Shown piece after piece: positions 1-64,000 of a DNA stretch of 64,000 nucleotides (its first letter is position 1; the number at the start of each line of letters is the position of its first letter). Source of the DNA: Methylobacter sp. S3L5C (GTDB lineage Bacteria; Pseudomonadota; Gammaproteobacteria; Methylococcales; Methylomonadaceae). The DNA is taken from contig NZ_CP076024.1 in NCBI RefSeq assembly GCF_022788635.1, forward strand, positions 1,488,001-1,552,000. Direction: 5' to 3'. The translations under genes and the position numbers were made by a program. The notes beneath the pieces are model-generated. The model was not told the DNA's origin and ran no database searches. It worked only from the letters and a program-made list of their open reading frames with translations.

Positions 1-5
1 ATTTA

Positions 6-36
6 GATCTTTCAGGTTTTTAAGCCCTGAAAGATC
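6..36. repeat. Perfect hairpin at the window start
   Basis: An 11-base stem (GATCTTTCAGG, 6-16) pairs exactly with CCTGAAAGATC (26-36) across a 9-base loop. No T-run follows, so it is not a textbook terminator. It may end a gene lying left of the window. No function can be assigned. Confidence 0.5.
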
Positions 37-61
37 GGGTGTTGTTATCTATGGGTAATTA

Positions 62-198
62 GCTGTTACAAATACTGCGTAAGTAAGTATTCACCTCCCC
101 CTTTGAAAAAGGGGGATTAGAGGGGGATTTATCTAATAAAATCTCCCCTAACCCCTCTTTTTCAAAGAGGGGGACTGAATAGTTACTTGCGTAACAGC
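62..198. repeat. MITE-like inverted repeat element
   Basis: About 137 bp whose two halves are near-complementary. GCTGTTAC at 62-69 matches GTAACAGC at 191-198, and inside lie paired blocks of the CCCCCTTTGAAAAAGGGGG / CCCCTCTTTTTCAAAGAGGGG type. It has no coding capacity. Elements of this composition are common as dispersed intergenic repeats in bacterial genomes; mobility is inferred only from the terminal inverted repeats. Confidence 0.65.
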
Positions 199-370
199 AG
201 TTATTAATATTGTTGTAATGGCGATCAAGTAAACTGAATACAGCTAGCGTAGTTTATTATCTTCGTGAAACTCGCAAGCCATGATGGCGTGTTTTTGTAA
301 AAGACTTTCCTTATTAATACGGTGTTGTTTCGATTATTAAATTGCAAGTACAATAAATAATATTTGCAAT

Positions 371-387
371 ATGTTATGTTATAACAT
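371..387. promoter_or_regulatory. Zur-box-like operator upstream of the TonB receptor
   Basis: The 17 bases ATGTTATGTTATAACAT match the gammaproteobacterial Zur core ATGTTATANTATAACAT at 15 of 16 defined positions. The inner TATGTTATAACATA (374-387 plus the next base) is a perfect palindrome. It lies 111 bp before the start of a ZnuD-like receptor, where zinc-dependent repression would be expected. The family consensus is established knowledge; operator function here is inference. Confidence 0.65.
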
Positions 388-497
388 ACCTTATGCGCCA
401 TAGCAGTACAAACTTACGCTCATAATTTATATCGAATGAGTCACTGAACACGCAAATTGCTTGTTTTGCCATTAATTTTCGTTAACTTAACCATTTT

Positions 498-2561
498 ATG
501 AATAAAAAACTTGCCATTTTTTTCTTATCGACAGGCACGATAGGGTCTAATGCCTTGGCTGCTGATAATGACATTTACAAGATGAACGATGTGTACATCA
601 CCAGCACGGGTTTAAAACAGTCAACTTCAAAATCAGCCCGCCCGGTAACGGTATTATCAGGCAATGATTTACAAACAAAAATCGGCACAACCATTGGTGA
701 TACCTTGAAAGATGAGCTGGGAATTACCAGTCAATCGTTTGGTCCTGGAGTTGGAACGCCGGTTATTCGCGGTCAATCAGGGCCGCGTGTACGGGTTATG
801 CAAAATAGCCTGGGCAACAATGATGTTTCGTCTTTAAGCCCCGATCACGCCAATGGTGTAAACCCGATCATCGCGGAACGAATTGAAGTTTTGCGTGGCC
901 CTTCCACCTTATTATATGGGAATGGCGCTATCGGCGGCGTAGTGAATGTTATTGATAACCGTATTCCCGAACAAGTCCCTGATAAAGAATTGGGCGGTGC
1001 CGGGATGCAGCGCTATGACACGGCAACTGATCTGACCTCAAGCGCGCTTAAGCTTGACGGCGGCAAAGGCCCGTTTGCCTTCCATGTCGATGGTTTTTAT
1101 AACGATCAGGGTAATACCCATATTGGTGGGCAGCCAATAGATGAAGCAGCTGCACGTGCCACTGATCCTACCCTTCAAGGTACGCCGGTACTGGATAATC
1201 CAAAAGGCGTTATTAATAATTCAAACGGGCGCTCTCGTGGTGGATCGGCAGGTGCATCGATAATCGGTGATGTTGGTTTGGTGGGGGCGGCTATTAACAG
1301 CCTGGAAAATAATTATGGTATCCCGCCAAATGGTACAGGCGGTGCGCCAATCAGGGTTCAGATGAACCAAACCAAGTATGACTTTAAAGGCCAGCTCAAT
1401 AAACCTTTCGCACTGGCCGAAGAGCTGCGGATGAAATTCGGTTACACGGATTACAAGCATGTTGAATTGGATGACGGCATGCCTGCGACAACCTTTACCA
1501 ATCAATCTTACGAAAGCCGTCTTGAGCTTCAGCATCAGCCCATAGGCATCGTGAAAGGTGTCTTGGGCTTTCAGTCGGTTAACAGCCAGTTTGCAGCGCT
1601 GGGCGCTGAAGCGCTGGTACCCCAATCCGCCATTGATTCTTATGGTTTGTTTGCGGTCGAGTCTTTTAAAATTAAAGACGTGACTTATGAGCTGGGTGTA
1701 CGCGGTGAATGGCAAGGTATTACGCCGGAAACTACCTACAGCAGTGTTTCCTATGTACCGCTTAGCGGATCGGTTTCAGCGCTGTGGGACATTACCAAAC
1801 AGCATCAGCTGAGTCTGGCGGTAACCCAATCGCAACGGGCACCACAAGTACAGGAATTATTTTCCAATGGTGTGCATGAGGCCACCATGAGCTATGAAAA
1901 AGGCGATGTAAACCTGCAAAAAGAAATTTCTTATAATCTGGATCTGGGTTATCGATTTAATGCCAACTGGATGACGGCCGAGTTTAATTTGTTCCATAAT
2001 TGGGTTAATGATTACATTTATCAGCAGCAAAGCGGCAATGTGTTTAACGAGGATATGGAAGATTTTGAACTTGACTGTTCAAATCCTGGTGCTTGTCTGC
2101 CGGTATTACAAAGTGCCCAAGCCAACGCCATTTTTCGTGGTTTTGAAGCCAAGACGGTATTCCCGTTGATGCAAAACAGTTATGGTGCCGTCGATTTAAC
2201 TTTATTCGGTGACTATACGCGTGGCTCGTTTGATCAGGGCGGCAATGTTCCGCGTATGCCGCCACTGCGCTATGGCTTGCAAGTGAGTTATGAAAAAAAT
2301 GACTGGTCAACCGATGTAAAGTTGACGCGAGGAGAAGCGCAGAATTATGCGGGAGAAAATCAATCAGACACACCGGGTTATTTACTGCTAAATGTGGGCG
2401 GACAATATAATTTGGCGACCTTCCACAATTCCGAGGTCATGTTGTTTGCAAAAGGTAAAAATTTGCTTAATGAAAGTATACGCAATTCAACCTCCTACTT
2501 GCGTAATTTTGCACCTGATCCAGGGCGTAGCGCTGAAATTGGCATTCGCATGAGTTACTAA
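498..2561 (+). CDS. znuD: TonB-dependent outer-membrane receptor, ZnuD-like
   Basis: Predicted 687-residue outer-membrane receptor that would import a substrate using TonB energy. A signal peptide ends near ALA-AD (residues 21-22). The plug domain spans roughly 30-155 with the typical IEVLRGPSTLLYGNGAIGG stretch, followed by a 22-strand barrel ending in a C-terminal aromatic (MSY). The plug contains DVSSLSPDHA and VVNVIDNRIP, which I associate with the zinc receptor ZnuD and relatives. The Zur-like palindrome upstream supports zinc. No ABC transporter or TonB gene is adjacent. Copper or another metal is the alternative; the TonB-receptor call itself is secure. Confidence 0.85.
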   Translation: MNKKLAIFFLSTGTIGSNALAADNDIYKMNDVYITSTGLKQSTSKSARPVTVLSGNDLQTKIGTTIGDTLKDELGITSQSFGPGVGTPVIRGQSGPRVRVMQNSLGNNDVSSLSPDHANGVNPIIAERIEVLRGPSTLLYGNGAIGGVVNVIDNRIPEQVPDKELGGAGMQRYDTATDLTSSALKLDGGKGPFAFHVDGFYNDQGNTHIGGQPIDEAAARATDPTLQGTPVLDNPKGVINNSNGRSRGGSAGASIIGDVGLVGAAINSLENNYGIPPNGTGGAPIRVQMNQTKYDFKGQLNKPFALAEELRMKFGYTDYKHVELDDGMPATTFTNQSYESRLELQHQPIGIVKGVLGFQSVNSQFAALGAEALVPQSAIDSYGLFAVESFKIKDVTYELGVRGEWQGITPETTYSSVSYVPLSGSVSALWDITKQHQLSLAVTQSQRAPQVQELFSNGVHEATMSYEKGDVNLQKEISYNLDLGYRFNANWMTAEFNLFHNWVNDYIYQQQSGNVFNEDMEDFELDCSNPGACLPVLQSAQANAIFRGFEAKTVFPLMQNSYGAVDLTLFGDYTRGSFDQGGNVPRMPPLRYGLQVSYEKNDWSTDVKLTRGEAQNYAGENQSDTPGYLLLNVGGQYNLATFHNSEVMLFAKGKNLLNESIRNSTSYLRNFAPDPGRSAEIGIRMSY

Positions 2562-2569
2562 AATAATTT

Positions 2570-2756
2570 CACTACGAAGACACGAAGAACACGAAGTTTT
2601 TTTGTGTCTTTCTTTTGCATCCCGGAATTTGTAACTCCAGACTTGGGGATTAATTCTTGGATATCACCTAAATAAAGTGTCAACTACCTTTGGGCTTCTA
2701 TGAAGGATGCCCAAGGTGTGAAGTTTTTTCTTTGTGTTCTTCGTGTCTTCGTGGTG
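2570..2756. repeat. Inverted pair of a 27-bp dispersed repeat
   Basis: CACTACGAAGACACGAAG... at 2570-2596 is repeated in inverse orientation at 2730-2756 (CACCACGAAGACACGAAG... on the minus strand), with one more copy at 49408-49434. The unit has an internal period of about 9 bp (CACGAAGAA). The arms lie between two convergent genes and could form a long stem-loop that ends transcription in both directions. A smaller hairpin (ACCTTTGGGC 2686-2695 with GCCCAAGGT 2709-2717, one bulge) sits in the spacer. Confidence 0.7.
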
Positions 2757-2775
2757 AATAAGCTTGTCGCAACGC

Positions 2776-3816
2776 TTAAAAAATTTGTATGCGCCTAAAG
2801 TTTATATCCAGATTCATAAATTTCAAATAATTATATTGAAGCTTGCGTGCCGTATTGCTTTTGACTGACTGATTTTGGTAAATCGAATTGGTAATATCTC
2901 TTTTTGCTTCCAGCCAGTCACGCATTTCATTACCCGGAGAAAAGCTGCGTTTTTCTGCTTTGTAGTAAGCGGCCTCGGCAATCATGGTGTCAAAATTAGA
3001 CGGTTGAGCAAATACTGGCGCAGGCAGGGTAAAGCCAAATTTTATCAGGTTAACAAGGTCCTGTGGTGAGTTTTCTTTGATACCTATTTTAGCCGGATTT
3101 TGCTCTACCAGTGTCCCGAAAAGTCGATCCCAAAGTGATAAAACAGCACCATAGTTACTGTCATGTTCATGTCGTTCAGTTGAGTGATGAGTGCGGTGCA
3201 GGTAGGGGACTACAATGATATGGCCCAGTAGTTTTTCACCTTTGAAGGTAATGTTGGTGTGATGAAACATGATGAACAGGGTCATTATTAGCTCGCTGAT
3301 CATTAGCATGGCTTCTTCTATGCCTAGAATAACAACCAGAACAGCTTTTAAAATGTGGGTAATAAAAAGTTCCAGAAAATGTATTCTAAATGCAGTTGAA
3401 ATATTTAAATAAGGATCATTATGATGCACTTTGTGAAACATCCAAAGACAATCAACCTTATGACTGGCTATATGCCAGAGATACATCAGTAAATCAAGCG
3501 ACAAAAACGACAGGACGGCTTTCCATCCCGAACTTGATACTGAGCTAAGTAGTCCCTTGTCTGAATAACGTTCGGCCAGTATCAAAAGGGATGAGGCAGA
3601 TACCAGTGACATGGCGACACTATTAATAACGAACAAGCTAATGTTGGTTTTATAGGATCGGCGTAAGTGTTTTGTGGGTAGTTTATCCCGTGGGGCACGA
3701 ATCTCAAGGGTTGATAGTATGGCGAAAGCCATAAGCAGGGTTAATGCCAGCACTTCTCCGGGAACGACTGTTGGCCATTTAAAATCAAATTCAAGTAAAT
3801 TAGTTGGGCTTAACAT
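2776..3816 (-). CDS. Fatty acid hydroxylase / sterol desaturase family membrane protein
   Basis: A 346-residue multi-pass membrane protein with the histidine clusters of the di-iron fatty acid hydroxylase superfamily: H115-x3-H119, HKVHH at 128-132, FHH near 185 and HRTHH at 207-211. Hydrophobic segments surround the clusters at about 22-38, 58-80, 100-118 and 150-185. Members hydroxylate or desaturate lipids or sterols at the membrane. Some methanotrophs make sterols and hopanoids, so a lipid substrate is plausible, but the sequence does not identify it. The gene stands alone, converging on the TonB receptor gene. Confidence 0.8.
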   Translation of the reverse strand: MLSPTNLLEFDFKWPTVVPGEVLALTLLMAFAILSTLEIRAPRDKLPTKHLRRSYKTNISLFVINSVAMSLVSASSLLILAERYSDKGLLSSVSSSGWKAVLSFLSLDLLMYLWHIASHKVDCLWMFHKVHHNDPYLNISTAFRIHFLELFITHILKAVLVVILGIEEAMLMISELIMTLFIMFHHTNITFKGEKLLGHIIVVPYLHRTHHSTERHEHDSNYGAVLSLWDRLFGTLVEQNPAKIGIKENSPQDLVNLIKFGFTLPAPVFAQPSNFDTMIAEAAYYKAEKRSFSPGNEMRDWLEAKRDITNSIYQNQSVKSNTARKLQYNYLKFMNLDINFRRIQIF

Positions 3817-4213
3817 AGTTATTTCCTCATCTTAAAGCTGATAGGCACCTAAATGGTAAGTAATCTAAATGACGTTTTGATGACAAATATTTCATCAAAC
3901 TTTATCTACTTTCCTTATCTTAACTGTCAGCAAATTATGGGCCATAAGCTTGTCAGATTACTCTTAAATCCAGAGGGAGTTGTTGTAGGCCTTAATAGCT
4001 AAGGGGTTGATGCATGGGTTACTTGTTTGAGGGCTAAGATCATGACTAAAAACAGTAAGCTTTTAATTACAGAAATGATTCAATTGAGTGCAATTGTATG
4101 GTTTATCTGCACCAATAAGGTATTATTTTTAATGATTGTGACTCAAATATAAACATATTGTGTTCTGTCAGGTGATTCTGTCAGTGTTGGATTTATGTTG
4201 CTTGAGTGTTGTT
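3817..4213. other. Intergenic region, nothing recognised
   Basis: About 400 bp upstream of the hydroxylase-family gene and downstream of the small membrane protein gene, both on the minus strand. It is AT-rich with no open frame of useful length and no clear hairpin. It presumably holds the promoter of the hydroxylase gene. Confidence 0.4.
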
Positions 4214-4726
4214 TTACAGGCACTCAATGTGGTTCATTATTAATAGTCGGCAATCAAAGAAAGTACTGGGATATTGAGTGCTAATAATAAAGCGTAAAAG
4301 ATATTCTAAAAACAGGCAAACAGTGATTGTGCGTGCAGCACTGCTCCAGATTTTATAACGGGTATTGGGCGAGCATCGCCAAACCGATAGTGTCCACCAG
4401 ACGATGGGTAATAACAGCATTCCATGCACGGTTTTCCAACTGGCTATGGTGTAAGTGACGTTCATTATCCGGTAATCAATATAATAAAGTACAATATTGA
4501 CCAGCAGGAAAAATGGCCAAAAGGCACGCCATAATGCCGAATTTCCTTGCCACGCAAAATGTAGAAATTTATAAACAGTATTGCCGGGCTTGTTGTTCCA
4601 TTTTTTATTAACCTCCGGTGTACAAAAATAAACCAGAAAAAAAATGGCCACCAAAAACATAATCGCCTCAACAACAGAAAACAGGCTGGTATAGGTAAAT
4701 ATTATCGGTAACGTATTGATAAACAT
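4214..4726 (-). CDS. Hypothetical membrane protein
   Basis: 170 residues, not assigned to a family. Four hydrophobic segments are visible: about 5-35, 68-84, 98-112 and 130-148. The protein is rich in aromatic residues (many W, F, Y), and the loop around 38-55 is basic (EVNKKWNNKPGNT). The start ATG at 4726 is preceded by a short AT-rich gap to the divergent nucleosidase-like gene. An inner-membrane location is likely. Function unknown. Confidence 0.6.
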   Translation of the reverse strand: MFINTLPIIFTYTSLFSVVEAIMFLVAIFFLVYFCTPEVNKKWNNKPGNTVYKFLHFAWQGNSALWRAFWPFFLLVNIVLYYIDYRIMNVTYTIASWKTVHGMLLLPIVWWTLSVWRCSPNTRYKIWSSAARTITVCLFLEYLLRFIISTQYPSTFFDCRLLIMNHIECL

Positions 4727-4809
4727 ATTTAGTGAGTTATTTAAAGTGTCCGATTCAAAAGTTGGTCGATTTGTCTGAAGGCAATGCCATTAAAATTTTA
4801 ACAAAGTGA

Positions 4810-5646
4810 GTGCCACTATTAATGATAAGTCGTCCTGTACACAAGATATTTATATACACCGCTTTGCCTTGTGAGGCAAAGCCTTTGGCAGAATATTTCA
4901 ATTTAAAAAAAGATATTACCATTCAGCCATTTTCCGTCTATGTCAACCAGGACATTTGCCTGACGGTAACAGGGCTTGGCAAAAGCGCAATGGCCGCCGG
5001 AGTCGCTTATACTCAAGCACTATTTACTTCGGTTCAGCATCCGGTTATGGTCAATATTGGTATCGCCGGTCATAAGGATCATCCCTTGGGCGGTCTGTTT
5101 TTAATCAATAAAATTATCGATATTGATAGCCAAAGAAACTATTATCCGTCCTTAACTTTTACGCCGCCTTGTCCTACTAGCAGCATTCAGACTGTATCAA
5201 AATCACTACCCGTTTATGATCAGTCAAATCTTTGTGATATGGAAGCTTCTGCTTTTTACGAAACAGCCGTGCGTTTTACGTCAAGTGAGTTGACCCTTTG
5301 TCTGAAAATTATTTCAGACAATCAATTATCACCGGTAGGCAATATTCAACCTAAACAGGTTGCCGGGTTAATAAAGGCGCATCTTGCTTTGATTGAATCA
5401 TTACTCACACAAGTCGTTGCAACGGCAGCATCGATAACGGTATCTGAGCCCAAGTTGTTTGAGTCTTTGATACAGCGTTATCATTTTACCGTCAATGAGC
5501 GTATGCAATTAAAAAACCAGTTATCACGCTGGGATAGTATTACGGATTACCAATCTCTTGAGTTTGATAATGCTCCGTTTAATTGTGGTAAGGATGTGCT
5601 GCGCTGGCTGGATTTAAAAATCAATAATACTGACTTTTATTTATAA
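4810..5646 (+). CDS. Nucleoside phosphorylase / MTA-SAH nucleosidase-like protein
   Basis: 278 residues. The first ~200 carry features of the PNP/MTAN fold: a glycine-rich VTGLGKSAMAAG segment (~55-66), VNIGIAGH (~79-86), the purine-site motif DMEASAFYE and the ISDNQ segment with the expected catalytic aspartate. The last ~80 residues (from about SLLTQVV) look helical and are not part of the standard ~230-residue enzyme. A GTG at 4810 gives the longest form; ATG at 4822 is possible. It could cleave methylthioadenosine, SAH or another purine nucleoside, but the divergent sequence does not decide which. Confidence 0.65.
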   Translation: MPLLMISRPVHKIFIYTALPCEAKPLAEYFNLKKDITIQPFSVYVNQDICLTVTGLGKSAMAAGVAYTQALFTSVQHPVMVNIGIAGHKDHPLGGLFLINKIIDIDSQRNYYPSLTFTPPCPTSSIQTVSKSLPVYDQSNLCDMEASAFYETAVRFTSSELTLCLKIISDNQLSPVGNIQPKQVAGLIKAHLALIESLLTQVVATAASITVSEPKLFESLIQRYHFTVNERMQLKNQLSRWDSITDYQSLEFDNAPFNCGKDVLRWLDLKINNTDFYL

Positions 5647-5662
5647 CGGTTTTCATACCTGC

Positions 5663-6025
5663 TTAAAAAAAGAAGAATGCATTTTTGGTCACAGCGACAA
5701 TGCCGATATAAACAAAACAGGCCATGGCGCCAACAAATGCAGCCCAGCGGACTGTTCCGCGATTATGCATGGCAACGACACCCAAGCCAATATAACCAAG
5801 TAAGGCGATTATTTTGGCAATAATCCAGCCATATTCAGTCGCTAACCATCCGCCTTGAAAAACCAGTGTGATACCGCTCACAAGTAGCAGTGTATCAATG
5901 ACATGAGGGGCAATCTTGAGGGCTTTTTGTTTAAGGATTGCCGGATGCGTTTCGGACAGAATGATTCTTCCGACAAAGCTGGAAATGGATAGCAAGATAA
6001 AGGTAAGGTGAAAAATTTTAATCAT
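5663..6025 (-). CDS. SirB family membrane protein
   Basis: About 120 residues from the ATG at 6025. The longer reading to 6109 adds 28 hydrophilic residues without family support. Four transmembrane segments alternate with short loops (MIKIFHLTFILLSISSF, IDTLLLVSGITLV, IIAKIIALLGYIGLGVV, WAAFVGAMACFVYIGIVAV), which matches SirB2-type proteins in length and layout. The family was named for an invasion-gene regulator region in Salmonella, but its molecular role is not established. It ends convergently 17 bp from the nucleosidase-like gene. Confidence 0.75.
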   Translation of the reverse strand: MIKIFHLTFILLSISSFVGRIILSETHPAILKQKALKIAPHVIDTLLLVSGITLVFQGGWLATEYGWIIAKIIALLGYIGLGVVAMHNRGTVRWAAFVGAMACFVYIGIVAVTKNAFFFF

Positions 6026-6787
6026 GTTGTTTCCAAGTGGTTTATTTCCAAGTTTGACATTATAGCGTTGCCTGTCAAGAAAAGTAGAGATCTTAAAGTG
6101 TCTGCGCAAGTAAATAGCGTTTATTTTGAGAAGTTTTTTAAAAATCGGATTGATATTTTAGTTATGGTCCTAATCAAAAAAGATTGGCAAGGCGGACATT
6201 AATTTTCAGGTTTGATGTAATGACTAATAGCTAAAAGGGTAACTCTGTTAATAGCTTAGGTGATATCCAGAAATTAAACTACTCAAGTGGCGGAGGATTT
6301 CTGTTTATTGACAGCGACTGCAAGTATGCAGGATTGACGTAGTGGTTTGCGTAGTTGTTTTGTTAGAGCAGTCAATGAATAAAAAAACCGGCAAGCCGGG
6401 TATATCATTGGAGGAAATTACTTAGGTTAAAAGTTTGAAAAATTGATTGATGGCTTGCTTGCCAATTTTACTTTACTGTTAATTGTATAGTAATATTTTA
6501 ATTGCCGCTTAGTCGGCGTTCATTTTATGTTAGAAGAGAAGTCGACGGTATAATTTGATTAAAGTCAGGTCATTTAATGATTTTTTAAGAAAATATCAGT
6601 GATAAATTGATGACATAATATAAAAATGATGACATAACATAAAATAGTGTGGCATAATCTGCAAAAATTGTGGCTTTTATGCTACGCTAGCATCTGAATA
6701 TCCGGAAGCAATGGGTATTAAGATGATAGAGCTGGTTTTTTTACTTTACGATTTGCCGTTTTTATTTAAATATTTAAGGAGAATGTT
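6026..6787. other. Long intergenic region upstream of the OmpA gene
   Basis: About 760 AT-rich bp with no convincing gene. Two near-identical 19-bp units in tandem (TGATGACATAATATAAAAA at 6608-6626, TGATGACATAACATAAAAT at 6627-6645) are followed by a weaker third (GTGGCATAATCTGCAAAAA). They lie about 140-180 bp before the OmpA start and could be regulator sites. The only open frame (6008-6202, plus strand) overlaps the SirB start and lacks coding character. Confidence 0.45.
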
Positions 6788-7849
6788 ATGTTAAAAAGAC
6801 ACTTGTTTGCTCTTGCAGCACTGTCAAGCCTGGGTTTTTTGCCTATGGCTCAAGCCGCTGATAAAGTCGTAGATGACAGATTTTATATCGCCCCTTTTGG
6901 TACATTTTTACAGCCCGGCGGTGATCGTCAGTCTGATAACGGCTGGGGCGGCGGTATGGGCTTTGGCAAGATGATTGATGAGCATTTTAACGTTGAGTTA
7001 AAAGGCTTTTATCAAAACTTGCATGGCGGCACATACGGCGGTACTGATATGACCGGTGGTATTGCGGAAGCGCAATATTACATTATGCGTGATACCTTTT
7101 CACCTTATACCGTGCTTGGTTTAGGTGGAATGAACACCAGTCATAATGGTGACAGCGGTGCAGGCTTGATCGGTGAAGCAGGTGCCGGTTTTACTTATGA
7201 AGTGAGTGATAACTTCCTGCTTCGTAGTGATGTCCGTTATCGTTACAATCAAAATTTCAATGCCAACCTACAACCTGGTACCAATGAATTTCATGACATG
7301 GTTGTGAATGTCGGCTTTGTTATTCCGTTGGGCGAGAAACCTAAAGCACCTGAGCCTGTAGCTGCTCCAGCTCCTGAGCCAACGCCTGTAGCTGTTGCAG
7401 ATTGCTCGACTATGGATGACGATCAAGATGGCGTTAATAATTGCAATGACAGATGTCCTACTACCCTGCCTGGCGTTCAAGTCAGCGTAAAAGGTTGCTG
7501 GATTGTTGATGTGAAATTTGACAACGACAAGGCTGTTGTTAAGTCAGAATACTTCCCAAGTCTTGATAATACGGCTAAAGCAATCCAGGAACATCCTGAA
7601 TTAGCCATTGAAATACAAGGCCACACCAGTAAAACCGGCGGATTCAAGCACAATATGTTATTGTCTGAGCGTCGTGCATTAGCAGTTAAAAAATACCTGG
7701 TTGATGGTACTCATTCACCTAATCTGACTACTCGTGGATATGGCTGGACTCAACCTATAGATACCAACGATACTGAAGAAGGACGCGCCAATAACCGTCG
7801 CGTACAATTGGAAGTTGAAGGACAACCTCAGCTACCTTTAAATCCTTAA
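6788..7849 (+). CDS. OmpA family outer-membrane protein with calcium-type acidic repeat
   Basis: 353 residues with a strong ribosome site (AAGGAGA, 6776-6782). Signal peptide 1-23 (AQA-AD) is followed by an eight-stranded OmpA-type barrel (~28-180) and a Pro/Ala linker (APEPVAAPAPEPTPVA). Next come a thrombospondin type-3-like acidic segment with paired cysteines (DDDQDGVNNCNDRCP) and an OmpA-like peptidoglycan-binding domain (~240-345) with the GYGWTQPIDTN...NRRVQLEV end. It should anchor the outer membrane to the wall. It is a single-gene unit closed by a terminator. Confidence 0.9.
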   Translation: MLKRHLFALAALSSLGFLPMAQAADKVVDDRFYIAPFGTFLQPGGDRQSDNGWGGGMGFGKMIDEHFNVELKGFYQNLHGGTYGGTDMTGGIAEAQYYIMRDTFSPYTVLGLGGMNTSHNGDSGAGLIGEAGAGFTYEVSDNFLLRSDVRYRYNQNFNANLQPGTNEFHDMVVNVGFVIPLGEKPKAPEPVAAPAPEPTPVAVADCSTMDDDQDGVNNCNDRCPTTLPGVQVSVKGCWIVDVKFDNDKAVVKSEYFPSLDNTAKAIQEHPELAIEIQGHTSKTGGFKHNMLLSERRALAVKKYLVDGTHSPNLTTRGYGWTQPIDTNDTEEGRANNRRVQLEVEGQPQLPLNP

Positions 7850-7911
7850 GTAAGGATTATTGATATTGCAAGGTTGGTAACTCTTTAAGTTTTTTAAGAG
7901 CTGCCAAAAAT

Positions 7912-7941
7912 AAAAACCCGCTTTATAGCGGGTTTTTTTTT
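7912..7941 (+). terminator. Rho-independent terminator of the OmpA gene
   Basis: AAACCCGCT pairs with AGCGGGTTT around a TTAT loop and runs directly into nine or more T residues. It starts 63 bp after the OmpA stop codon. An A-run on the other side could make it work in both directions. Confidence 0.9.
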
Positions 7942-8259
7942 ACCTGAATATGCACGATGGTGGTTATTTTTATTCGTTTCACCATACCAGTTTACTATTT
8001 GATACCAGTAAATTGCTGGTGGATTTTATATTTTTACACGCCTTATATTTTAGGTTGTCTTGCAGTATCTGTCCGATTTAGTAGCGCTGCTTTATAGTCA
8101 TTATTGTGGCGATTAATCTATAAAGATTATCAGTGGATAAAATAGTGATTTTTACTTAAAATGTCCGATAAATAATTACTTTCAGTAACCAGTCTGCATA
8201 AACCGCTCTACTTCCAGTAAGCAGTTTATAAAGATGTAAGCTAATCAAACATAAGCCTT
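7942..8259. other. Intergenic region upstream of the large flavoprotein
   Basis: About 320 AT-rich bp with no gene recognised. The flavoprotein start at 8260 has no strong Shine-Dalgarno sequence directly before it (AAACATAAGCCTT). No operator could be identified. Confidence 0.4.
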
Positions 8260-11200
8260 ATGGAACAACATACTTTAATCCTTGGAATCCCTAACTTCAC
8301 TTACGCCGATTTATACGATGCCGCACGTCTAAAAGATTTACTGGATGTATTTGATGCGTCAATTAAAACGCATGATGTTGAGCTCTATGATAAATTTTCC
8401 GCCTATCGCCAAAGTCAGGGCGAAGGCCTAAAGCCGGAGGAAATTTCTGACTTGCTGGTGAGTATGGGGCCTTATGTTGGCCAGTTTGTTGCCAAGTTAT
8501 TTAATGTATCCGAACAGCATCAAACGCAAAATCTTAAAATTAAAGATGAGATCGACACGATTTTTAACTTTAAGAACGAAGTCGTAGAAAAGCTAGGTGT
8601 TGTGTTTAAAGGCCAGGATACCAGTGATTGGGCTATTTCTTCTATCTTGAATCGTTTTGATTTACTGATTGAGGCGGGTTTCCCGGAAGCCAATCAAGAT
8701 AATGATCCTGAGCACCGGGTTGCGCGTGTCGGAGCGGTTATTGGTTTATTGTCCAGCCACTATAAATTGCTTGCCAAGGGTAAAGTCAGTGAGTACGAAA
8801 ATGCCGATGAGCAAGTCTCTGCTTTACGTGCAAAGCTGGCGGCTCATGAGCTGGCGGCAACTGAATTTGACGAAATCATTAATGCGCCGGACGCTGCTGA
8901 ATTTATTAGCGGCTTGATGGATGTCGTACAGCGCTGGAGCTTTGTTGCCCAGGAAGATAACGATATAGTCGCTGACTGGTTAAGTTTTAAATTTCCTGAA
9001 AAACGCGATTTTGAAAATTTGGTTGAACACGATACCGTTGATCGTGGTGAATTTACTGCGTGGATGGGTGACTTGGAGCATCGTCGCCGTAGGGACGGTT
9101 TTAAACTGACGGATCCACGATTTAATCAACGCCAGGTATTGTCAGAAGTTAATCATTGTATCTATTGCCATGAACGCGATACCGATTCGTGCTCAAAAGG
9201 CATGCGTAACAAGAAAACCAATACCTTTAAAATTGATCCACTGGGTGTGACGACTATTGGCTGTCCGCTGGATGAAAAAATATCGGAAATGCATCTGGTT
9301 AAGCGTAATGGCGATAATATTGGCGCGTTGGCCATTATCATTATTGATAATCCGATGTGTCCGGGTACCGGCCATCGTATTTGTAACGAGTGCATGAAAG
9401 GATGTATTTATCAAAAAACCGATCCGGTTAATATTCCGCAGATTGAAACCAATGTCCTGACTGATGTGTTGTTCATGCCTTACGGCTTTGAAATATACGG
9501 CTTGCTCACCCGCTGGAATCCGTTAAATGTTAAGCGCCCCACCATGTTGCCTTATAACGGTAAAAATGCCTTGGTGGTAGGATTAGGTCCTGCCGGCTAT
9601 ACCATGAGCCATTATTTATTAAATGAAGGTTTTGGTGTTGCCGGTATTGATGGCTTAAAACTGGAGCCTTTGCCTGTGGCTTTAACCGGCGATGCAAATA
9701 ATTTGCCGGTACCGATTGTTGATTTTAACGATCTTTATGAAGATTTGGATAAACGCATTCTGGCAGGTTTTGGCGGTGTGGCTGAATATGGTATTACCGT
9801 GCGCTGGGACAAAAACTTTCTAAAAGTGATTTACCTGACGCTACAAAGACGTGAAGCCTTCCGCGCTTATGGGGGTGTGCGTTTTGGTGGTACATTAACT
9901 ATTGATGATGCCTGGGGTATGGGGTTTGATCATATTTGCATCGCGTCGGGAGCGGGAAATCCAACCATTATCGGCCTGAAAAACAATTTGATGCGCGGCA
10001 TACGTAAAGCCTCGGACTTTTTGATGGCGTTACAATTGACCGGTGCCGCCAAGGCTTCTTCAATGGCTAATTTACAGGTGCGTTTACCTGCAGGTGTTAT
10101 TGGTGGTGGTTTGACAGCAATTGATACCTCTACTGAATTGATGGCGTATTATCCTGTGCAGGTTGAAAAAATCCTGCATCGTTATGAAAAGCTGTCTGAG
10201 ACTTATGGTGAACAGACTGTTCGTGGTCGTTATGATAAAGAAGAAACCATTATCCTCGATGAATTTCTGGAGCATGGTAAAGCCATACACGCAGAACGCC
10301 AACGCGCCGAAGCTGAGGGCGAATTGCCGCATTTTCAACCGTTGGTGGAATCCTGGGGCGGCGTAACGCTGTTTTATCGCAAAGGCATGAAAGATGCGCC
10401 TGCCTATCGTCAAAATCACGAAGAAATTAACGAGGCACTGCAAGAAGGTATTGCATTGGCAGAAGGCATGAGTCCGCTCAGTGCAGATGCTGATGAATAC
10501 GGGCATTTAGAGGTCGTAGAATTTGAAAAGCTGACGTTGGAAAATGACGGTTGGAAGAGTTCAGGACAAATTATCAAAGTTCCGTTACGCAGTTTATATG
10601 TCGCGGCAGGAACATCACCGAATATTATTTACCAAAATGAATATCCCGACACCTTTGTTATGGATAAATGGTTTTTCCAGCGCTATGAACCCGAATGGAC
10701 AAACGATACTGTTGAATTAATACCGATGAGCGATGAAGCGTTCCCAAAGCTGGGCAAGCCTGCGCCGCTGACATCCTATCAAAAAGACGGTAAATTTATC
10801 AGTTTTTATGGCGATAATCATCCTGTCTATGCAGGTAATGTTGTTAAGGCCATGGCCAGTGCAAAAAATGGTTACCCTTATGTTGTTAAATTATTTGAAA
10901 AACAATTGGCAGGCTTAAATTCGGCGCAACAGCCGGAACGTGATGCCGACTTAAAAGCCTTGTTTGCACGTTTGGATTCAGCGTTTAAAGCAACTATTAT
11001 CGCGATTAACCGACTGACGCCAACAATTATTGAAGTTATTGTAAAGGCGCCACTGGCTGCTGAAAAATTTCATCCGGGGCAATTTTACCGCGTACAAAAT
11101 TATGAAGCTTTTGCGCCAACCGTTGAAGGTACCGTGTTGGTTGCTGAAGGTTTGGCGCTAACCGGTGCGGAGGTTGATAAAGAAAATGGCACGATTTCCT

Positions 11201-11970
11201 TGATCGCACTGGAAATGGGGTCATCATCTCGTCTTTGTGCGACCTGGAAAGTGGGCGATCCGCTCGTTATCATGGGCGTAACCGGAACACCGACTGAAAT
11301 ACCTACCAAGCAAACCGTATTGCTAATCGGTGGTGGTTTGGGTAATGCCGTACTGTTTTCTATTGGCAAGGCATTGCGTGCTGCCGGTAATCGCGTGATT
11401 TATTTTGCGGGTTATAAAAATACGCAGGATCGCTTCAAAATTGAAGACGTTGAAGCGGCCGCTGATCTGGTTATTTGGGCTGTTGACAAAGGTACTGATG
11501 TGATTGCTATTGAACCCACACGTCCGCAAGATAAAACTTTTGTCGGTAATATTTTGGAATGTATGGTTGCTTATGCTCAAGGTGATTTGGGTGAGCAGCC
11601 GATTTCGCTGGCTGATGTTGATCACCTGGTGGTTATCGGCTCGGATCGTATGATGGCAGCAGTTAAATCGGCCCGTTTTGATGTCTTAAAACCCTATCTT
11701 AATAAAGCTCATCATGCGGTTGGTTCTATCAACTCACCCATGCAGTGCATGATGAAAGGTATCTGTGCCCAGTGTTTGTGTAAACACGTTGATGCCGAAA
11801 CGGGCAAGGAATATTTTGTTTATTCTTGCGACAACCAGGATCAGGATTTGGATAAAGTTGATTTTCCACATTTAAATGCACGTTTACGACAAAATACCGT
11901 GCAGGAAAAGCTGTCTAATTTGTGGCTGGATTATTTGCTGGAAAAGCAAAAATCTGGAGAAGTAGCATAG
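8260..11970 (+). CDS. Large FAD/NAD(P) iron-sulfur oxidoreductase, fused GltD/NfnB-like and PyrK/NfnA-like modules
   Basis: 1236 residues in three parts. Residues 1-290 are a helical N-terminal region I cannot assign. Residues ~295-890 resemble the GltD/NfnB flavoprotein: a cysteine-rich segment from C300 (CIYCHERDTDSC, GCP, then MCPGTGHRICNECMKGC), a first dinucleotide motif GLGPAGY (~442) and a second, GVIGGGLTAID (~612). Residues ~900-1236 resemble PyrK/NfnA: an FNR-type flavin/NAD fold, then QCMMKGICAQCLC (~1162-1174), the 2Fe-2S loop of that family. NfnAB couples NADH, NADPH and ferredoxin; whether this protein bifurcates electrons is inference. It is a single gene with no redox partner beside it. 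Confidence 0.75.
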   Translation: MEQHTLILGIPNFTYADLYDAARLKDLLDVFDASIKTHDVELYDKFSAYRQSQGEGLKPEEISDLLVSMGPYVGQFVAKLFNVSEQHQTQNLKIKDEIDTIFNFKNEVVEKLGVVFKGQDTSDWAISSILNRFDLLIEAGFPEANQDNDPEHRVARVGAVIGLLSSHYKLLAKGKVSEYENADEQVSALRAKLAAHELAATEFDEIINAPDAAEFISGLMDVVQRWSFVAQEDNDIVADWLSFKFPEKRDFENLVEHDTVDRGEFTAWMGDLEHRRRRDGFKLTDPRFNQRQVLSEVNHCIYCHERDTDSCSKGMRNKKTNTFKIDPLGVTTIGCPLDEKISEMHLVKRNGDNIGALAIIIIDNPMCPGTGHRICNECMKGCIYQKTDPVNIPQIETNVLTDVLFMPYGFEIYGLLTRWNPLNVKRPTMLPYNGKNALVVGLGPAGYTMSHYLLNEGFGVAGIDGLKLEPLPVALTGDANNLPVPIVDFNDLYEDLDKRILAGFGGVAEYGITVRWDKNFLKVIYLTLQRREAFRAYGGVRFGGTLTIDDAWGMGFDHICIASGAGNPTIIGLKNNLMRGIRKASDFLMALQLTGAAKASSMANLQVRLPAGVIGGGLTAIDTSTELMAYYPVQVEKILHRYEKLSETYGEQTVRGRYDKEETIILDEFLEHGKAIHAERQRAEAEGELPHFQPLVESWGGVTLFYRKGMKDAPAYRQNHEEINEALQEGIALAEGMSPLSADADEYGHLEVVEFEKLTLENDGWKSSGQIIKVPLRSLYVAAGTSPNIIYQNEYPDTFVMDKWFFQRYEPEWTNDTVELIPMSDEAFPKLGKPAPLTSYQKDGKFISFYGDNHPVYAGNVVKAMASAKNGYPYVVKLFEKQLAGLNSAQQPERDADLKALFARLDSAFKATIIAINRLTPTIIEVIVKAPLAAEKFHPGQFYRVQNYEAFAPTVEGTVLVAEGLALTGAEVDKENGTISLIALEMGSSSRLCATWKVGDPLVIMGVTGTPTEIPTKQTVLLIGGGLGNAVLFSIGKALRAAGNRVIYFAGYKNTQDRFKIEDVEAAADLVIWAVDKGTDVIAIEPTRPQDKTFVGNILECMVAYAQGDLGEQPISLADVDHLVVIGSDRMMAAVKSARFDVLKPYLNKAHHAVGSINSPMQCMMKGICAQCLCKHVDAETGKEYFVYSCDNQDQDLDKVDFPHLNARLRQNTVQEKLSNLWLDYLLEKQKSGEVA

Positions 11971-12093
11971 GTTGGATTAGTAGATAGCTGTAACCCAACA
12001 TGTCGATGTCGGCAATGTTGGGTAATAGTGCAGTCACATGCAAAAGTCAAACAGCACAGCAACAAATGCCTAATGCCGTTATAAGGAATTTTT

Positions 12094-12579
12094 TTGAACA
12101 ATCAAACACTTTGTCTCTGCGGCTCGGATATTGAATATCAACAATGCTGCGGGCCATTTCATTCCGGTGAAACAATACCGGTAACTGCCGAAGCCTTAAT
12201 GCGTTCGCGTTACAGTGCTTATGTTTTACGCAATGGGGTTTATTTACAGGAGACTTGGGAGGTAACCAGACGACCTAAGGCGATAGATTTTTCCAGAGAA
12301 AATATTGCTTGGTTGCGGCTGGAAATTACTGACATAAAAAAAGGTGGAATTAAGGACAACAAAGGCGTGGTGACATTTAAGGCCTTTTATATACAGGATA
12401 ATCAAGAGCATGTCATGACTGAAATTAGTCGCTTTACAAGAACAAATGGGCGCTGGTTTTATCTTGATGGGGTTATTAAATCAATGAGTAAAGTTGATCA
12501 GCAAACTAATCAGGGTAAAAATGCACCATGTTCTTGCGGTAGCGGGAAGAAATTTAAGCGGTGTTGCGGGGTTGGGTGA
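12094..12579 (+). CDS. YchJ family SEC-C motif protein
   Basis: 161 residues starting at TTG (12094) after AAGGAA. It has two cysteine-rich SEC-C zinc motifs, one at each end: LCLCGSDIEYQQCCGPFH (~5-22) and APCSCGSGKKFKRCCG (~144-159). Between them lies the NTF2-like core of the YchJ family (AEALMRSRYSAYVL..., TEISRFTRTNGRWFYLDG). Zinc binding is expected from the motif; the cellular role of YchJ is not known. The gene stands alone between the flavoprotein and a convergent RlpA-like gene. Confidence 0.85.
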   Translation: MNNQTLCLCGSDIEYQQCCGPFHSGETIPVTAEALMRSRYSAYVLRNGVYLQETWEVTRRPKAIDFSRENIAWLRLEITDIKKGGIKDNKGVVTFKAFYIQDNQEHVMTEISRFTRTNGRWFYLDGVIKSMSKVDQQTNQGKNAPCSCGSGKKFKRCCGVG

Positions 12580-12705
12580 GCAGTTGTATTTCTATAGTCT
12601 TGGTAATATTTTATAGAAGGCAATGGTTCAATAGTAAGGATTTAATTTATTTTACAATGATGACAAATAATAGCTGAAGTTTACTATAGATTGGATAATT
12701 TTGTG

Positions 12706-12741
12706 TAGTAGAGTGTTTGGTTTTAGCCATACACCCTACTA
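12706..12741. terminator. Bidirectional hairpin between convergent genes
   Basis: TAGTAGAGTGT (12706-12716) pairs with ACACCCTACTA (12731-12741) with one mismatch, and TGG/CCA extend the stem inwards. It lies between the ends of the YchJ gene (plus) and the RlpA-like gene (minus). The flanking A/T runs are weak, so termination is probable but not certain. Confidence 0.5.
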
Positions 12742-12794
12742 TGAAAATTGTAATAATTCATTGGATGTAAAAAGATTAACGAAGATTATTGAAG

Positions 12795-13229
12795 TTATTG
12801 GCTCAATAATGCCAATGTTTCATTGGATCCCAGCGGCGTGATTTGCACTGAAGCAATACCTTTGATGCCAAGTTTTTTGGCGGCAGCATAGGATAAATCC
12901 ATTGCTCTTCTGCCATGAAAAGGTCCTCTATCATTGATGCGAACAACAACGCTACGATGATTTTTCAGGTTGGTGACTTCTGCGTAAGATGACAGAGGCA
13001 ATGTTTTATGTGCCGCAGTCATTGCATACATGTTAAATCTTTCACCATTAGCGGTTTTTTTGCCATGAAACTCGGCACCATACCAAGAAGCTTTGCTTTG
13101 ATGATTGTCATGTGAATGTGCTTTTGCCGCATGACTCTTATGACGACCTGCCGCTTCTGCAGATTGTATAGGGTTGGAAAGATAACTGCATATAACAACT
13201 AAAGAAACTGCTAGTATCAGTTTGTTCAT
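12795..13229 (-). CDS. rlpA: RlpA-like septal ring lytic transglycosylase family protein
   Basis: About 144 residues from the ATG at 13229, preceded by AAAGG; a longer reading to 13271 lacks a ribosome site. Signal peptide (MNKLILAVSLVVICSYL...QSAEA), a His/Lys-rich linker, then a double-psi beta-barrel (SKASWYGAEFHGKKTANGE, VVVRINDRGPF, MDLSYAAAKKLGI). The conserved aspartate of INDRGPF and the acidic residue in MDLSYAA are present. RlpA proteins cleave denuded peptidoglycan glycans. There is no SPOR domain, so it is a short version and septal targeting is uncertain. Confidence 0.85.
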   Translation of the reverse strand: MNKLILAVSLVVICSYLSNPIQSAEAAGRHKSHAAKAHSHDNHQSKASWYGAEFHGKKTANGERFNMYAMTAAHKTLPLSSYAEVTNLKNHRSVVVRINDRGPFHGRRAMDLSYAAAKKLGIKGIASVQITPLGSNETLALLSQ

Positions 13230-13649
13230 AAATAAAAAACCTTTGTAATTAAAATCTATGGCCTGTTTCATAGGTGGCCATTTATAAAGAATCCAGAGGA
13301 TTGGCTTGTGTCCAACTTGTCCTGATCCTAGTTTTAAAGCACTAAAGCAATTGTTTTGCTTTGAGTGTATTTTTAATGCGAAACAATTTTAACTTGGCGA
13401 GTCTTAAGGCTGCCTTAAATTGTAACGCAGGGTTAAAAAATACAGGTTAATAATAATCAATGGGTTATCTGTATATGCCAGGTGATTTTTGGATGTCTAT
13501 TCTTTGATAAGTCACGTCTGATCATGTACGAAGAGCTCAGGATGATTAAGCGGGCAGGTTTTTCGAACAGGTTTTAAACGGTAGTAATATGGCTGGTTTT
13601 TTTTAGATGTTTCATGCTATGGGTGGCATGAGGTGCCTGTTTTTTAGGA
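13230..13649. other. Intergenic region, nothing recognised
   Basis: About 420 bp between the promoter side of the RlpA-like gene and the end of the hydroxypyruvate isomerase gene. An open frame at 13574-13858 on the minus strand overlaps the isomerase out of frame and has no family features, so it is not called. No clear terminator was seen. Confidence 0.4.
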
Positions 13650-14414
13650 TTAAAGCCAGTCCAGGCTTTCAGTTGTTGTGCCAACCGGTTTGTATTCAGC
13701 GCCAGTCCATCCGGTATAAGTCGACCTTTCAATAACCGAGAAAAGTCGTTCAAAATTAATCTGTCCTGTACCTGGTTGGCCTCGTCCCGGGCAATCTGCA
13801 AATTGAATGTGACCGATTTTATCAGCATGTCGAGTAATAAATTCATTGGGCTTGTCACCCATCCTATGCATATGGTAAATATCGTATTGCATCAATAAAT
13901 CAGGATGATTTAATTGCTTTAACACATTCAGCATTTGTTCGCTGTTATGGATAATAAACCCTGGCATATCATGGCTGTTAATGGCTTCAAAGACGGTTTT
14001 AATACCCAGTGATGAAAAAGCATCGGCAGCAAAATTCAGGTTTTCTTTAAAAGTTTCCAGATAGTCCTGTTCTCGTGTTTTATTAAAGCAACAGCCAGGT
14101 AATATATTGATGGCTTCCGGCTTTAATAGTGCAGCATATTTCAGTGATTGGGCGACCGCCTGACGAAATTGGTCTGTTTTTTCCGGTACACAAGCCAGCC
14201 CTTCGCCGCCATGAAGAAGGTCGCCCGCGTCTACATTAAATAATATTAATTTTAATTGTTGCTCTTCCAGAGTTTTTTTAAGGGTTTCTGCGCTCAAGCT
14301 ATAAGGAAATTGTATTTCAACAGCATCAAACCTGCTTTGCTTTGCTGCTTTGAAGCGATTGATAAGTTCTACTTCAGTAAATAACATGCTTAAATTAGCC
14401 GTGAATTTAAGCAT
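13650..14414 (-). CDS. hyi: Hydroxypyruvate isomerase
   Basis: 254 residues, the usual Hyi length, in the xylose-isomerase-like TIM barrel family. Recognisable parts are KFTANLSMLFTE at the N-terminus, NVDAGDLLHGGEGLACVP, TVFEAINSHDMPGF with the metal-binding glutamate, YDIYHMHRMGD, HIQFADCPGRGQPGTG and the terminal TGAEYKP. It interconverts hydroxypyruvate and tartronate semialdehyde. Its start overlaps the end of the reductase gene by 8 bp, so the two are translationally coupled. Together they connect hydroxypyruvate to glycerate. Confidence 0.9.
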   Translation of the reverse strand: MLKFTANLSMLFTEVELINRFKAAKQSRFDAVEIQFPYSLSAETLKKTLEEQQLKLILFNVDAGDLLHGGEGLACVPEKTDQFRQAVAQSLKYAALLKPEAINILPGCCFNKTREQDYLETFKENLNFAADAFSSLGIKTVFEAINSHDMPGFIIHNSEQMLNVLKQLNHPDLLMQYDIYHMHRMGDKPNEFITRHADKIGHIQFADCPGRGQPGTGQINFERLFSVIERSTYTGWTGAEYKPVGTTTESLDWL

Positions 14415-15339
14415 CGTTTTTAGTAAACAGTTTAATTAAAGTTGAAGGGTTTTGTTCCAAATAGCCATGACTGCCATGCAATTGCATAAGCTGCGCCGCC
14501 AGACTGGACATAGGGATAGCATTGCCTTGTTTAATGCCTAAATCAACTGCCATATTCAAGTCTTTTAACAAGGTTTTAACTCGCCATTTAACGGGTTCAA
14601 AAGTAGTTGTTGCCATTTCCGGGCCGACGATTTGCAAGGGTGTAGAATCAGCAAAGCCACCGGATAGCGCTTGCGGTATTTTCTCGGCAACTACCCCGGC
14701 TTGTTGGGCTAGTGCGATCATTTCAGCGATAACCAAAACATTGCAACTGACAATCATTTGGTTGCAGATCTTGGTGACCTGGCCGCAGCCTGTGTCGCCC
14801 ATGTGGGTCAATTGTTTATAAAGCGGAGCCAGGACCATGCGGGCAATGTTGATATTTTCTATGCTGCCCCCCGCCATAATTGCCAGACTGCCTTGTTCGG
14901 CTCCGGCAACACCGCCTGAAACGGGTGCATCGACCCAAGACATCCCACATCGATTATGTAGCATTGCCGCTAGTTGTCGGGTATTTTCCGGGTGGATGCT
15001 GGATAAATCAATCAGCAACTGGTTTGCTGAACCGTTTTCCATAATAGCATTGCATACAACCGATTCAACAGCCAGAGTATCAGCCAGGCACAGTAAAATA
15101 ATATTGGATGTTTTGACTAATTCAGCAACAGATGAGCAAGCCTTCGCTCCCGCATCAGTAACGGGTGATAGTTTTTCAGGACTGCGATTCCATACGTTGA
15201 CACTAAAGCCGGCATTTAACAAGCGCAAGGTCATGGGATTGCCCATTAACCCGATACCTATGAAGCCAAGAGTGGGTTTTTTATCGAGCATATTTGTTTT
15301 TATGGATTTGGTTGTCATTGATTTTGAATTTAACGTCAT
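14407..15339 (-). CDS. glxR: 2-hydroxy-3-oxopropionate (tartronate semialdehyde) reductase
   Basis: Up to 310 residues. The beta-hydroxyacid dehydrogenase pattern is clear: dinucleotide site LGFIGIGLMGNPM, substrate-binding DAPVSGGVAGAEQGSLAIMAGG, and the catalytic-lysine region GCGQVTKICNQMIV. It should reduce tartronate semialdehyde to D-glycerate with NAD(P)H. The start is uncertain: ATGs at 15339, 15318 and 15291 are all in frame, and the last (MLDKKPTLGFIG) fits the family's usual ~292-residue length best. First gene of a two-gene unit with hyi. Confidence 0.85.
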   Translation of the reverse strand: MTLNSKSMTTKSIKTNMLDKKPTLGFIGIGLMGNPMTLRLLNAGFSVNVWNRSPEKLSPVTDAGAKACSSVAELVKTSNIILLCLADTLAVESVVCNAIMENGSANQLLIDLSSIHPENTRQLAAMLHNRCGMSWVDAPVSGGVAGAEQGSLAIMAGGSIENINIARMVLAPLYKQLTHMGDTGCGQVTKICNQMIVSCNVLVIAEMIALAQQAGVVAEKIPQALSGGFADSTPLQIVGPEMATTTFEPVKWRVKTLLKDLNMAVDLGIKQGNAIPMSSLAAQLMQLHGSHGYLEQNPSTLIKLFTKNDA

Positions 15340-15738
15340 ACAAAACGATCTTGCAGCTAACTATAATGCAGGAAAAAACAGTAAATTAGCAATAGTTTGT
15401 CTTGATTGCCTGACATTGGTTGGCTCTGCTTGTGTTTGATAATTATAAAAGAAAAAATTAAACGATTTTTTAGTCATGGGTGCATTTAACGAAGAAAAAT
15501 GCCGGATAATTTTTTGTCTTAAAGTATAATGGGCCGATATTATAAGTGACTCCAAGTCAGTGAATGAAGGTGCTTTATTAAGTCAGAAGAGTAACGCCTT
15601 TTAAAGGTTGCTATGTCTATGCGCTGTTGGTTTTATTCTAAATAGTGAAGCTTTTTAATGAGAGCCTTTCATTTTATATAATGAAAATTGTATTTAGAAT
15701 TTGACGCTGTTATTTTTTCCCTATATTATTTCACGGTT
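15340..15738. other. Intergenic region between divergent units
   Basis: About 400 bp separating the glxR-hyi unit (minus) from the yceD-rpmF-plsX run (plus). It is very AT-rich. Promoters for both directions are expected here, but no confident -35/-10 pair was fixed. Confidence 0.35.
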
Positions 15739-16266
15739 ATGTTAGATAGATTACCCGAATATATAGATCCTTTACATCTCGCTGACAAGCGTGGTGAATT
15801 GAAGGGTCAAATACCATTAAAAAATCTGGATCGGTTGGCGAAAATGCTGATTAACGACACCGGTACAGTTACTGTCGACCTTTTTTTTGGTCGGGAAGGG
15901 CGACTGGCCAAAGTTGAGGGGCATATTAAGGCTGTTTTGGAACTTGAGTGCCAAAATTGTCTGGAGGCTGTTGACTGGCCTATTGATTGTACGATCAAAT
16001 TAGGTATTGTTAACTCGATGGATCAAGCGAACAGATTGCCTGAAGATTACGAACCATTGATGGTTGAAGAAGAAAAAATTCTTCTTAAAAATATTATTGA
16101 AGATGAGATATTGCTCATATTACCCGCTTTCCCAAAGCACCAACATGCTTGTTTTGTCCAGAAAATTGACAATAACAGCGTAGATCCATTAGTGAATGAC
16201 GAGTCGTCATCCCCTGAAAACCCTTTTTCCATTTTAGCCAAACTTAAAAACACTGGAGATTTATAA
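15739..16266 (+). CDS. yceD: YceD / DUF177 family protein
   Basis: 175 residues from the ATG at 15739, close to the E. coli length. An upstream TTG (15688) would add 17 unlikely hydrophobic residues. Family features are the paired cysteines of [14 protein letters not shown], the acidic [17 protein letters not shown] segment and a second cysteine near HACF. YceD is linked to 23S rRNA accumulation and is almost always followed by rpmF, as here: its stop TAA shares its last A with the rpmF start. Confidence 0.88.
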
Positions 16267-16445
16267 TGGCCGTACAGAAAAGCAAAGTGTCACGTTCAAG
16301 ACGTGGTCAGCGTCGTTCACATGACGCCTTAACAGCAAAAGCATTAACTCAAGATCCAATCACTGGTGAAATGCATTTGCGTCATCACATGACTCCGGAC
16401 GGTTACTTTAAAGGTCGTCAGATAGTAGGCGCAAGCGAAGAGTAA
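16266..16445 (+). CDS. rpmF: Ribosomal protein L32
   Basis: 59 residues starting [20 protein letters not shown], the conserved L32 N-terminus. It is basic throughout and ends [10 protein letters not shown]. The ATG at 16266 overlaps the yceD stop by one base. L32 is a large-subunit ribosomal protein, and the yceD-rpmF-plsX order links ribosome and lipid synthesis in many gammaproteobacteria. The cysteines of zinc-binding L32 versions are absent, as is usual in this class. Confidence 0.95.
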
Positions 16446-16528
16446 TCGTTTTTTTTGCTCTGAAATGATGCTATGCCGAACCATATCTGGTTCGGCTTCC
16501 TTTAATAACTGCGGAGTTGTTCGTCGGC

Positions 16529-17557
16529 GTGAGTTTAACAATTTCAATTGATGCGATGGGCGGGGATCTCGGTCCTAAAGTCACCATTCCGGCATCATTG
16601 GATTGTTTAAAAAACAATCCAGACTTAAAACTGATTTTAGTAGGCGATGAAGCTGTTATTAAACAGTTAATGCCATCAGAATTAGCCGATTATCAAGACA
16701 GACTCACTATCTATCATGCATCCCAGTGCGTTGATATGGATGAGTCACCATCCAAGGCGCTTAAAAATAAAAAAGATTCATCAATGCGGGTTGCTATCAA
16801 TATGGTTCGTGATGGCCATGCCGATGCTTGCGTGAGTGCTGGTAATACTGGCGCTTTAATGGCAACTGCGCGCTTTGTTTTGAAAATGATTCCAGGGATT
16901 GACCGTCCTGCCATTATTTCTACGTTACCATCAATTCATGGGCATACTCATGTGCTTGATTTGGGAGCAAATGTAGATTGTACTGCGGAGCATCTTTTTC
17001 AATTTGCCATTATGGGCAATGAATTGGTTAAAGCGGTTGATGCAATTGATAACCCAAAAGTTGGTTTGCTCAACATCGGCGAAGAAGATACGAAAGGTAA
17101 TGGGCAGGTTAAAGCTGCTGCAAAATTATTGGAAAATTCATCGTTAAATTATATTGGTTATGTAGAAGGTGACTCTTTAAATGCCGGGCATATCAAAGTT
17201 GATTTGATTGTTACTGATGGATTTGTTGGTAATGTTGCGCTTAAATCAATTGAAGGAGCGGCCAAAATGATTGGCTTTGGATTAAAAGAGGCCTTTGGCA
17301 AAAACATTTTAACCAAGCTGGTTGGTTTGCTTGCCTATCCGGTTCTTAAGTCGTTTAAACAGCGTATAGATCCTCGTTTGTATAATGGCGCCAGTTTTTT
17401 GGGTCTTAGGGGATTAGTTATTAAAAGTCATGGTGGGGCGGATGTTCTTGCTTTTAAAACGGCTATTCAGCTTGCTGAAATTGAAGTTAAAAAAGATGTC
17501 ATTAGAAAGATAAGCGAGCAAGTAGAGAAAATCTTGGCTCTGAGAGAGATTGCATGA
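16529..17557 (+). CDS. plsX: Phosphate acyltransferase PlsX
   Basis: About 342 residues. The N-terminus [18 protein letters not shown] matches the family if translation starts at GTG 16529; TTG at 16517 is the longer option. Other family blocks are [39 protein letters not shown] and [16 protein letters not shown]. It makes acyl-phosphate from acyl-ACP for membrane phospholipid synthesis. Its end overlaps fabH by 4 bp (ATGA), consistent with coupling inside the fatty acid gene run. Confidence 0.95.
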
Positions 17558-18522
17558 TTCGTTATTCAAAAGTAATCGGTACTGGTGGTTATCTTCCAGA
17601 AGAAATTCGCACTAATGAACAAATATCAGAGACTGTTGACACCTCAGATAGCTGGATATATGAACGGACAGGCATTAAAAGCCGTCGAATTGCAGGGCCG
17701 AATGAATCCGCTGCCAGCATGGCCGAAATTGCTGCCAGACAGGCCATAGAGGCCGCGGGTTGCGATCCGGAAGATATTGACTTGATAATTGTTGCAACAG
17801 GCACGCCTGATCTCGTTTATCCGAGTACAGGTTGCTTGCTGCAGCAACGTTTAGGCATTAAAAACGCCGTTGCTTTTGATGTGCAGGCCGCTTGTTCAGG
17901 ATCGATTTTTGGCTTGAGTATTGCCGATCAATATATCAAGTCAGGTGCAGCCAAGACGGTGCTTGTTGTCGGCACTGAAATTTGTTCGCGCATTGTCGAC
18001 TGGACGGATCGGGGTACCTGCATTTTATTTGGCGACGGAGCGGGGGCTATATTGTTGGGCGCTTCAGACGAGGCGGGTATTTTATCTACGCATATTCATT
18101 CCGATGGGGAATATAAAGATTTGTTGTATTGCCCAAATCCTCACGTTGCTACGGATGCAAATAAGCATGAAGCTGCTTACATCAGCATGTGCGGCAACGA
18201 GGTGTTTAAAGTCGCTGTTAATACCCTGGGCCGGATTGTCGATGAAACGCTGGAAGCAAATAATATGGAGCAGTCGGATATTGACTGGCTGGTTCCCCAT
18301 CAGGCAAATATACGAATCATTGCCGCGACCGCTAAAAAATTAAAAATGTCCATGGACCAGGTTGTGGTGACGCTTGAAGATCAGGGTAATACCTCTTCTG
18401 CTTCGGTGCTGCTTGCCTTCAATGAAGCGGTTCGTGATGGCCGCATTAAGCGAGGACAAATGATCTTGCTTGAAGCCTTTGGCGGCGGATTTACTTGGGG
18501 TACTGTGTTAATTAAATACTAA
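17554..18522 (+). CDS. fabH: 3-oxoacyl-ACP synthase III (KAS III)
   Basis: 322 residues. The catalytic triad is visible: Cys114 (QAACSGS), His249 (VPHQANIR) and Asn279 ([10 protein letters not shown]). The N-terminal [13 protein letters not shown] and terminal [16 protein letters not shown] are typical. It condenses acetyl-CoA with malonyl-ACP to start fatty acid synthesis in the cytoplasm. It sits between plsX and fabD in the conserved order. No unusual residues were noticed. Confidence 0.97.
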
Positions 18523-18539
18523 AACAAGCATTTTTGAAA

Positions 18540-19490
18540 ATGAGCAAGCAAATGAACAACTTGGCTTTTATTTTTCCCGGGCAGGGTTCCCAGTCTTTGG
18601 GTATGCTGTCGGATTTGGCGGTCAACCATGATGAGGTAAAGCATACCTTTGAGCGTGCCTCTGATGCGCTAGGCAAGGATTTATGGTCTATTGTGGTCAA
18701 GGGGCCAGAAGAGGATCTTAATCAGACGCAAAATACACAACCTGCCATGCTGGCTGCAGGTGTCGCCGTTTGGGAGGTTTGGCGTAAGCATAGCGCTATT
18801 CGGCCAGGCTGGATGGCAGGACATAGTCTTGGAGAATATACTGCGCTGGTTTGTTCAGGTGCCATGTCTTTTGAAGATGCTATAAAGCTGGTTGCAGTGA
18901 GAGGGCAATTAATGCAGGACGCTGTGCCTGTTGGTGTCGGATCAATGGCGGCAATTTTGGGGCTTGACGATCAACAGGTTGTTACTATTTGTGCTCAGGT
19001 TGCCGAAAATGAGGTGGTATCTGCAGTTAACTTTAATGCGCCTGGTCAAGTAGTTATCGCTGGTAATCTTGCTGCTGTTGAAAGGGCAATGCTTGCGGCT
19101 AAAGAAGCAGGGGCTAAGCGCGCCCTGTTATTGCCGGTTAGTGTGCCTTCTCATTGTGCCCTGATGCAATCAGCTGCTGATAAGCTGGATCAATATCTGC
19201 TGAATACAGTTATTGATGAGCCGAAAATAACTCTGATTCATAATGTCGATGTGGCTTCACATACTATGCAGGAATTAATTCGTCAGGCATTAAAAGAGCA
19301 GTTGTATAAGCCGGTGCGCTGGGTTGATACCATTAAGCTGATGCAGGATAGAGGTGTCACCCGTTTTGTTGAGTGCGGTCCTGGCAAGGTATTAATCGGG
19401 TTAAATAAGCGCATCGCCAAAGAGGCTGAACATTTTTCCATGTATGATCCTGAATCGTTAAATAAAGTATTGGAGCAATTCAATGGTTAA
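18540..19490 (+). CDS. fabD: Malonyl-CoA:ACP transacylase
   Basis: About 316 residues from the ATG at 18540. The alternative ATG at 18552 (MNNLAFIFPGQGSQ) would place the active serine of GHSLGEY at position 92 as in E. coli. Further family blocks are VNFNAPGQVVIAG, PVSVPSHCALM with the catalytic histidine, and ECGPGKVL. It loads malonyl groups onto ACP. Its 3' end overlaps fabG by 8 bp. Confidence 0.96.
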   Translation: MSKQMNNLAFIFPGQGSQSLGMLSDLAVNHDEVKHTFERASDALGKDLWSIVVKGPEEDLNQTQNTQPAMLAAGVAVWEVWRKHSAIRPGWMAGHSLGEYTALVCSGAMSFEDAIKLVAVRGQLMQDAVPVGVGSMAAILGLDDQQVVTICAQVAENEVVSAVNFNAPGQVVIAGNLAAVERAMLAAKEAGAKRALLLPVSVPSHCALMQSAADKLDQYLLNTVIDEPKITLIHNVDVASHTMQELIRQALKEQLYKPVRWVDTIKLMQDRGVTRFVECGPGKVLIGLNKRIAKEAEHFSMYDPESLNKVLEQFNG

Positions 19491-20211
19491 GCAAATAGCC
19501 TTAGTAACCGGTGCAAGCCGAGGTATCGGCAGGGCAATCGCCGAAAGATTGGCAGATGACGGCTTTTTTGTTGTCGGCACTGCAACATCAGATGCTGGTG
19601 CTGATTTAATTTCCGTTTATTTGGACGGGAATGGCAAGGGTATTAAGCTTGATGTTTCTGATGCTGAATCTGTTGCACAAGTTATCAAAGAAATTAATAC
19701 CGAGTTTGGTGCGCCTACTGTATTAGTTAACAATGCCGGTATCACCAAAGATAATTTGTTGATGCGGATGAAAGATGATGAATGGGATGACATTATCAAT
19801 ACCAACTTAACATCTGTTTTCAGGATGAGTAAGGCGGTGTTACGCGGGATGATGAAAGCCAAGACAGGCCGTATTATTAATATTTCATCTGTGGTCGGGT
19901 TTACCGGTAACGCAGGTCAGGCGAATTACGCGGCTGCAAAAGCCGGAATGATTGGTTTTGCCAAATCAATGGCGAAAGAAGTTGGGTCGCGTAATATTAC
20001 CGTTAATACGGTTGCTCCCGGATTTATTGATACTGATATGACCCGGGAATTAAATGATGATATTAAAAATGCCCTGTTGGCATCGATTCCTTTGTCTCGA
20101 TTAGGGGAGGCAAAAGAAATTGCCCACACTGTTGCATTCCTTGCTTCTGCTGGTGCTGGTTATATTACCGGTGAAACCTTGCATGTAAATGGTGGGATGT
20201 TTATGCCTTAA
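19483..20211 (+). CDS. fabG: 3-oxoacyl-ACP reductase
   Basis: 242 residues, short-chain dehydrogenase. The NADP site is VTGASRGIGRAIAERL, with the NNAGITKD motif, Ser136 (NISSVVG) and the Tyr149-x3-Lys153 pair (NYAAAKAG), plus the C-terminal GGMFMP. It reduces beta-ketoacyl-ACP in the elongation cycle. It overlaps fabD and is followed by a separate promoter for acpP. Confidence 0.97.
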   Translation: MVKQIALVTGASRGIGRAIAERLADDGFFVVGTATSDAGADLISVYLDGNGKGIKLDVSDAESVAQVIKEINTEFGAPTVLVNNAGITKDNLLMRMKDDEWDDIINTNLTSVFRMSKAVLRGMMKAKTGRIINISSVVGFTGNAGQANYAAAKAGMIGFAKSMAKEVGSRNITVNTVAPGFIDTDMTRELNDDIKNALLASIPLSRLGEAKEIAHTVAFLASAGAGYITGETLHVNGGMFMP

Positions 20212-20215
20212 TATG

Positions 20216-20243
20216 GTGACAATGTTGGAATCTTTAGTATAAT
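20216..20243 (+). promoter_or_regulatory. Likely sigma-70 promoter for acpP
   Basis: GTGACA (20216-20221) and TATAAT (20238-20243) with a 16-bp spacer match the sigma-70 consensus at 11 of 12 positions. It starts just after the fabG stop and about 110 bp before acpP. An extra promoter here would explain high ACP output relative to its neighbours. A short stem (CGTCT/AGACG, 20252-20272) lies in the leader. Confidence 0.65.
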
Positions 20244-20351
20244 TGCCACGCCGTCTGGATTTGCCGGAGACGTGATTTCTAGTAAAAACTAATAACAATA
20301 CCAGTGTAATTTCTAATAATTGAAAATTTACATTGTTTGAGGATAATAATT

Positions 20352-20582
20352 ATGAGTAACATTGAAGAACGAGTAAAAAAGATTGTTGCAGAGCAATTAG
20401 GTGTTAAAGAAGATATCGCTATCGATGCTTCATTTGTGGATGATCTTGGTGCCGATTCTCTGGATACAGTTGAACTCGTTATGGCTCTTGAAGAAGAATT
20501 TGAATGCGAAATTCCAGACGATGAAGCTGAAAAAATTACTACTGTTCAGCAAGCTATTGATTACGTAGGAAAACACGCGTAA
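20352..20582 (+). CDS. acpP: Acyl carrier protein
   Basis: 76 residues, acidic, starting at the ATG at 20352 ([12 protein letters not shown]) after GAGGA. The phosphopantetheine site is Ser36 in [11 protein letters not shown]. It carries growing acyl chains through the fatty acid cycle. An in-frame upstream ATG (20337) adds MRIII and lacks family support. It lies between fabG and fabF with its own promoter and a downstream hairpin. Confidence 0.98.
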
Positions 20583-20592
20583 TAATGATTAT

Positions 20593-20621
20593 AAGAGGAT
20601 GAACTTCTGGTTCGTCCTCTT
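20593..20621 (+). promoter_or_regulatory. Stem-loop between acpP and fabF
   Basis: AAGAGGATGAAC (20593-20604) pairs with GTTCGTCCTCTT (20610-20621) with a single G-T pair and a 5-base loop. It has no T-run, so it is more likely an mRNA 3'-end stabiliser or partial attenuator than a strong terminator. It lies 11 bp after the acpP stop. Confidence 0.6.
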
Positions 20622-20756
20622 AGTCGCTGTTTGTGAATAATTGTGCAACGTGTACTTATTTATTCTGTAAAATTCTGGGTTGTCAGTTATATTTAAGACA
20701 ATCTTCAGATCATTATCCCATCATCTTCTTCTTCACTTTTCTTACGGTATACTACA

Positions 20757-22001
20757 TTGAGCAAACGTCGAGTTGTAATAACTGGATTGGGTGCGGTTAC
20801 GTGCTTAGCCAACTCTGTTCCAGAAACCTGGGATGGTATTATTAACGGTAAAAGCGGAATAACACCAATCGATTCTTTTGATATTTCTCTTTTTGCCAGT
20901 ACTTTTGGTGGTGTCATAAGAAACTTTGACATTGCCCAGTATATTCCTGACAAAGATGCCAAGCGTATGGATGGTTTTATCCATTACGGCATAGCGGCGG
21001 GTTCTCAAGCCATTGAAGATTCAGGCCTTGAAGTTACCGAGGCAAACGCAGAACGTATTGGCGTAGCGATTGGCTCAGGTATTGGCGGCATCACCGGCAT
21101 TGAAGAATGTTATGCCACTTATGAGAAAGGCGGACCCCGCCGCATTTCCCCATTCTTTGTTCCTGGCAACATTATCAATATGATTTCAGGTAATCTTTCC
21201 ATTAAATACGGGTTAAAAGGACCTAATTTTGCCATTGTTACTGCCTGTGCCACAGGTACGCATAACATTGGTGATGCCGCACGTTTAATTAAATATGGTG
21301 ACGCCGATGTGATGATTGCTGGCGGCGCGGAGCGCTGTACAACATCACCGACAGCTATGGGTGGGTTTGCTTCCTCCAAGGCGCTATCGCGTCGTAATGA
21401 TAACCCGCAAGCGGCAAGTCGTCCCTGGGACAGGGATCGTGACGGCTTTGTCTTGAGTGATGGTGCGGGCGTCGTTGTTCTTGAAGAACTGGAGCATGCC
21501 AAGGCTCGTGGTGCAAAAATTTATGCTGAATTAGTCGGTTATGGTATGAGTTCTGATGCTTATCACATCACAACGCCTTCAGCTGGTGGTGAAGGTGCGG
21601 CTAGGTGTATGAGAAATGCGCTTCGTGATGCGGGCATAAACACCGATGCTGTTGATTATATTAATGCCCACGGTACCTCAACACCGGCAGGTGATGTCGG
21701 TGAAACTCAAGCAATGAAAGCTGCATTAGGCGATTCTGCCTATAACGTGGCAATCAGTTCGACAAAATCCATGCTTGGTCATATGTTGGGCGCTGCAGGC
21801 GGTATTGAGGCAGTCATTACGGCACTAAGTATTCAAAACCAAATTGCTCCGCCAACCATTAATCTTGAAAATCAGGATCCTGAATGCGATCTTGATTTTG
21901 TACCGAATACGGCAAGAAATATGAAAATTGACATCGCCATGTCCAATTCGTTTGGTTTTGGTGGTACAAATGGTTCTTTGGTTTTTAAGCGTTACGAGTA
22001 A
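20757..22001 (+). CDS. fabF: 3-oxoacyl-ACP synthase II
   Basis: 414 residues starting at TTG 20757 ([13 protein letters not shown]); no good ribosome site precedes it. The catalytic set is Cys164 ([11 protein letters not shown]), His305 ([11 protein letters not shown]) and His342 ([14 protein letters not shown]), with the closing [16 protein letters not shown]. It elongates acyl-ACP. The weak start plus the hairpin after acpP suggests lower expression than acpP. It lies 30 bp before pabC. Confidence 0.96.
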
Positions 22002-22031
22002 GACAAAGGCGCGAGTATTGCGCCTTTACCG

Positions 22032-22865
22032 ATGATTCTCGTTAATGGTGAATGCCGGGCGCATATTGAAATATCCGATCGTGGCTTTCAATACGGTGAT
22101 GGTTTATTTGAAACAATAGCCATCACTAATGGACAGCCTGTTTTTTTTGATCAACATATGGCCCGGTTACAGGCAGGTTGTCGCCGCTTGGCTATTCCTT
22201 TTCCGGATATTGGGTTGCTCAGGCTTGAGGCTCAAAAACTTTCCCAACATTCCGGTAGTGCCGTTCTTAAGCTGATAATCACTCGTGGTTCCGGTGGGCG
22301 AGGCTATCGTCAACCTGATGTTATTCAGGCTACCCGCGTATTAAGTTTACATCCGTCTCCTGATTATCCTGATATCTTTAAACAACAAGGTATCGTTACC
22401 CGTTTCTGTGATATCCGTTTAGGATTAAATCCTGCGTTGGCGGGTATTAAGCATCTAAATCGGCTTGAGCAGGTACTGGCTCGTGCTGAATGGTCTGATC
22501 CTGCCATTCAGGAAGGAATTATGCTGGACATAAATGAGCATGTCATTGAAGGAACAATGACCAATTTGTTCTATGTTAAAAACAATACCCTGTACACATC
22601 ATTACTTACGTTAGCCGGTGTTGCCGGTATTATTCGTGGCCTTATAATGATAAACTCATCTTGTGACGGAATTTCTGTCATAGAGCACACCTTTACTAAA
22701 GATGAATTGCTGTCTGCCGATGAGGTATTTGTCTGTAATTCGATTATAGGTATTTGGCCTGTCAAACAAATCGCCGGGACCTGTTTTTCGGTGGGAGCGA
22801 TAACCAGGCAGTTACAAATCAAGCTGGCGCAATTTGAAAAGAAGGCCATTAGTAGTGGTCTTTAA
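22032..22865 (+). CDS. pabC: Aminodeoxychorismate lyase
   Basis: 277 residues, PLP-dependent fold type IV. SDRGFQYGDGLFETI at 16-30, the catalytic lysine in GIKHLNRLEQVLAR, the EGTMTNLFYV cofactor segment and VFVCNSIIGIWPV near the end fit PabC. It releases 4-aminobenzoate and pyruvate for folate synthesis. The order fabF-pabC-mltG-tmk-holB is conserved in gammaproteobacteria. Its 3' end overlaps the mltG start region. Confidence 0.93.
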   Translation: MILVNGECRAHIEISDRGFQYGDGLFETIAITNGQPVFFDQHMARLQAGCRRLAIPFPDIGLLRLEAQKLSQHSGSAVLKLIITRGSGGRGYRQPDVIQATRVLSLHPSPDYPDIFKQQGIVTRFCDIRLGLNPALAGIKHLNRLEQVLARAEWSDPAIQEGIMLDINEHVIEGTMTNLFYVKNNTLYTSLLTLAGVAGIIRGLIMINSSCDGISVIEHTFTKDELLSADEVFVCNSIIGIWPVKQIAGTCFSVGAITRQLQIKLAQFEKKAISSGL

Positions 22866-23865
22866 AATCATAGTTTGTCTATTACTGGTATTCATTATCG
22901 GATCTGATTGGCTGTGGCGGGATTATCAGCGCGCATTGCATCAACCGGCGGTAGTGGGTAATTCGGTTATTATAGAAATCAATAAAGGCGAGTCTTTTAA
23001 TCAAATTACCGAGAAGTTGTTAAGTCACAACGTTAATATTAAGCCGCTTTGGTTTAAGGTTATCGCTGTTCAGGAAAAAGCAATCAGCAAGCTTAAAACC
23101 GGGGAATATGAATTAGTTTCCGGTTTAACCTTGCCCGAAATATTGGCACTGTTTGTACAAGGAAAAACCAGGCAGTATGCGATTACTTTTCCGGAGGGCT
23201 GGAATTTTAAAGAAGTACTTCATGCCATTGAAAGTAATCCCAATATAGAACATACCTTGTCCAATAATAATTTTGGTGTGTTAATTTCGCAGTTTGGTAC
23301 CGCAACGTCTGCACCCATGCCACCGCTTGAAGGGATGTTTTTTCCGGACACTTACTTTTTTGAAAAGCATACTTCTGATGTTGCTTTACTAAAAAGAGCC
23401 TATGAAAAAATGCAGGTAGTATTAAATCAGGAATGGAGTAATAAAGCCGAGGGACTGCCTTTTAAAACGTCTTATGAAGCATTAATTCTTGCCTCCATTG
23501 TCGAGAAAGAAACCGCAGTGGTTGCGGAGCGACCTTTAATCGCCGGGGTTTTTGTACGCAGGCTTCAAACCGATATGCTGCTACAAACCGATCCTACGGT
23601 TATCTATGGCATGGGCGAAAGTTACCAAGGCAATATCGGTTATAACGATTTAAAAACCGCGACACCTTACAATACTTATGTCATTAGAGGTTTGCCACCT
23701 ACGCCCATCGCCATGCCGGGTCGGGATGCCATTTATGCGGTCCTGCATCCTGATCATGGTAATAGCCTGTATTTTGTCGCTCGTGGTGATGGCACCCATC
23801 AGTTTTCTGCGACATTAAAAGATCATAATATCGCAGTCGACAGCTATCAAAGGAAGAAAAAATGA
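22855..23865 (+). CDS. mltG: Endolytic murein transglycosylase MltG
   Basis: About 336 residues from GTG 22855, which has AGAAGG 9 bases upstream; TTG at 22834 is the longer alternative. An N-terminal membrane anchor (FKIIVCLLLVFIIGSDWLW) is followed by a LysM-like part and the YceG domain. The catalytic glutamate lies in ILASIVEKET, followed by TDPTVIYG, TPYNTYVIRGLPPTPIAMPG and HPDHGNSLYFVARGDGTH. It cuts nascent glycan strands in the periplasm. It overlaps tmk by 4 bp. Confidence 0.93.
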   Translation: MVFKIIVCLLLVFIIGSDWLWRDYQRALHQPAVVGNSVIIEINKGESFNQITEKLLSHNVNIKPLWFKVIAVQEKAISKLKTGEYELVSGLTLPEILALFVQGKTRQYAITFPEGWNFKEVLHAIESNPNIEHTLSNNNFGVLISQFGTATSAPMPPLEGMFFPDTYFFEKHTSDVALLKRAYEKMQVVLNQEWSNKAEGLPFKTSYEALILASIVEKETAVVAERPLIAGVFVRRLQTDMLLQTDPTVIYGMGESYQGNIGYNDLKTATPYNTYVIRGLPPTPIAMPGRDAIYAVLHPDHGNSLYFVARGDGTHQFSATLKDHNIAVDSYQRKKK

Positions 23866-24485
23866 TCAGAGGCAAGTTTATTACGCTGGAAGGTGGAGAA
23901 GGTGTAGGCAAGACGACTAATGTTGCTTTTATAAAGGATTATCTGCAACAGCATAATATTTCTGTTGTTGTTACACGCGAACCTGGAGGAACGGCATTAG
24001 CCGAAAAAATACGCCATTTATTGCTGGATAAAGACAGTGAAGCCATTTCAGAACATGCTGAATTATTGTTGATTTTTGCGGCCCGCGCCCAGCATATCAA
24101 ACATGTCATTGAGCCTGCTTTAGCTCAAGGAAATTGGGTGCTTTGTGATCGTTTTACTGATGCAACTTATGCTTATCAAGGTGGTGGTAGAAATATGCGT
24201 ATTAGCTCTATAGAGTGGTTGGAAAATTTGGTACAAGGTAATCTAAAGCCTGATTTGACTGTGTTGCTGGATGCGCCTGTTGAAATAGGTATAGAGCGAG
24301 CCAGGGTAAGAGGTGTTTTCGATCGTTTTGAATCAGAAAAAATCAGTTTTTTTGAGAGTGTCAGACGGGCTTATTTATTACAGGCAGAGTTGCATCCTGA
24401 GCGTATCAAGCTCATTCAGGCTAATCAGCCGTTAGGAGATGTGCAAAGGGCACTGATTGATACTATTCGTACTTTTTTAAGATGA
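23862..24485 (+). CDS. tmk: Thymidylate kinase
   Basis: 207 residues. P-loop LEGGEGVGKTT near the N-terminus, VTREPGGTALAEKIR, DRFTDATYAYQGGGR and the lid region are all typical of bacterial TMK. It phosphorylates dTMP to dTDP. The ATG overlaps the mltG stop (ATGA) and the 3' end overlaps holB by 4 bp, so the three genes are coupled. Confidence 0.96.
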   Translation: MIRGKFITLEGGEGVGKTTNVAFIKDYLQQHNISVVVTREPGGTALAEKIRHLLLDKDSEAISEHAELLLIFAARAQHIKHVIEPALAQGNWVLCDRFTDATYAYQGGGRNMRISSIEWLENLVQGNLKPDLTVLLDAPVEIGIERARVRGVFDRFESEKISFFESVRRAYLLQAELHPERIKLIQANQPLGDVQRALIDTIRTFLR

Positions 24486-25471
24486 CAATATTGCCTTGGC
24501 AGCAACAAAGTTGGGCACATCTCTGTGATTATAGAGCGCAAAACCGTGTCCCTCAGGCTTTATTAATAAGCGGTAATAAAGGTCTCGGTAAACAACAATT
24601 GGCCAAGCAATTTGCTTTTTCGCTGCTTTGTGATGCGCCACAAAACAACGGTTTGCATTGTGGTCATTGTGATCGTTGTTTATTGCTTAATGCGCAAACC
24701 CACCCGGATTTTCTGCAAATAACGCCTGATGAGCCGGGAAAAGCTATTACTATAGGACAAATTCGCGGTCTGGTAACCAGGCTGACCTTAAAGCCCCAGT
24801 TTGATTCCTGGCGCGTTGTTATTGTCAGTCCGGCTGATCTTATGAATAATGCCGCAGCGAATGCATTTCTAAAGTGTTTGGAGGAGCCGACAGAGCGCAC
24901 AGTTATTATTTTAATTTCTGATAAACCGGCCTGTTTGCCGGCGACTATTGTCAGTCGTTGCCAGAAACTTGTTGTTGTCAAACCTGATAAAGAAGCTGTC
25001 TTTGCCTGGCTCAAGGAGCAGAATGTAGCGATAGTGCATAGCGATGTTATTTCGCTTTATGGATTAGCGCAGGGTTCGCCGTTACTGGCACTGGCTTACT
25101 CCAATGACGGTACGTTAACTCTGCGTAATGACTGCTTTAAGGCATGGATTGATATAGCCAAACAACGCAGGCATCCGGTTGTTATTGCCGAGGAATGGCA
25201 TAAGTTACCTAATTCATCTTTATTATTCTGGATAACATCCTGGATTATCGACATGATTAAATGTTGTTACCCAATAAATGCCGACTGGTTATATAATCCG
25301 GACTTGAAAGAATCTTTGCAAGAGTTGTCTTTGCAAATTGAACTGAAAGAGCTTTATAAGTTGTATGATTTAATATTGGCGAGTCGGCAACGACTCAATA
25401 CTCAAATAAACAAGCAGACAATGTTTGAAGAAATTTTAATAAAGTGGCTTGAACTTAATCTGGTTAAATAA
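24482..25471 (+). CDS. holB: DNA polymerase III subunit delta-prime
   Basis: 329 residues. Walker-A-like ISGNKGLGKQQLAKQ, a four-cysteine zinc module (LLCDAPQNNGLHCGHCDRC), NAAANAFLKCLEEP and the SRC motif (IVSRCQK) are in the standard order for the clamp loader delta-prime subunit. The C-terminal ~120 residues are the less conserved collar domain. It helps load the sliding clamp at the replication fork. It is followed after 2 bp by a PilZ gene, as in Pseudomonas. Confidence 0.92.
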   Translation: MTILPWQQQSWAHLCDYRAQNRVPQALLISGNKGLGKQQLAKQFAFSLLCDAPQNNGLHCGHCDRCLLLNAQTHPDFLQITPDEPGKAITIGQIRGLVTRLTLKPQFDSWRVVIVSPADLMNNAAANAFLKCLEEPTERTVIILISDKPACLPATIVSRCQKLVVVKPDKEAVFAWLKEQNVAIVHSDVISLYGLAQGSPLLALAYSNDGTLTLRNDCFKAWIDIAKQRRHPVVIAEEWHKLPNSSLLFWITSWIIDMIKCCYPINADWLYNPDLKESLQELSLQIELKELYKLYDLILASRQRLNTQINKQTMFEEILIKWLELNLVK

Positions 25472-25473
25472 CC

Positions 25474-25824
25474 ATGGCAGAATCCGCGCCCAGGCAAGGG
25501 ATATTGACTGTTTCAATTAAGGATAAAAGCGCTTTATATGCAGCCTACATGCCGTTTGTTATAAACGGAGGCTTGTTTATTCCCACTAACCGGGACTATG
25601 ACATGGGGCAGGAAGTCTTTCTATTACTTAATTTAATGGAAGAAACCGAGCGGTTACCGATAGTCGGAAAAGTAATTTGGAAAACACCGCCTCGATCAGG
25701 CAGTTATCGAACCAGTGGTATTGGTGTGCAGTTTAGTGATCAGGATGGTGGTGTCGCACGAAATAAAATAGAAACCTATTTGGCGGGCGTTTTAACGTCT
25801 GACCGATCAACCCACACTATGTAA
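25474..25824 (+). CDS. pilZ: PilZ domain protein (type IV pilus type)
   Basis: 116 residues. The segment FVINGGLFIPTNRDYDMGQEVFLLLNL and the VGKVIWKTP...GIGVQFSDQD end match PilZ of the pilus-assembly group. The RxxxR motif needed for c-di-GMP binding in canonical PilZ domains is missing, as in Pseudomonas PilZ itself, so ligand binding is not expected. The holB-pilZ-tatD order is conserved in pseudomonads and relatives. A role in type IV pilus assembly is inferred from family and context. Confidence 0.88.
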   Translation: MAESAPRQGILTVSIKDKSALYAAYMPFVINGGLFIPTNRDYDMGQEVFLLLNLMEETERLPIVGKVIWKTPPRSGSYRTSGIGVQFSDQDGGVARNKIETYLAGVLTSDRSTHTM

Positions 25825-25835
25825 CTCTCTCATTC

Positions 25836-26600
25836 ATGTTAATTGACTCACATTGCCACTTGGATCGTATTGATCTGAAACCTTATCAAAATGATTTTTC
25901 TTGTTTTATGCAGGAAGCAGAAGCGAATCAACTTGAGCACTTATTGTGTATTGCTATCGATTTGGAGTCTTATCCGGCCATGTTGGATTTGGTAGCAGGT
26001 TATTCAAAAATATCCGTGACGGTTGGTGTGCATCCAAATGTTCAGGATTGCAAAGACCCTGGTGTTGATGAGTTAATTGCTTTAGGGCAGTCCGACAAAG
26101 TGCTTGGTATAGGTGAAACGGGCCTGGATTATTTTCGTAGTGAAGGTGATTTGAGTTGGCAGCATCAACGTTTCAGAAATCATATTAATGCGGCAAAAAG
26201 TTTAAAAAAACCGTTAATTATTCATACCCGCGAGGCCAAGGAAGATACTTTACGCATTCTCAAAGAAGAAGGTGCCGGCGAGGTTGGGGGAGTTATTCAC
26301 TGCTTTACCGAAGATTGGGAGTTTGCCCAGCAGGCGCTGGATTTGAATTTTTATATTTCTTTTTCCGGTATTGTTACGTTTAACAATGCCACGGTAATCA
26401 AAGAAGTGGCAAAAAAAGTACCTGCTGACCGTTTTCTTATTGAAACAGATTCGCCCTATTTGGCTCCGGTACCTTTTCGTGGCAGACCAAATTATCCAAT
26501 TTATGTGCGCTATGTGGCAGAGCAGATAGCTGATTTGCGAGGTATGCCAGTAAATAAAATAGCCGATCTGTCAACCAGGAATTTTTATGATTTATTTTAA
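25836..26600 (+). CDS. TatD family metal-dependent hydrolase (YcfH-like)
   Basis: 254 residues. Metal ligands appear in the expected places: DSHCHLD (4-10), GETGLDYF with the bridging glutamate, IIHTREA, GVIHCFTE and IETDSPYLAPVPFRG. Family members are DNase/exonuclease-like hydrolases. It is the last gene of the long run that begins at yceD and is followed by a 320-bp gap before the RuMP cluster. Confidence 0.92.
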   Translation: MLIDSHCHLDRIDLKPYQNDFSCFMQEAEANQLEHLLCIAIDLESYPAMLDLVAGYSKISVTVGVHPNVQDCKDPGVDELIALGQSDKVLGIGETGLDYFRSEGDLSWQHQRFRNHINAAKSLKKPLIIHTREAKEDTLRILKEEGAGEVGGVIHCFTEDWEFAQQALDLNFYISFSGIVTFNNATVIKEVAKKVPADRFLIETDSPYLAPVPFRGRPNYPIYVRYVAEQIADLRGMPVNKIADLSTRNFYDLF

Positions 26601-26829
26601 TTATGTTGATTTGCGGCAGGGTTAAAAAATAGTAAAAAATGGCGAACTACCGCTAAGTTCTTCTTAGTAAGGCAAATTAGTTGCTGGGCCTTGTATTAAC
26701 AACTCCATACTTGAGAGTAATCGTGTAAAATACCGTTAGACGCGTGAAATAAAAAAACATTTTGATGTTATTTAGACTATTTTATACCTATGCGGACCGG
26801 TTGGGATATTGATCATTGATCATTTGGGA

Positions 26830-26859
26830 TTGACATCTGTCCCCATTCTACTTTACAGT
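26830..26859 (+). promoter_or_regulatory. Possible promoter of the RuMP cluster
   Basis: TTGACA (26830-26835) and TACAGT (26854-26859) with an 18-bp spacer lie 65 bp before the hxlA start. The -35 is perfect and the -10 matches 4 of 6. The rest of the 26601-26923 gap shows nothing else definable. A CGGAG ribosome site precedes the hxlA ATG. Confidence 0.45.
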
Positions 26860-26923
26860 TGTGTCCGCAAAACAAGTATGTAACCAAATATAATTATTAA
26901 TATAACCCTTCGGAGCACTTATC

Positions 26924-27565
26924 ATGGCAAAAGCATTAATTCAAATGGCATTAGATTCACTGGATTTTGACGCAACAGTAGGCCTTGCTACATTGGTAGC
27001 ACCTTATGTTGACATTTTTGAAATTGGAACTCCTTGTATCAAACATAATGGCATCAATCTGGTTAGAGAACTAAGAGAAAGATTTCCGGATAAATTGTTG
27101 TTGGTTGATCTTAAAACAATGGATGCTGGCGAATACGAAGCAACTCCATTCTATGCAGCAGGCGCTGATATTGTTACTGTTCTTGGTGTATCAGGTCTGG
27201 CAACTTGCCAAGGCGTGATCAAAGCAGCTAATGCTCATGGCGCAGAAGCTCAAATCGATTTGATCAATGTTGACGATAAAGTAGCTTGTGCAAAAGCAAC
27301 TGCAGAAGCCGGCGCTCAAATCATGGGTATTCATACAGGTCTTGATGCTCAGGCAGCAGGTCACACTCCTTTTGCTGATTTGAATGATATCGCAGCATTA
27401 GGTTTGCCTGTAAGAATTTCAGTAGCGGGCGGCATTAAAGCATCAACAGTACAAGATGTTGTTAGAGCCGGTGCAAGCATTGTCGTAGTTGGCGCAGCCA
27501 TCTATGGTGCAGCATCACCTGCTGATGCAGCACGTGAAATTCGTGAATTGGTTGACGCCGTATAA
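26924..27565 (+). CDS. hxlA: 3-hexulose-6-phosphate synthase
   Basis: 213 residues, the usual length. The orotidine-decarboxylase-like TIM barrel motifs are present: ALDSLDFD (10-17), VDLKTMDAGEYEA with the Asp-Lys-Asp set, and the phosphate-binding VAGGIKAS and IVVVGAAIYGA. It condenses formaldehyde with ribulose 5-phosphate, the entry step of the RuMP pathway that marks type I methanotrophs. It lies 2 bp before hxlB. Confidence 0.96.
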   Translation: MAKALIQMALDSLDFDATVGLATLVAPYVDIFEIGTPCIKHNGINLVRELRERFPDKLLLVDLKTMDAGEYEATPFYAAGADIVTVLGVSGLATCQGVIKAANAHGAEAQIDLINVDDKVACAKATAEAGAQIMGIHTGLDAQAAGHTPFADLNDIAALGLPVRISVAGGIKASTVQDVVRAGASIVVVGAAIYGAASPADAAREIRELVDAV

Positions 27566-27567
27566 TT

Positions 27568-28101
27568 ATGCATCAGCAACTTATCATAGAAAAGATTTCA
27601 GGTATTCTTGAAGCAACCGATGATACGTATGATGTTAAGCTGACCCACTTGCTTGATAATGCTAAACGCGTGTTTATCGCAGGCGCTGGACGGTCCAAAC
27701 TGGTTGGCAATTTTTTTGCCATGAGATTGGTACATGGCGGTTACGATGTAAGTGTCGTTGGCGAAATTGTAACGCCAAGCATTAAAAGTGGTGATCTGTT
27801 GATTATCATCTCCGGTTCTGGAGAGACTGAACAACTGATAGCATTCACTAAAAGTGCTAAAAAAGTAGGTGCTAACATTGTGTTGATTTCGGCAAAAAAC
27901 GATTCAACAATTGGTGATATGGCCGATGCAGTGTTCCAAATTGGTCGTTCAGATCTATATGGCAAAGTTTTAGGAATGCCAATGGGAACCGTATTTGAGC
28001 TTTCTACCTTACTATTTTTGGAAGCAACCATTGCTCATGTTATCCATGACAAAGGTATTGCTGAAGAAGTTATGAGAGAAAGACACGCTAATTTAGAGTA
28101 A
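27568..28101 (+). CDS. hxlB: 6-phospho-3-hexuloisomerase
   Basis: 177 residues with a SIS sugar-isomerase fold: AGAGRSKLVGNFFAMRLVHGG (~33-52) and IISGSGETEQLI (~75-86), then MPMGTVFELSTLLFLEA. It converts hexulose 6-phosphate to fructose 6-phosphate. It follows hxlA with almost no gap, so the two are co-transcribed. A 10-bp stem-loop follows the stop. Confidence 0.95.
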   Translation: MHQQLIIEKISGILEATDDTYDVKLTHLLDNAKRVFIAGAGRSKLVGNFFAMRLVHGGYDVSVVGEIVTPSIKSGDLLIIISGSGETEQLIAFTKSAKKVGANIVLISAKNDSTIGDMADAVFQIGRSDLYGKVLGMPMGTVFELSTLLFLEATIAHVIHDKGIAEEVMRERHANLE

Positions 28102-28109
28102 TGTCAAAA

Positions 28110-28134
28110 GAACGAGTGGTTATGCCACTCGTTC
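28110..28134 (+). promoter_or_regulatory. Perfect stem-loop after hxlB
   Basis: GAACGAGTGG (28110-28119) pairs exactly with CCACTCGTTC (28125-28134) around TTATG. It has no T-run. It starts 8 bp after hxlB and about 100 bp before tkt, a position suited to mRNA processing or protection of the upstream hxlAB message. Confidence 0.6.
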
Positions 28135-28230
28135 AAACGTCATATGACGCATCAAAAAAATTTCGTGACAAAATCGCCCAGTTGATAGAAGTCACTACAC
28201 ATAATTTATAAGAATAGTAAGGGGAACAAT

Positions 28231-30225
28231 ATGACTTCGCGCCGAGAATTAGCGAACGCCATACGCGCTTTGAGCATGGATGCCGTTCAAAAAGCAAACT
28301 CTGGACACCCTGGTGCTCCAATGGGAATGGCAGATATTGCCGAGGTTTTGTGGAATGATTTTATGCGCCACAACCCGACCAATCCACAATGGTCAAATCG
28401 GGACCGTTTCGTGCTTTCTAATGGCCACGGTTCAATGCTGATTTATTCTTTGTTGCATCTGACTGGCTACGCTTTGCCAATCGAAGAGCTAAAGAATTTT
28501 CGCCAACTTCATTCTAAAACGCCTGGTCACCCGGAATATGGCTATGCGCCAGGCGTAGAAACAACTACCGGTCCTTTAGGTCAAGGTATTACCAATGCGG
28601 TAGGTATGGCGATTGCTGAAAAAGCACTTGCTGCCCAATTCAACAGGGATGGACACAAAATTGTTGACCATCACACCTATGCTTTTTTAGGTGATGGCTG
28701 CTTGATGGAAGGTATTTCTCACGAAGCCTGTTCATTGGCTGGAACCTTGGGCTTAGGTAATTTAATCGCTTTCTGGGACGACAATGGCATTTCCATTGAC
28801 GGTCATGTTGAGGGCTGGTTTACCGACAATACGCCGATGCGTTTTGAAGCTTACGGCTGGCATGTTATCGCTGATGTCGATGGACACGATTCTGTTGCGC
28901 TCATTAAAGCAATCCAAATGGCCAAGGCCATGACCGATAAGCCCACCATGATTTGTTGCAAAACAACCATTGGTTTTGGTTCGCCAAATAAAGCCGGTAG
29001 CCATGCCTGTCATGGTGCCGCTCTGGGTCAGGATGAAATTAATCTGACTAAAGCCGCTTTGGGTTGGGATCATGAAGCCTTTGTAGTCCCAGCGGATGTT
29101 TATGCGGGTTGGGATGCTAAAGCCAAAGGTGCTCAAGCTGAAAACGAATGGAATGAAAAATTCGCAGCTTATCAAGCAGCTCATCCTGAGTTAGCCGCTG
29201 AATATCAACGTCGTACTGTTGGTGAATTGCCCAAAAACTGGCAAGCTGATGCGGACGCTTTTGTCAGTGCAGTTGATGCTGAAGCCAAAACAACGGCTAC
29301 ACGTTTGTCTTCACTCGCTGCAATTGAAGGGTTTGCAAAGCTTTTACCTGAAATTTTTGGTGGGTCTGCCGATTTGGGCTGTTCCAACATGACTGAATGG
29401 ACTGGCTACAAGCCTATGCGTGCCGATAAGCCTGATGCCAATTACATCAATTACGGTGTGCGTGAATTTGGTATGTCTGCGATTATGAATGGTATCGCCT
29501 TGCATGGCGGCTTTATTCCATTTGGCTCGACTTTCCTGATGTTCTCGGAATATGCCCGTAATGCCTTGCGTATGGCTTCTTTGATGAAGATTCGTGCACT
29601 TTTTGTTTATACTCATGACTCTATCGGTTTGGGTGAAGATGGTCCTACTCATCAACCTGTTGAACAAATCGCAACACTGCGTCTGATTCCAAATATACAA
29701 GTGTGGCGTCCTTGTGATGCAGTTGAAACCACAGTGTCTTGGAAAGCCGCTATAGAGCGTCAAAACGGGCCTTCTATTTTGGTTTTTTCCCGTCAGAATT
29801 TGCCTCATGTACCACGTACTCAAGAGCAAATTGAGGCGATTTCACGTGGTGGATATATATTGAGTGACTGCGATGGACAACCAGAAGCTATTATCATCGC
29901 TACCGGTTCAGAAGTTGAATTGGCACTGAAAGCGGCTGAGCAGTTAACTGCAGCAGGTAAAAAAATTCGTGTAGTTTCTATGCCGTCTACCAATATCTAC
30001 GATGCTCAAGATGCTGCTTATCGTGAGTCAGTATTGCCTGCTGCGGTGACTCAGCGTGTCGCGGTTGAAGCGGGTGTGACTGATGGTTGGTGGAAGTACG
30101 TAGGAACCAACGGTAAAATTGTAGGTCTCGACCGTTTCGGCGAGTCTGCTCCAGCGGGTCAGCTTTTCAAAGAGTTTGGCTTCACCGTTGAAAACGTAGT
30201 CAAGAACGTAGAAGCAGTACTTTAG
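28231..30225 (+). CDS. tkt: Transketolase
   Basis: 664 residues, full length. The thiamine diphosphate motif GDGCLMEG...NLIAFWDDN, the [16 protein letters not shown] substrate region, [19 protein letters not shown] and [19 protein letters not shown] are all present. It shuffles two-carbon units to regenerate ribulose 5-phosphate. The start after AAGGGGAAC is clear. It lies downstream of hxlB, inside the RuMP cluster. Confidence 0.97.
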
Positions 30226-30265
30226 TTTTAAAACAAAATATAGAGTAGTTATACACATTAAATTT

Positions 30266-30318
30266 GGAGAGAGCTCCTCACTTTAGAGGCACTAATAATC
30301 TGGTGTGTCGGGCTCTCT
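30266..30318 (+). promoter_or_regulatory. Structured leader before the repeat-protein genes
   Basis: AGAGAGC (30268-30274) pairs with GCTCTCT (30312-30318), enclosing a second stem, CCTC (30276-30279) with GAGG (30286-30289). It lies between the tkt stop and the start of the first KY-repeat gene. A role in mRNA stability or translation is possible; no riboswitch class was recognised. Confidence 0.4.
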
Positions 30319-30340
30319 AACCACTTCTTCCGACTTTTAG

Positions 30341-31060
30341 GTGAACAACGTGAAAAAGAATAATTTGACCAAATGTGCATTCGCGGCATTGCTATTAGCA
30401 AGTACCGTTGCTGGCGCAGATCAACAATACCCTGCTGCAGATTTCCAGCCTGAAGTGCTTTATCAGGATGCTGACTATATCGCCAAGAATAGCCCGGCAA
30501 AAGCTGCTGCCAAGGCTCCTGCTGCCAAAGCGCCTGTCTCTGCTCCAGCCGCTGCAGTTACTCCTGAAAGCACTGCTGATTCAAAATATCCTGCAGCAGA
30601 CTTCCAGCCGGAAGTTTTGTATGTTGATCCTAACTACAAAGCTATCGAGTCAGTGAAAGCGACTGTAGCGAAAAAAGAAGCTGCTTCAACTGCGGTAGAA
30701 AGTGAAGCTGTCAGTGAAAGTATCACTGCTCCTGAAGCTACTGAAGAAGCATCCATGTCGAGCTATCTCATTGGCTTGGTAGTTCTTGCTTTAGCTGGAT
30801 TTTATTTCTTCAAAAGACGTAGTGCTGTTGCTGTTGAGAAAAAAGCCTCAGAACCTGCTAAAAGAACTTATTCGCTTACAGGTGTTGGTAAGTATTTAAA
30901 CAAAATATCAGGTACCGGCGTTACCAGATATCTGGAAAAAAATGTAAGATCCGCATCAGTAACCGGCGTTGCCAAATATATGGCAAAACAGGCTGCATCA
31001 CCAAAAGAAGCAGGAAAAGCAGCAACTGGTGTTGAAAAATACATGCGCGACCGGGGATAA
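30341..31060 (+). CDS. Membrane-anchored KY-repeat protein 1 (unassigned family)
   Basis: 239 residues from GTG 30341; GTG 30350 is equally possible with AGGTGA before it. A signal peptide ends near VAGA-DQ (~26). A periplasmic part carries the same 12-mer YPAADFQPEVLY twice (30-41 and 83-94), each followed by xDxxY, separated by an Ala/Pro/Lys linker. One transmembrane segment (~140-158) ends in FFKRR, so the C-terminus should be cytoplasmic. That tail has four TGVxKY[LM]-type motifs starting at 180, 192, 208 and 229. No catalytic motif was seen. It lies between tkt and tal and directly upstream of a related gene. Function unknown; RuMP-linked scaffolding is a hypothesis. Confidence 0.75.
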   Translation: MNNVKKNNLTKCAFAALLLASTVAGADQQYPAADFQPEVLYQDADYIAKNSPAKAAAKAPAAKAPVSAPAAAVTPESTADSKYPAADFQPEVLYVDPNYKAIESVKATVAKKEAASTAVESEAVSESITAPEATEEASMSSYLIGLVVLALAGFYFFKRRSAVAVEKKASEPAKRTYSLTGVGKYLNKISGTGVTRYLEKNVRSASVTGVAKYMAKQAASPKEAGKAATGVEKYMRDRG

Positions 31061-31063
31061 TCA

Positions 31064-31852
31064 ATGAGCCAGAATAACTTGAGTGGATTGTTTTTTCCTG
31101 CTGTTGCCGGCTTATTCTTTTTTATGAAACGGCCTAAAACCGAGGAAATTAAGGCTGTTTATCCTGTCTATTCCAGAGATTCCGACGGGCTTACTGGTGT
31201 TGCCAAGTATTTGGATCATCAGAATGCTTTAAGCAGAAAAGAAATTGAGCAGGAAAATCGGATGTCAAATCAATCGGCGACTGGAGTTGCCCGGTATTTG
31301 GAAAGCCAGAGCAAGTCTTCTGCCAGTCGTGTAGCCAAGTATATTCTGAGACAGTCAATAGCTGAAAAACAGAAAAGACAGTCCCTTGGTGAAAACGAAG
31401 TTACAGGCGTTGAAAAATACCTTAAAAATAAAAAAGCAGCACCAGGACTTAGTGGCGTAGAAAAATATCTGAAACATCAGGCAAGTTTGCCGCAACCTAG
31501 TAAAGTTGCCAAGTATCTGGCAAAACAATCAGCTTTGTCTGCCCTGCAAGTGCAGCACGCTCAAGTAGAAGTATCTGGAGTTGCCAAGTATTTACAACAT
31601 CAGGCAAGTTTGCCACAGCCAAGCCGGGTTGCCAAGTATATGGCAAAGCAAGCGGTTTTGGCCGCTTTGGCAGCGAAGCAGGTTAAGCAAGCTGTAGGTC
31701 AAACCAAGGTTGATCAGTATCTGCAACATCAGGCGAGTCTGCCGCAGATAAGTAGGGTTGCCAAGTACATGGTAAGACAAGCTTTGGTTGACAGGCAAAA
31801 ACCCGTTGCGGTTGAAACAGGTGTCGAAAAGTACATGCGGCACCAAGGTTAA
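31064..31852 (+). CDS. Membrane-anchored KY-repeat protein 2 (unassigned family)
   Basis: 262 residues, starting 3 bp after the previous stop. A short N-terminal hydrophobic anchor (GLFFPAVAGLFFFMKR, ~8-23) resembles the anchor of the upstream protein and would leave the rest in the cytoplasm. Eleven copies of [TS][GRK]V[AED][KRQ]Y[LMI] start at 44, 73, 88, 114, 130, 146, 171, 187, 214, 230 and 252. Most are paired 15-16 residues apart with 22-29 residues between pairs; ASLPQ[PI] links three of the pairs. It is rich in K, Q and A and very basic. No enzyme motif was seen. It looks like a multivalent binding or scaffold protein; partners are unknown. Confidence 0.75.
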   Translation: MSQNNLSGLFFPAVAGLFFFMKRPKTEEIKAVYPVYSRDSDGLTGVAKYLDHQNALSRKEIEQENRMSNQSATGVARYLESQSKSSASRVAKYILRQSIAEKQKRQSLGENEVTGVEKYLKNKKAAPGLSGVEKYLKHQASLPQPSKVAKYLAKQSALSALQVQHAQVEVSGVAKYLQHQASLPQPSRVAKYMAKQAVLAALAAKQVKQAVGQTKVDQYLQHQASLPQISRVAKYMVRQALVDRQKPVAVETGVEKYMRHQG

Positions 31853-32065
31853 TAAATCTTTTGAGAAACAGACTGCCGTCATAGCGATTTTAACGATCGC
31901 TGGCGGAGTTTTTCTCTGTTTCTCCTCTATTGGGGCTGGTTTTAAATCACTTTGCCTTAATTATTATCGTTTCTACCAACGGCCAAATTCAAGCATTCGC
32001 GATACTGATTAATCATTACGCGCGACCATTCGATTTTTTAATTATAAATATAAAAGGCACCAATT

Positions 32066-33052
32066 ATGGGAAAAAATTTACTAGAGCAACTTAAAGAATT
32101 CACTGTTGTTGTGGCTGATACCGGAGATATCCAGGCAATTGAAACTTTTAAGCCTCGTGATTCTACTACAAACCCATCGTTAATTACTGCAGCTGCACAA
32201 ATGCCGCAATACCAAGGCATTGTTGATGATACGTTGAAAGCCGCCAGAGCCAGTAAAGGAAAAGCGGCTTCAGCTGCCGAGGTAGTTTCACTTGCCTTTG
32301 ACAGCCTTGCTGTTTCTTTTGGTCTTAAGATTCTTGAGATTATTCCTGGCCGCGTTTCAACTGAAGTTGATGCCCGTCTTTCTTTCGATACTGATGCTAC
32401 CATTGCAAAAGGTCGTGAGTTAATAGCGCAATACGAAGCAAATGATGTTGCTCGTGACCGTGTATTAATTAAAATTGCTGCTACCTGGGAAGGTATTCAG
32501 GCAGCTGCCGTTCTTGAAAAAGAGGGTATTCATTGTAATTTGACGCTATTGTTTGGTCTTCATCAGGCTATTGCTTGTGCCGAAAATGGCATCACTCTGA
32601 TTTCTCCTTTTGTTGGACGTATTCTTGATTGGTACAAGAAAGATACCGGCCGTGATTCTTATGCGCCTGCAGAAGATCCAGGTGTGGTTTCAGTCACTGA
32701 AATCTACAACTATTACAAAAAATTTGGTTACAAGACTGAAGTTATGGGTGCCAGTTTCAGGAGTCTTGGTGAAATTACAGAATTAGCCGGTTGTGATTTG
32801 TTGACGATTGCGCCTTCTTTGTTGGCCGAGTTGCAAGCCACAGAAGGTGACTTACCACGCAAGCTTGATCCAGAAAATGCAGCAACATTGTCAATTGAAA
32901 AATTAACTATTGATAAAGCAACTTTTGATCGTATGCACGTTGAAAACCGCATGGCTAACGATAAATTAGCTGAAGGTATCAGCGGCTTTGCGGCTGCACT
33001 GGAAGCCCTTGAAGAGCTTCTTGCTGCCCGTTTGGCTAGCCTGGAAGGTTAA
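32066..33052 (+). CDS. tal: Transaldolase
   Basis: 328 residues of the TalB class. The Schiff-base lysine is Lys136 in [55 protein letters not shown] and [11 protein letters not shown] are typical. It transfers dihydroxyacetone units in the RuMP regeneration arm. A 213-bp AT-rich gap separates it from the repeat-protein genes, so it may have its own promoter. Confidence 0.96.
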
Positions 33053-33062
33053 AAAAGCGCTA

Positions 33063-33100
33063 CGTCATTGGGTATGGACGATTGTCATGTCCGAATGACG
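33063..33100 (+). promoter_or_regulatory. Stem-loop between tal and fba
   Basis: CGTCATT (33063-33069) pairs with AATGACG (33094-33100), with an inner GGAC (33076-33079) / GTCC (33089-33092) stem. It has no T-run directly after. Probably an mRNA boundary rather than a full stop, since fba follows 49 bp later in the same direction. Confidence 0.45.
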
Positions 33101-33148
33101 CCGAGTTTTATTACCCCTCAAGCAAATTGACTTAAACAGGATACCAAA

Positions 33149-34228
33149 ATGTCACAAAAAATTTTAGATGTAGTTAAACCCGGCGTTGTAACCGGTGAAG
33201 ATGTCCAAAAAATCTTTGCAATTTGTAAAGAAAACAAGTTCGCAATGCCGGCTGTTAATGTTATCAATACTGATTCAATTAATGCCGTATTGGAAGCCGC
33301 CGCCAAGGTGAAATCACCTGTTGTTATTCAGTTTTCTAACGGTGGCGCTCAATTTGTTGCAGGTAAAGGTCTTAAATTAGACGGTCAGGATGCTGCGGTT
33401 CTTGGTGCTATCTCAGGCGCTCAGCATGTTCACCTGATGGCAGAAGCTTATGGTGTACCGGTTATTCTTCATACAGATCACGCAGCAAAAAAATTATTGC
33501 CCTGGATTGATGGCTTGTTGGATGCTGGCGAAAAACATTTTGCTGCAACAGGCAAACCTTTATTCAGCTCGCACATGTTGGATTTATCGGAAGAAAGTCT
33601 GCACGAAAATATTGAAATTTGTGGTCAATACCTGGCACGTATGTCCAAAATGGGCATGACACTAGAAATCGAATTGGGTGTTACCGGTGGTGAAGAAGAC
33701 GGCGTTGATAACAGCAATTTGGATCATTCATTGTTGTACACACAGCCAGAAGACGTTGCTTATGCTTATGAAGAATTAAGCAAAATTAGTCATCGTTTTA
33801 CCATCGCGGCTTCTTTTGGCAATGTGCATGGCGTTTACAAGCCAGGTAATGTTAAATTGACACCTGCCATATTGGCCAATTCGCAAAAATATGTCACTGA
33901 AAAATATGGCATACCTGCGAATACATTGAATTTTGTTTTCCACGGTGGTTCGGGTTCTTCTGCGGCAGAAATCAAAGAATCGATTAGCTACGGTGTCGTT
34001 AAAATGAACATTGATACTGATACTCAGTGGGCTACTTGGGAAGGTATCATGAACTTTTACAAGGAAAATGAAGGTTATTTGCAAGGTCAAATCGGCAATC
34101 CTGACGGTGACGACAAGCCTAACAAAAAATATTATGATCCACGTGTTTGGCAACGTGCCGGTGAAGTGGGAATGATCACTCGCCTGGAACAAGCTTTTAA
34201 GGAATTGAACGCTGTACATACTTTGTAA
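33149..34228 (+). CDS. fba: Fructose-bisphosphate aldolase, class II
   Basis: 359 residues of the E. coli FbaA type. Zinc and catalytic residues lie in ILHTDHAAKKLLPW; EIELGVTGGEEDGVDN and FHGGSGSSAAEIKESISYGVVKMNIDTDTQWATW are conserved blocks. It cleaves fructose 1,6-bisphosphate, and possibly sedoheptulose bisphosphate, in the RuMP cleavage and rearrangement arms. It is the last gene of the cluster and is followed by a terminator. Confidence 0.96.
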   Translation: MSQKILDVVKPGVVTGEDVQKIFAICKENKFAMPAVNVINTDSINAVLEAAAKVKSPVVIQFSNGGAQFVAGKGLKLDGQDAAVLGAISGAQHVHLMAEAYGVPVILHTDHAAKKLLPWIDGLLDAGEKHFAATGKPLFSSHMLDLSEESLHENIEICGQYLARMSKMGMTLEIELGVTGGEEDGVDNSNLDHSLLYTQPEDVAYAYEELSKISHRFTIAASFGNVHGVYKPGNVKLTPAILANSQKYVTEKYGIPANTLNFVFHGGSGSSAAEIKESISYGVVKMNIDTDTQWATWEGIMNFYKENEGYLQGQIGNPDGDDKPNKKYYDPRVWQRAGEVGMITRLEQAFKELNAVHTL

Positions 34229-34248
34229 TAGCAGCAGACGATTCAATT

Positions 34249-34282
34249 AAAAAAGCCGGTGTTTGATGCATCGGCTTTTTTT
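34249..34282 (+). terminator. Rho-independent terminator after fba
   Basis: AAAAAAGCCG pairs with CGGCTTTTTT and ends in a T-run. It starts 20 bp after the fba stop and closes the RuMP cluster. Confidence 0.88.
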
Positions 34283-34692
34283 ATGCCCGACATTCCGCAA
34301 CTTACCCCAAGAAACCTGGACAATAAAAAGTCGAAAAACAACTTTCGTATCGATAAGGGTATTTGGTTGATGGCGACCCCACGTGTTTCTTAAATCACCA
34401 AAGCGCATTATGGCGCTAATGATGATGATCCTCTGACTTTTAATAGTTGTCGATAGGTCATTTTGAATTGCAAGCTGCTGACAATTTGAATAAGAATGAA
34501 TGCTGCCGTGTTGTGACGAGCCAACAGGTATTACTTATCGATAATATTTAAATAGCTATTTTATAAAACAGACTCGCCATACTGTACAATTAAGTCCGTT
34601 ATAGTTGTTAACATATTAATTTATCTCTCGGTGATTTCCATGAAATGCACTATATCCTTCTTAAAGTTATCAATAATGTTTTAAGTTTAAAT
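34283..34692. other. Intergenic region, nothing recognised
   Basis: About 400 bp between the fba terminator and the GH17-type gene. No gene, strong hairpin or repeat was seen. It should contain the promoter of the next gene. Confidence 0.35.
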
Positions 34693-36594
34693 ATGAAAAT
34701 CTCCAGGCTCATTGTGTTTTTTTTATTGGTTATCGCTGTTAACGGTTTGTTGTCGTGGTTAAGCAATTTACCACAGGATGCAGGTCCCGATGTTCCTGAC
34801 GGTAAAATCAGCAGCGTTTCTTTTGCCCCGTTTCGTGAAGGACAAAGTCCATTAACAGAAGTATTTCCTAAAGCTGAAGAGATAGACGAAGATTTACGGT
34901 TGTTATCTACCGAAACCCATACCATACGCACTTATGCCAGCACGCGCGGCTTGACCGATGTAGCGGCTATGGCTCAAAAATATGGCCTTAATGTTATACA
35001 AGGTGCCTGGATAGGTGGGATGACCATGGCCGAGGAAAATCAGGCCGAGATTGATCAATTAATTAAAGTCGCCAATCAATATCCGGATGTTATCAAGCGG
35101 GTTATCGTCGGCAATGAAGTCCTGCTCAGGGGGGAGTTGGAGCCGGAACAACTGCTGCAATACATCCGGCAAGTTAAAAAAGCAGTTAAACAGCCGGTTT
35201 CTTATGCTGATGTCTGGTCTTTTTATATGCGTTATCCGGAAATTGCCAAGGAAGTTGATTTTTTCACTGTGCATATTTTGCCATACTGGGAAGATGAACC
35301 CTTAACAATTGAAGAAACTGCTGCACATATAGAAAAAAATTACCGGAAAATCCGCGAAGCTTATCCAGATAAGCCGATTTTAATCGGCGAGTCGGGTTGG
35401 CCAAGTGCAGGACGTCAGCGTGGTTGGGCGGTACCCAGTGTCGTTAATGAAGCCAAGTTTATTCGCTCGCTGGTGCAATTGGCCAATAAGAACGGCTTTG
35501 ACTATAACGTTGTCGAGGCATTTAATCAGCCGTGGAAAAGCCAACTTGAAGGCGTGGTCGGTGCTAATTGGGGGCTTTATTCTGCAGATCGCGAGCTGGT
35601 CTTTCCATTGACCGGCAAGGTAACGGAAAATCCTTTGTGGCCGAAGCGCTTGCTTTATGCAGCTTTGATTACGTTACTTGTGGGCGGCTGGCAAGCAAAA
35701 GCGCTCTTTAGGCTTGCGCCAATTCGCTTATTAGGTTTTCTCGGCTTTACTCAATTACTCAGTACTTTATTAGTTAATCAGATCGGTGATTATTGGTATA
35801 CCAGCTATAGCCTGATCGAGCGACTACAAGTCTGGTTTATTGGCGGGTTGAGCTTGTTGTTGGGCTGCTTGATACTCGGTCGTACATTAGATGTGTTAAA
35901 AGACAGTATGAGCGAAAAATGTGGTCTATGGATACGTTATTTAATACTGGCCTTTGTTGCTATTGCGCTATATGAATCCCAGGCTTTGGCGTTGAATGGA
36001 CGTTATCTTAGTATGCCTTATCCAATGACTTATATACCAGTGGTCGGCATAGTAGGTTTTATGGTTATTCGTTATTTTGTAAAAGGCGAAAATTATATCT
36101 TCTCGTTAAGAATTAATGACCTGTTCAGTACACAAGCCCTCTCAGTAAAATCGGCTAAAATAGTCAGTCTCGTATTAGCGTTAACAGGCTTGCTTTTAAT
36201 TGTTATTGAAATGGATTTTATTATGCATAACTCAAATTATGAAGAGGCTTATCCTGTTTTATTTGACAGGATTTATGCGACATTCATGGTCACCTGCAAC
36301 TATAGCCAGTTAATGGGCTGGCCTATGTTGATCGCGGCAGTTCTTTTTCGAATCCCTTTGCGGGCTTGCGCTTATGCGTTGATTTTTATGGTTCTAGCCA
36401 TTATCATAGGCGAAACTTGTACGTTCCTTATGGGGCACGATTTTATCGAGAGCTACCCCAATGTTGGCGAAAGAGTATCGATGGCCTTTATTTATACAAT
36501 AACTAACTGCGAGTTACTGCTTTGGTTAGCCAGTTTACTGATACTGGCGTTCCCGTTGTGGCAGTACCGAGACAATAAAACCTCTGGTGCGTAA
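34693..36594 (+). CDS. GH17-type glucanase/transglycosylase with membrane C-terminus
   Basis: About 633 residues from ATG 34693; ATG 34645 would add 16. An N-terminal signal or anchor (LIVFFLLVIAVNGLLSWL) is followed by a GH17-like TIM barrel (~35-310) with the acid/base Glu142 in IVGNEVLL and the nucleophile Glu233 in IGESGWPS. The second half has about eight hydrophobic segments. Bacterial proteins of this layout act on beta-1,3-glucans, sometimes as branching transferases of cyclic glucans. No glucan synthase is adjacent. Substrate not proven. Confidence 0.75.
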   Translation: MKISRLIVFFLLVIAVNGLLSWLSNLPQDAGPDVPDGKISSVSFAPFREGQSPLTEVFPKAEEIDEDLRLLSTETHTIRTYASTRGLTDVAAMAQKYGLNVIQGAWIGGMTMAEENQAEIDQLIKVANQYPDVIKRVIVGNEVLLRGELEPEQLLQYIRQVKKAVKQPVSYADVWSFYMRYPEIAKEVDFFTVHILPYWEDEPLTIEETAAHIEKNYRKIREAYPDKPILIGESGWPSAGRQRGWAVPSVVNEAKFIRSLVQLANKNGFDYNVVEAFNQPWKSQLEGVVGANWGLYSADRELVFPLTGKVTENPLWPKRLLYAALITLLVGGWQAKALFRLAPIRLLGFLGFTQLLSTLLVNQIGDYWYTSYSLIERLQVWFIGGLSLLLGCLILGRTLDVLKDSMSEKCGLWIRYLILAFVAIALYESQALALNGRYLSMPYPMTYIPVVGIVGFMVIRYFVKGENYIFSLRINDLFSTQALSVKSAKIVSLVLALTGLLLIVIEMDFIMHNSNYEEAYPVLFDRIYATFMVTCNYSQLMGWPMLIAAVLFRIPLRACAYALIFMVLAIIIGETCTFLMGHDFIESYPNVGERVSMAFIYTITNCELLLWLASLLILAFPLWQYRDNKTSGA

Positions 36595-36756
36595 TCAGAT
36601 TATTCAGCAAGTAGCAATACCCAGTATTGGTAAATTATATGTATGGGGTTGTAATTAATAATGCCATTACCTGCGCTTTTTTGTTCAGAACAAGACAATC
36701 CCTATCTCAGGCAATAGAATAGGTTGATCATTAGTTAACTTATTATATTTCCTGCC

Positions 36757-37986
36757 TTGTTAAATATCATCTGGATTTGCTTCTTCCTTGCCGCTTTTTT
36801 TACTGCGCTATTTAAACTGATTTTTCTGGGCGACCAGCAAGTTTTTGCACAAATCATGGAAGCCATGTTTAGCTTGTCTAAATCGGCTTTTGAAATTTCG
36901 CTAGGCTTAACCGGTGTACTGGCGTTGTGGTTAGGGATTATGCGGATTGGTGAAAAGAGCGGTTTTATTCTGTTATTAACGCAAAGTCTTACGCCTTTAT
37001 TTAGCCGTTTAATGCCCGATGTGCCCAAAGGACATCCGGCCTTGGGCGCTATCGTGATGAATATTTCCGCCAATGCCTTGGGTCTGGATAATGCAGCAAC
37101 GCCTTTAGGAATTAAGGCGATGAAGGAACTGCAAACATTAAATCCCAATCCTGACACGGCTACCAACGCGCAAATTTTGTTTTTGGTTATTAATACGTCA
37201 GGCGTTACGCTATTTCCCATTACTATTTTTACTTACCGTGCTCAGCTCGGTGCGGAAAATCCTACAGACGTATTTATTCCAATTTTAATTGCGACTTATA
37301 TATCCACGCTGGTCGGTTTGCTTGCCGTCGCTTTTGTGCAAAAAATCAATTTGCTGGATAAAGTTGTAATGGCTTATCTGGGCAGCTTTACGCTGGTCGT
37401 TGGCGGTTTGCTGGTTTATTTTTCCAGTTTGCCGCAACAGCAAATGCTTCAGCAATCTGCGATTATCAGTAATATTATTCTGTTTTCGTTAATCATCAGT
37501 TTTATTTTTGGTGCCCTTTATAAGGGTATTAATGCTTACGATGCCTTTATAGAAGGTGCTAAAGAAGGTTTTCAAACGGCTATATTGATCATTCCTTATC
37601 TGGTGGCCATGCTGGTTGCCATTGGGGTATTCAGAGCCAGCGGTGCCCTGGAGATGCTCGCTGATTTGGCAAGAACTCTTGTGCATTATTTTGGCATTGA
37701 TGACCGTTTTGTTGATGCTCTACCTACGGCTTTAATGAAGCCTTTCAGTGGCAGTGGTGCCAGAGCGATGATGATAGATACCATGAAGACACATGGTGCC
37801 GATTCATTTTCCGGCCGTCTGGCGTCTGTGGTGCAAGGCAGTACGGAAACCACTTTTTACGTATTGGCCATTTACTTTGGCTCAGTGGGTATCAAACGTA
37901 TTCGTCATGCCGCTGCCTGTGGGATAATAGCCGATTTTGCAGGCATTATTGCCGCAATTTTTGTTACCTATTGGTTCTTTGGATAA
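36757..37986 (+). CDS. Fused SpmA/SpmB nucleoside-recognition (Gate) membrane protein
   Basis: 409 residues starting at TTG 36757. The N-terminal half resembles SpmA (GHPALGAIVMNISANALGLDNAATPLGIKAM) and the C-terminal half SpmB (GAKEGFQTAILIIPYLVAMLVAIGVFRASGALE, MKPFSGSGARAMM, QGSTETTFYVLAIYFG). Multiple transmembrane helices are evident. In Bacillus the two halves are separate spore-maturation proteins; fused forms occur in non-sporulating bacteria with unknown substrate. It lies 3 bp before mtaB, so they are likely co-transcribed. Confidence 0.85.
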   Translation: MLNIIWICFFLAAFFTALFKLIFLGDQQVFAQIMEAMFSLSKSAFEISLGLTGVLALWLGIMRIGEKSGFILLLTQSLTPLFSRLMPDVPKGHPALGAIVMNISANALGLDNAATPLGIKAMKELQTLNPNPDTATNAQILFLVINTSGVTLFPITIFTYRAQLGAENPTDVFIPILIATYISTLVGLLAVAFVQKINLLDKVVMAYLGSFTLVVGGLLVYFSSLPQQQMLQQSAIISNIILFSLIISFIFGALYKGINAYDAFIEGAKEGFQTAILIIPYLVAMLVAIGVFRASGALEMLADLARTLVHYFGIDDRFVDALPTALMKPFSGSGARAMMIDTMKTHGADSFSGRLASVVQGSTETTFYVLAIYFGSVGIKRIRHAAACGIIADFAGIIAAIFVTYWFFG

Positions 37987-37989
37987 TTA

Positions 37990-39291
37990 ATGAAAGTTCA
38001 CCTTAAAACACTCGGCTGCCGTCTTAACGAAGCAGAATTGGAAACTTGGGCGCAAGCGTTTCAAAAGTCCGGGCATTCAATTACCAGACAGGCAGAAGCG
38101 GCCCAGCTGATTGTGATTAATTCCTGTGCGGTTACGCAGGACGCCGCCAGGAAATCACGTCAACTTATACGTCGTATACACCGAGATAATCCACAAGCCA
38201 AGCTGGTGGTCAGTGGTTGTTACGCGACCTTAAACCAGGATGAAGCGGCGTCTTTATTGGGTGTTGATTTGGTTGTGAGCAACAAGGATAAAGATCAGCT
38301 GGTAGAAAAAACATTAACCGAACTTAATATGGATGTTATGCCTGCGATGTCGACAGAGCCGGGTGAAATATCATTATTTACTCGTGGACGGCAACGCGCT
38401 TTTGTTAAAGTCCAGGATGGCTGTCGTTATCGCTGTACATTTTGTATTGTTACCGTGGCGCGTGGTGATGAAATTAGCCGCCCGGTGCAGGCGGTGATAG
38501 ATGAAATCAATGCCCTATATAAACAAGGCATTACTGAGGTTATCCTTACCGGTGTACATTTAGGTGGCTATGGTAGTGATTTGGGCAATAATTTGTCCGA
38601 TTTAATCAACGCTATTTTGTCTGAAACAGACATTCCAAGGCTTAGACTCGGTTCTTTAGAGCCTTGGGAATTACCGGAAGATTTTTTTACGTTGTTTCAT
38701 AATCCACGCTTGATGCCGCATTTACATTTGCCGCTGCAAAGTGGTTCGGATACCGTTCTACGTAGAATGGCGCGGCGTTGTAAAACAGAAGAATTTAGCC
38801 TAATTGTTAGTCAATTGCGGGCGCAAATTCCTCACTTTAATATTACTACAGATATTATTGTCGGCTTTCCCGGCGAAACCGAGGAAGAATGGCAGGACAG
38901 TTTTAACTTTATCAAACAAACCGGTTTTGGGCATATTCATATTTTTACCTATTCCAGTCGTGAAGGTACAAAAGCGGCTACCTTGCCAAACCAGTTGACC
39001 AATGATATTAAGAAACAGCGTAGCCAGCAGTTGCATGTTTTGGCGAATGATATGAAATTGGCATTTTGCCAGGAAAATATCGACAATGAATTTCCGGTAT
39101 TATGGGAAGGTTACCATGAACCACTGGAAGGCGGAAAACAGCGGGTGTTTGGCTATACGCCCAATTACCTTAAAGTCAGTTGTGTGATAAACAACGATGA
39201 ATCGGTTGAAAATAAAATCATTACCACAAAATTAATGGCGGTCAAGGAAGGCTATATTGTTGGTGAGCTTGACGGTAACCGCTTGCTTTAA
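37990..39291 (+). CDS. mtaB: tRNA t6A37 methylthiotransferase
   Basis: 433 residues. The N-terminal UPF0004 domain has cysteines in LGCRLNEAE, INSCAVT and VVSGCYATL. The radical SAM cluster is Cys145-x3-Cys149-x2-Cys152 (DGCRYRCTFCIVTVARG). The ETDIPRLRLGSLEP, MPHLHLPLQSGSDTVLRRM and TDIIVGFPGETEEEW blocks fit MtaB rather than MiaB or RimO. It adds methylthio to t6A37 in tRNAs reading ANN codons. Confidence 0.92.
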   Translation: MKVHLKTLGCRLNEAELETWAQAFQKSGHSITRQAEAAQLIVINSCAVTQDAARKSRQLIRRIHRDNPQAKLVVSGCYATLNQDEAASLLGVDLVVSNKDKDQLVEKTLTELNMDVMPAMSTEPGEISLFTRGRQRAFVKVQDGCRYRCTFCIVTVARGDEISRPVQAVIDEINALYKQGITEVILTGVHLGGYGSDLGNNLSDLINAILSETDIPRLRLGSLEPWELPEDFFTLFHNPRLMPHLHLPLQSGSDTVLRRMARRCKTEEFSLIVSQLRAQIPHFNITTDIIVGFPGETEEEWQDSFNFIKQTGFGHIHIFTYSSREGTKAATLPNQLTNDIKKQRSQQLHVLANDMKLAFCQENIDNEFPVLWEGYHEPLEGGKQRVFGYTPNYLKVSCVINNDESVENKIITTKLMAVKEGYIVGELDGNRLL

Positions 39292-39436
39292 ACAAGAGAT
39301 AAACTAACCTGAGAATTGCTTTATCAGTAAAATCAGGTATACCGAAGTACTATGAGATAACAGTTATTACAGGATTCAAAGGTAGGATATCAGGTTGAAT
39401 CTGAGTAATATTTTACTCCCAATACGTTAAAAATAG

Positions 39437-40459
39437 ATGGAACAGATGACTAAAGCAATTGTTTTAACCGGTATTACCACCACGGGTACGCCGCATTTGG
39501 GTAATTATGTTGGCGCGATCAGACCCGCTATTAATGCCAGTAAAGATGAAAATGTTACGCCGTTTTATTTTCTGGCTGACTATCATGCCTTGATTAAATG
39601 TCAGGAGCCGGAAAGGGTCAGGCAATCCAGTCTTGAAATTGCTGCAACTTGGCTGGCTTTAGGATTGGATACGTCAAATGCAGTCTTTTATCGGCAGTCA
39701 GATGTTCCGGAAATTATGGAGTTGACGTGGATGTTAACCTGTGTCTCTTCCAAAGGTTTAATGAACAGGGCGCATGCCTATAAAGCGGCGGTTGCTGATA
39801 ATGAACAAGGCGGCGAAAATGATCCTGATAAAGGCATTAATATGGGCTTGTTTAGTTACCCGATACTCATGGCCGCTGATATTTTACTATTCAATGCCAA
39901 TAAAGTACCGGTAGGTAGGGATCAGATACAACATATCGAAATGGCCAGAGATATTGCCGGACGCTTTAACCATATTTATGGCGAACATTTTGTTTTGCCT
40001 GAGGCAGTGATTGATGAGCATGGTGCTATTTTGTCGGGACTTGATGGCCGTAAAATGAGTAAAAGCTATAACAATACGATTCCATTATTTGAGCCCGAGA
40101 AAAAGTTAAAAAAACTGATCAACAAAATTAAAACCAATTCCCTGGAACCGGGCGAGCCAAAAAATCCTGATGATTGTACTTTATTTAGCATTTATAGGGC
40201 GTTTGCTACTACCGCAGAAGTACTTGAAATACGCCAACGTTATGCAGAAGGTATTGCCTGGGGTGAAATGAAGCGGGTGTTGTTTGAGCATATTAATGAT
40301 CATATTACCCCGGCAAGAGAGCGCTATGAGGCTTTATTACAAGCTCCTGAACATATTGAAGAACAATTACAGGAAGGCGCAATAAAAGCCCGGGCTGTTA
40401 GTGTGCCTTTTATTAAGGAGTTACGTAAAGCCGTTGGTATTTCCAGGATTTCAGTGTGA
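39437..40459 (+). CDS. trpS: Tryptophan--tRNA ligase
   Basis: 340 residues, class I synthetase. The HIGH-equivalent is [13 protein letters not shown] (~18-30) and the KMSKS motif sits in [13 protein letters not shown] (~200-210). [20 protein letters not shown] is typical. The start is ATG 39437, or 39446. Its stop overlaps the GTG of the next gene by 4 bp, so the membrane protein downstream is coupled to it. Confidence 0.94.
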
Positions 40460-41169
40460 AAAAGATAAAGTTCAGCGATTGGCTTAAACAGTCATTGCTG
40501 TTTGTCAGCCATGATCCTTGGCTTTGGGCAGGATACACGCTCTTTGTGGGTGTCTTTATGACGATTGGACGAGCATCTCTGCTGTTGGGGGTTTTATTTT
40601 CGGTAACGGCTTTGTTTGTTGGCGTAGGTATTACAAAGTATATTGATCTTAAGCGTTCGTCAGAAAATCCGGTAGGTATTTACTGGGCGCTTAATAAAAG
40701 TTTACCGTTAGCTATATTGGCGGCAGGCACCATTATGCTTTTTTGGTTTGCTTTTATGGTGGTGTCCAACCTTTTAACGGGGGAATTGTATAAAACCGGT
40801 CAGTTCTTTTTTTATTGGGAGCTAACCCCCGAGAATCTGGATCATCGGTCAGCACGCGAGATAGCCAACTGGATTTATGCCTATGCTAATGTTACGTTGA
40901 TTTTTACCTTATTGATGCTGACCACTTTTGCCAGTTGGTTTAGTTACCCGTTGATGTTGTTTAAAAATTACAGTTGGAGTGAGGCAATGGAACGTGGTGA
41001 TCATGCCGTTTCCAGAAACCGGAAGGCAGTATATACAGCGTTGGGGTTTATTATTGTCGAGGCATTATTGTGTACGGTTGTCACGCCTTTGTTAACACCG
41101 GTTTTATATATGCTGACTTCAACAATGATGTATGTCTCATACAAGAGTATTTTTGAGGCGAGTGAATAA
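40456..41169 (+). CDS. Hypothetical multi-pass membrane protein
   Basis: 237 residues from GTG 40456, overlapping the trpS stop by 4 bp. Hydrophobic segments at about 25-45, 45-62, 80-108, 140-165 and 195-228 suggest five to six helices. It contains [15 protein letters not shown] and [16 protein letters not shown]. The layout resembles the small inner-membrane proteins of unknown function (BPSS1780-like) seen in proteobacteria; this match is tentative. No functional motif was found. Confidence 0.65.
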
Positions 41170-41623
41170 CCATTTGCCGGGCCAGATTTTGTCGATATAT
41201 CCGCTTATAATCCCTCTCAGCTTTCAGTATTCCAAAAATATTTAGACGTAAAGTTTTAGTGGCACGTCAGTAAGGTTTTGATCAAAACCTCGCATCTGTA
41301 TAGTATAGAAAAAGCGTCATATTACCATCACATTAAGATGCTACTTTGTCCATTATAGGCAATGTGGTGATCAGATTAATGTCATTTAAAAGCGAAAATT
41401 TAACTTGGGACAGTCGATGGTTTTTATGAAAATCCTGTTTTACTGGCCGCTTGTTTTCTGCTGCATTTTTGTTCACCGTTAAGTAAATCAATATTACGTG
41501 CAGGCTGCGCAAATGATACCAATGTAAGAAATTATTTTTATAGACTCGATTCCCCCCCCTCAATCATGCCGTCCCCGTCTATTATTAAGTGGTTCCGTTA
41601 TGGCACTAGTAAATTAAATCAAA
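41170..41623. other. Intergenic region before the porin gene
   Basis: About 450 bp without a convincing gene. A run of eight C residues lies at 41552-41559, about 65 bp before the porin start. A 76-residue open frame on the minus strand (41333-41563) has no family features and is not called. Confidence 0.4.
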
Positions 41624-43099
41624 ATGGTCAGAGTTATATTAACAGGGATTAATATTTTAAAAATTTTGCTGTTATGCACTGTGTTTATAGCAATGACTGT
41701 TCAGGCCGACAATGCTACCTATCCAGAGTTGGATGATAAAGATGAATTTTCACTCATGGGACTGTTATCTGATCATGATTGGCACGACCTAAAAGATGAA
41801 CGCTGGAATATTTATTCACAGGGAACTTATATTTCCAGCTTTAAACAGGCCTTTCCTGCTGCCTATACCAATTTAAACGGCTCTACCAATTCATTGTCAC
41901 GTAGCGCAGAGCGCAGTTTTACCGCAACATTTACGTCTTATATTGGCCTTAAAGGCTGGAAAGGTGCTGAATTCTATGCTGCACCGGAAATGTTTTCCGG
42001 TCAACCTCTTTCAGAACTAAAGGGAATAGGCGGAAGTATTCAAAACTTTGAGCTGCAGAAAAATGGTGAAACCCACTCTACCTGGTATTTATCAAGAGTT
42101 TATTACCGGCAAACGTTATCATTCGGTGGAACATCGGCTGAAGTTAAATCGGGCCCGATGCAATTAGCCGGAACTGTCGATAGCCGCCGTTTTGTTTTTA
42201 CCGCAGGTACTTTTAGCATTCTCGATTTTTTTGATAAAAATACCTATGCCGGAGACCTTCGGCATCAATTTTTGAATATGTCTTTTATGACTAATGCGGC
42301 TTATGACTTTGCTGCTGATGCAAGGGGCTATACGACAGGATTGGTTGGCGAATATTATTTTGATGACTGGGCATTTCGATTTGCACGAATCGCCGCTCCT
42401 AAACACCCTAACGATTTACCTTTAAATTTTTATATGTTCACGAATTATGGTGATCAGGTAGAGCTGGAACATAAACATATTATCAAAGAACAGCCGGGGG
42501 CTATAAAAATTCTGGGTTATAGAAATCGTGAAAATATGGGCAGTTTTACTGATGCTATCGCGGCATATCAAACTGATCCCTCAAAAAATGCGACAACCTG
42601 CCTTGGCTATAATTATGACTCTCAAAACTCTTCTGCCCCCGATCTTTGTTGGGCCAGAAAATCGAATGTAAAAATGGGCATTGGCATCAATATGGAACAG
42701 CGAATCACAGAAGATGTAGGCTTGTTTTTTAGAGGTATGGTTTCAGACGGAAAAACCGAAGTTTATTCTTATACATCCTCAGATCGATCGTTATCTTTTG
42801 GTACATTAGTCAAAGGTTTGCGTTGGGGGAGGGAAAAAGACTCGGTAGGTTTTGGCTATTCACAGAGTTGGATTTCAAAGCAGCATGTCGACTATATAAA
42901 CATGGGTGGCATTGATGGTTTTATCGGTGACGGCAAGATTAATTACCATCCTGAGCAGTTAGTTAATATTTACTATCAATGGCATGTGATTACTTCTAGC
43001 TGGCTTTCTTTTGATTATCAACATTTAGCCAATCCGGCTTACAATGCAGATCGTGGCCCGGTAAATATTTATGGGGTTCGGGTGCATTTTGAATTTTAA
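41624..43099 (+). CDS. OprB-like carbohydrate porin
   Basis: 491 residues. Signal peptide (VRVILTGINILKILLLCTVFIAMTVQA, cleavage near QA-DN), then a beta-rich barrel ending in VRVHFEF with the terminal phenylalanine used by the Bam machinery. The spacing of AERSFTATFTSYIGLKGWKG, RRFVFTAGTFSILDFFDKN, LRHQFLNMSFM and the last strands matches OprB-family porins. It probably passes sugars or other small solutes across the outer membrane. It is a lone gene, transcribed toward the czc operon with a 274-bp gap. Exact substrate not readable. Confidence 0.75.
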   Translation: MVRVILTGINILKILLLCTVFIAMTVQADNATYPELDDKDEFSLMGLLSDHDWHDLKDERWNIYSQGTYISSFKQAFPAAYTNLNGSTNSLSRSAERSFTATFTSYIGLKGWKGAEFYAAPEMFSGQPLSELKGIGGSIQNFELQKNGETHSTWYLSRVYYRQTLSFGGTSAEVKSGPMQLAGTVDSRRFVFTAGTFSILDFFDKNTYAGDLRHQFLNMSFMTNAAYDFAADARGYTTGLVGEYYFDDWAFRFARIAAPKHPNDLPLNFYMFTNYGDQVELEHKHIIKEQPGAIKILGYRNRENMGSFTDAIAAYQTDPSKNATTCLGYNYDSQNSSAPDLCWARKSNVKMGIGINMEQRITEDVGLFFRGMVSDGKTEVYSYTSSDRSLSFGTLVKGLRWGREKDSVGFGYSQSWISKQHVDYINMGGIDGFIGDGKINYHPEQLVNIYYQWHVITSSWLSFDYQHLANPAYNADRGPVNIYGVRVHFEF

Positions 43100-43373
43100 G
43101 TCTGTGCAAATAAACCGCTGATAGGTTGCTTTACACCTGTTAGTGGTTTTTATCTTCTCATTTCATCAAAATAACAAATTCATTTACATAGAAAATCAGC
43201 GAGTTAAGCAATTAGCTTTGATTGGCATGATAATCGCTTGCAACAAATGAAAAGACAGTGACTAAAGTATTTTAAATGCGCTAGCCAATCAAGTCATAAC
43301 ACCACTTTGGTTAAATGATATTTAGATTTATCGGGTTCACTGGTCTTGAATGCCTTCCATATAGATAAAATTC

Positions 43374-44729
43374 ATGAACAAAAAAACTTTAAAATCAGCG
43401 GCACTCGTGCTGTTGTTAAGCTTTCTTGGTATCTTTAATTCAGCAGCACAGAGCCAGGAACTCTCTGTCGATGAAGTGCTGTCGATTTTTTATCAGCGTA
43501 ATCTTGATTTGATTGCAGCTCAATACAATATCGACCGGTCTTTAGCTGACGCGGTGATTGCTTCGGCTATTCCCAACCCAACGGTTGGCTTTCAGATTGG
43601 AGAACTTAGCGCCAGCAATATGAACAAGGGCTCGAACGCGACGGGTTGTAATCATAATACAGATGTTTCCTGTGGCGCGGCGGAGTACTACTCTTTTAGC
43701 CAGTTGATTGAAGTTGCCGGTAAACGAGGCTTGCGCATACAAAGCAGTGGCTTTGCAACGCAAGCTGCCGAAAGCGATTTTCGGGATGCCGTGCGTATTT
43801 TTTCCAACATGGTCAGGAACAGTTACTATCAATTGTTGCAGACGCAGAAAAACCGCTGGCTTGCTCAGGAAATTGTCGACCATTACGAGATTATTAGTAA
43901 AGCCAACAGTCTACGCATGAAAAAAGGCGACATTTCAGAGTCTGATTTTTTGCGGGTCAAAATGGAAGCCATGCGTGGACAAGCTGATCTCGACAATGCA
44001 CAAGCTGCCGTGGAGTTGGCGCAAGCTGATTTGGCGGTAATCTTGCGCTGGCCGGATAAAAGTCTGCAATTTGAAGCCAAAGAACAGTGGCCTGAAGTCA
44101 ATAATATCGGTCAGAACCTTTCTAAAGAGGATTTGATTGGCAAAGCCTTGCAACAACGTCCTGATTTACAGGGTGATAAATTGCGTGCCGAACAAGCGGA
44201 CAGGCAATTGGAATTGGCACGGCGACTTAAATATCCCGATGTCACTGTCACTGGCGGCTACGCTCACGATCCCAGCAATAATGCACTTAATACCGGCTTT
44301 GTCGGTGTCAGTGTGCCGTTACCCTTGTTTTATCAATACCAAGGCGAAGCTGATAAAGCCGCAGTTAATTTAAGTCAGAGTCGACTGGTTGCAGAGCAAA
44401 CCGAACTGGTTATCCGTAGTGATGTTATCGGTGCTTTGGCAACCTGGAATAGTGCCAAAAAAATAGTGCAACGGTTTAGAGATGGTTTGCTTGATGACGC
44501 CCTGGCGGTAAGAAACAGTTCTGAGCTGGCTTACAGTAAAGGTGCTACCAGTGTGTTGGATTTTATTGAAGCGCAGCGTAGTTATAAAAATGTGATGCGG
44601 GATTATTATGCCGCAGAGATTAATCGCGCCAATGCTTATTACGACTTGGAAAAATCTTTGGGTGCAGCAGTGGATGGTGATAAAGCGCCGGTTGCTCGCG
44701 GTAACAAGAACCAAGACACTACAAAATAA
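43374..44729 (+). CDS. czcC: CzcC-like outer-membrane factor of metal efflux
   Basis: 451 residues, TolC family. Signal peptide near NSAAQSQ, then two repeats of the TolC helical domain (LSVDEVLSIFYQRNLDLIAAQYNIDRSLADAVIAS...; YSFSQLIEVAGKRGLRIQ). PNPTVGFQIGELS is typical of CzcC. It forms the outer-membrane channel for the RND pump encoded two genes downstream. Order czcC-czcB-czcA with 2- to 12-bp gaps indicates one operon. Confidence 0.88.
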   Translation: MNKKTLKSAALVLLLSFLGIFNSAAQSQELSVDEVLSIFYQRNLDLIAAQYNIDRSLADAVIASAIPNPTVGFQIGELSASNMNKGSNATGCNHNTDVSCGAAEYYSFSQLIEVAGKRGLRIQSSGFATQAAESDFRDAVRIFSNMVRNSYYQLLQTQKNRWLAQEIVDHYEIISKANSLRMKKGDISESDFLRVKMEAMRGQADLDNAQAAVELAQADLAVILRWPDKSLQFEAKEQWPEVNNIGQNLSKEDLIGKALQQRPDLQGDKLRAEQADRQLELARRLKYPDVTVTGGYAHDPSNNALNTGFVGVSVPLPLFYQYQGEADKAAVNLSQSRLVAEQTELVIRSDVIGALATWNSAKKIVQRFRDGLLDDALAVRNSSELAYSKGATSVLDFIEAQRSYKNVMRDYYAAEINRANAYYDLEKSLGAAVDGDKAPVARGNKNQDTTK

Positions 44730-44785
44730 TCGTGGGTTTATACGGCGTAGCTCGCCAAAACCCGACAATTAGCCCTGTGCAGATA

Positions 44786-45955
44786 ATGGACGCGAATAAA
44801 CAGATGCCTCATCAAAGAAAAAAACAGTTTTTATGCGGGTTACTGTTAGCAGCAGTATTAACGGCTTGTTCCGATTCGGCTGACAAAACTCAGCAGGTTC
44901 CGCAACCGCCAAAAGTTAAGGGCGAGGTGCATTTGGCACCTGATTCACCGAAAAAAGCCTATGTTAAGGTCACCAGTTTGAGCTTGACACAGCATCCCTT
45001 GCTGGAGCCGTTGACCGGAAAAATAAGCTATAACGAAAGTGTCACTTCACGGATTAGCTCTCCCGTTGCCGGTCGCGTTATTGCCATACCGGTTGTCTTG
45101 GGGACTCAGATTAAGGCTGGATCAATATTGCTGGAACTGGATAGCCCGGATGTTGCTGCTGCCGAGGCTGATTATGCTAAGGCGCAAGCTGACTTGATCC
45201 TGCGTAGTAAAAGCTTTAATCGTCAGCAAGAGCTTTATGAGGGTAAAGCTGTTGCTCAAAAAGATCTGGAACAAGCGCAAAATGATTTTAATGATGCTCG
45301 TAGCGAAGTACGCCGCGCTCAAGATAAATTAAAGAACTTGCATATTAGCGCACCGCAAAGTGACGGTCGTTTTGCCCTGCGCTCGCCGGTTGCCGGCATC
45401 GTGGTTGAGCGTAATGTCAATCCTGGTATCGAAGTCCGTCCTGATCGTGAAGTCCCTTTATTTGTGGTATCGGACACTAAAAAGCTGACGCTGCTGATGG
45501 CCGTTTTTGAAGTTAATCTGGCTAAAATAAAGCTGGGCCAGAAATTATCTATTACAGTCCCGGCTTATCCAAACGAGATTTTTCCTGCAACGGTGGAATA
45601 CATAGGCCAAGTATTGGATGAGAAGACTCGCACCGTTCAGGTACGGTGCGACCTGCCCAATCCGGATGGTCGTTTGTTACCCGGTATGTATGCTGCTATT
45701 ACAGTAGAAAGTAATGTCGAGGATACGGCTATTGTGATTCCGTTAACCGCTGTTTTTACCGAAGGCGATGCGGATTTTGTGTTTATTGCTGTCGATGAAA
45801 ATCACTATCAACAGCGCCCGGTTGAAATAGGTCTGCGCTTAAAGGATAAAGCGGTAATAACGAAAGGGCTTCAACCTGGCGAAAAGCTGGTGACGGAAGG
45901 TGCGCTAACGCTACGTGCCGAAGAAGAAGTTGAAACCGGTACTGATAAACCTTAA
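44786..45955 (+). CDS. czcB: CzcB-like RND periplasmic adaptor
   Basis: About 389 residues from ATG 44786; 44804 is also possible, and GTG 44732 is less likely. Lipobox LLLAAVLTAC gives a membrane-tethered lipoprotein. Family parts are the barrel-sandwich RISSPVAGRVIAIPVVLGTQIKAGSILLELDSPDVAAAEAD split around a coiled coil (~140-200) and RSPVAGIVVERNVNPG. It bridges pump and outer-membrane channel. Adjacent to czcC (upstream) and czcA (downstream, 12 bp). Confidence 0.87.
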   Translation: MDANKQMPHQRKKQFLCGLLLAAVLTACSDSADKTQQVPQPPKVKGEVHLAPDSPKKAYVKVTSLSLTQHPLLEPLTGKISYNESVTSRISSPVAGRVIAIPVVLGTQIKAGSILLELDSPDVAAAEADYAKAQADLILRSKSFNRQQELYEGKAVAQKDLEQAQNDFNDARSEVRRAQDKLKNLHISAPQSDGRFALRSPVAGIVVERNVNPGIEVRPDREVPLFVVSDTKKLTLLMAVFEVNLAKIKLGQKLSITVPAYPNEIFPATVEYIGQVLDEKTRTVQVRCDLPNPDGRLLPGMYAAITVESNVEDTAIVIPLTAVFTEGDADFVFIAVDENHYQQRPVEIGLRLKDKAVITKGLQPGEKLVTEGALTLRAEEEVETGTDKP

Positions 45956-45967
45956 GAGGCTGCTGAC

Positions 45968-48900
45968 ATGATTGAGCATATTATTGCGTTTTGCCTGCAA
46001 CAGCGGTTAATGGTTATTGGTGCGACCTTGGCTATTGCCATTTCCGGGATTATTGCTTTTGAACATTTGCCGGTACAGGCTTTTCCTGACGTGCAAAATG
46101 TTTTTGTTCAGGTTGTAACCCAATATCCCGGTCAGGCACCTGAAGAAGTGGAAAAACTTATCTCATTGCCGATTGAGCGGGTGATGAACGGCTTGCCGCA
46201 TTTGATGAGTATGCGTTCGGTTTCCATCTTTGGTCTGTCGGTAGTTACCCTGACTTTTGAAGACAGCGCCGAGGATTATTTCTCCCGGCAACAGGTGTTG
46301 GAGCGTTTGCAAAATGCCGATATTCCTGATGACAGTAAGCCTCAGTTGGGGCCTTTATCGACCGGTGTTGGCGAAATTTTGCGTTATGTCGTTGATGCCA
46401 AAAATTTACCGTTGATTGAGCAACGCGCCCTGCAAGATTGGGTGATTGAACCGAAGATTCGTACGGTTCAAGGGGTTGCCGATGTAGTGTCTTACGGTGG
46501 GGGTGTCAAGGAATACAAGGTGACTGCCAAACCTGATCGCCTGAAAAATTACAATCTGGATCTTAAACAAGTGTTTGATGCCATTGCCGCCAACAATAAT
46601 AATACCGGCGGCGGCTACATTGAATACGGCGACGAAGCACTGGTGGTGAGAAGTATTGGTTTGTTAAAATCCGCCGCAGAAATTGGCGAGATTGTCATCA
46701 CTACTGTTGATGGCGTACCGGTGCGAATCAAGGATGTTGCAGAGATTGGTGTCGGTCCGCAGCCGCGAACCGGTATCGTTGGCATGAACCAACGCGATGA
46801 TGTGGTCGAAGGTATTGTCTTGCTGATTAAAGGCCGTGATGCCGTCAATGTGCTGGGCGGTGTTAAACAGAAAATCAAGGAACTCAACGACTTTGGCCTG
46901 CCGCCAGGCGTTAAAATCACCCCTATTTACGATCGGACTGAACTGGTCGGTCATACCATCCGCACTGTTGAGCACAATATGCTCGAAGGTGCTGCACTGA
47001 TTATGATTATCCTGTTGGTGTTCTTGCGACGTTTTATGGCGGCATTTTTGGTAACGTTGATTATTCCGTTATCACTGCTGTTCGCTTTTATTCTGGTTGA
47101 TCTTGGCGGTATTTCTGCCAACCTGATTTCTCTGGGGGCAATAGATTTCGGGATTATTGTCGATAGCGCCGTGGTATTGGTTGAGGCGGTCATGGTGCAG
47201 GTGACCCTGGATTTGCATCGCAATGTTGATATTCGCCATCTGCGACAAACACTGCTGGTTACGGCCACGGAAATGGGGCGACCGATTTTATTTTCTAAAG
47301 CGATTATTATTATCGCTTTTTTACCGATTTTTACTTTTCAGCGGGTGGAAGAGAAAATTTTCTCGCCGATGGCTTATACCCTCAGTTTTGCCTTGGTGGC
47401 CTCCATGCTGTTCAGCCTGACTTTTGTGCCGGCGATGCTGACTTATTTATTGGGGCCGAAAATGGCTGAAAGCCATAATCCGTTGGTTCACGCCATGGAG
47501 CACCATTACCGTCGGCTTTTGGAATGGGTACTGAAAAATGCCCGCATGGTGTTTATTTCGGCAATCGTCGCGTTAGTGTTGAGTTTTATGTCGGTGAAAA
47601 TGATCGGCACCGAATTTATGCCCAAGCTTGATGAAGGCAATATCTGGTTGACCATCACCTTGCCAACTCCGGTATCGCTGACGACAGCCAAAGACTTTGA
47701 ACGCAAAGTGCGCGAAAAACTGGAAACATTTTCCGAAGCCAAAATGGTCTTGACGCAACTGGGTCGGCCGGAAGATGGTACTGATCCTAAAGGCTTCAAT
47801 AATCTTGAAGTGTTGATTGATCTCAATCCTAAAGATACCTGGCGCTATAAGAAAAAAGATCAACTGGTGCAGGCGATGGATAAGGAACTATCGATCTTTC
47901 CGGGAATCCTTACCAACTTTTCGCAGGTCATTCAAGATAACGTTGAAGAAGCTATTTCCGGCGTCAAGGGCGAAATTGCGGTAAAAATATTTGGTAGCGA
48001 TTTAAAAACCCTGCAAGATAGAGCCGATCAGGTTACCCATATTCTGGCCTCTATTCGTGGTGCTACCGATGTAGCCGCTGAGCAGCAAGCCGGTTTGGCG
48101 CAGGTCATGGTTGATATTGACCGTGCCAAGGTATCCCGTTATGGCATCAATGTTGCCGATGTCGAGCATGTCATGGAAATCGGCATGGGTGGCAAGGCGG
48201 CGTCGCAGTTTCTGGAAGGTGAGCGGCGTTTTGACATTACCCTGCGTTATGAAGAAAATGCCCGTAATTCGGTAGCGGGACTGGAAAATCTGACAGTGCA
48301 AACTCCGGGCGGTTTACGTATCCCCCTGTCGGAATTGGCGACGATTAACATCAATCAGGGTGCTTCCCGGATTAGTCGGGAAGACAACATGCGCCGAATT
48401 GCCATTAAATGTAATTTGATCGACCGCGATCAAGGTAGCTTTGTCGCCGAAGCCCAGCAAAAAGTGGCCGCTCAAGTCGATTTGCCGCCGGGTTACCGTA
48501 TTGTCTGGAGCGGACAGTTTGAAAATCAGCAACGGGCCATGAAGCGATTGGCAGTTATCGTACCGATCAGTTTGGGACTGATCTTTGTGTTATTGTTTTG
48601 GGCTTTTATGTCGATTAAAAATGCACTACTGATTCTTATGAATGTGCCCTTCGCAATGATCGGTGGTATCCTGATTTTGTTGGCGACCGGGATTAACCTT
48701 AGTGTCTCCGCAGCGGTCGGTTTTATTGCCTTATTTGGTATTGCCGTACAAAATGGCGTAATTTTGGTTTCGCAACTGAACAAGCTGCGAAGAGAAGGCC
48801 AGTCGCTACACGATGCCATAGTCAATGGCTCGGTCAGTCGTCTCAGACCTGTGGTAATGACGGCTATGATGGCCATGCTGGGGCTGTTTCCTGCCGCTCT

Positions 48901-49036
48901 TTCTACCAGTGTCGGTTCGGAAACGGCAAAACCTTTCGCCGTAGTGATTATTGGTGGCTTATTGACGGCCACTCTTTTAACCTTGACCTTGTTGCCGGCG
49001 TTGTATCGCTATTTTGCCGAACCTGACGAACTTTAA
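45968..49036 (+). CDS. czcA: CzcA-type heavy-metal RND pump
   Basis: 1022 residues with 12 transmembrane helices and two large periplasmic loops. The key motif is LGAIDFGIIVDSAVVLVEAV with Asp393, Asp399 and Glu406, the proton-relay signature of the CzcA (Zn/Co/Cd) group. HME-family blocks such as VQVVTQYPGQAPEEVEKLIS and FMPKLDEGNIWLTITLP are present. It exports divalent metal from periplasm or cytoplasm through CzcC. Substrate is inferred from the DFG...D motif; zinc, cobalt, cadmium or nickel remain possible. Confidence 0.9.
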   Translation: MIEHIIAFCLQQRLMVIGATLAIAISGIIAFEHLPVQAFPDVQNVFVQVVTQYPGQAPEEVEKLISLPIERVMNGLPHLMSMRSVSIFGLSVVTLTFEDSAEDYFSRQQVLERLQNADIPDDSKPQLGPLSTGVGEILRYVVDAKNLPLIEQRALQDWVIEPKIRTVQGVADVVSYGGGVKEYKVTAKPDRLKNYNLDLKQVFDAIAANNNNTGGGYIEYGDEALVVRSIGLLKSAAEIGEIVITTVDGVPVRIKDVAEIGVGPQPRTGIVGMNQRDDVVEGIVLLIKGRDAVNVLGGVKQKIKELNDFGLPPGVKITPIYDRTELVGHTIRTVEHNMLEGAALIMIILLVFLRRFMAAFLVTLIIPLSLLFAFILVDLGGISANLISLGAIDFGIIVDSAVVLVEAVMVQVTLDLHRNVDIRHLRQTLLVTATEMGRPILFSKAIIIIAFLPIFTFQRVEEKIFSPMAYTLSFALVASMLFSLTFVPAMLTYLLGPKMAESHNPLVHAMEHHYRRLLEWVLKNARMVFISAIVALVLSFMSVKMIGTEFMPKLDEGNIWLTITLPTPVSLTTAKDFERKVREKLETFSEAKMVLTQLGRPEDGTDPKGFNNLEVLIDLNPKDTWRYKKKDQLVQAMDKELSIFPGILTNFSQVIQDNVEEAISGVKGEIAVKIFGSDLKTLQDRADQVTHILASIRGATDVAAEQQAGLAQVMVDIDRAKVSRYGINVADVEHVMEIGMGGKAASQFLEGERRFDITLRYEENARNSVAGLENLTVQTPGGLRIPLSELATININQGASRISREDNMRRIAIKCNLIDRDQGSFVAEAQQKVAAQVDLPPGYRIVWSGQFENQQRAMKRLAVIVPISLGLIFVLLFWAFMSIKNALLILMNVPFAMIGGILILLATGINLSVSAAVGFIALFGIAVQNGVILVSQLNKLRREGQSLHDAIVNGSVSRLRPVVMTAMMAMLGLFPAALSTSVGSETAKPFAVVIIGGLLTATLLTLTLLPALYRYFAEPDEL

Positions 49037-49045
49037 AGGAAATTA

Positions 49046-49372
49046 ATGAAAGAAATACGTGCCTTTATTCAGCCTCACAAGCTTAGTCATGTCACCATGG
49101 CACTGCTTGAAGTCCCCGGATTTCCCGGTATGACGGTTATGGATTGTGATGGTTTTGGTCGTGAACGTACGCAACACGTTCAGGATTACAAGCCTTTTTT
49201 GCCTAAAAAACGCCTTGAAATTTTCGCCCCGGACAATTTGGTGGAAATTATTTTTGAAACTATCATACAGGCTGCCTATAGCGGACAGCATGGTGACGGC
49301 AAAGTCTATATCATGGATATGCTTGAAGGCACGCGTATCAGTACCGGTGAAAGGGATGCTGATTTGGGGTAG
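49046..49372 (+). CDS. P-II-like protein at the end of the czc operon
   Basis: 108 residues with the GlnK/PII fold pattern: MKEIRAFIQPHKLSHVTMAL at the start, the T-loop-like MTVMDCDGFGRER, LEIFAPDNLVEIIFETIIQAA and GDGKVYIMDM. It lacks the conserved YRG uridylylation tyrosine of GlnB. The gene starts 9 bp after czcA. PII-like proteins are known next to metal RND pumps and may sense metal or nucleotides; that function here is inferred from context. It contains histidines suitable for metal binding. Confidence 0.8.
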   Translation: MKEIRAFIQPHKLSHVTMALLEVPGFPGMTVMDCDGFGRERTQHVQDYKPFLPKKRLEIFAPDNLVEIIFETIIQAAYSGQHGDGKVYIMDMLEGTRISTGERDADLG

Positions 49373-49407
49373 TGTTGAGTCTTTAATCGGCACATCTAAA
49401 GGCATGT

Positions 49408-49434
49408 CACCACGAAGACACGAAGGACACGAAG
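49408..49434 (+). repeat. Third copy of the 27-bp dispersed repeat
   Basis: CACCACGAAGACACGAAG followed by GACACGAAG. It differs by one or two bases from the arms at 2570-2596 and 2730-2756. It lies just after the czc operon. In a short out-of-frame reading it would translate as HEGHEE, a tail often seen on spurious gene calls. Confidence 0.7.
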
Positions 49435-49455
49435 AAAAAGCGTAGAAATTATGGT

Positions 49456-49506
49456 ATTCACTGGTTCTGAAAATCACACTTTACTCCCGCTTGGGAGCCA
49501 GTGAAT
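49456..49506 (+). promoter_or_regulatory. Stem-loop after the czc operon
   Basis: ATTCACTGG (49456-49464) pairs exactly with CCAGTGAAT (49498-49506), with an inner CTCCC/GGGAG stem near the right arm. It lies about 85 bp after the P-II-like gene and could end or protect the operon transcript. Confidence 0.45.
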
Positions 49507-49674
49507 AGAGCAATCAGGTTCGATTACCCTCGATGCCACTATGTTTCATCAAGGCTACTTATTGATGAGTGGTTTGCGCACCTCGATAAACACTTAACCA
49601 GCACAAAAATAGCTTTAGCAATGACGGATGAGCAGTTAGCACACCTCAATGAGCTGTTTATATCCCTCAAATAA
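49501..49674 (+). CDS. Possible small open frame inside the repeat array
   Basis: A GTG-started frame of 57 codons including EWFAHLDKHLTSTKIALAMT and DEQLAHLNELFISLK before a TAA. It has no ribosome site and matches no known family. The first copy of the satellite-like array reads open here while later copies do not, so it may be a decayed coding repeat. Low confidence as a real gene. Confidence 0.2.
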   Translation: MNRAIRFDYPRCHYVSSRLLIDEWFAHLDKHLTSTKIALAMTDEQLAHLNELFISLK

Positions 49675-50170
49675 GCAGTTAGCACATCCTGATTAGTACC
49701 TAAGCATTTCAAAAAAGTATAAGTAATATCGGATTAACTGTCGGCAAACCCTGAGAGAAGGTTTTCCAACCCTGATATTCACTTAACCAGCATAAAAGAA
49801 TTTAAGCAATATAGAACCAGCGATTTGCACACACGGATAATCGGTTTGCATTTTTTGCATAAGCGGTTTGCGCACCTTGGTAAGTACTTAAACTTTTCAA
49901 AATAGTATAAGCAATAACGGATTAGTGATTGGCAAACCCTGATACCCGGTTTGCAAGCTCTGAAAACTCCCTAACCGGCATAAAATAATTTAAACAAAGC
50001 CGGATAGCCGGTTTGCCTATTAGCATAGTCGGTTATGCGACTAGCAAAACCACTCAGCCGGCACAAAATAACCATAATAATAATGGCTTACCGGAAAATA
50101 AGGCAATGTATTGCTCGGTAAGACTTGATGAGTAATCAACAAGCACAAAATAAACTAATTAAGGCTTGAA
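49566..50170. repeat. Diverged satellite-like array
   Basis: About seven degenerate units spaced roughly 82-108 bp apart. Each contains a core like AACC[AG]GCA[CT]AAAATAA or CTTTTCAAAATAGTATAAG, often followed by CGGATTA...CGGTTTGC. Cores begin near 49596, 49704, 49794, 49891, 49973, 50055 and 50138. The 49673-49860 and 49861-50027 stretches are visibly related. It is not CRISPR: repeats are imperfect and the intervening sequence is also related. The region is otherwise empty of genes. Confidence 0.55.
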
Positions 50171-50314
50171 TACCGACTATCAAGGTGTGAAAAGTCACTA
50201 GCAAGGTCGCAAAACCAGCCTGTCCAATCGGCAAACCAGAAAATAATCATTGGTAATTTGAAGATAAAAACCACAGCGCTTCGATGCTACTCAGAGTTTG
50301 TAATTCAATTCTCC

Positions 50315-50486
50315 CTTCTCTGATTTCCAAGTTTCAGAGACGATGAAAGTATTATCAAAAACAACCAAAATCAACACAAAATAGCAAAAAATATGCTGTA
50401 AGTTATTGATTCTTGGTTGCCGAAATCAAAATTCAACCCGAATTTTGATTGCTTTCACAGTCTCTTCAGCTTGGGAATCAGAGAAG
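50315..50486. repeat. MITE-like element with 27-bp terminal inverted repeats
   Basis: The left end (50315-50341, starting CTTCTCTGATTTCCAAG) matches the reverse complement of the right end (50460-50486) at 23 of 27 positions. Inside is a perfect 11-bp stem (AATCAAAATTC 50424-50434, GAATTTTGATT 50440-50450). About 172 bp, non-coding, directly downstream of the RexB-like gene. A related fragment occurs at 53788-53817. Confidence 0.6.
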
Positions 50487-50517
50487 TAATGACCGATTAG
50501 CGTTCAGCAAATTGAAG

Positions 50518-50961
50518 TTAGCTATTAGTTCCCGGATGCTTGAGTATTTTGAGCATTATGTTTGTAACTCGAATAAAAGAGACAATCATGGCTAAACAAG
50601 TTGCAATCCATAAGAAGCCATATGTATCCCATAATAATCCATATATACTGCTACTTGTATTAATAAAATATCCCATTAATGCAACACAACAGAATAAAAG
50701 GCTAAGCCATATTGCTTGGCCGAGATATGAAACCAAATCTACTAGATAATTTGTATTACGTATTCTCTTCATCACAGGAGAATCCAAGGCCATCAAGATA
50801 GCCTTTGCTGTAGCTAAGAAACCTGTAAGAATTGCACCTATAGTTAATGATGACCCTAATAGACCCTCCTTATTTGGCAAAGTTATGCCCATGCACCACC
50901 AAAGCAATGACCCAGAAGCGGCAATAAAATATGGAAGCCATCTTTCTAGGAATAACTGCAT
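50518..50961 (-). CDS. RexB-like small four-helix membrane protein
   Basis: 147 residues with four hydrophobic segments (about 9-25, 36-60, 78-100, 113-137) and short basic loops such as MKRIRNTNY. Phage lambda RexB is a 144-residue, four-helix ion-channel protein, and its gene lies directly downstream of rexA as here. The gene starts 1 bp after the upstream 289-residue gene ends. Length, topology and pairing suggest a RexB-like effector; sequence identity is not obvious by eye. It might also be an unrelated membrane partner. Confidence 0.45.
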   Translation of the reverse strand: MQLFLERWLPYFIAASGSLLWWCMGITLPNKEGLLGSSLTIGAILTGFLATAKAILMALDSPVMKRIRNTNYLVDLVSYLGQAIWLSLLFCCVALMGYFINTSSSIYGLLWDTYGFLWIATCLAMIVSFIRVTNIMLKILKHPGTNS

Positions 50962-50962
50962 A

Positions 50963-51832
50963 TTAAAACAGCCTAACCCAGCTATTAAAAGCTGAATTTA
51001 AGGCTTGATATCTAGCTTCTCGGGTGAAGCGAAGGTCTTCGCCAACACAAATATCATTGAAAGAACGAGATAATCGTTGTGCTATGAGATCAACGATTTC
51101 TATTTTGGCATCAAGGTTTTGAAGGATACCTACTTGAAGCCTTGACACAGAAAACGGGTTTTCTTCAGATTTTAATTTTAGTAGGACAGCAGTATTATCA
51201 ATAATATCAGATAGATAATGATTGCGCTTGCGGCCAGCTGAAATGGTCACTTCTAATTTACTACCATTTGACTGATTACCAATGTCTATAGCTTGTGCTA
51301 GTGATGTACCTGCTACCCTGTCATCGTTATTAAATAATCGAGGGTCAATTGCAAAATCTAATTTTGTTATTGCTTGGCGCTCTAGGAAGCGTCGCTCGAC
51401 ATCAGCGTCATATTTAGGACGAAACTCATAGACATATACCTCGGCATCCACAAAGGAATTAAAAAAATCTTGCATAGCACCAGCCCTAGTACCATAGTGG
51501 TTATATTGGATTATTGCGTGCTTTGTATGAGGGTCGTATAGAAAGGCAGTTTCTTCACAGAAAACTTCATCTGTTTGGAAGACGAAGCCTCTTATTGGTG
51601 TAGTCTTAGATGCCGCACCTGGGCCATGCGTTGAGCGAAATTTTCCAAAATCGACATACCAATAACCATCATCCTTTTGCTCAATATGCTCAATTCTGTA
51701 GTCAGTCATACTGACTGTTCGAATACGTAGCTCAAGAGGCAGTTTTGAAATTTCTGCTAGAAGTGTTTCTAGTGATGCCGTGTTATTAACAGGGACGACA
51801 CTAAAAGCATGGACGTTCATCTTTTCTTGCAT
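50963..51832 (-). CDS. RexA-like / DUF6731-like cytoplasmic sensor protein
   Basis: 289 residues, soluble, no signal peptide. It has an N-terminal LLAEISKLPLELRIRTVSM region, IEQKDDGYWYVDFGKFR, IIQYNHYGTRAGAMQDFF, ITKLDFAI and LEVTISAGRKRNHYLSDI, with an RYQALNSAFNSW end. This order resembles proteins annotated DUF6731 and has the size and layout of lambda RexA (279 residues). AAGGA stands 7 bases before the ATG at 51832. An IS element sits 14 bp upstream, cutting off the native promoter. Assignment is by pattern, not by alignment. Confidence 0.45.
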   Translation of the reverse strand: MQEKMNVHAFSVVPVNNTASLETLLAEISKLPLELRIRTVSMTDYRIEHIEQKDDGYWYVDFGKFRSTHGPGAASKTTPIRGFVFQTDEVFCEETAFLYDPHTKHAIIQYNHYGTRAGAMQDFFNSFVDAEVYVYEFRPKYDADVERRFLERQAITKLDFAIDPRLFNNDDRVAGTSLAQAIDIGNQSNGSKLEVTISAGRKRNHYLSDIIDNTAVLLKLKSEENPFSVSRLQVGILQNLDAKIEIVDLIAQRLSRSFNDICVGEDLRFTREARYQALNSAFNSWVRLF

Positions 51833-51841
51833 GTAATTTCC

Positions 51842-51846
51842 TTATA
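51842..51846. repeat. Target-site duplication, left copy
   Basis: TTATA immediately outside the left IS end; the same five bases follow the right end at 53386-53390. This marks a target duplication made on insertion. Confidence 0.7.
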
Positions 51847-53385
51847 CTCGATGTTCAAGTTTTTAAATTCTTTACATTCTTATTTTTGGCAAATCATCCA
51901 GCGGCACGGTACTGTAGCGAAGTCGTGGGTTCCAGTCGGCCTAAATCTCTGCCAACCATATGCTTGCCGGAAGGCATTAACTGAAAAATATCGTCAACAA
52001 GTACAGCCAATTCTTTAAGTTTCTCTGCTGGATTCTGGTGCTCCAGCAATGTTTTGATAAATTCGAGCAGCACATCCATTTGAGACTTTCTTTGCAGGCT
52101 ACCTACGGTATACGCGGGCAGTTTGTTTTCTATACGGGCCATCTGCTCTGGGTGAAGGAGAAGGCAATGGTCAAGCAACAGACTCAGAATCAGGCCACGG
52201 CTTGATCCCTCTTCATCCAATTGTTTGGCCTCACGCCCCCATCCTTCATAAAGCTTCCAGTCCTCAAAGAAAACCTCTACAAGCCATCTCAATGTGTAGG
52301 CTTGAATAATATCCATGGTGCGCCACGTCATATTGGTGGCCACTAAATAGCGGTAATCGCTTTCGCCTTCATATTTCAGGGCAACGACTAAGCGTTTCTT
52401 GCCATGCGCAAGCACTTTTAATCGAGCACTGCTCACGGTCGCTTTAACCTCTTCACCGCCACGCACCCGCAAAGTCACTTCTACGCCGTTGTTGATGGTA
52501 TTGAAATAGTCCTTCAAATTCCTTTTCTTGCTTCGATATTCAATGATCTGGTTCTCGCGTAACTGGCTGATAACTTGGTTAATATCAAATATCCGTGAAG
52601 CGGTATCCATAAAACCCGCTTCGCCGTACAAGGCATCAGCCAACACGGCTTTGATTTTGATATCACCATGGGCATCCTTAAAAGCTTGCAGCAGTCGTAA
52701 AGCAAGTTGCGTTTTTGTTGGATACCGACTATCGCGCATAGGCTGAACAGGGCGATCTTTTTTCGCCATGCCCGCTTTTTTCAAGCGTTTATCTTCCTTA
52801 CTCCATGCCGTTAGCGCCGGATCAGGCCTGTAAAAAGCAAAGCCTACCGGAAGCGTGACGGTCTGCGTCACCAGCAATAATAAAACCACCGTCTGTCCGT
52901 TGACATAGCCCCCTGAAACCTTGTGTTTTTGCTTATGAACGCCATAAATTCGCTTGGTTCGCTTTGAGCGTGCCCGATCCGATTCATCGAGGACCAGTAC
53001 ACCTTCTGTAATCCCGTGCCGTTTCAAAACCAATGTCACACTCGCCAAAAGCAAATAATCCCAGGCTACTTTTGCTTCGCGAAACATCCACGAAAGTGCG
53101 GCAATCTTGCGTTCTCCCAAGCTCGCACGCTCGAACTTCGCCCAGCACACCGAATTGGTCAGTAATATTCCCGTCAAACAAAATCCCAACCAAATCTTTT
53201 GTAGTGGCGTCAGTTTAGCGGTGGGCTTTAGCTTTCTCAGAGCCGCATCTAAATCGGTGACAAAAGTTTTTATAAACTGCGCAGGCTCGTTCATCAACAT
53301 ATTGTTGAAATACGTCCAATTCTAGCACTGATTGGCTTACCCGTTTTCCTGCTGTTTTTCTAAGCTAAAAAACTTGAACATTGAG
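51847..53385 (-). mobile_element. IS4-type insertion sequence, 1539 bp
   Basis: The left end CTCGATGTTCAAGTTTTT (51847-51864) matches the inverted right end (CTCAATGTTCAAGTTTTTTAG read on the minus strand, ending at 53385) with one mismatch in the first 18. TTATA flanks both ends. One intact transposase gene fills the element. It sits 14 bp before the RexA-like start codon, adjacent to its ribosome site. A 5-bp duplication is shorter than usual for IS4 relatives, so the subgroup is uncertain. Confidence 0.82.
51894..53300 (-). CDS. IS4-type DDE transposase
   Basis: 468 residues, apparently intact. Acidic triad: Asp105 (VLVLDESDRARS), Asp222 (VLADALYGEAGF) and Glu342. The IS4 signature Y-x2-R-x3-E-x6-K is exact: Tyr335, Arg338, Glu342, Lys349 in YTLRWLVEVFFEDWK. 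A beta-strand-rich insertion (~245-325) precedes the glutamate, as in IS4/Tn5 relatives. The gene reads toward the RexA-like gene, so read-through could transcribe it. Confidence 0.93.
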   Translation of the reverse strand: MLMNEPAQFIKTFVTDLDAALRKLKPTAKLTPLQKIWLGFCLTGILLTNSVCWAKFERASLGERKIAALSWMFREAKVAWDYLLLASVTLVLKRHGITEGVLVLDESDRARSKRTKRIYGVHKQKHKVSGGYVNGQTVVLLLLVTQTVTLPVGFAFYRPDPALTAWSKEDKRLKKAGMAKKDRPVQPMRDSRYPTKTQLALRLLQAFKDAHGDIKIKAVLADALYGEAGFMDTASRIFDINQVISQLRENQIIEYRSKKRNLKDYFNTINNGVEVTLRVRGGEEVKATVSSARLKVLAHGKKRLVVALKYEGESDYRYLVATNMTWRTMDIIQAYTLRWLVEVFFEDWKLYEGWGREAKQLDEEGSSRGLILSLLLDHCLLLHPEQMARIENKLPAYTVGSLQRKSQMDVLLEFIKTLLEHQNPAEKLKELAVLVDDIFQLMPSGKHMVGRDLGRLEPTTSLQYRAAG

Positions 53386-53837
53386 TTATAGTCACTTTGG
53401 TAGATCATTACTACTAAATTATTATTAAGTAAGTATAACAGAACGGTGATGATAAAATACTAAAAAAACTTTAAACACCGTAATTTATTATCAGGATAAC
53501 TTCTGCTAAATATATAATATTTTCAAGAATAGAGCTTTAGAAAAGATATTTTAGTGATATTGTTGTAATGTTTCGGTCAAATGAAACTAACTGGCGATAA
53601 TTTTTTCGTGTATGGTCAGGTAGGTATATCTTTTCGTGCCCGGCATTTTCGTGTTACAGAGCATGAATGGCATTGAGGAAATCTCTCGATATTTTGATTT
53701 TGACCGTTGGGCAAGGAAAAAGATGTTGCTCAACATATAATACGACTTGCCAATCGAAAAGCCTTATTCCGGCAAAGGAGTTATGCTGATTCCCAAGCTT
53801 CAGCTTGGGAATCAGAGGTGTTTGGAAAGCAAAGAAC
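53386..53837. other. Intergenic region with displaced upstream region of the RexA-like gene
   Basis: About 450 bp. The part next to the IS (53386-~53500) is what lay upstream of the RexA-like gene before insertion, so it should carry the original promoter on the minus strand. At 53788-53813 a hairpin GATTCCCAAGC / GCTTGGGAATC occurs, part of a dispersed repeat (see the MITE-like element at 50315). An out-of-frame reading at 53654-54025 is not called. Confidence 0.45.
53788..53817. repeat. Hairpin repeat related to the MITE-like ends
   Basis: GATTCCCAAGC pairs with GCTTGGGAATC. The 20 bases CTTCAGCTTGGGAATCAGAG (53798-53817) are identical to 50464-50483. The two copies are direct repeats flanking the RexAB-like pair and the IS. 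Confidence 0.65.
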
Positions 53838-54767
53838 CTAATCTTCCAACTGCTGAATGCCATCCAACAGCCATTTGGGTTGGATACTGATTTTAGGTTT
53901 AACAAAATGCCAAACTTCTCTGACTTGTTCGGTTTGAGCATTGATGTCTTCGCGCATGATGGCATCAAACAATACCACGGCTTCCAGTTCTGAACCGATT
54001 TCCCTGACTTCCAGTAGCTCGGCATCGAGTTTTAATATGTCGGTGTGGTTTTCAGTCGGAGAGCTTTTAAGTTGTTGCTGAATTTCGGCAAAGACTTTGT
54101 CGGTTGATAAGCCTCTGATTTCACCGAGATCACCATCATCCCAGGCTTTTTGAAGGGTAGTGAACGCGATTTTGGCACCCGATAAAAAGGCTTGTTGATC
54201 AAAGTCGGCAGGAACAACAATGGCGTTATTAACGCTGGTATCCGGTTGAAAATTTTGATTGGTTGTGGATGTTTTATCTTTTTTGAATAAAATATCGGTA
54301 TTAAAACCCGCCGGATTACTTTGATCTGATTGCGCTTCCTGATAATTATCAGCGGTACGGTTATAGGCTGGTTGCTTTGCCGCTTTTGCTTTGGCGGCAA
54401 ATAGTTTATAGAGTAAAAAAGCGACTCCCCCCAATACCAGAATGTCCATAAAGTTAAAGTTTTCAAAAGCACCGCCAAAGAACAGCGAGCCTAATAAACC
54501 ACCCAGTGCCAAACCTCCCAACATACCCATTAAACCGCCGCGACTGGCCATGCCTTGTCTCGCGGTCTGGTTTTGAGCCGTCGCCTGTTGTTGGCTGGCA
54601 GAACGGCTGGGCGGTATTGCCGAGCGTTTATAGGGGGCACTGTAAGAAGAGCGACCGCCAAAAGAGCCTCCGCCGCCGAAACGTTTGGCATCGGCATCCG
54701 ATATAACACCGATGCCTAAAGATAAAATGATTAAACAGAAAGCAATAATACTGGTATTTTTTTTCAT
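53838..54767 (-). CDS. Tim44-like domain protein
   Basis: 309 residues. Signal or anchor peptide (IIAFCLIILSLGIGVISDADA), a Gly/Ser/Arg-rich stretch (FGGGGSFGGRSSY), a second hydrophobic part (LMGMLGGLALGGLLGSLFFGG plus FMDILVLGGVAFLLYKLFAAKA) and a C-terminal Tim44-like domain (~195-305: AFLSGAKIAFTTLQKAWDDGDLGEIRGLSTDKV, VREVWHFVKP). Bacterial Tim44-domain proteins are membrane-associated with no firmly defined role. It is divergent from the second RND operon. Confidence 0.82.
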   Translation of the reverse strand: MKKNTSIIAFCLIILSLGIGVISDADAKRFGGGGSFGGRSSYSAPYKRSAIPPSRSASQQQATAQNQTARQGMASRGGLMGMLGGLALGGLLGSLFFGGAFENFNFMDILVLGGVAFLLYKLFAAKAKAAKQPAYNRTADNYQEAQSDQSNPAGFNTDILFKKDKTSTTNQNFQPDTSVNNAIVVPADFDQQAFLSGAKIAFTTLQKAWDDGDLGEIRGLSTDKVFAEIQQQLKSSPTENHTDILKLDAELLEVREIGSELEAVVLFDAIMREDINAQTEQVREVWHFVKPKISIQPKWLLDGIQQLED

Positions 54768-54919
54768 AAATCACCAAAGTTAAATAAATTTGTTATGGAC
54801 TATTAGTTATGAGATATGGGCTAAAGGTAAATTTTTAAGGGCTAATTGATATTTACGCTTATAATCACCCAACCGAAATTGATACCCCTTACTTGTTTTA
54901 CTAATATAACATTGTCTGC

Positions 54920-55327
54920 ATGTTTTCAACACTTCGCATATTATTAGTCATTTTTCTGACGATGTTGCAATTCATTGCACCGTTGGTACATGCTCATGCG
55001 AGTATGGATGAGGCAAAGCAAGGGCTGCATATTCCAGGGCTTGAGGGCTTTGGTGCTGCTCACAATCGACTGGCAGGCCAAGTAAAGGCATTGCCTTATA
55101 ACATCTCTGTAGACGGTCTGATTGTGGCTGTTGACATGGGTATCCGGCAAAGCCAGACCAAAGCTCCGGTTGATGCCGATAGCAATTATTATCTTCACCA
55201 ACAACACCGCTTCATATTTGCTGACGTAGCCTCCCGGTTTGATGCCAATTTTTCTCCGCAGCCACAACAGCTGGCTTTTTGTTTATTTATTCCATCCCCG
55301 CCTTCACGTGCGCCTCCTGCACAATAA
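54920..55327 (+). CDS. Secreted hypothetical protein heading the second RND operon
   Basis: 135 residues with a signal peptide (LRILLVIFLTMLQFIAPLVHAHAS). The mature part has several histidines (AHNRL, YLHQQHRF) and a proline-rich end (PSPPSRAPPAQ). No family was recognised. It precedes the OMF gene by about 105 bp in the same direction. A periplasmic accessory role in metal handling is inferred from position only. Confidence 0.55.
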   Translation: MFSTLRILLVIFLTMLQFIAPLVHAHASMDEAKQGLHIPGLEGFGAAHNRLAGQVKALPYNISVDGLIVAVDMGIRQSQTKAPVDADSNYYLHQQHRFIFADVASRFDANFSPQPQQLAFCLFIPSPPSRAPPAQ

Positions 55328-55432
55328 AATTCCCCCTGTTTTGTAAAGATACGAATTATCGTATTTTGTTAAGTCGGCGCTATTTTGGCGTTGCTACCTA
55401 TCGCGCGGTTAAATCCGCATTGAGCTTACCTT

Positions 55433-56743
55433 ATGTTTTTATTAAACATTTTCAGTAAACCACTGTCTGGTATCTTGCTTCGGCAGGCATTTTTTTTACT
55501 GGCAATATTATTGCTGATTCCTTGGTCGGCTTATTGTCAAGCGGCTGCCTGGGAACTGGATAACACTATATCTATGGTTGATCATCATGATTCCATTACT
55601 ATTGATGCCACCTTAACGCTATCCAAGCTCATTGATTTAACGATGGAGAAATACCCTGATGTGAGTTGGCTTAACGCTTTGGAAGAAGAAGCTGCAGCTA
55701 TTTCAGAGCGTAGTAAAAGTTGGACCGCCGGAGCATCACAAGCCACTGTTGGCTATCAGTCCATAGCGTCTTTCAAACTCAATTATGGAACAGCCGGTGT
55801 GCAGGTACCGTTATGGAATTTGGGGCAGCGTGACGCCGAACATAATCTGGCCAATCAGGCTGAAACCAGTGCCCAATCACAGGCAGTGGGGATTAAGTTA
55901 CGTGTTGCCGGCTTGGTTAGAGGCGCTTTGTGGAATATGGCTCTGGTAAATATTCGTTATGAGCAGGCACAAGCGGAGCTGGATATTTATGAAAAATTAT
56001 TGGCGACTATCAAGCGCCGCGTTGAATTGGGAGACCTGCCACGTGCGGATGAGTTATTGGCGCAAACCGAATTATTGCAACGGCGGTCAGTGTTTACCCA
56101 GGCTGAAGCGGAATTAATGCATGCCCGCAAACGTTATTCTTCCATTACTCAACTGACTAAAATGCCGGTTATTTATGAAGAAAAATTAGTGGCATTAAAA
56201 GAAATTGAGCAAAGCCACCCCGCTTTAGTGGCAGTTAACAGTCAGATTGAGCGTAAACAGGCAGAGATTACTGCCATTAAATCAATAGGTTCAGGGCAGA
56301 GTCATGTTCTCGCGGGATTATTAAGTGATGAAGGTAATGATCCACGTAGTAATAAAGCCGAATTTTTTAATGTTGGCGTCATTGTTCCTTTTGGGGGTAA
56401 CGCACATTTACAACCGCAGATTGCTGCAGTCAATGTTGAGTTAAACAAATTATTTGCCGAGCGTGAACAGTTGTTCCGTGATTTGGAGCAGGCGCATCAT
56501 GAAGCCGAACATAATCTGGAAGTTAATCGGGTTGAATTAGGTACCGCCAATGAACAGAAAAAAGTATCCGAAGAATTGTTAACTATGACGCAACTGGCGT
56601 TTTCTGTGGGCGAAATTAATCTGCTGGATTTGTTAAAAATTGAGTCACGAACACAACAAGCCATTCTCAATGCTAAAGAACGTAAAGTTATGTTACAGCG
56701 AGATAGAGCTTTTTATAACCAGGCAGTAGGAGTTATGCCATGA
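55433..56743 (+). CDS. Outer-membrane factor of the second metal RND system
   Basis: 436 residues, TolC family. Hydrophobic N-terminal signal (FFLLAILLLIPWSAYCQAAA), then TolC-type helical repeats (LSKLIDLTMEKYPDVSWLNALEEEAAAISERSKSW; AVGIKLRVAGLVRGALWNMALVNIRYEQAQAELDIYEKLL reads as coiled coil). It is more divergent than the first CzcC. It overlaps the adaptor gene by 4 bp (ATGA) and forms the outer channel of the pump downstream. Confidence 0.82.
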   Translation: MFLLNIFSKPLSGILLRQAFFLLAILLLIPWSAYCQAAAWELDNTISMVDHHDSITIDATLTLSKLIDLTMEKYPDVSWLNALEEEAAAISERSKSWTAGASQATVGYQSIASFKLNYGTAGVQVPLWNLGQRDAEHNLANQAETSAQSQAVGIKLRVAGLVRGALWNMALVNIRYEQAQAELDIYEKLLATIKRRVELGDLPRADELLAQTELLQRRSVFTQAEAELMHARKRYSSITQLTKMPVIYEEKLVALKEIEQSHPALVAVNSQIERKQAEITAIKSIGSGQSHVLAGLLSDEGNDPRSNKAEFFNVGVIVPFGGNAHLQPQIAAVNVELNKLFAEREQLFRDLEQAHHEAEHNLEVNRVELGTANEQKKVSEELLTMTQLAFSVGEINLLDLLKIESRTQQAILNAKERKVMLQRDRAFYNQAVGVMP

Positions 56744-57867
56744 GATCGTATAAATTTTTACTGCTGTTAAATTTTCTGGGCTGGGCGCTATGGTTTTGCC
56801 CACCGGCGAACGCTGAAAATACGTTTAAAATAACTCAGGCGTATTTTGATAATTTAGGCGTTACGTTAAGCAAACTGGAATCAACCCAACAAATTCCGGT
56901 ATTAACTGCACCAGCCAAAGTAGTGGTTCCTCCTGCTCATGAATATATTGTTAGCGCCTCTCAGGCCGGATTAATCATTAAACTGAATGCAGCAATCGGC
57001 GATAAGGTTACCAAAGGTGACGTATTAGCTCAGCTAAACAGTCCTGACTTGCTTTCCATGCAGCGTCTATACCTTAAAGCGGTTAACGAGATGCAATTAA
57101 GTTTTCTGTCCTTTCAACGTGATAAAAAACTGCTGGAAGATGGCGTTATCGCTGACAGACGTTGGCAAGAAACGCTTAGTAAATACAATGCTATTGTTTC
57201 CGAGGCGAATGAATATAAGCAGCTTCTGCAAATATCGGGAATGACCGCGACCGAAATTGATCATCTGGGTAAAACCCATCAATTAAGTAGTCAGTTAAGT
57301 GTCCATTCACCTATTTCAGGTGTGGTTATGGAACGGGTAGCGGTCGCTGGAGAGCGAGTGAATATATTGGCTCCGTTATATCGTATTGCCAATCTGGACG
57401 AGCTTTGGCTGGAGATTAATATCCCTCATGAGCGCATAGGCAGCGTTAAAGTAGGTGATCAGGTTTTGGTTGAAAATAGTGCGGTTATTGCACAGATTAC
57501 TTTATTGGGACAAAGCGTTAATCCGGAAAATCAGACGTTATTGGCGCGGGCTATTATCCTTACCAAGCAGTTGCCAGAAAATGAGCAATCAGAGGTAAGG
57601 GTAGGACAAACTATCAATACCCAAATTATTGAATTTAGTGAAAAAGGCGCATTTAAAGTACCCAATACCGCGATTGCCCAAAATGAAGGCAAGTTTTACA
57701 TTTTTGTCCGTAATCCGGAGGGCTTTACTGTCAGCCAGATAACGGTAAAAGGCAAGCAGGGTGATGAGTCGATTATTACGGGTGATTTTAGCGGTGCTGA
57801 AGATATTGCCAGCAAAGGCGCGGTGGCGCTGAAGGCCAAATGGCTGGGTTTGGGGAGTGCTGAATAA
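56740..57867 (+). CDS. RND periplasmic adaptor of the second metal system
   Basis: 375 residues. Signal peptide near PPANAEN, then a lipoyl-type half-motif (VSASQAGLIIKLNAAIGDKVTKGDVLAQLNSPDL), a coiled coil (~105-170) and the second half (VHSPISGVVMERVAVAGERV), followed by the beta-barrel and membrane-proximal parts. It lacks the lipobox of the first adaptor. Its stop shares its last A with the pump start, so the operon is tightly coupled. Confidence 0.85.
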   Translation: MRSYKFLLLLNFLGWALWFCPPANAENTFKITQAYFDNLGVTLSKLESTQQIPVLTAPAKVVVPPAHEYIVSASQAGLIIKLNAAIGDKVTKGDVLAQLNSPDLLSMQRLYLKAVNEMQLSFLSFQRDKKLLEDGVIADRRWQETLSKYNAIVSEANEYKQLLQISGMTATEIDHLGKTHQLSSQLSVHSPISGVVMERVAVAGERVNILAPLYRIANLDELWLEINIPHERIGSVKVGDQVLVENSAVIAQITLLGQSVNPENQTLLARAIILTKQLPENEQSEVRVGQTINTQIIEFSEKGAFKVPNTAIAQNEGKFYIFVRNPEGFTVSQITVKGKQGDESIITGDFSGAEDIASKGAVALKAKWLGLGSAE

Positions 57868-60800
57868 TGGCCGGCTTGATTCGTTTTGCACTGAGTCAGC
57901 GGTTATTGATGATGGTTGTGGTCTTACTGCTATCCGGCGGCGGTTATTATGCCTTAAAAAATATTCCTATTGATGCTTTCCCTGAGGTTTCGCCAACTCA
58001 GGTAAAAATTATTGTTAAAGCGCCCGGGATGACACCTGTAGAAGTTGAGGCGAGAATAACGGCTCCTATAGAGATTGAACTGCTGGGGATTCCGCACCAA
58101 ACCATGCTGCGTTCTATTGCCAAATACGCCTTAACGGATATTACCGTTGATTTTGCCGAAGGCACCGATATTTATTGGGCGCGTCAGCAGATTGCAGAGC
58201 GCTTGAATACCATGTGGAGTAACTTGCCGGAGGGAGTTCAAGGTGGTATTGCGCCAATGACGACGCCCTTGGGTGAAATGTTTATGTTTACCGTAGAAGG
58301 CGGCGGTTTAAGTTTAATGGAACACCGTGATTTACTGGACTGGGTTATTCGTCCGGCGTTACGAACCGTTTCAGGGGTAGCCGATGTTAACTCTCTGGGT
58401 GGTGTGGTGAGAAGCTTTGAGGTGATTCCTGATAATACCCGGTTATCCGCCAGAGGCATTAGTATTGAGAAGCTGATACAAGCATTAAAACGCAATAATC
58501 GCAATGATGGAGCCGGTCGCATGACCGATGGTGAAGAAGCGCTTATTGTCAGGGCTGAAGGCCGAATTAAGGTTCTGGCTGATGTCGGTACTATTGTCGT
58601 CGATAATAAAAACGGTATTCCGATTACGGTCGGTGATATCGCCGAAATTAAAATTGGTTCGCTGACACGTTATGGTGCCGTGAGTAAAAATGGCGCAGGC
58701 GAGGCGGTTACCGGCTTGGTATTAAGTTTGCGCGGTGCCAATGCCAAACAAACCATTGCCGGAATTGAAAAAAAACTGGCTGAAATCAGTCCGGGATTTC
58801 CACCAGGCGTTACCGCTAAAGTTTTCTATAATCGCGGTAACCTTGTCGACAAGGCCGTCGAGACGGTTTTGCATGCCTTGCTCGAAGCGATAGCTTTAGT
58901 GGTGGTTTTACTGCTTTTATTTTTAGGTAATTTGCGCGCTGCGGTCGTGGTTGCCTTGTCTTTACCGTTGGCGGCCCTGTTCACTTTTATATTGATGAAC
59001 TACATGGGTATGTCGGCAAACCTCATGAGCTTGGGTGGTTTGGCGATTGCTATCGGCATGTTGGTGGATGCCGCCGTTGTGGTCGTTGAAAATCTTATTA
59101 CCCATCTGGCTCATGTCGAAAAGGCACGGCGTTTGCCACGTCTGCATGTTATTTATAGGGCCACTTGCGAAGTGGCAGGGCCGGTTACTTCCGGCATTTT
59201 AATTATTATTATCGTTTTCTTGCCGCTGCTGACTCTGCAAGGTCTGGAAGGTAAATTATTTACGCCGGTTGCCTTAACTATCGTTTTTGCACTGAGTGGT
59301 TCGCTGATATTGTCGCTTACCGTTATTCCCGTTGTCGCCTCTTACTTGCTGAAAGAAGTTTCCCATGAAGAGCCCTGGCTGCCCAGACAGTTACAAAAGG
59401 CTTATCAGCCGGCTTTATTATGGTGTCTGGCAAACAGTAAAAAAGTATTTATAGCCGCCGGTGCTTTATTAGCCGTGACTATCGTGGTGTTTTCCCAGAT
59501 AGGCAGTACCTTTATGCCAACGATGGATGAAGGCGATATTATTTTGCAACTGGAAAAACTGCCATCGATAACGCTTGAGCAATCGGTAGCGCTGGATGGT
59601 CAGGTTCAGAAAAATCTGCGTAAAAATATTCCTGAAATAGTGACTATTGTTTCTCGGGTGGGTTCTGATGAATTGGGCCTTGATCCTATGGGTTTGAATG
59701 AAACGGATACGTTTTTAATACTAAAAGCCAAAGACCAATGGCGGATGGAGACCAAAGAAGCGTTGATTGAAGAAATTCGTAAAGTAATGGCACAAACCCC
59801 AGGCATTGCCTTTGGTTTTACTCAGCCCATTGAGATGCGGGTTTCAGAAATGTTAACGGGTACGCGCGGCGATGTGGCGGTTAAGTTATTTGGTTCTGAT
59901 CTGGCCGTATTAAATGAAAAGGCTACGGAAATAGCGGAAATATTAAAACATATTACCGGTTCCACCGATGTCTTTGCCAAACAAAACAGCGGGATGCAAT
60001 TTTTACAGTTAACGATAGACAAGCTGGCTGCCGGACGTTTGGGTTTGGATAGTGACACGATTGAAACGCTGTTACGTGCCCAGATTGAAGGTTTAAATTT
60101 AGGGATTGTTCAGGAGGGTATTAAACGTACCCCACTGATTTTGCGTGGCAGCAGTAATACCGCTAATTTTGATGACCTGCAAATTACCTTGCCAAATGGC
60201 GGGCATGTGCCGGTAACCGCTATTGCCAAAATCGAAAAAGTTGAGGGTGTTGTTTCGATTGGCAGAGAACGGGGACAGCGTTTTGTCGTGATTCGCAGCA
60301 ATGTTCAGGATCGTGATTTGGTTGGTTTTGTCGATGAAGCCCGTAAAGCGGTTGCTGAAAAAATTAAATTGCCGGCAGGCTATACCGTTGAATTTGGCGG
60401 TCAGTTTGAAAATCAACAACGTGCAGCGGCAACTTTGTCACTGGTTGTTCCGGTCTCGTTAGGCTTGATTTTTTTGCTGTTATTTTCAACTTTTGGCTCG
60501 GTACGCCAAGCTGTGCTGGTGTTATCAAATATTCCACTGGCAATGATTGGGGGTGTTTTCGCCTTGTGGGGTTCCGGTGAATATTTATCCGTACCGGCCT
60601 CGGTTGGTTTTATCGCTTTGCTGGGGATAGCGGTGCTTAACGGTGTCGTGATGGTCAGTTATTTTAATCAACTCATAGCAACCGGTATGGACTTGGTTAA
60701 AGTGGTGACGTTAGGCTCTTCACGGCGCTTAAGGCCGGTATTGATGACTGCCAGTATTGCAGCATTTGGATTGATTCCGTTACTATTTGCAACCGGTCCT

Positions 60801-60929
60801 GGCTCTGAAATTCAGCGACCTTTGGCTATCGTGGTGATTGGCGGGCTGGTTTCTTCTACGTTTTTAACTTTATTTTTATTACCGATTTTGTTTAAGTTAT
60901 TCGGCTTGCCCAAGGAGATCAAACCATGA
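57867..60929 (+). CDS. CusA-like heavy-metal RND pump
   Basis: 1020 residues, 12 helices. The fourth-helix motif is LAIAIGMLVDAAVVVVENL with Asp401, the CusA (HME4) type, and lacks the extra acidic residue of the CzcA DFG...D motif present in the first operon. The periplasmic part has EMRVSEMLTGTRGDVAVKLFG with a methionine near the CusA position, but other CusA methionines are not evident. Substrate may be copper/silver or another metal. Ends with a 4-bp overlap to the DUF3240 gene. Confidence 0.87.
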   Translation: MAGLIRFALSQRLLMMVVVLLLSGGGYYALKNIPIDAFPEVSPTQVKIIVKAPGMTPVEVEARITAPIEIELLGIPHQTMLRSIAKYALTDITVDFAEGTDIYWARQQIAERLNTMWSNLPEGVQGGIAPMTTPLGEMFMFTVEGGGLSLMEHRDLLDWVIRPALRTVSGVADVNSLGGVVRSFEVIPDNTRLSARGISIEKLIQALKRNNRNDGAGRMTDGEEALIVRAEGRIKVLADVGTIVVDNKNGIPITVGDIAEIKIGSLTRYGAVSKNGAGEAVTGLVLSLRGANAKQTIAGIEKKLAEISPGFPPGVTAKVFYNRGNLVDKAVETVLHALLEAIALVVVLLLLFLGNLRAAVVVALSLPLAALFTFILMNYMGMSANLMSLGGLAIAIGMLVDAAVVVVENLITHLAHVEKARRLPRLHVIYRATCEVAGPVTSGILIIIIVFLPLLTLQGLEGKLFTPVALTIVFALSGSLILSLTVIPVVASYLLKEVSHEEPWLPRQLQKAYQPALLWCLANSKKVFIAAGALLAVTIVVFSQIGSTFMPTMDEGDIILQLEKLPSITLEQSVALDGQVQKNLRKNIPEIVTIVSRVGSDELGLDPMGLNETDTFLILKAKDQWRMETKEALIEEIRKVMAQTPGIAFGFTQPIEMRVSEMLTGTRGDVAVKLFGSDLAVLNEKATEIAEILKHITGSTDVFAKQNSGMQFLQLTIDKLAAGRLGLDSDTIETLLRAQIEGLNLGIVQEGIKRTPLILRGSSNTANFDDLQITLPNGGHVPVTAIAKIEKVEGVVSIGRERGQRFVVIRSNVQDRDLVGFVDEARKAVAEKIKLPAGYTVEFGGQFENQQRAAATLSLVVPVSLGLIFLLLFSTFGSVRQAVLVLSNIPLAMIGGVFALWGSGEYLSVPASVGFIALLGIAVLNGVVMVSYFNQLIATGMDLVKVVTLGSSRRLRPVLMTASIAAFGLIPLLFATGPGSEIQRPLAIVVIGGLVSSTFLTLFLLPILFKLFGLPKEIKP

Positions 60930-61231
60930 GTTGCACAGAGTATTTGGTGACACTTAATATTCCGCCCAGTCTTGAAGAATTGATGGTTGACAGTCTGTTG
61001 TTACTAGAGTCGGAGCATGGCTTTAGTAGTTTTCCGGTCAGGGCGCATCATCATAATAACAGCGGTTTATCGTTGGCTGAGCAAGTGGCCGGTCGTCAGA
61101 AACGAATCCGTTTTCAGATGTATGTACCGGTAGAAGAATTGCCGGCATTATTGGCGCAATTACGCGAGGAGTTTTCTGATTCGGGTATTCAATATTGGGT
61201 TTTGCCGGTGATAGAAGCGGGGATTATTTAA
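60926..61231 (+). CDS. DUF3240 family protein (PII-like fold)
   Basis: 101 residues with YLVTLNIPPSLEELMVDSLLL, a histidine-rich loop (FPVRAHHHNNSG), the conserved EQVAGRQKRIRFQMYV and a terminal VLPVIEAGII. DUF3240 members sit at the end of heavy-metal RND operons, as here. The triple histidine is a likely metal site. A role in metal sensing or pump modulation is inference. It parallels the P-II-like gene closing the first operon. Confidence 0.85.
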   Translation: MSCTEYLVTLNIPPSLEELMVDSLLLLESEHGFSSFPVRAHHHNNSGLSLAEQVAGRQKRIRFQMYVPVEELPALLAQLREEFSDSGIQYWVLPVIEAGII

Positions 61232-61244
61232 ACTACACCCGGTC

Positions 61245-61268
61245 GGGGCAGGCCTGTGTGTCTGCCCC
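61245..61268 (+). promoter_or_regulatory. GC-rich stem-loop after the second RND operon
   Basis: GGGGCAG (61245-61251) pairs exactly with CTGCCCC (61262-61268). It lies 13 bp after the DUF3240 stop without a T-run. Probable transcript end or stabiliser. Confidence 0.5.
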
Positions 61269-61352
61269 TAAATTGGACGAACCTGTTGGGCAGGGCGAAC
61301 ACATATAGACTTTTAGAAATTAAACTTCCAATTCACGTCGCTGTAAGTCCAT

Positions 61353-61385
61353 ACAGATACCATCCCTTCAAGGGATGGTATCTGT
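61353..61385. repeat. Perfect 33-bp palindrome between convergent genes
   Basis: ACAGATACCATCCCTT (61353-61368) is followed by C and then its exact reverse complement to 61385. It lies between the convergent DUF3240 and GST genes, with no T-run. It may be a bidirectional terminator, a REP-type element or a protein site. Confidence 0.7.
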
Positions 61386-61494
61386 CGACATAGAAATTAT
61401 TTATCTGAAAATGTATAGGATCGCCCTATGTATTTAATTCTGGTCGAGGTTTATTACCTCGACCGATAGCTTAAAAATCTAAACAAATTGCCAT

Positions 61495-62103
61495 TTATTC
61501 GATAAGCCCTTCTGCTTTCATGGCTTTTTGCACGGTAGGACGTTCGGAAATTTTTTCAGCATATCTTGCCAGTGCCGGCCAGCGGGAAATATCAATATTG
61601 ACATATTGCCCCCAGCTTAGCGTGACGAATAAATAAGCATCAGCCACACTAAAATGATCGCCAAGCAAATAAGGTTGTGACGAAAGGTGTTCTGCAACAG
61701 TATCAAGACGGGTTATCAGGATACTGGTCGCCAACTCTTTTGCAGTTTCGGAAGCGGTCGCATTAAACAGCGGCGTAAAACTTTTATGAATTTCAGTTGA
61801 GATAAAGTTGAGCCATTGTTGTAGTTTATAACGCTCGAAAGTACCCGCTGCCGGGATTAATTTTTTATCAGGTGCCTGATCGGCAAGATACTGGATAATG
61901 GCCGGGCCTTCACTAAGCTGGTTGCCATCATCTAGTATCAGCAGGGGCACGTAGCCGTTAGGATTGAGCTGGCGGAAGTCTTCGCCGTTTTCAGTCAGCT
62001 TGTTTGCTAAATCAACTTTAATCAGTTCGATTGGCAGTTCTGCTTCGCAGGCGACAATATGCGGTGATAGTGAGCAGGCACCGGGACTGTAATAGAGTTT
62101 CAT
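61495..62103 (-). CDS. Glutathione S-transferase
   Basis: 202 residues, beta-class GST. The N-terminal thioredoxin-like domain starts MKLYYSPGACSLSPHIVACE with the active-site Ser/Cys region, followed by GYVPLLILDDGNQLSEGPAIIQYLAD (cis-Pro and SNAIL-like turn), and the C-terminal helical domain has YLLGDHFSVADAYLFVTLSW. It conjugates glutathione to electrophiles or acts as a peroxidase. It is the last of three genes running on the minus strand (methyltransferase, yceI, GST). Confidence 0.9.
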   Translation of the reverse strand: MKLYYSPGACSLSPHIVACEAELPIELIKVDLANKLTENGEDFRQLNPNGYVPLLILDDGNQLSEGPAIIQYLADQAPDKKLIPAAGTFERYKLQQWLNFISTEIHKSFTPLFNATASETAKELATSILITRLDTVAEHLSSQPYLLGDHFSVADAYLFVTLSWGQYVNIDISRWPALARYAEKISERPTVQKAMKAEGLIE

Positions 62104-62136
62104 TATTTATTCCTCTTGGGTTGTGTGAAGATTACA

Positions 62137-62703
62137 TCAATCTTTGGTTACTTCAATCTGAATGGCAATATAGACGTCATCAGCCAGTTTTTGCGCATAT
62201 TTGTCTATGCCAAAATCAGAGCGTTTGATGGTGGTCGTCGCATTTGCACCGCAGGTGTTCTTCATGTTGATCAGATTTATTCCGCAATAAAAATGATCTA
62301 CCGTCAGATGTACGGGTTTGGAAATACCGTGTAGCGTTAATACGCCATCTGAAGCAACAAGTTGGTCTTTGATGAAGTGTAGCTTGTCTGATATAAATTT
62401 AATTTGTGGATACCGATCAGCATCAAGAAATTCTTTGCCGCGTAAATGCTTTTCCAGTTCAGCAAGTCCGGTGCTGATAGACGCTGTTTCGATAGATATT
62501 AAAATATAGCCGCTTGCCGATGCCGGGTCAATAAGCACTTTGCCGCTCGTCTCGTTAAAACGGCCTCTTTGAATTGAAAATCCTTGATGATTAATCTCAA
62601 AGCTTGGAAAAGTATGCTTTGGATCAACGGTATAAGAATTGGCAGCGGTGGCGGAAAAACTCAATGTACTGCCAATAATCAGTGCAAGGATGGTCTTTGT
62701 CAT
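62137..62703 (-). CDS. YceI family periplasmic protein
   Basis: 188 residues with a signal peptide (LALIIGSTLSFSATAANS). The lipocalin-like YceI barrel is shown by YTVDPKHTFPSFEINHQGFS, FNETSGKVLIDP, FLDADRYPQIKFISDKL and GVLTLHGISKPVHLTV. Members bind isoprenoid-like lipids such as polyisoprenols. It lies 33 bp before the GST start and is probably co-transcribed with it. Confidence 0.9.
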   Translation of the reverse strand: MTKTILALIIGSTLSFSATAANSYTVDPKHTFPSFEINHQGFSIQRGRFNETSGKVLIDPASASGYILISIETASISTGLAELEKHLRGKEFLDADRYPQIKFISDKLHFIKDQLVASDGVLTLHGISKPVHLTVDHFYCGINLINMKNTCGANATTTIKRSDFGIDKYAQKLADDVYIAIQIEVTKD

Positions 62704-62726
62704 AATGTTTTTGATATTATCACTTT

Positions 62727-63371
62727 TTAAATTAATGTTTTATTAACTGCTGCAGCTTGTGCCACTATCGCTAACCAAGGTTGCTCATGACGGGGTTTGC
62801 CTGGTGGCCGGTAATAATGATCAAGCACTGCAAATCCGGCTTTTTCCAAAAATAGTCTGCAGGTTTCAATTTGCATGTAAAGGCCGTACCGTTGTTCTGA
62901 CCAACCCTCATCATTACCGCGAGGGATGGATAAAAATAAAATTCCGCCAGGCTTCAAGGCGATGTAAAGGTCAGCAAGAACGCGAGGCAATTCCTGGCTG
63001 GGAACGTGAAACAGTGAAGCATTGGCAAAAATACCATCGAAAGCTTGGTTGGGTAATTCCAGGCCAAGAAATTTTTGATGAAGAATAACACAGCTTGTAT
63101 GGCGGCGAGCCATGTTACAAAATTCCTCGCTACCATCGAGGCCCACTGGCCGGTGTCCCAAGGATTTAAAGTAGTTGACATCTCGTCCTGGCCCACAGCC
63201 AAAGTCTAAAATATCCAGTTTTTTTCCTGCCGGGAAGGGTGCCAAAAACGCCTGATAGTTTTGAGCGACATCGTGATCTTTTGTACCATTCCAAAACGCT
63301 TCAGCATTTTGGTTGTAGTGTCCTACCGTTACTGTTTCGATTTCATCCAAGATCTGATTTGTTTGTTCCAT
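62727..63371 (-). CDS. Class I SAM-dependent methyltransferase
   Basis: 214 residues. Motif I is ILDFGCGPGRDVNYFKSLG (~54-72) with the acidic residue after strand 2 in VGLDGSEEF, then FDGIFANASLFHVP and KPGGILFLSIPRG. Small-molecule substrate unknown. Upstream of yceI by about 24 bp, same strand. Confidence 0.85.
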   Translation of the reverse strand: MEQTNQILDEIETVTVGHYNQNAEAFWNGTKDHDVAQNYQAFLAPFPAGKKLDILDFGCGPGRDVNYFKSLGHRPVGLDGSEEFCNMARRHTSCVILHQKFLGLELPNQAFDGIFANASLFHVPSQELPRVLADLYIALKPGGILFLSIPRGNDEGWSEQRYGLYMQIETCRLFLEKAGFAVLDHYYRPPGKPRHEQPWLAIVAQAAAVNKTLI

Positions 63372-63535
63372 TATTACTTTTTATCTGTGTTACGTATGCT
63401 TTATGGTTTTTTATAGTACTGAAGCGTGACGGGGTTTGCAACCTTGTTACCCACGTTTTGAAAGCTACTGAAGTCTTCAAACGTGTTGGCCGGGGTTGGA
63501 GCGCCGGCCGGCGTTGTTTGTCGTTTTTTACTGGA

Positions 63536-64000
63536 TCACGGTTTTTTCATGGTATCCAGAGCATTGAAATCTTCATAAATAATGGCAGGATCAGTGTTTA
63601 AAAACACGTTTTCATTTAATTGCTTTAAACAAACAGCATTTAAAGTCACTTGTTCATATAACCAATAATATCGGTCAGCTTCAAAAATACTATACCGGCA
63701 ATTATATTTGCATTGTATCCATTGATTATCCACAGAGCCAATTACTTGGCGCATCTCGGCTGATTTTGCACCGAGATACGTCATGATTTTCGTATCTAAA
63801 TCAATTTGAAAGCGATCAAACAGGATGTTTTTATTCATGTTTTTGGGCGGTTTTACGCGAGTACCTTGAATATCATCACCATGCTGATCGATAATGCATT
63901 GCCGGTCACACACATAAACAGCGGGTGGAAAGCTTAGCGGATATTTATCGGGGCTTTTGGCGCGCAAATTTTCATGAGCCTCGGTTCGTTGGCTTTTATC
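63536..64000 (-). CDS. Hypothetical protein, N-terminus beyond the window
   Basis: The frame is open from a stop at 63536 to the window edge at 64000 (about 154 residues visible), so the start lies outside. It contains an RFQIDLDTKIMTYLGA segment, several cysteines and tyrosines (CKYNCRYSIFEADRYYWLY) and no signal or membrane segment in the visible part. No family recognised. Separated from the methyltransferase by about 160 bp. Confidence 0.5.
   Translation of the reverse strand, partial: DKSQRTEAHENLRAKSPDKYPLSFPPAVYVCDRQCIIDQHGDDIQGTRVKPPKNMNKNILFDRFQIDLDTKIMTYLGAKSAEMRQVIGSVDNQWIQCKYNCRYSIFEADRYYWLYEQVTLNAVCLKQLNENVFLNTDPAIIYEDFNALDTMKKP

Follow-up and report, generated by a model that had tools for sequence, protein, structure and literature searches.

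What do two repeat-rich genes lying between transketolase and transaldolase contribute to the RuMP gene cluster of Methylobacter sp. S3L5C? In the stretch of DNA analysed here (64,000 nucleotides, the window), hxlA (3-hexulose-6-phosphate synthase, 26924..27565) and hxlB (6-phospho-3-hexuloisomerase, 27568..28101, named from sequence and position) are followed by tkt (transketolase, 28231..30225), the genes for Rep1 (30341..31060, 239 aa, GTG start) and Rep2 (31064..31852, 262 aa), and then tal (transaldolase, 32066..33052) and fba (fructose-bisphosphate aldolase, 33149..34228), all on the + strand. Rep1 comprises a signal peptide, two YPA repeats, one transmembrane (TM) helix and four copies of the motif [TS]xVx[KRQ]Y[LMI], which we call KY, at residues 180, 192, 208 and 229; Rep2 has a short N-terminal hydrophobic segment and then eleven copies, at residues 44, 73, 88, 114, 130, 146, 171, 187, 214, 230 and 252. 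An earlier note on this DNA had described two adjacent motif-repeat genes between tkt and tal, and its coordinates and motif counts are right; in 10,000 composition shuffles, the mean count was 0.0021 for Rep1 and 0.0065 for Rep2, with maxima of 1 and 2.

The KY motif is absent from every other ORF of at least 100 aa in the window. Across the 4.8-Mb genome, the DNA pattern for [TS]GVxxY[LMI] gives 21 matches, 10 of which fall within the 1.5 kb of Rep1 and Rep2; because a reversed control pattern gives 15 matches in the same genome, the 11 matches elsewhere are at chance level. Just one of these 11 (L090) lies in a long frame, of 336 aa, presumably a cysteine synthase, and we judge it to be a chance match. 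When Rep1 and Rep2 are compared with the relatives L013 and L003, changes are concentrated at third codon positions, an excess that makes both genes look selected at the protein level.

Neither protein has a usable match in Pfam, NCBIfam, PHROGs or the PDB, in agreement with the claim of the earlier note that no such family is known. The NCBIfam model TIGR01167 (LPXTG anchor) scores 16.4 bits against Rep1 (cut-off 15.9, E 0.011), but the match, residues 135-160, is to the TM helix alone and there is no LPXTG in the sequence, so we rejected a cell-wall anchored protein. Rep2 also matches four PHROGs of unknown function (E 0.0004 to 0.05), which we attribute to noise from its repeats. A description of the KY family was not found among the titles and abstract openings of open-licence literature, and the motif letters match nothing in open-licence papers; the portions of PMC5802761 and PMC3728764 that were available do not mention it.

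The two proteins are built differently around the shared motif. Rep1 begins with a signal-peptide-like start (residues 1-26, 30341..30418), with a cleavage site judged by eye, an AlphaFold2 (AF2) helix at 7-21 and A26 invariant in 27/27 aligned relatives. It is followed by YPA repeat 1, YPAADFQPEVLYQD (residues 30-43, 30428..30469; Y30, P31, A32, P37 and V39 invariant), and YPA repeat 2, YPAADFQPEVLYVD (residues 83-96, 30587..30628; P84, A85, P90, V92 and D96 invariant), two copies that share the form YPAADFQPEVLY[QV]D. The YPA repeats had gone unmentioned in the earlier note, and the signal-peptide-like start is a correction to its account. The TM helix spans residues 137-160 (30749..30820), with a Kyte-Doolittle value of 1.95 (here and below, the best 19-residue mean) and an AF2 helix over the same residues. 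Beyond it, the 78 residues from 162 onward contain 16 K/R against 6 D/E, and they include the tail with the four KY motifs (residues 180-239, 30878..31057), for which AF2 predicts helices at 183-186, 193-203, 209-218 and 230-237, one short helix at each motif. The basic side of a membrane protein faces the cytoplasm (the inside-positive rule); because of this rule, we infer that the YPA half of Rep1 is periplasmic and the KY half cytoplasmic.

In Rep2, the N-terminal hydrophobic segment (residues 7-22, 31082..31129) is a possible anchor, borderline at a Kyte-Doolittle value of 1.15; AF2 predicts no helix there and pLDDT is below 50. Thus the membrane anchor that the earlier note assigned to each protein stands for Rep1, but for Rep2 it comes down to a borderline hydrophobic stretch. 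The KY string itself, delimited by motif positions and AF2 helix starts, covers residues 44-258 (31193..31837). The motifs are frequently paired through SLPQP-like links, and 5 of the 10 spacings are 15 or 16 residues. AF2 helices start at residues 45, 89, 115, 131, 147, 172, 188, 215, 231 and 253, such that in 10 of the 11 motifs the T/S lies one residue ahead of a predicted helix start; the motif at 73 lies inside the predicted first helix (45-83). These models, made from family alignments, are of low confidence (mean pLDDT 56 for Rep1 and 66 for Rep2, pTM 0.17). Because predicted helix starts coincide with motifs, we picture each KY as a capped helix carried on a flexible string; the motif helices are amphipathic and basic. 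A chain that is disordered, as read from the low AF2 confidence, and carries a short conserved motif many times over has a scaffold-type layout.

To place the pair in a wider context, we scanned genome contigs, one genome per species from 84,980 species, for Rep2-like sequence. This yielded 73 loci, in Methylococcales genera and bins, in four bins labelled 'uncultured proteobacterium', and in one Cloacimonadota genome (L074), where the match was judged to be due to chance, no ORF there having two motifs. Among the other 72, both tkt and tal are present at 58 loci, tal only at 10, tkt only at 2, and neither at 2 (L053 and L054), where the contig ends within about 0.5 kb of the Rep gene.

We then collected loci from matches to the Rep profiles or to HxlA and counted, over these fetched loci rather than over all genomes, the distinct ORFs shorter than 800 aa with at least three motifs in a loose form. 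There are 181 such KY ORFs; for 176 of them a RuMP gene lies on the same strand no more than 3 kb away, the nearest being Tal for 88, Tkt for 68 and HxlA for 20. For the remaining five the stretch contains no RuMP gene: two (L053 and L054) lie at the contig ends already mentioned, and L141, L202 and L203 are true exceptions. (L141 is the same gene as L171 of genome G011.) The filter left out the ChpA-like ORFs discussed below, which exceed 800 aa, and L201, which has two motifs; no RuMP gene lies near these in the fetched stretches. The number of motifs per protein ranges from 2 to 18 by the patterns used. The KY family is thus linked to the RuMP pathway, and homologues next to unrelated genes or in non-methylotrophs, which would have spoken against the earlier note, are not what these counts show.

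The linkage persists although the order of genes does not. The Rep1 profile matches 265/301 Methylococcales genomes and 223/227 in f1, the family to which the window belongs. Here the order given by the earlier note, hxlAB-tkt-[repeat]-tal-fba, holds, but other families have KY at other RuMP positions, giving three arrangements in all: tkt-KY-tal, KY-hxlA-hxlB, and, in a second order (f10), hxlA-KY-tal. In f4, which from its genome content we take to be Methylococcaceae, the KY gene as a rule precedes hxlA-hxlB rather than lying between tkt and tal; the exceptions are G075, where it lies between tkt and tal, and G011, whose KY gene L171 has no RuMP gene in 18 kb. RuMP linkage is therefore kept across the rearranged orders of f1, f4 and f10. 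Where RuMP cassettes occur in tandem, each copy has its own KY gene in 4/4 genomes read (G003, G021, G049 and G008); G008, from f1, has three tandem tkt-KY units with hxlAB, and the order in G003 is tkt-fba-KY-hxlA-hxlB-tal. In Methylococcus capsulatus the RuMP genes form a tandem repeat, and the available portions of the papers describing it name no KY-type protein (PMC517821, PMC8527097). A CRISPRi study of this organism, as far as the accessible part of the paper goes, found negative fitness on methane for guides that target the RuMP operons MCA3040-45 and MCA3046-50 (PMC13108547); given the order seen in G003, the gene counts of these two operons would fit an unnamed KY gene inside each.

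The distribution of KY also follows that of HxlA. Among 369 class-wide genomes (thresholds of E<=1e-4 for the Rep1 profile and E<=1e-20 for HxlA), six have a Rep1-profile match and six have HxlA, and these are the identical six. Among the 301 Methylococcales, with an HxlA threshold of 1e-40, a tally from lists gives 245 with both, 20 with Rep only (many of them fragmented bins), 7 with HxlA only and 29 with neither. In 9 of the 245, eight from f6 together with G045, a KY-only profile finds no KY; the Rep1-profile matches of f6 and f2 that were read (G005, G022, G026, G009) are YPA-type proteins without KY. Applied to 48 chosen genomes, the KY-only profile matches 8, namely the window genome, G018 and six from f10, of which five matches lie in a ChpA-like or equally long ORF and that of G719 in the RuMP slot; it finds no match in eight f4, nine f6 and 16 other-class control genomes. 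HxlA without KY occurs in the eight f4 genomes and in the HxlA-bearing f6 genomes other than G018, and RuMP enzymes can therefore do without KY. There is also no KY ORF in the fetched 3.6 kb around three hps-phi-type long-frame HxlA copies (G003, G008, G011) and two further G011 copies. Beyond cellular genomes, two queries found no KY in 72,556 plasmid records, of which 146 carry HxlA at <60% identity, and nine KY pattern matches in viral contigs include no relative.

The second order, f10, is probably Methylophilaceae; it has small genomes, with two hxlA genes where read. The Rep1 profile matches 50/57 f10 genomes, in some of them in a ChpA-like ORF alone. Each of the best 27 f10 loci (L228-L254) has a KY frame that is 93-135 aa long and contains 3-6 motifs, and 26 have the order hxlA-KY-tal; L248, which starts at a contig edge, reads KY-tal-hxlA. 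The f10 protein starts with an MSxKGFFASICxFFKGLFSS segment and has no YPA repeats, no clear TM helix and, by eye, no signal peptide. Another f10 bin (L227; 77% complete, 5% contamination) has a Methylococcales-like Rep1/Rep2 pair, possibly through contamination. G668, an f10 genome rated 100% complete, has neither KY nor HxlA.

The absence of the YPA part from the KY protein of f10 suggests that KY carries the core function and that the YPA half was added in Methylococcales. There are also YPA repeats in proteins that lack KY: the window genome encodes one, a 98-aa exported protein (L134), and others are a secreted SRPBCC protein (L187) and membrane proteins of families f6 and f2; the neighbours of L134 recur at none of the other YPA loci tested, and YPA-only genes thus have no shared neighbour among them. 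The SRPBCC (Polyketide_cyc2) protein has C-terminal YPA repeats as in Rep1 but no KY motifs, and no RuMP gene lies in the 9.4 kb fetched around it. By this sequence comparison, the YPA repeats are a module independent of KY. Because the f10 KY gene has no YPA part and no clear TM helix, placing enzymes at a methane-oxidising membrane cannot be the core function, given that f10 probably belongs to Methylophilaceae, which are not known to have pMMO or methane-oxidising stacked membranes.

If RuMP enzymes can do without KY, do they change when it is absent? A tree of 69 HxlA sequences requires several gains or losses of KY, and the KY-less HxlAs sit on long branches. We compared HxlA columns between KY-bearing and KY-less lineages, with G018 counted as KY-less (in lineage f6a, and likewise in the contrast tree below) and with seven paralogues labelled 'other' left out of the column scan and put back for the contrast tree. 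The 44 KY HxlAs have 102 columns with at least 97% conservation; among these, the column of E108 (codon 27245-27247 in the window) is changed in 5/5 KY-less lineages, to Q, W, K/Q (one of two G061 copies is still E), Q and Q. Under independence, 5e-5 columns would be expected to behave this way by chance, a figure that is too small as the lineages are not independent. As a control, no column of HxlB tracks KY (12 KY-less sequences from four lineages).

A second residue, E70 (codon 27131-27133), extends the pattern. Both E70 and E108 are kept in 103 of 123 distinct HxlAs, a set that includes five partial sequences in which the two sites are covered. For ninety-five of the 103 a KY ORF lies within the fetched locus, and for 6 more KY is elsewhere in the genome (the window genome, three from G011, and one each from G003 and G008), so that 101/103 intact HxlAs share their genome with a RuMP-type KY protein. 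The two others are from G718, where KY was seen only in a ChpA-like ORF, and G709, a 55% complete genome where none was found. (G719 was at one point taken for a KY-less genome with both residues intact; profile A3 finds KY in its slot, and it is counted as KY-bearing.) Of the 20 changed HxlAs, 17 lose E108, and three (two from G045, one from G061) keep E108 and lose E70; 19 come from genomes in which no KY was found, and the twentieth is from G018, which has a KY contig in its bin and no KY at the HxlA locus.

The E70/E108 pattern is post hoc, the residues having been found after looking. When the two columns are removed from the tree, there are only three supported independent contrasts, of which 3/3 agree (sign test, p 0.25), a number too low for significance, and on the long branches general relaxation could explain part of the pattern. 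The Mycobacterium gastri synthase (3ajx) has G at 108 and E at 70. We regard these residues as a lead to a possible docking site for KY on HxlA.

How might these observations fit together? The analysis shows the anatomy of the proteins, their conservation, RuMP linkage in two orders and co-occurrence with HxlA; from these we infer helix binding by KY, HxlA as the partner, clustering at the membrane and a benefit for formaldehyde capture. Each KY motif would form a short amphipathic helix, with T/S as its N-cap, V, Y and L/M/I on one face and K/R beside it; many copies on a flexible chain would make a multivalent string that binds hexulose-phosphate synthase (HxlA), with acidic residues, E108 and E70 among them, as the probable contacts. 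The TM helix of Rep1, and the short N-terminal hydrophobic or amphipathic segment of Rep2 and of the f10 homologue, would tether the string to the inner membrane, through which formaldehyde made by methanol oxidation in the periplasm would enter, and the YPA repeats of Rep1 may hold a periplasmic partner on the opposite side. That Rep1 and Rep2 are a RuMP-dedicated, mostly disordered, multivalent string of KY motifs that docks HxlA at the inner membrane is a reading with about the same chance of being right as of being wrong. A bolder version is rather unlikely as a whole: that the RuMP cycle has here its first known natural scaffold, in which KY helices hold HxlA through E70/E108 as a formaldehyde-capturing cluster or condensate at the inner membrane while the YPA repeats of methanotroph Rep1 grip a periplasmic partner that produces formaldehyde, such as methanol dehydrogenase. 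The scaffold reading of the earlier note is partly supported: the RuMP linkage agrees with it, and the E70/E108 pattern points to HxlA as a partner, which suits a role in gathering enzymes.

That idea leaves unexplained a further set of KY motifs in f10, which sit in a ChpA-like hybrid kinase that has Hpt, HATPase, CheW and receiver domains. Since this type of KY is present in bins where HxlA was not found (G674, G681 and G683), the motif is not limited to RuMP proteins, and KY could instead serve generally for docking at a cell-pole or chemosensory hub, to which the RuMP KY proteins bring enzymes. We give this the slimmest of chances: clustered motifs in the window genome are confined to Rep1 and Rep2, and the eight KY-less f4 genomes and 16 other-class controls have no KY match. 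The partner may also be Tal, Tkt or another RuMP enzyme rather than HxlA, as might be expected from the nearest-gene counts, which are led by Tal and Tkt. However, KY directly precedes hxlA in f4, and, with HxlA and HxlB columns compared, the residues that track KY are found only in HxlA, making another partner very improbable.

Two other explanations dispense with gathering altogether. KY proteins could be regulators or assembly factors that switch a RuMP enzyme, as CP12 does, instead of collecting copies of it; gene linkage and the HxlA residue pattern are equally expected in that case, and the f10 protein is often small enough (about 100 aa, 4 motifs) that it could act as such a regulator. 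The high and variable motif number, however, suits avidity better than one-to-one regulation, and the membrane segment would have no clear role, so we consider regulation unlikely. Many Methylococcales form intracytoplasmic membranes, and the KY helices might bind acidic lipids or each other to shape or stack these, with adjacency to RuMP genes reflecting only strong co-expression. The amphipathic and basic nature of the helices would suit such a function, as would the TM helix and YPA repeats of Rep1; yet in f10, from another order with HxlA, KY is kept at a like place without YPA repeats or a clear TM helix, and the presence of KY tracks HxlA and two of its residues. Membrane shaping is in our judgement quite improbable.

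The multivalent string of KY motifs docking HxlA has parallels in known systems. CsoS2 of the alpha-carboxysome and EPYC1, the linker of the algal pyrenoid, are disordered, basic chains with many short helical motifs that gather a carbon-fixing enzyme. KY proteins are alike in outline, with enzyme binding presumed, but they have another motif, serve another pathway and are membrane-linked. No CsoS2 model of Pfam or NCBIfam was reported at E up to 10 (the HMMER filters drop most matches above about 0.1), the PDB search returned nothing significant for Rep1 or Rep2, and no carboxysome shell or RuBisCO genes were noticed among the ORFs at window positions 22000-40000, where the neighbours are RuMP genes. 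If the docking of HxlA is right, KY proteins would work like CsoS2 or EPYC1 while being members of neither family. CP12 is a small disordered protein dedicated to the Calvin cycle; KY proteins have no family match to it, and they carry many repeats versus its two end sites. A sub-threshold match of the f10 KY protein to DAPIT (ATP_synth_reg, PF14960; E 3e-4, 20.6 bits, cut-off 25) is likely due to chance or convergence; DAPIT, a single short membrane protein of the mitochondrial ATP synthase, presumably contains a TGIKKYF stretch.

It has long been asked how methylotrophs prevent toxic formaldehyde from leaking away on its path from source to RuMP cycle. The hexulose-phosphate synthase of Methylococcus capsulatus is reportedly particulate, with a large form that is said to fall apart at low ionic strength, and the KY family may bear on these reports. 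In engineered methylotrophs, going by the available part of one paper, fused complexes of Mdh, Hps and Phi have been built to shorten the distance between source and cycle (PMC8879981). A natural, unnamed family that accompanies HxlA in two orders would make the question directly testable, and it would supply ready-made docking peptides for synthetic methylotrophy.

The KY motif is found in proteins beyond those of the RuMP cluster. In f10, a family of another order (probably Methylophilaceae), the linker of a ChpA/PilL-like hybrid kinase bears about five KY-type motifs (locus L225:3745-9852, together with other ORFs of ~1800-2065 aa). The f10 KY protein at L222:9147-9440 matches the Pfam family ATP_synth_reg (DAPIT) with a score below the cut-off (E 3e-4). 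Another KY protein, at L202:8424-9269, carries a Cys/His-containing segment, CQAVTGKGTQC, at its C-terminus; there is no RuMP gene within the 17 kb fetched around it.

YPA repeats likewise occur in proteins that lack KY motifs. In the window genome, an exported protein of 98 aa (L134:8935-9231, corresponding to C1:3235934-3236230) has three YPAxxFxPxVIY-like motifs and no TM part; its gene is flanked by genes that we read as cysDN-like and as encoding a CstA-like transporter. Two YPA repeats lie at the end of a secreted Polyketide_cyc2 (SRPBCC) domain protein (L187:8100-8939). Membrane proteins of f6 and f2 with YPA-type repeats (L177:9223-9864, L192:9034-9681, L197:8853-9497, and L179:1007-1660) have a charged tail without KY motifs, and the fetched stretches of these four loci contain no RuMP genes; two of the loci, L177 and L192, also have a nearby mutS-like gene.

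The f6 genome bin G018 includes an 11 kb contig, C1, with the order KY-tkt-tal-fba (L166), whose match scores are nearly equal to those of the f3 genome G002. In contrast to this contig, the HxlA locus of the bin itself belongs to the KY-less type; L166 probably reflects contamination or recent transfer. In the KY-less genome G045, a phosphoribulokinase-like gene immediately precedes hxlA, on a contig that also holds tkt and tal (L301).

Within the window's own cluster, a long hairpin lies between Rep2 and tal (31863-31924; fold of 31850-32066, z = -2.49); it is possibly a processing or attenuation site.
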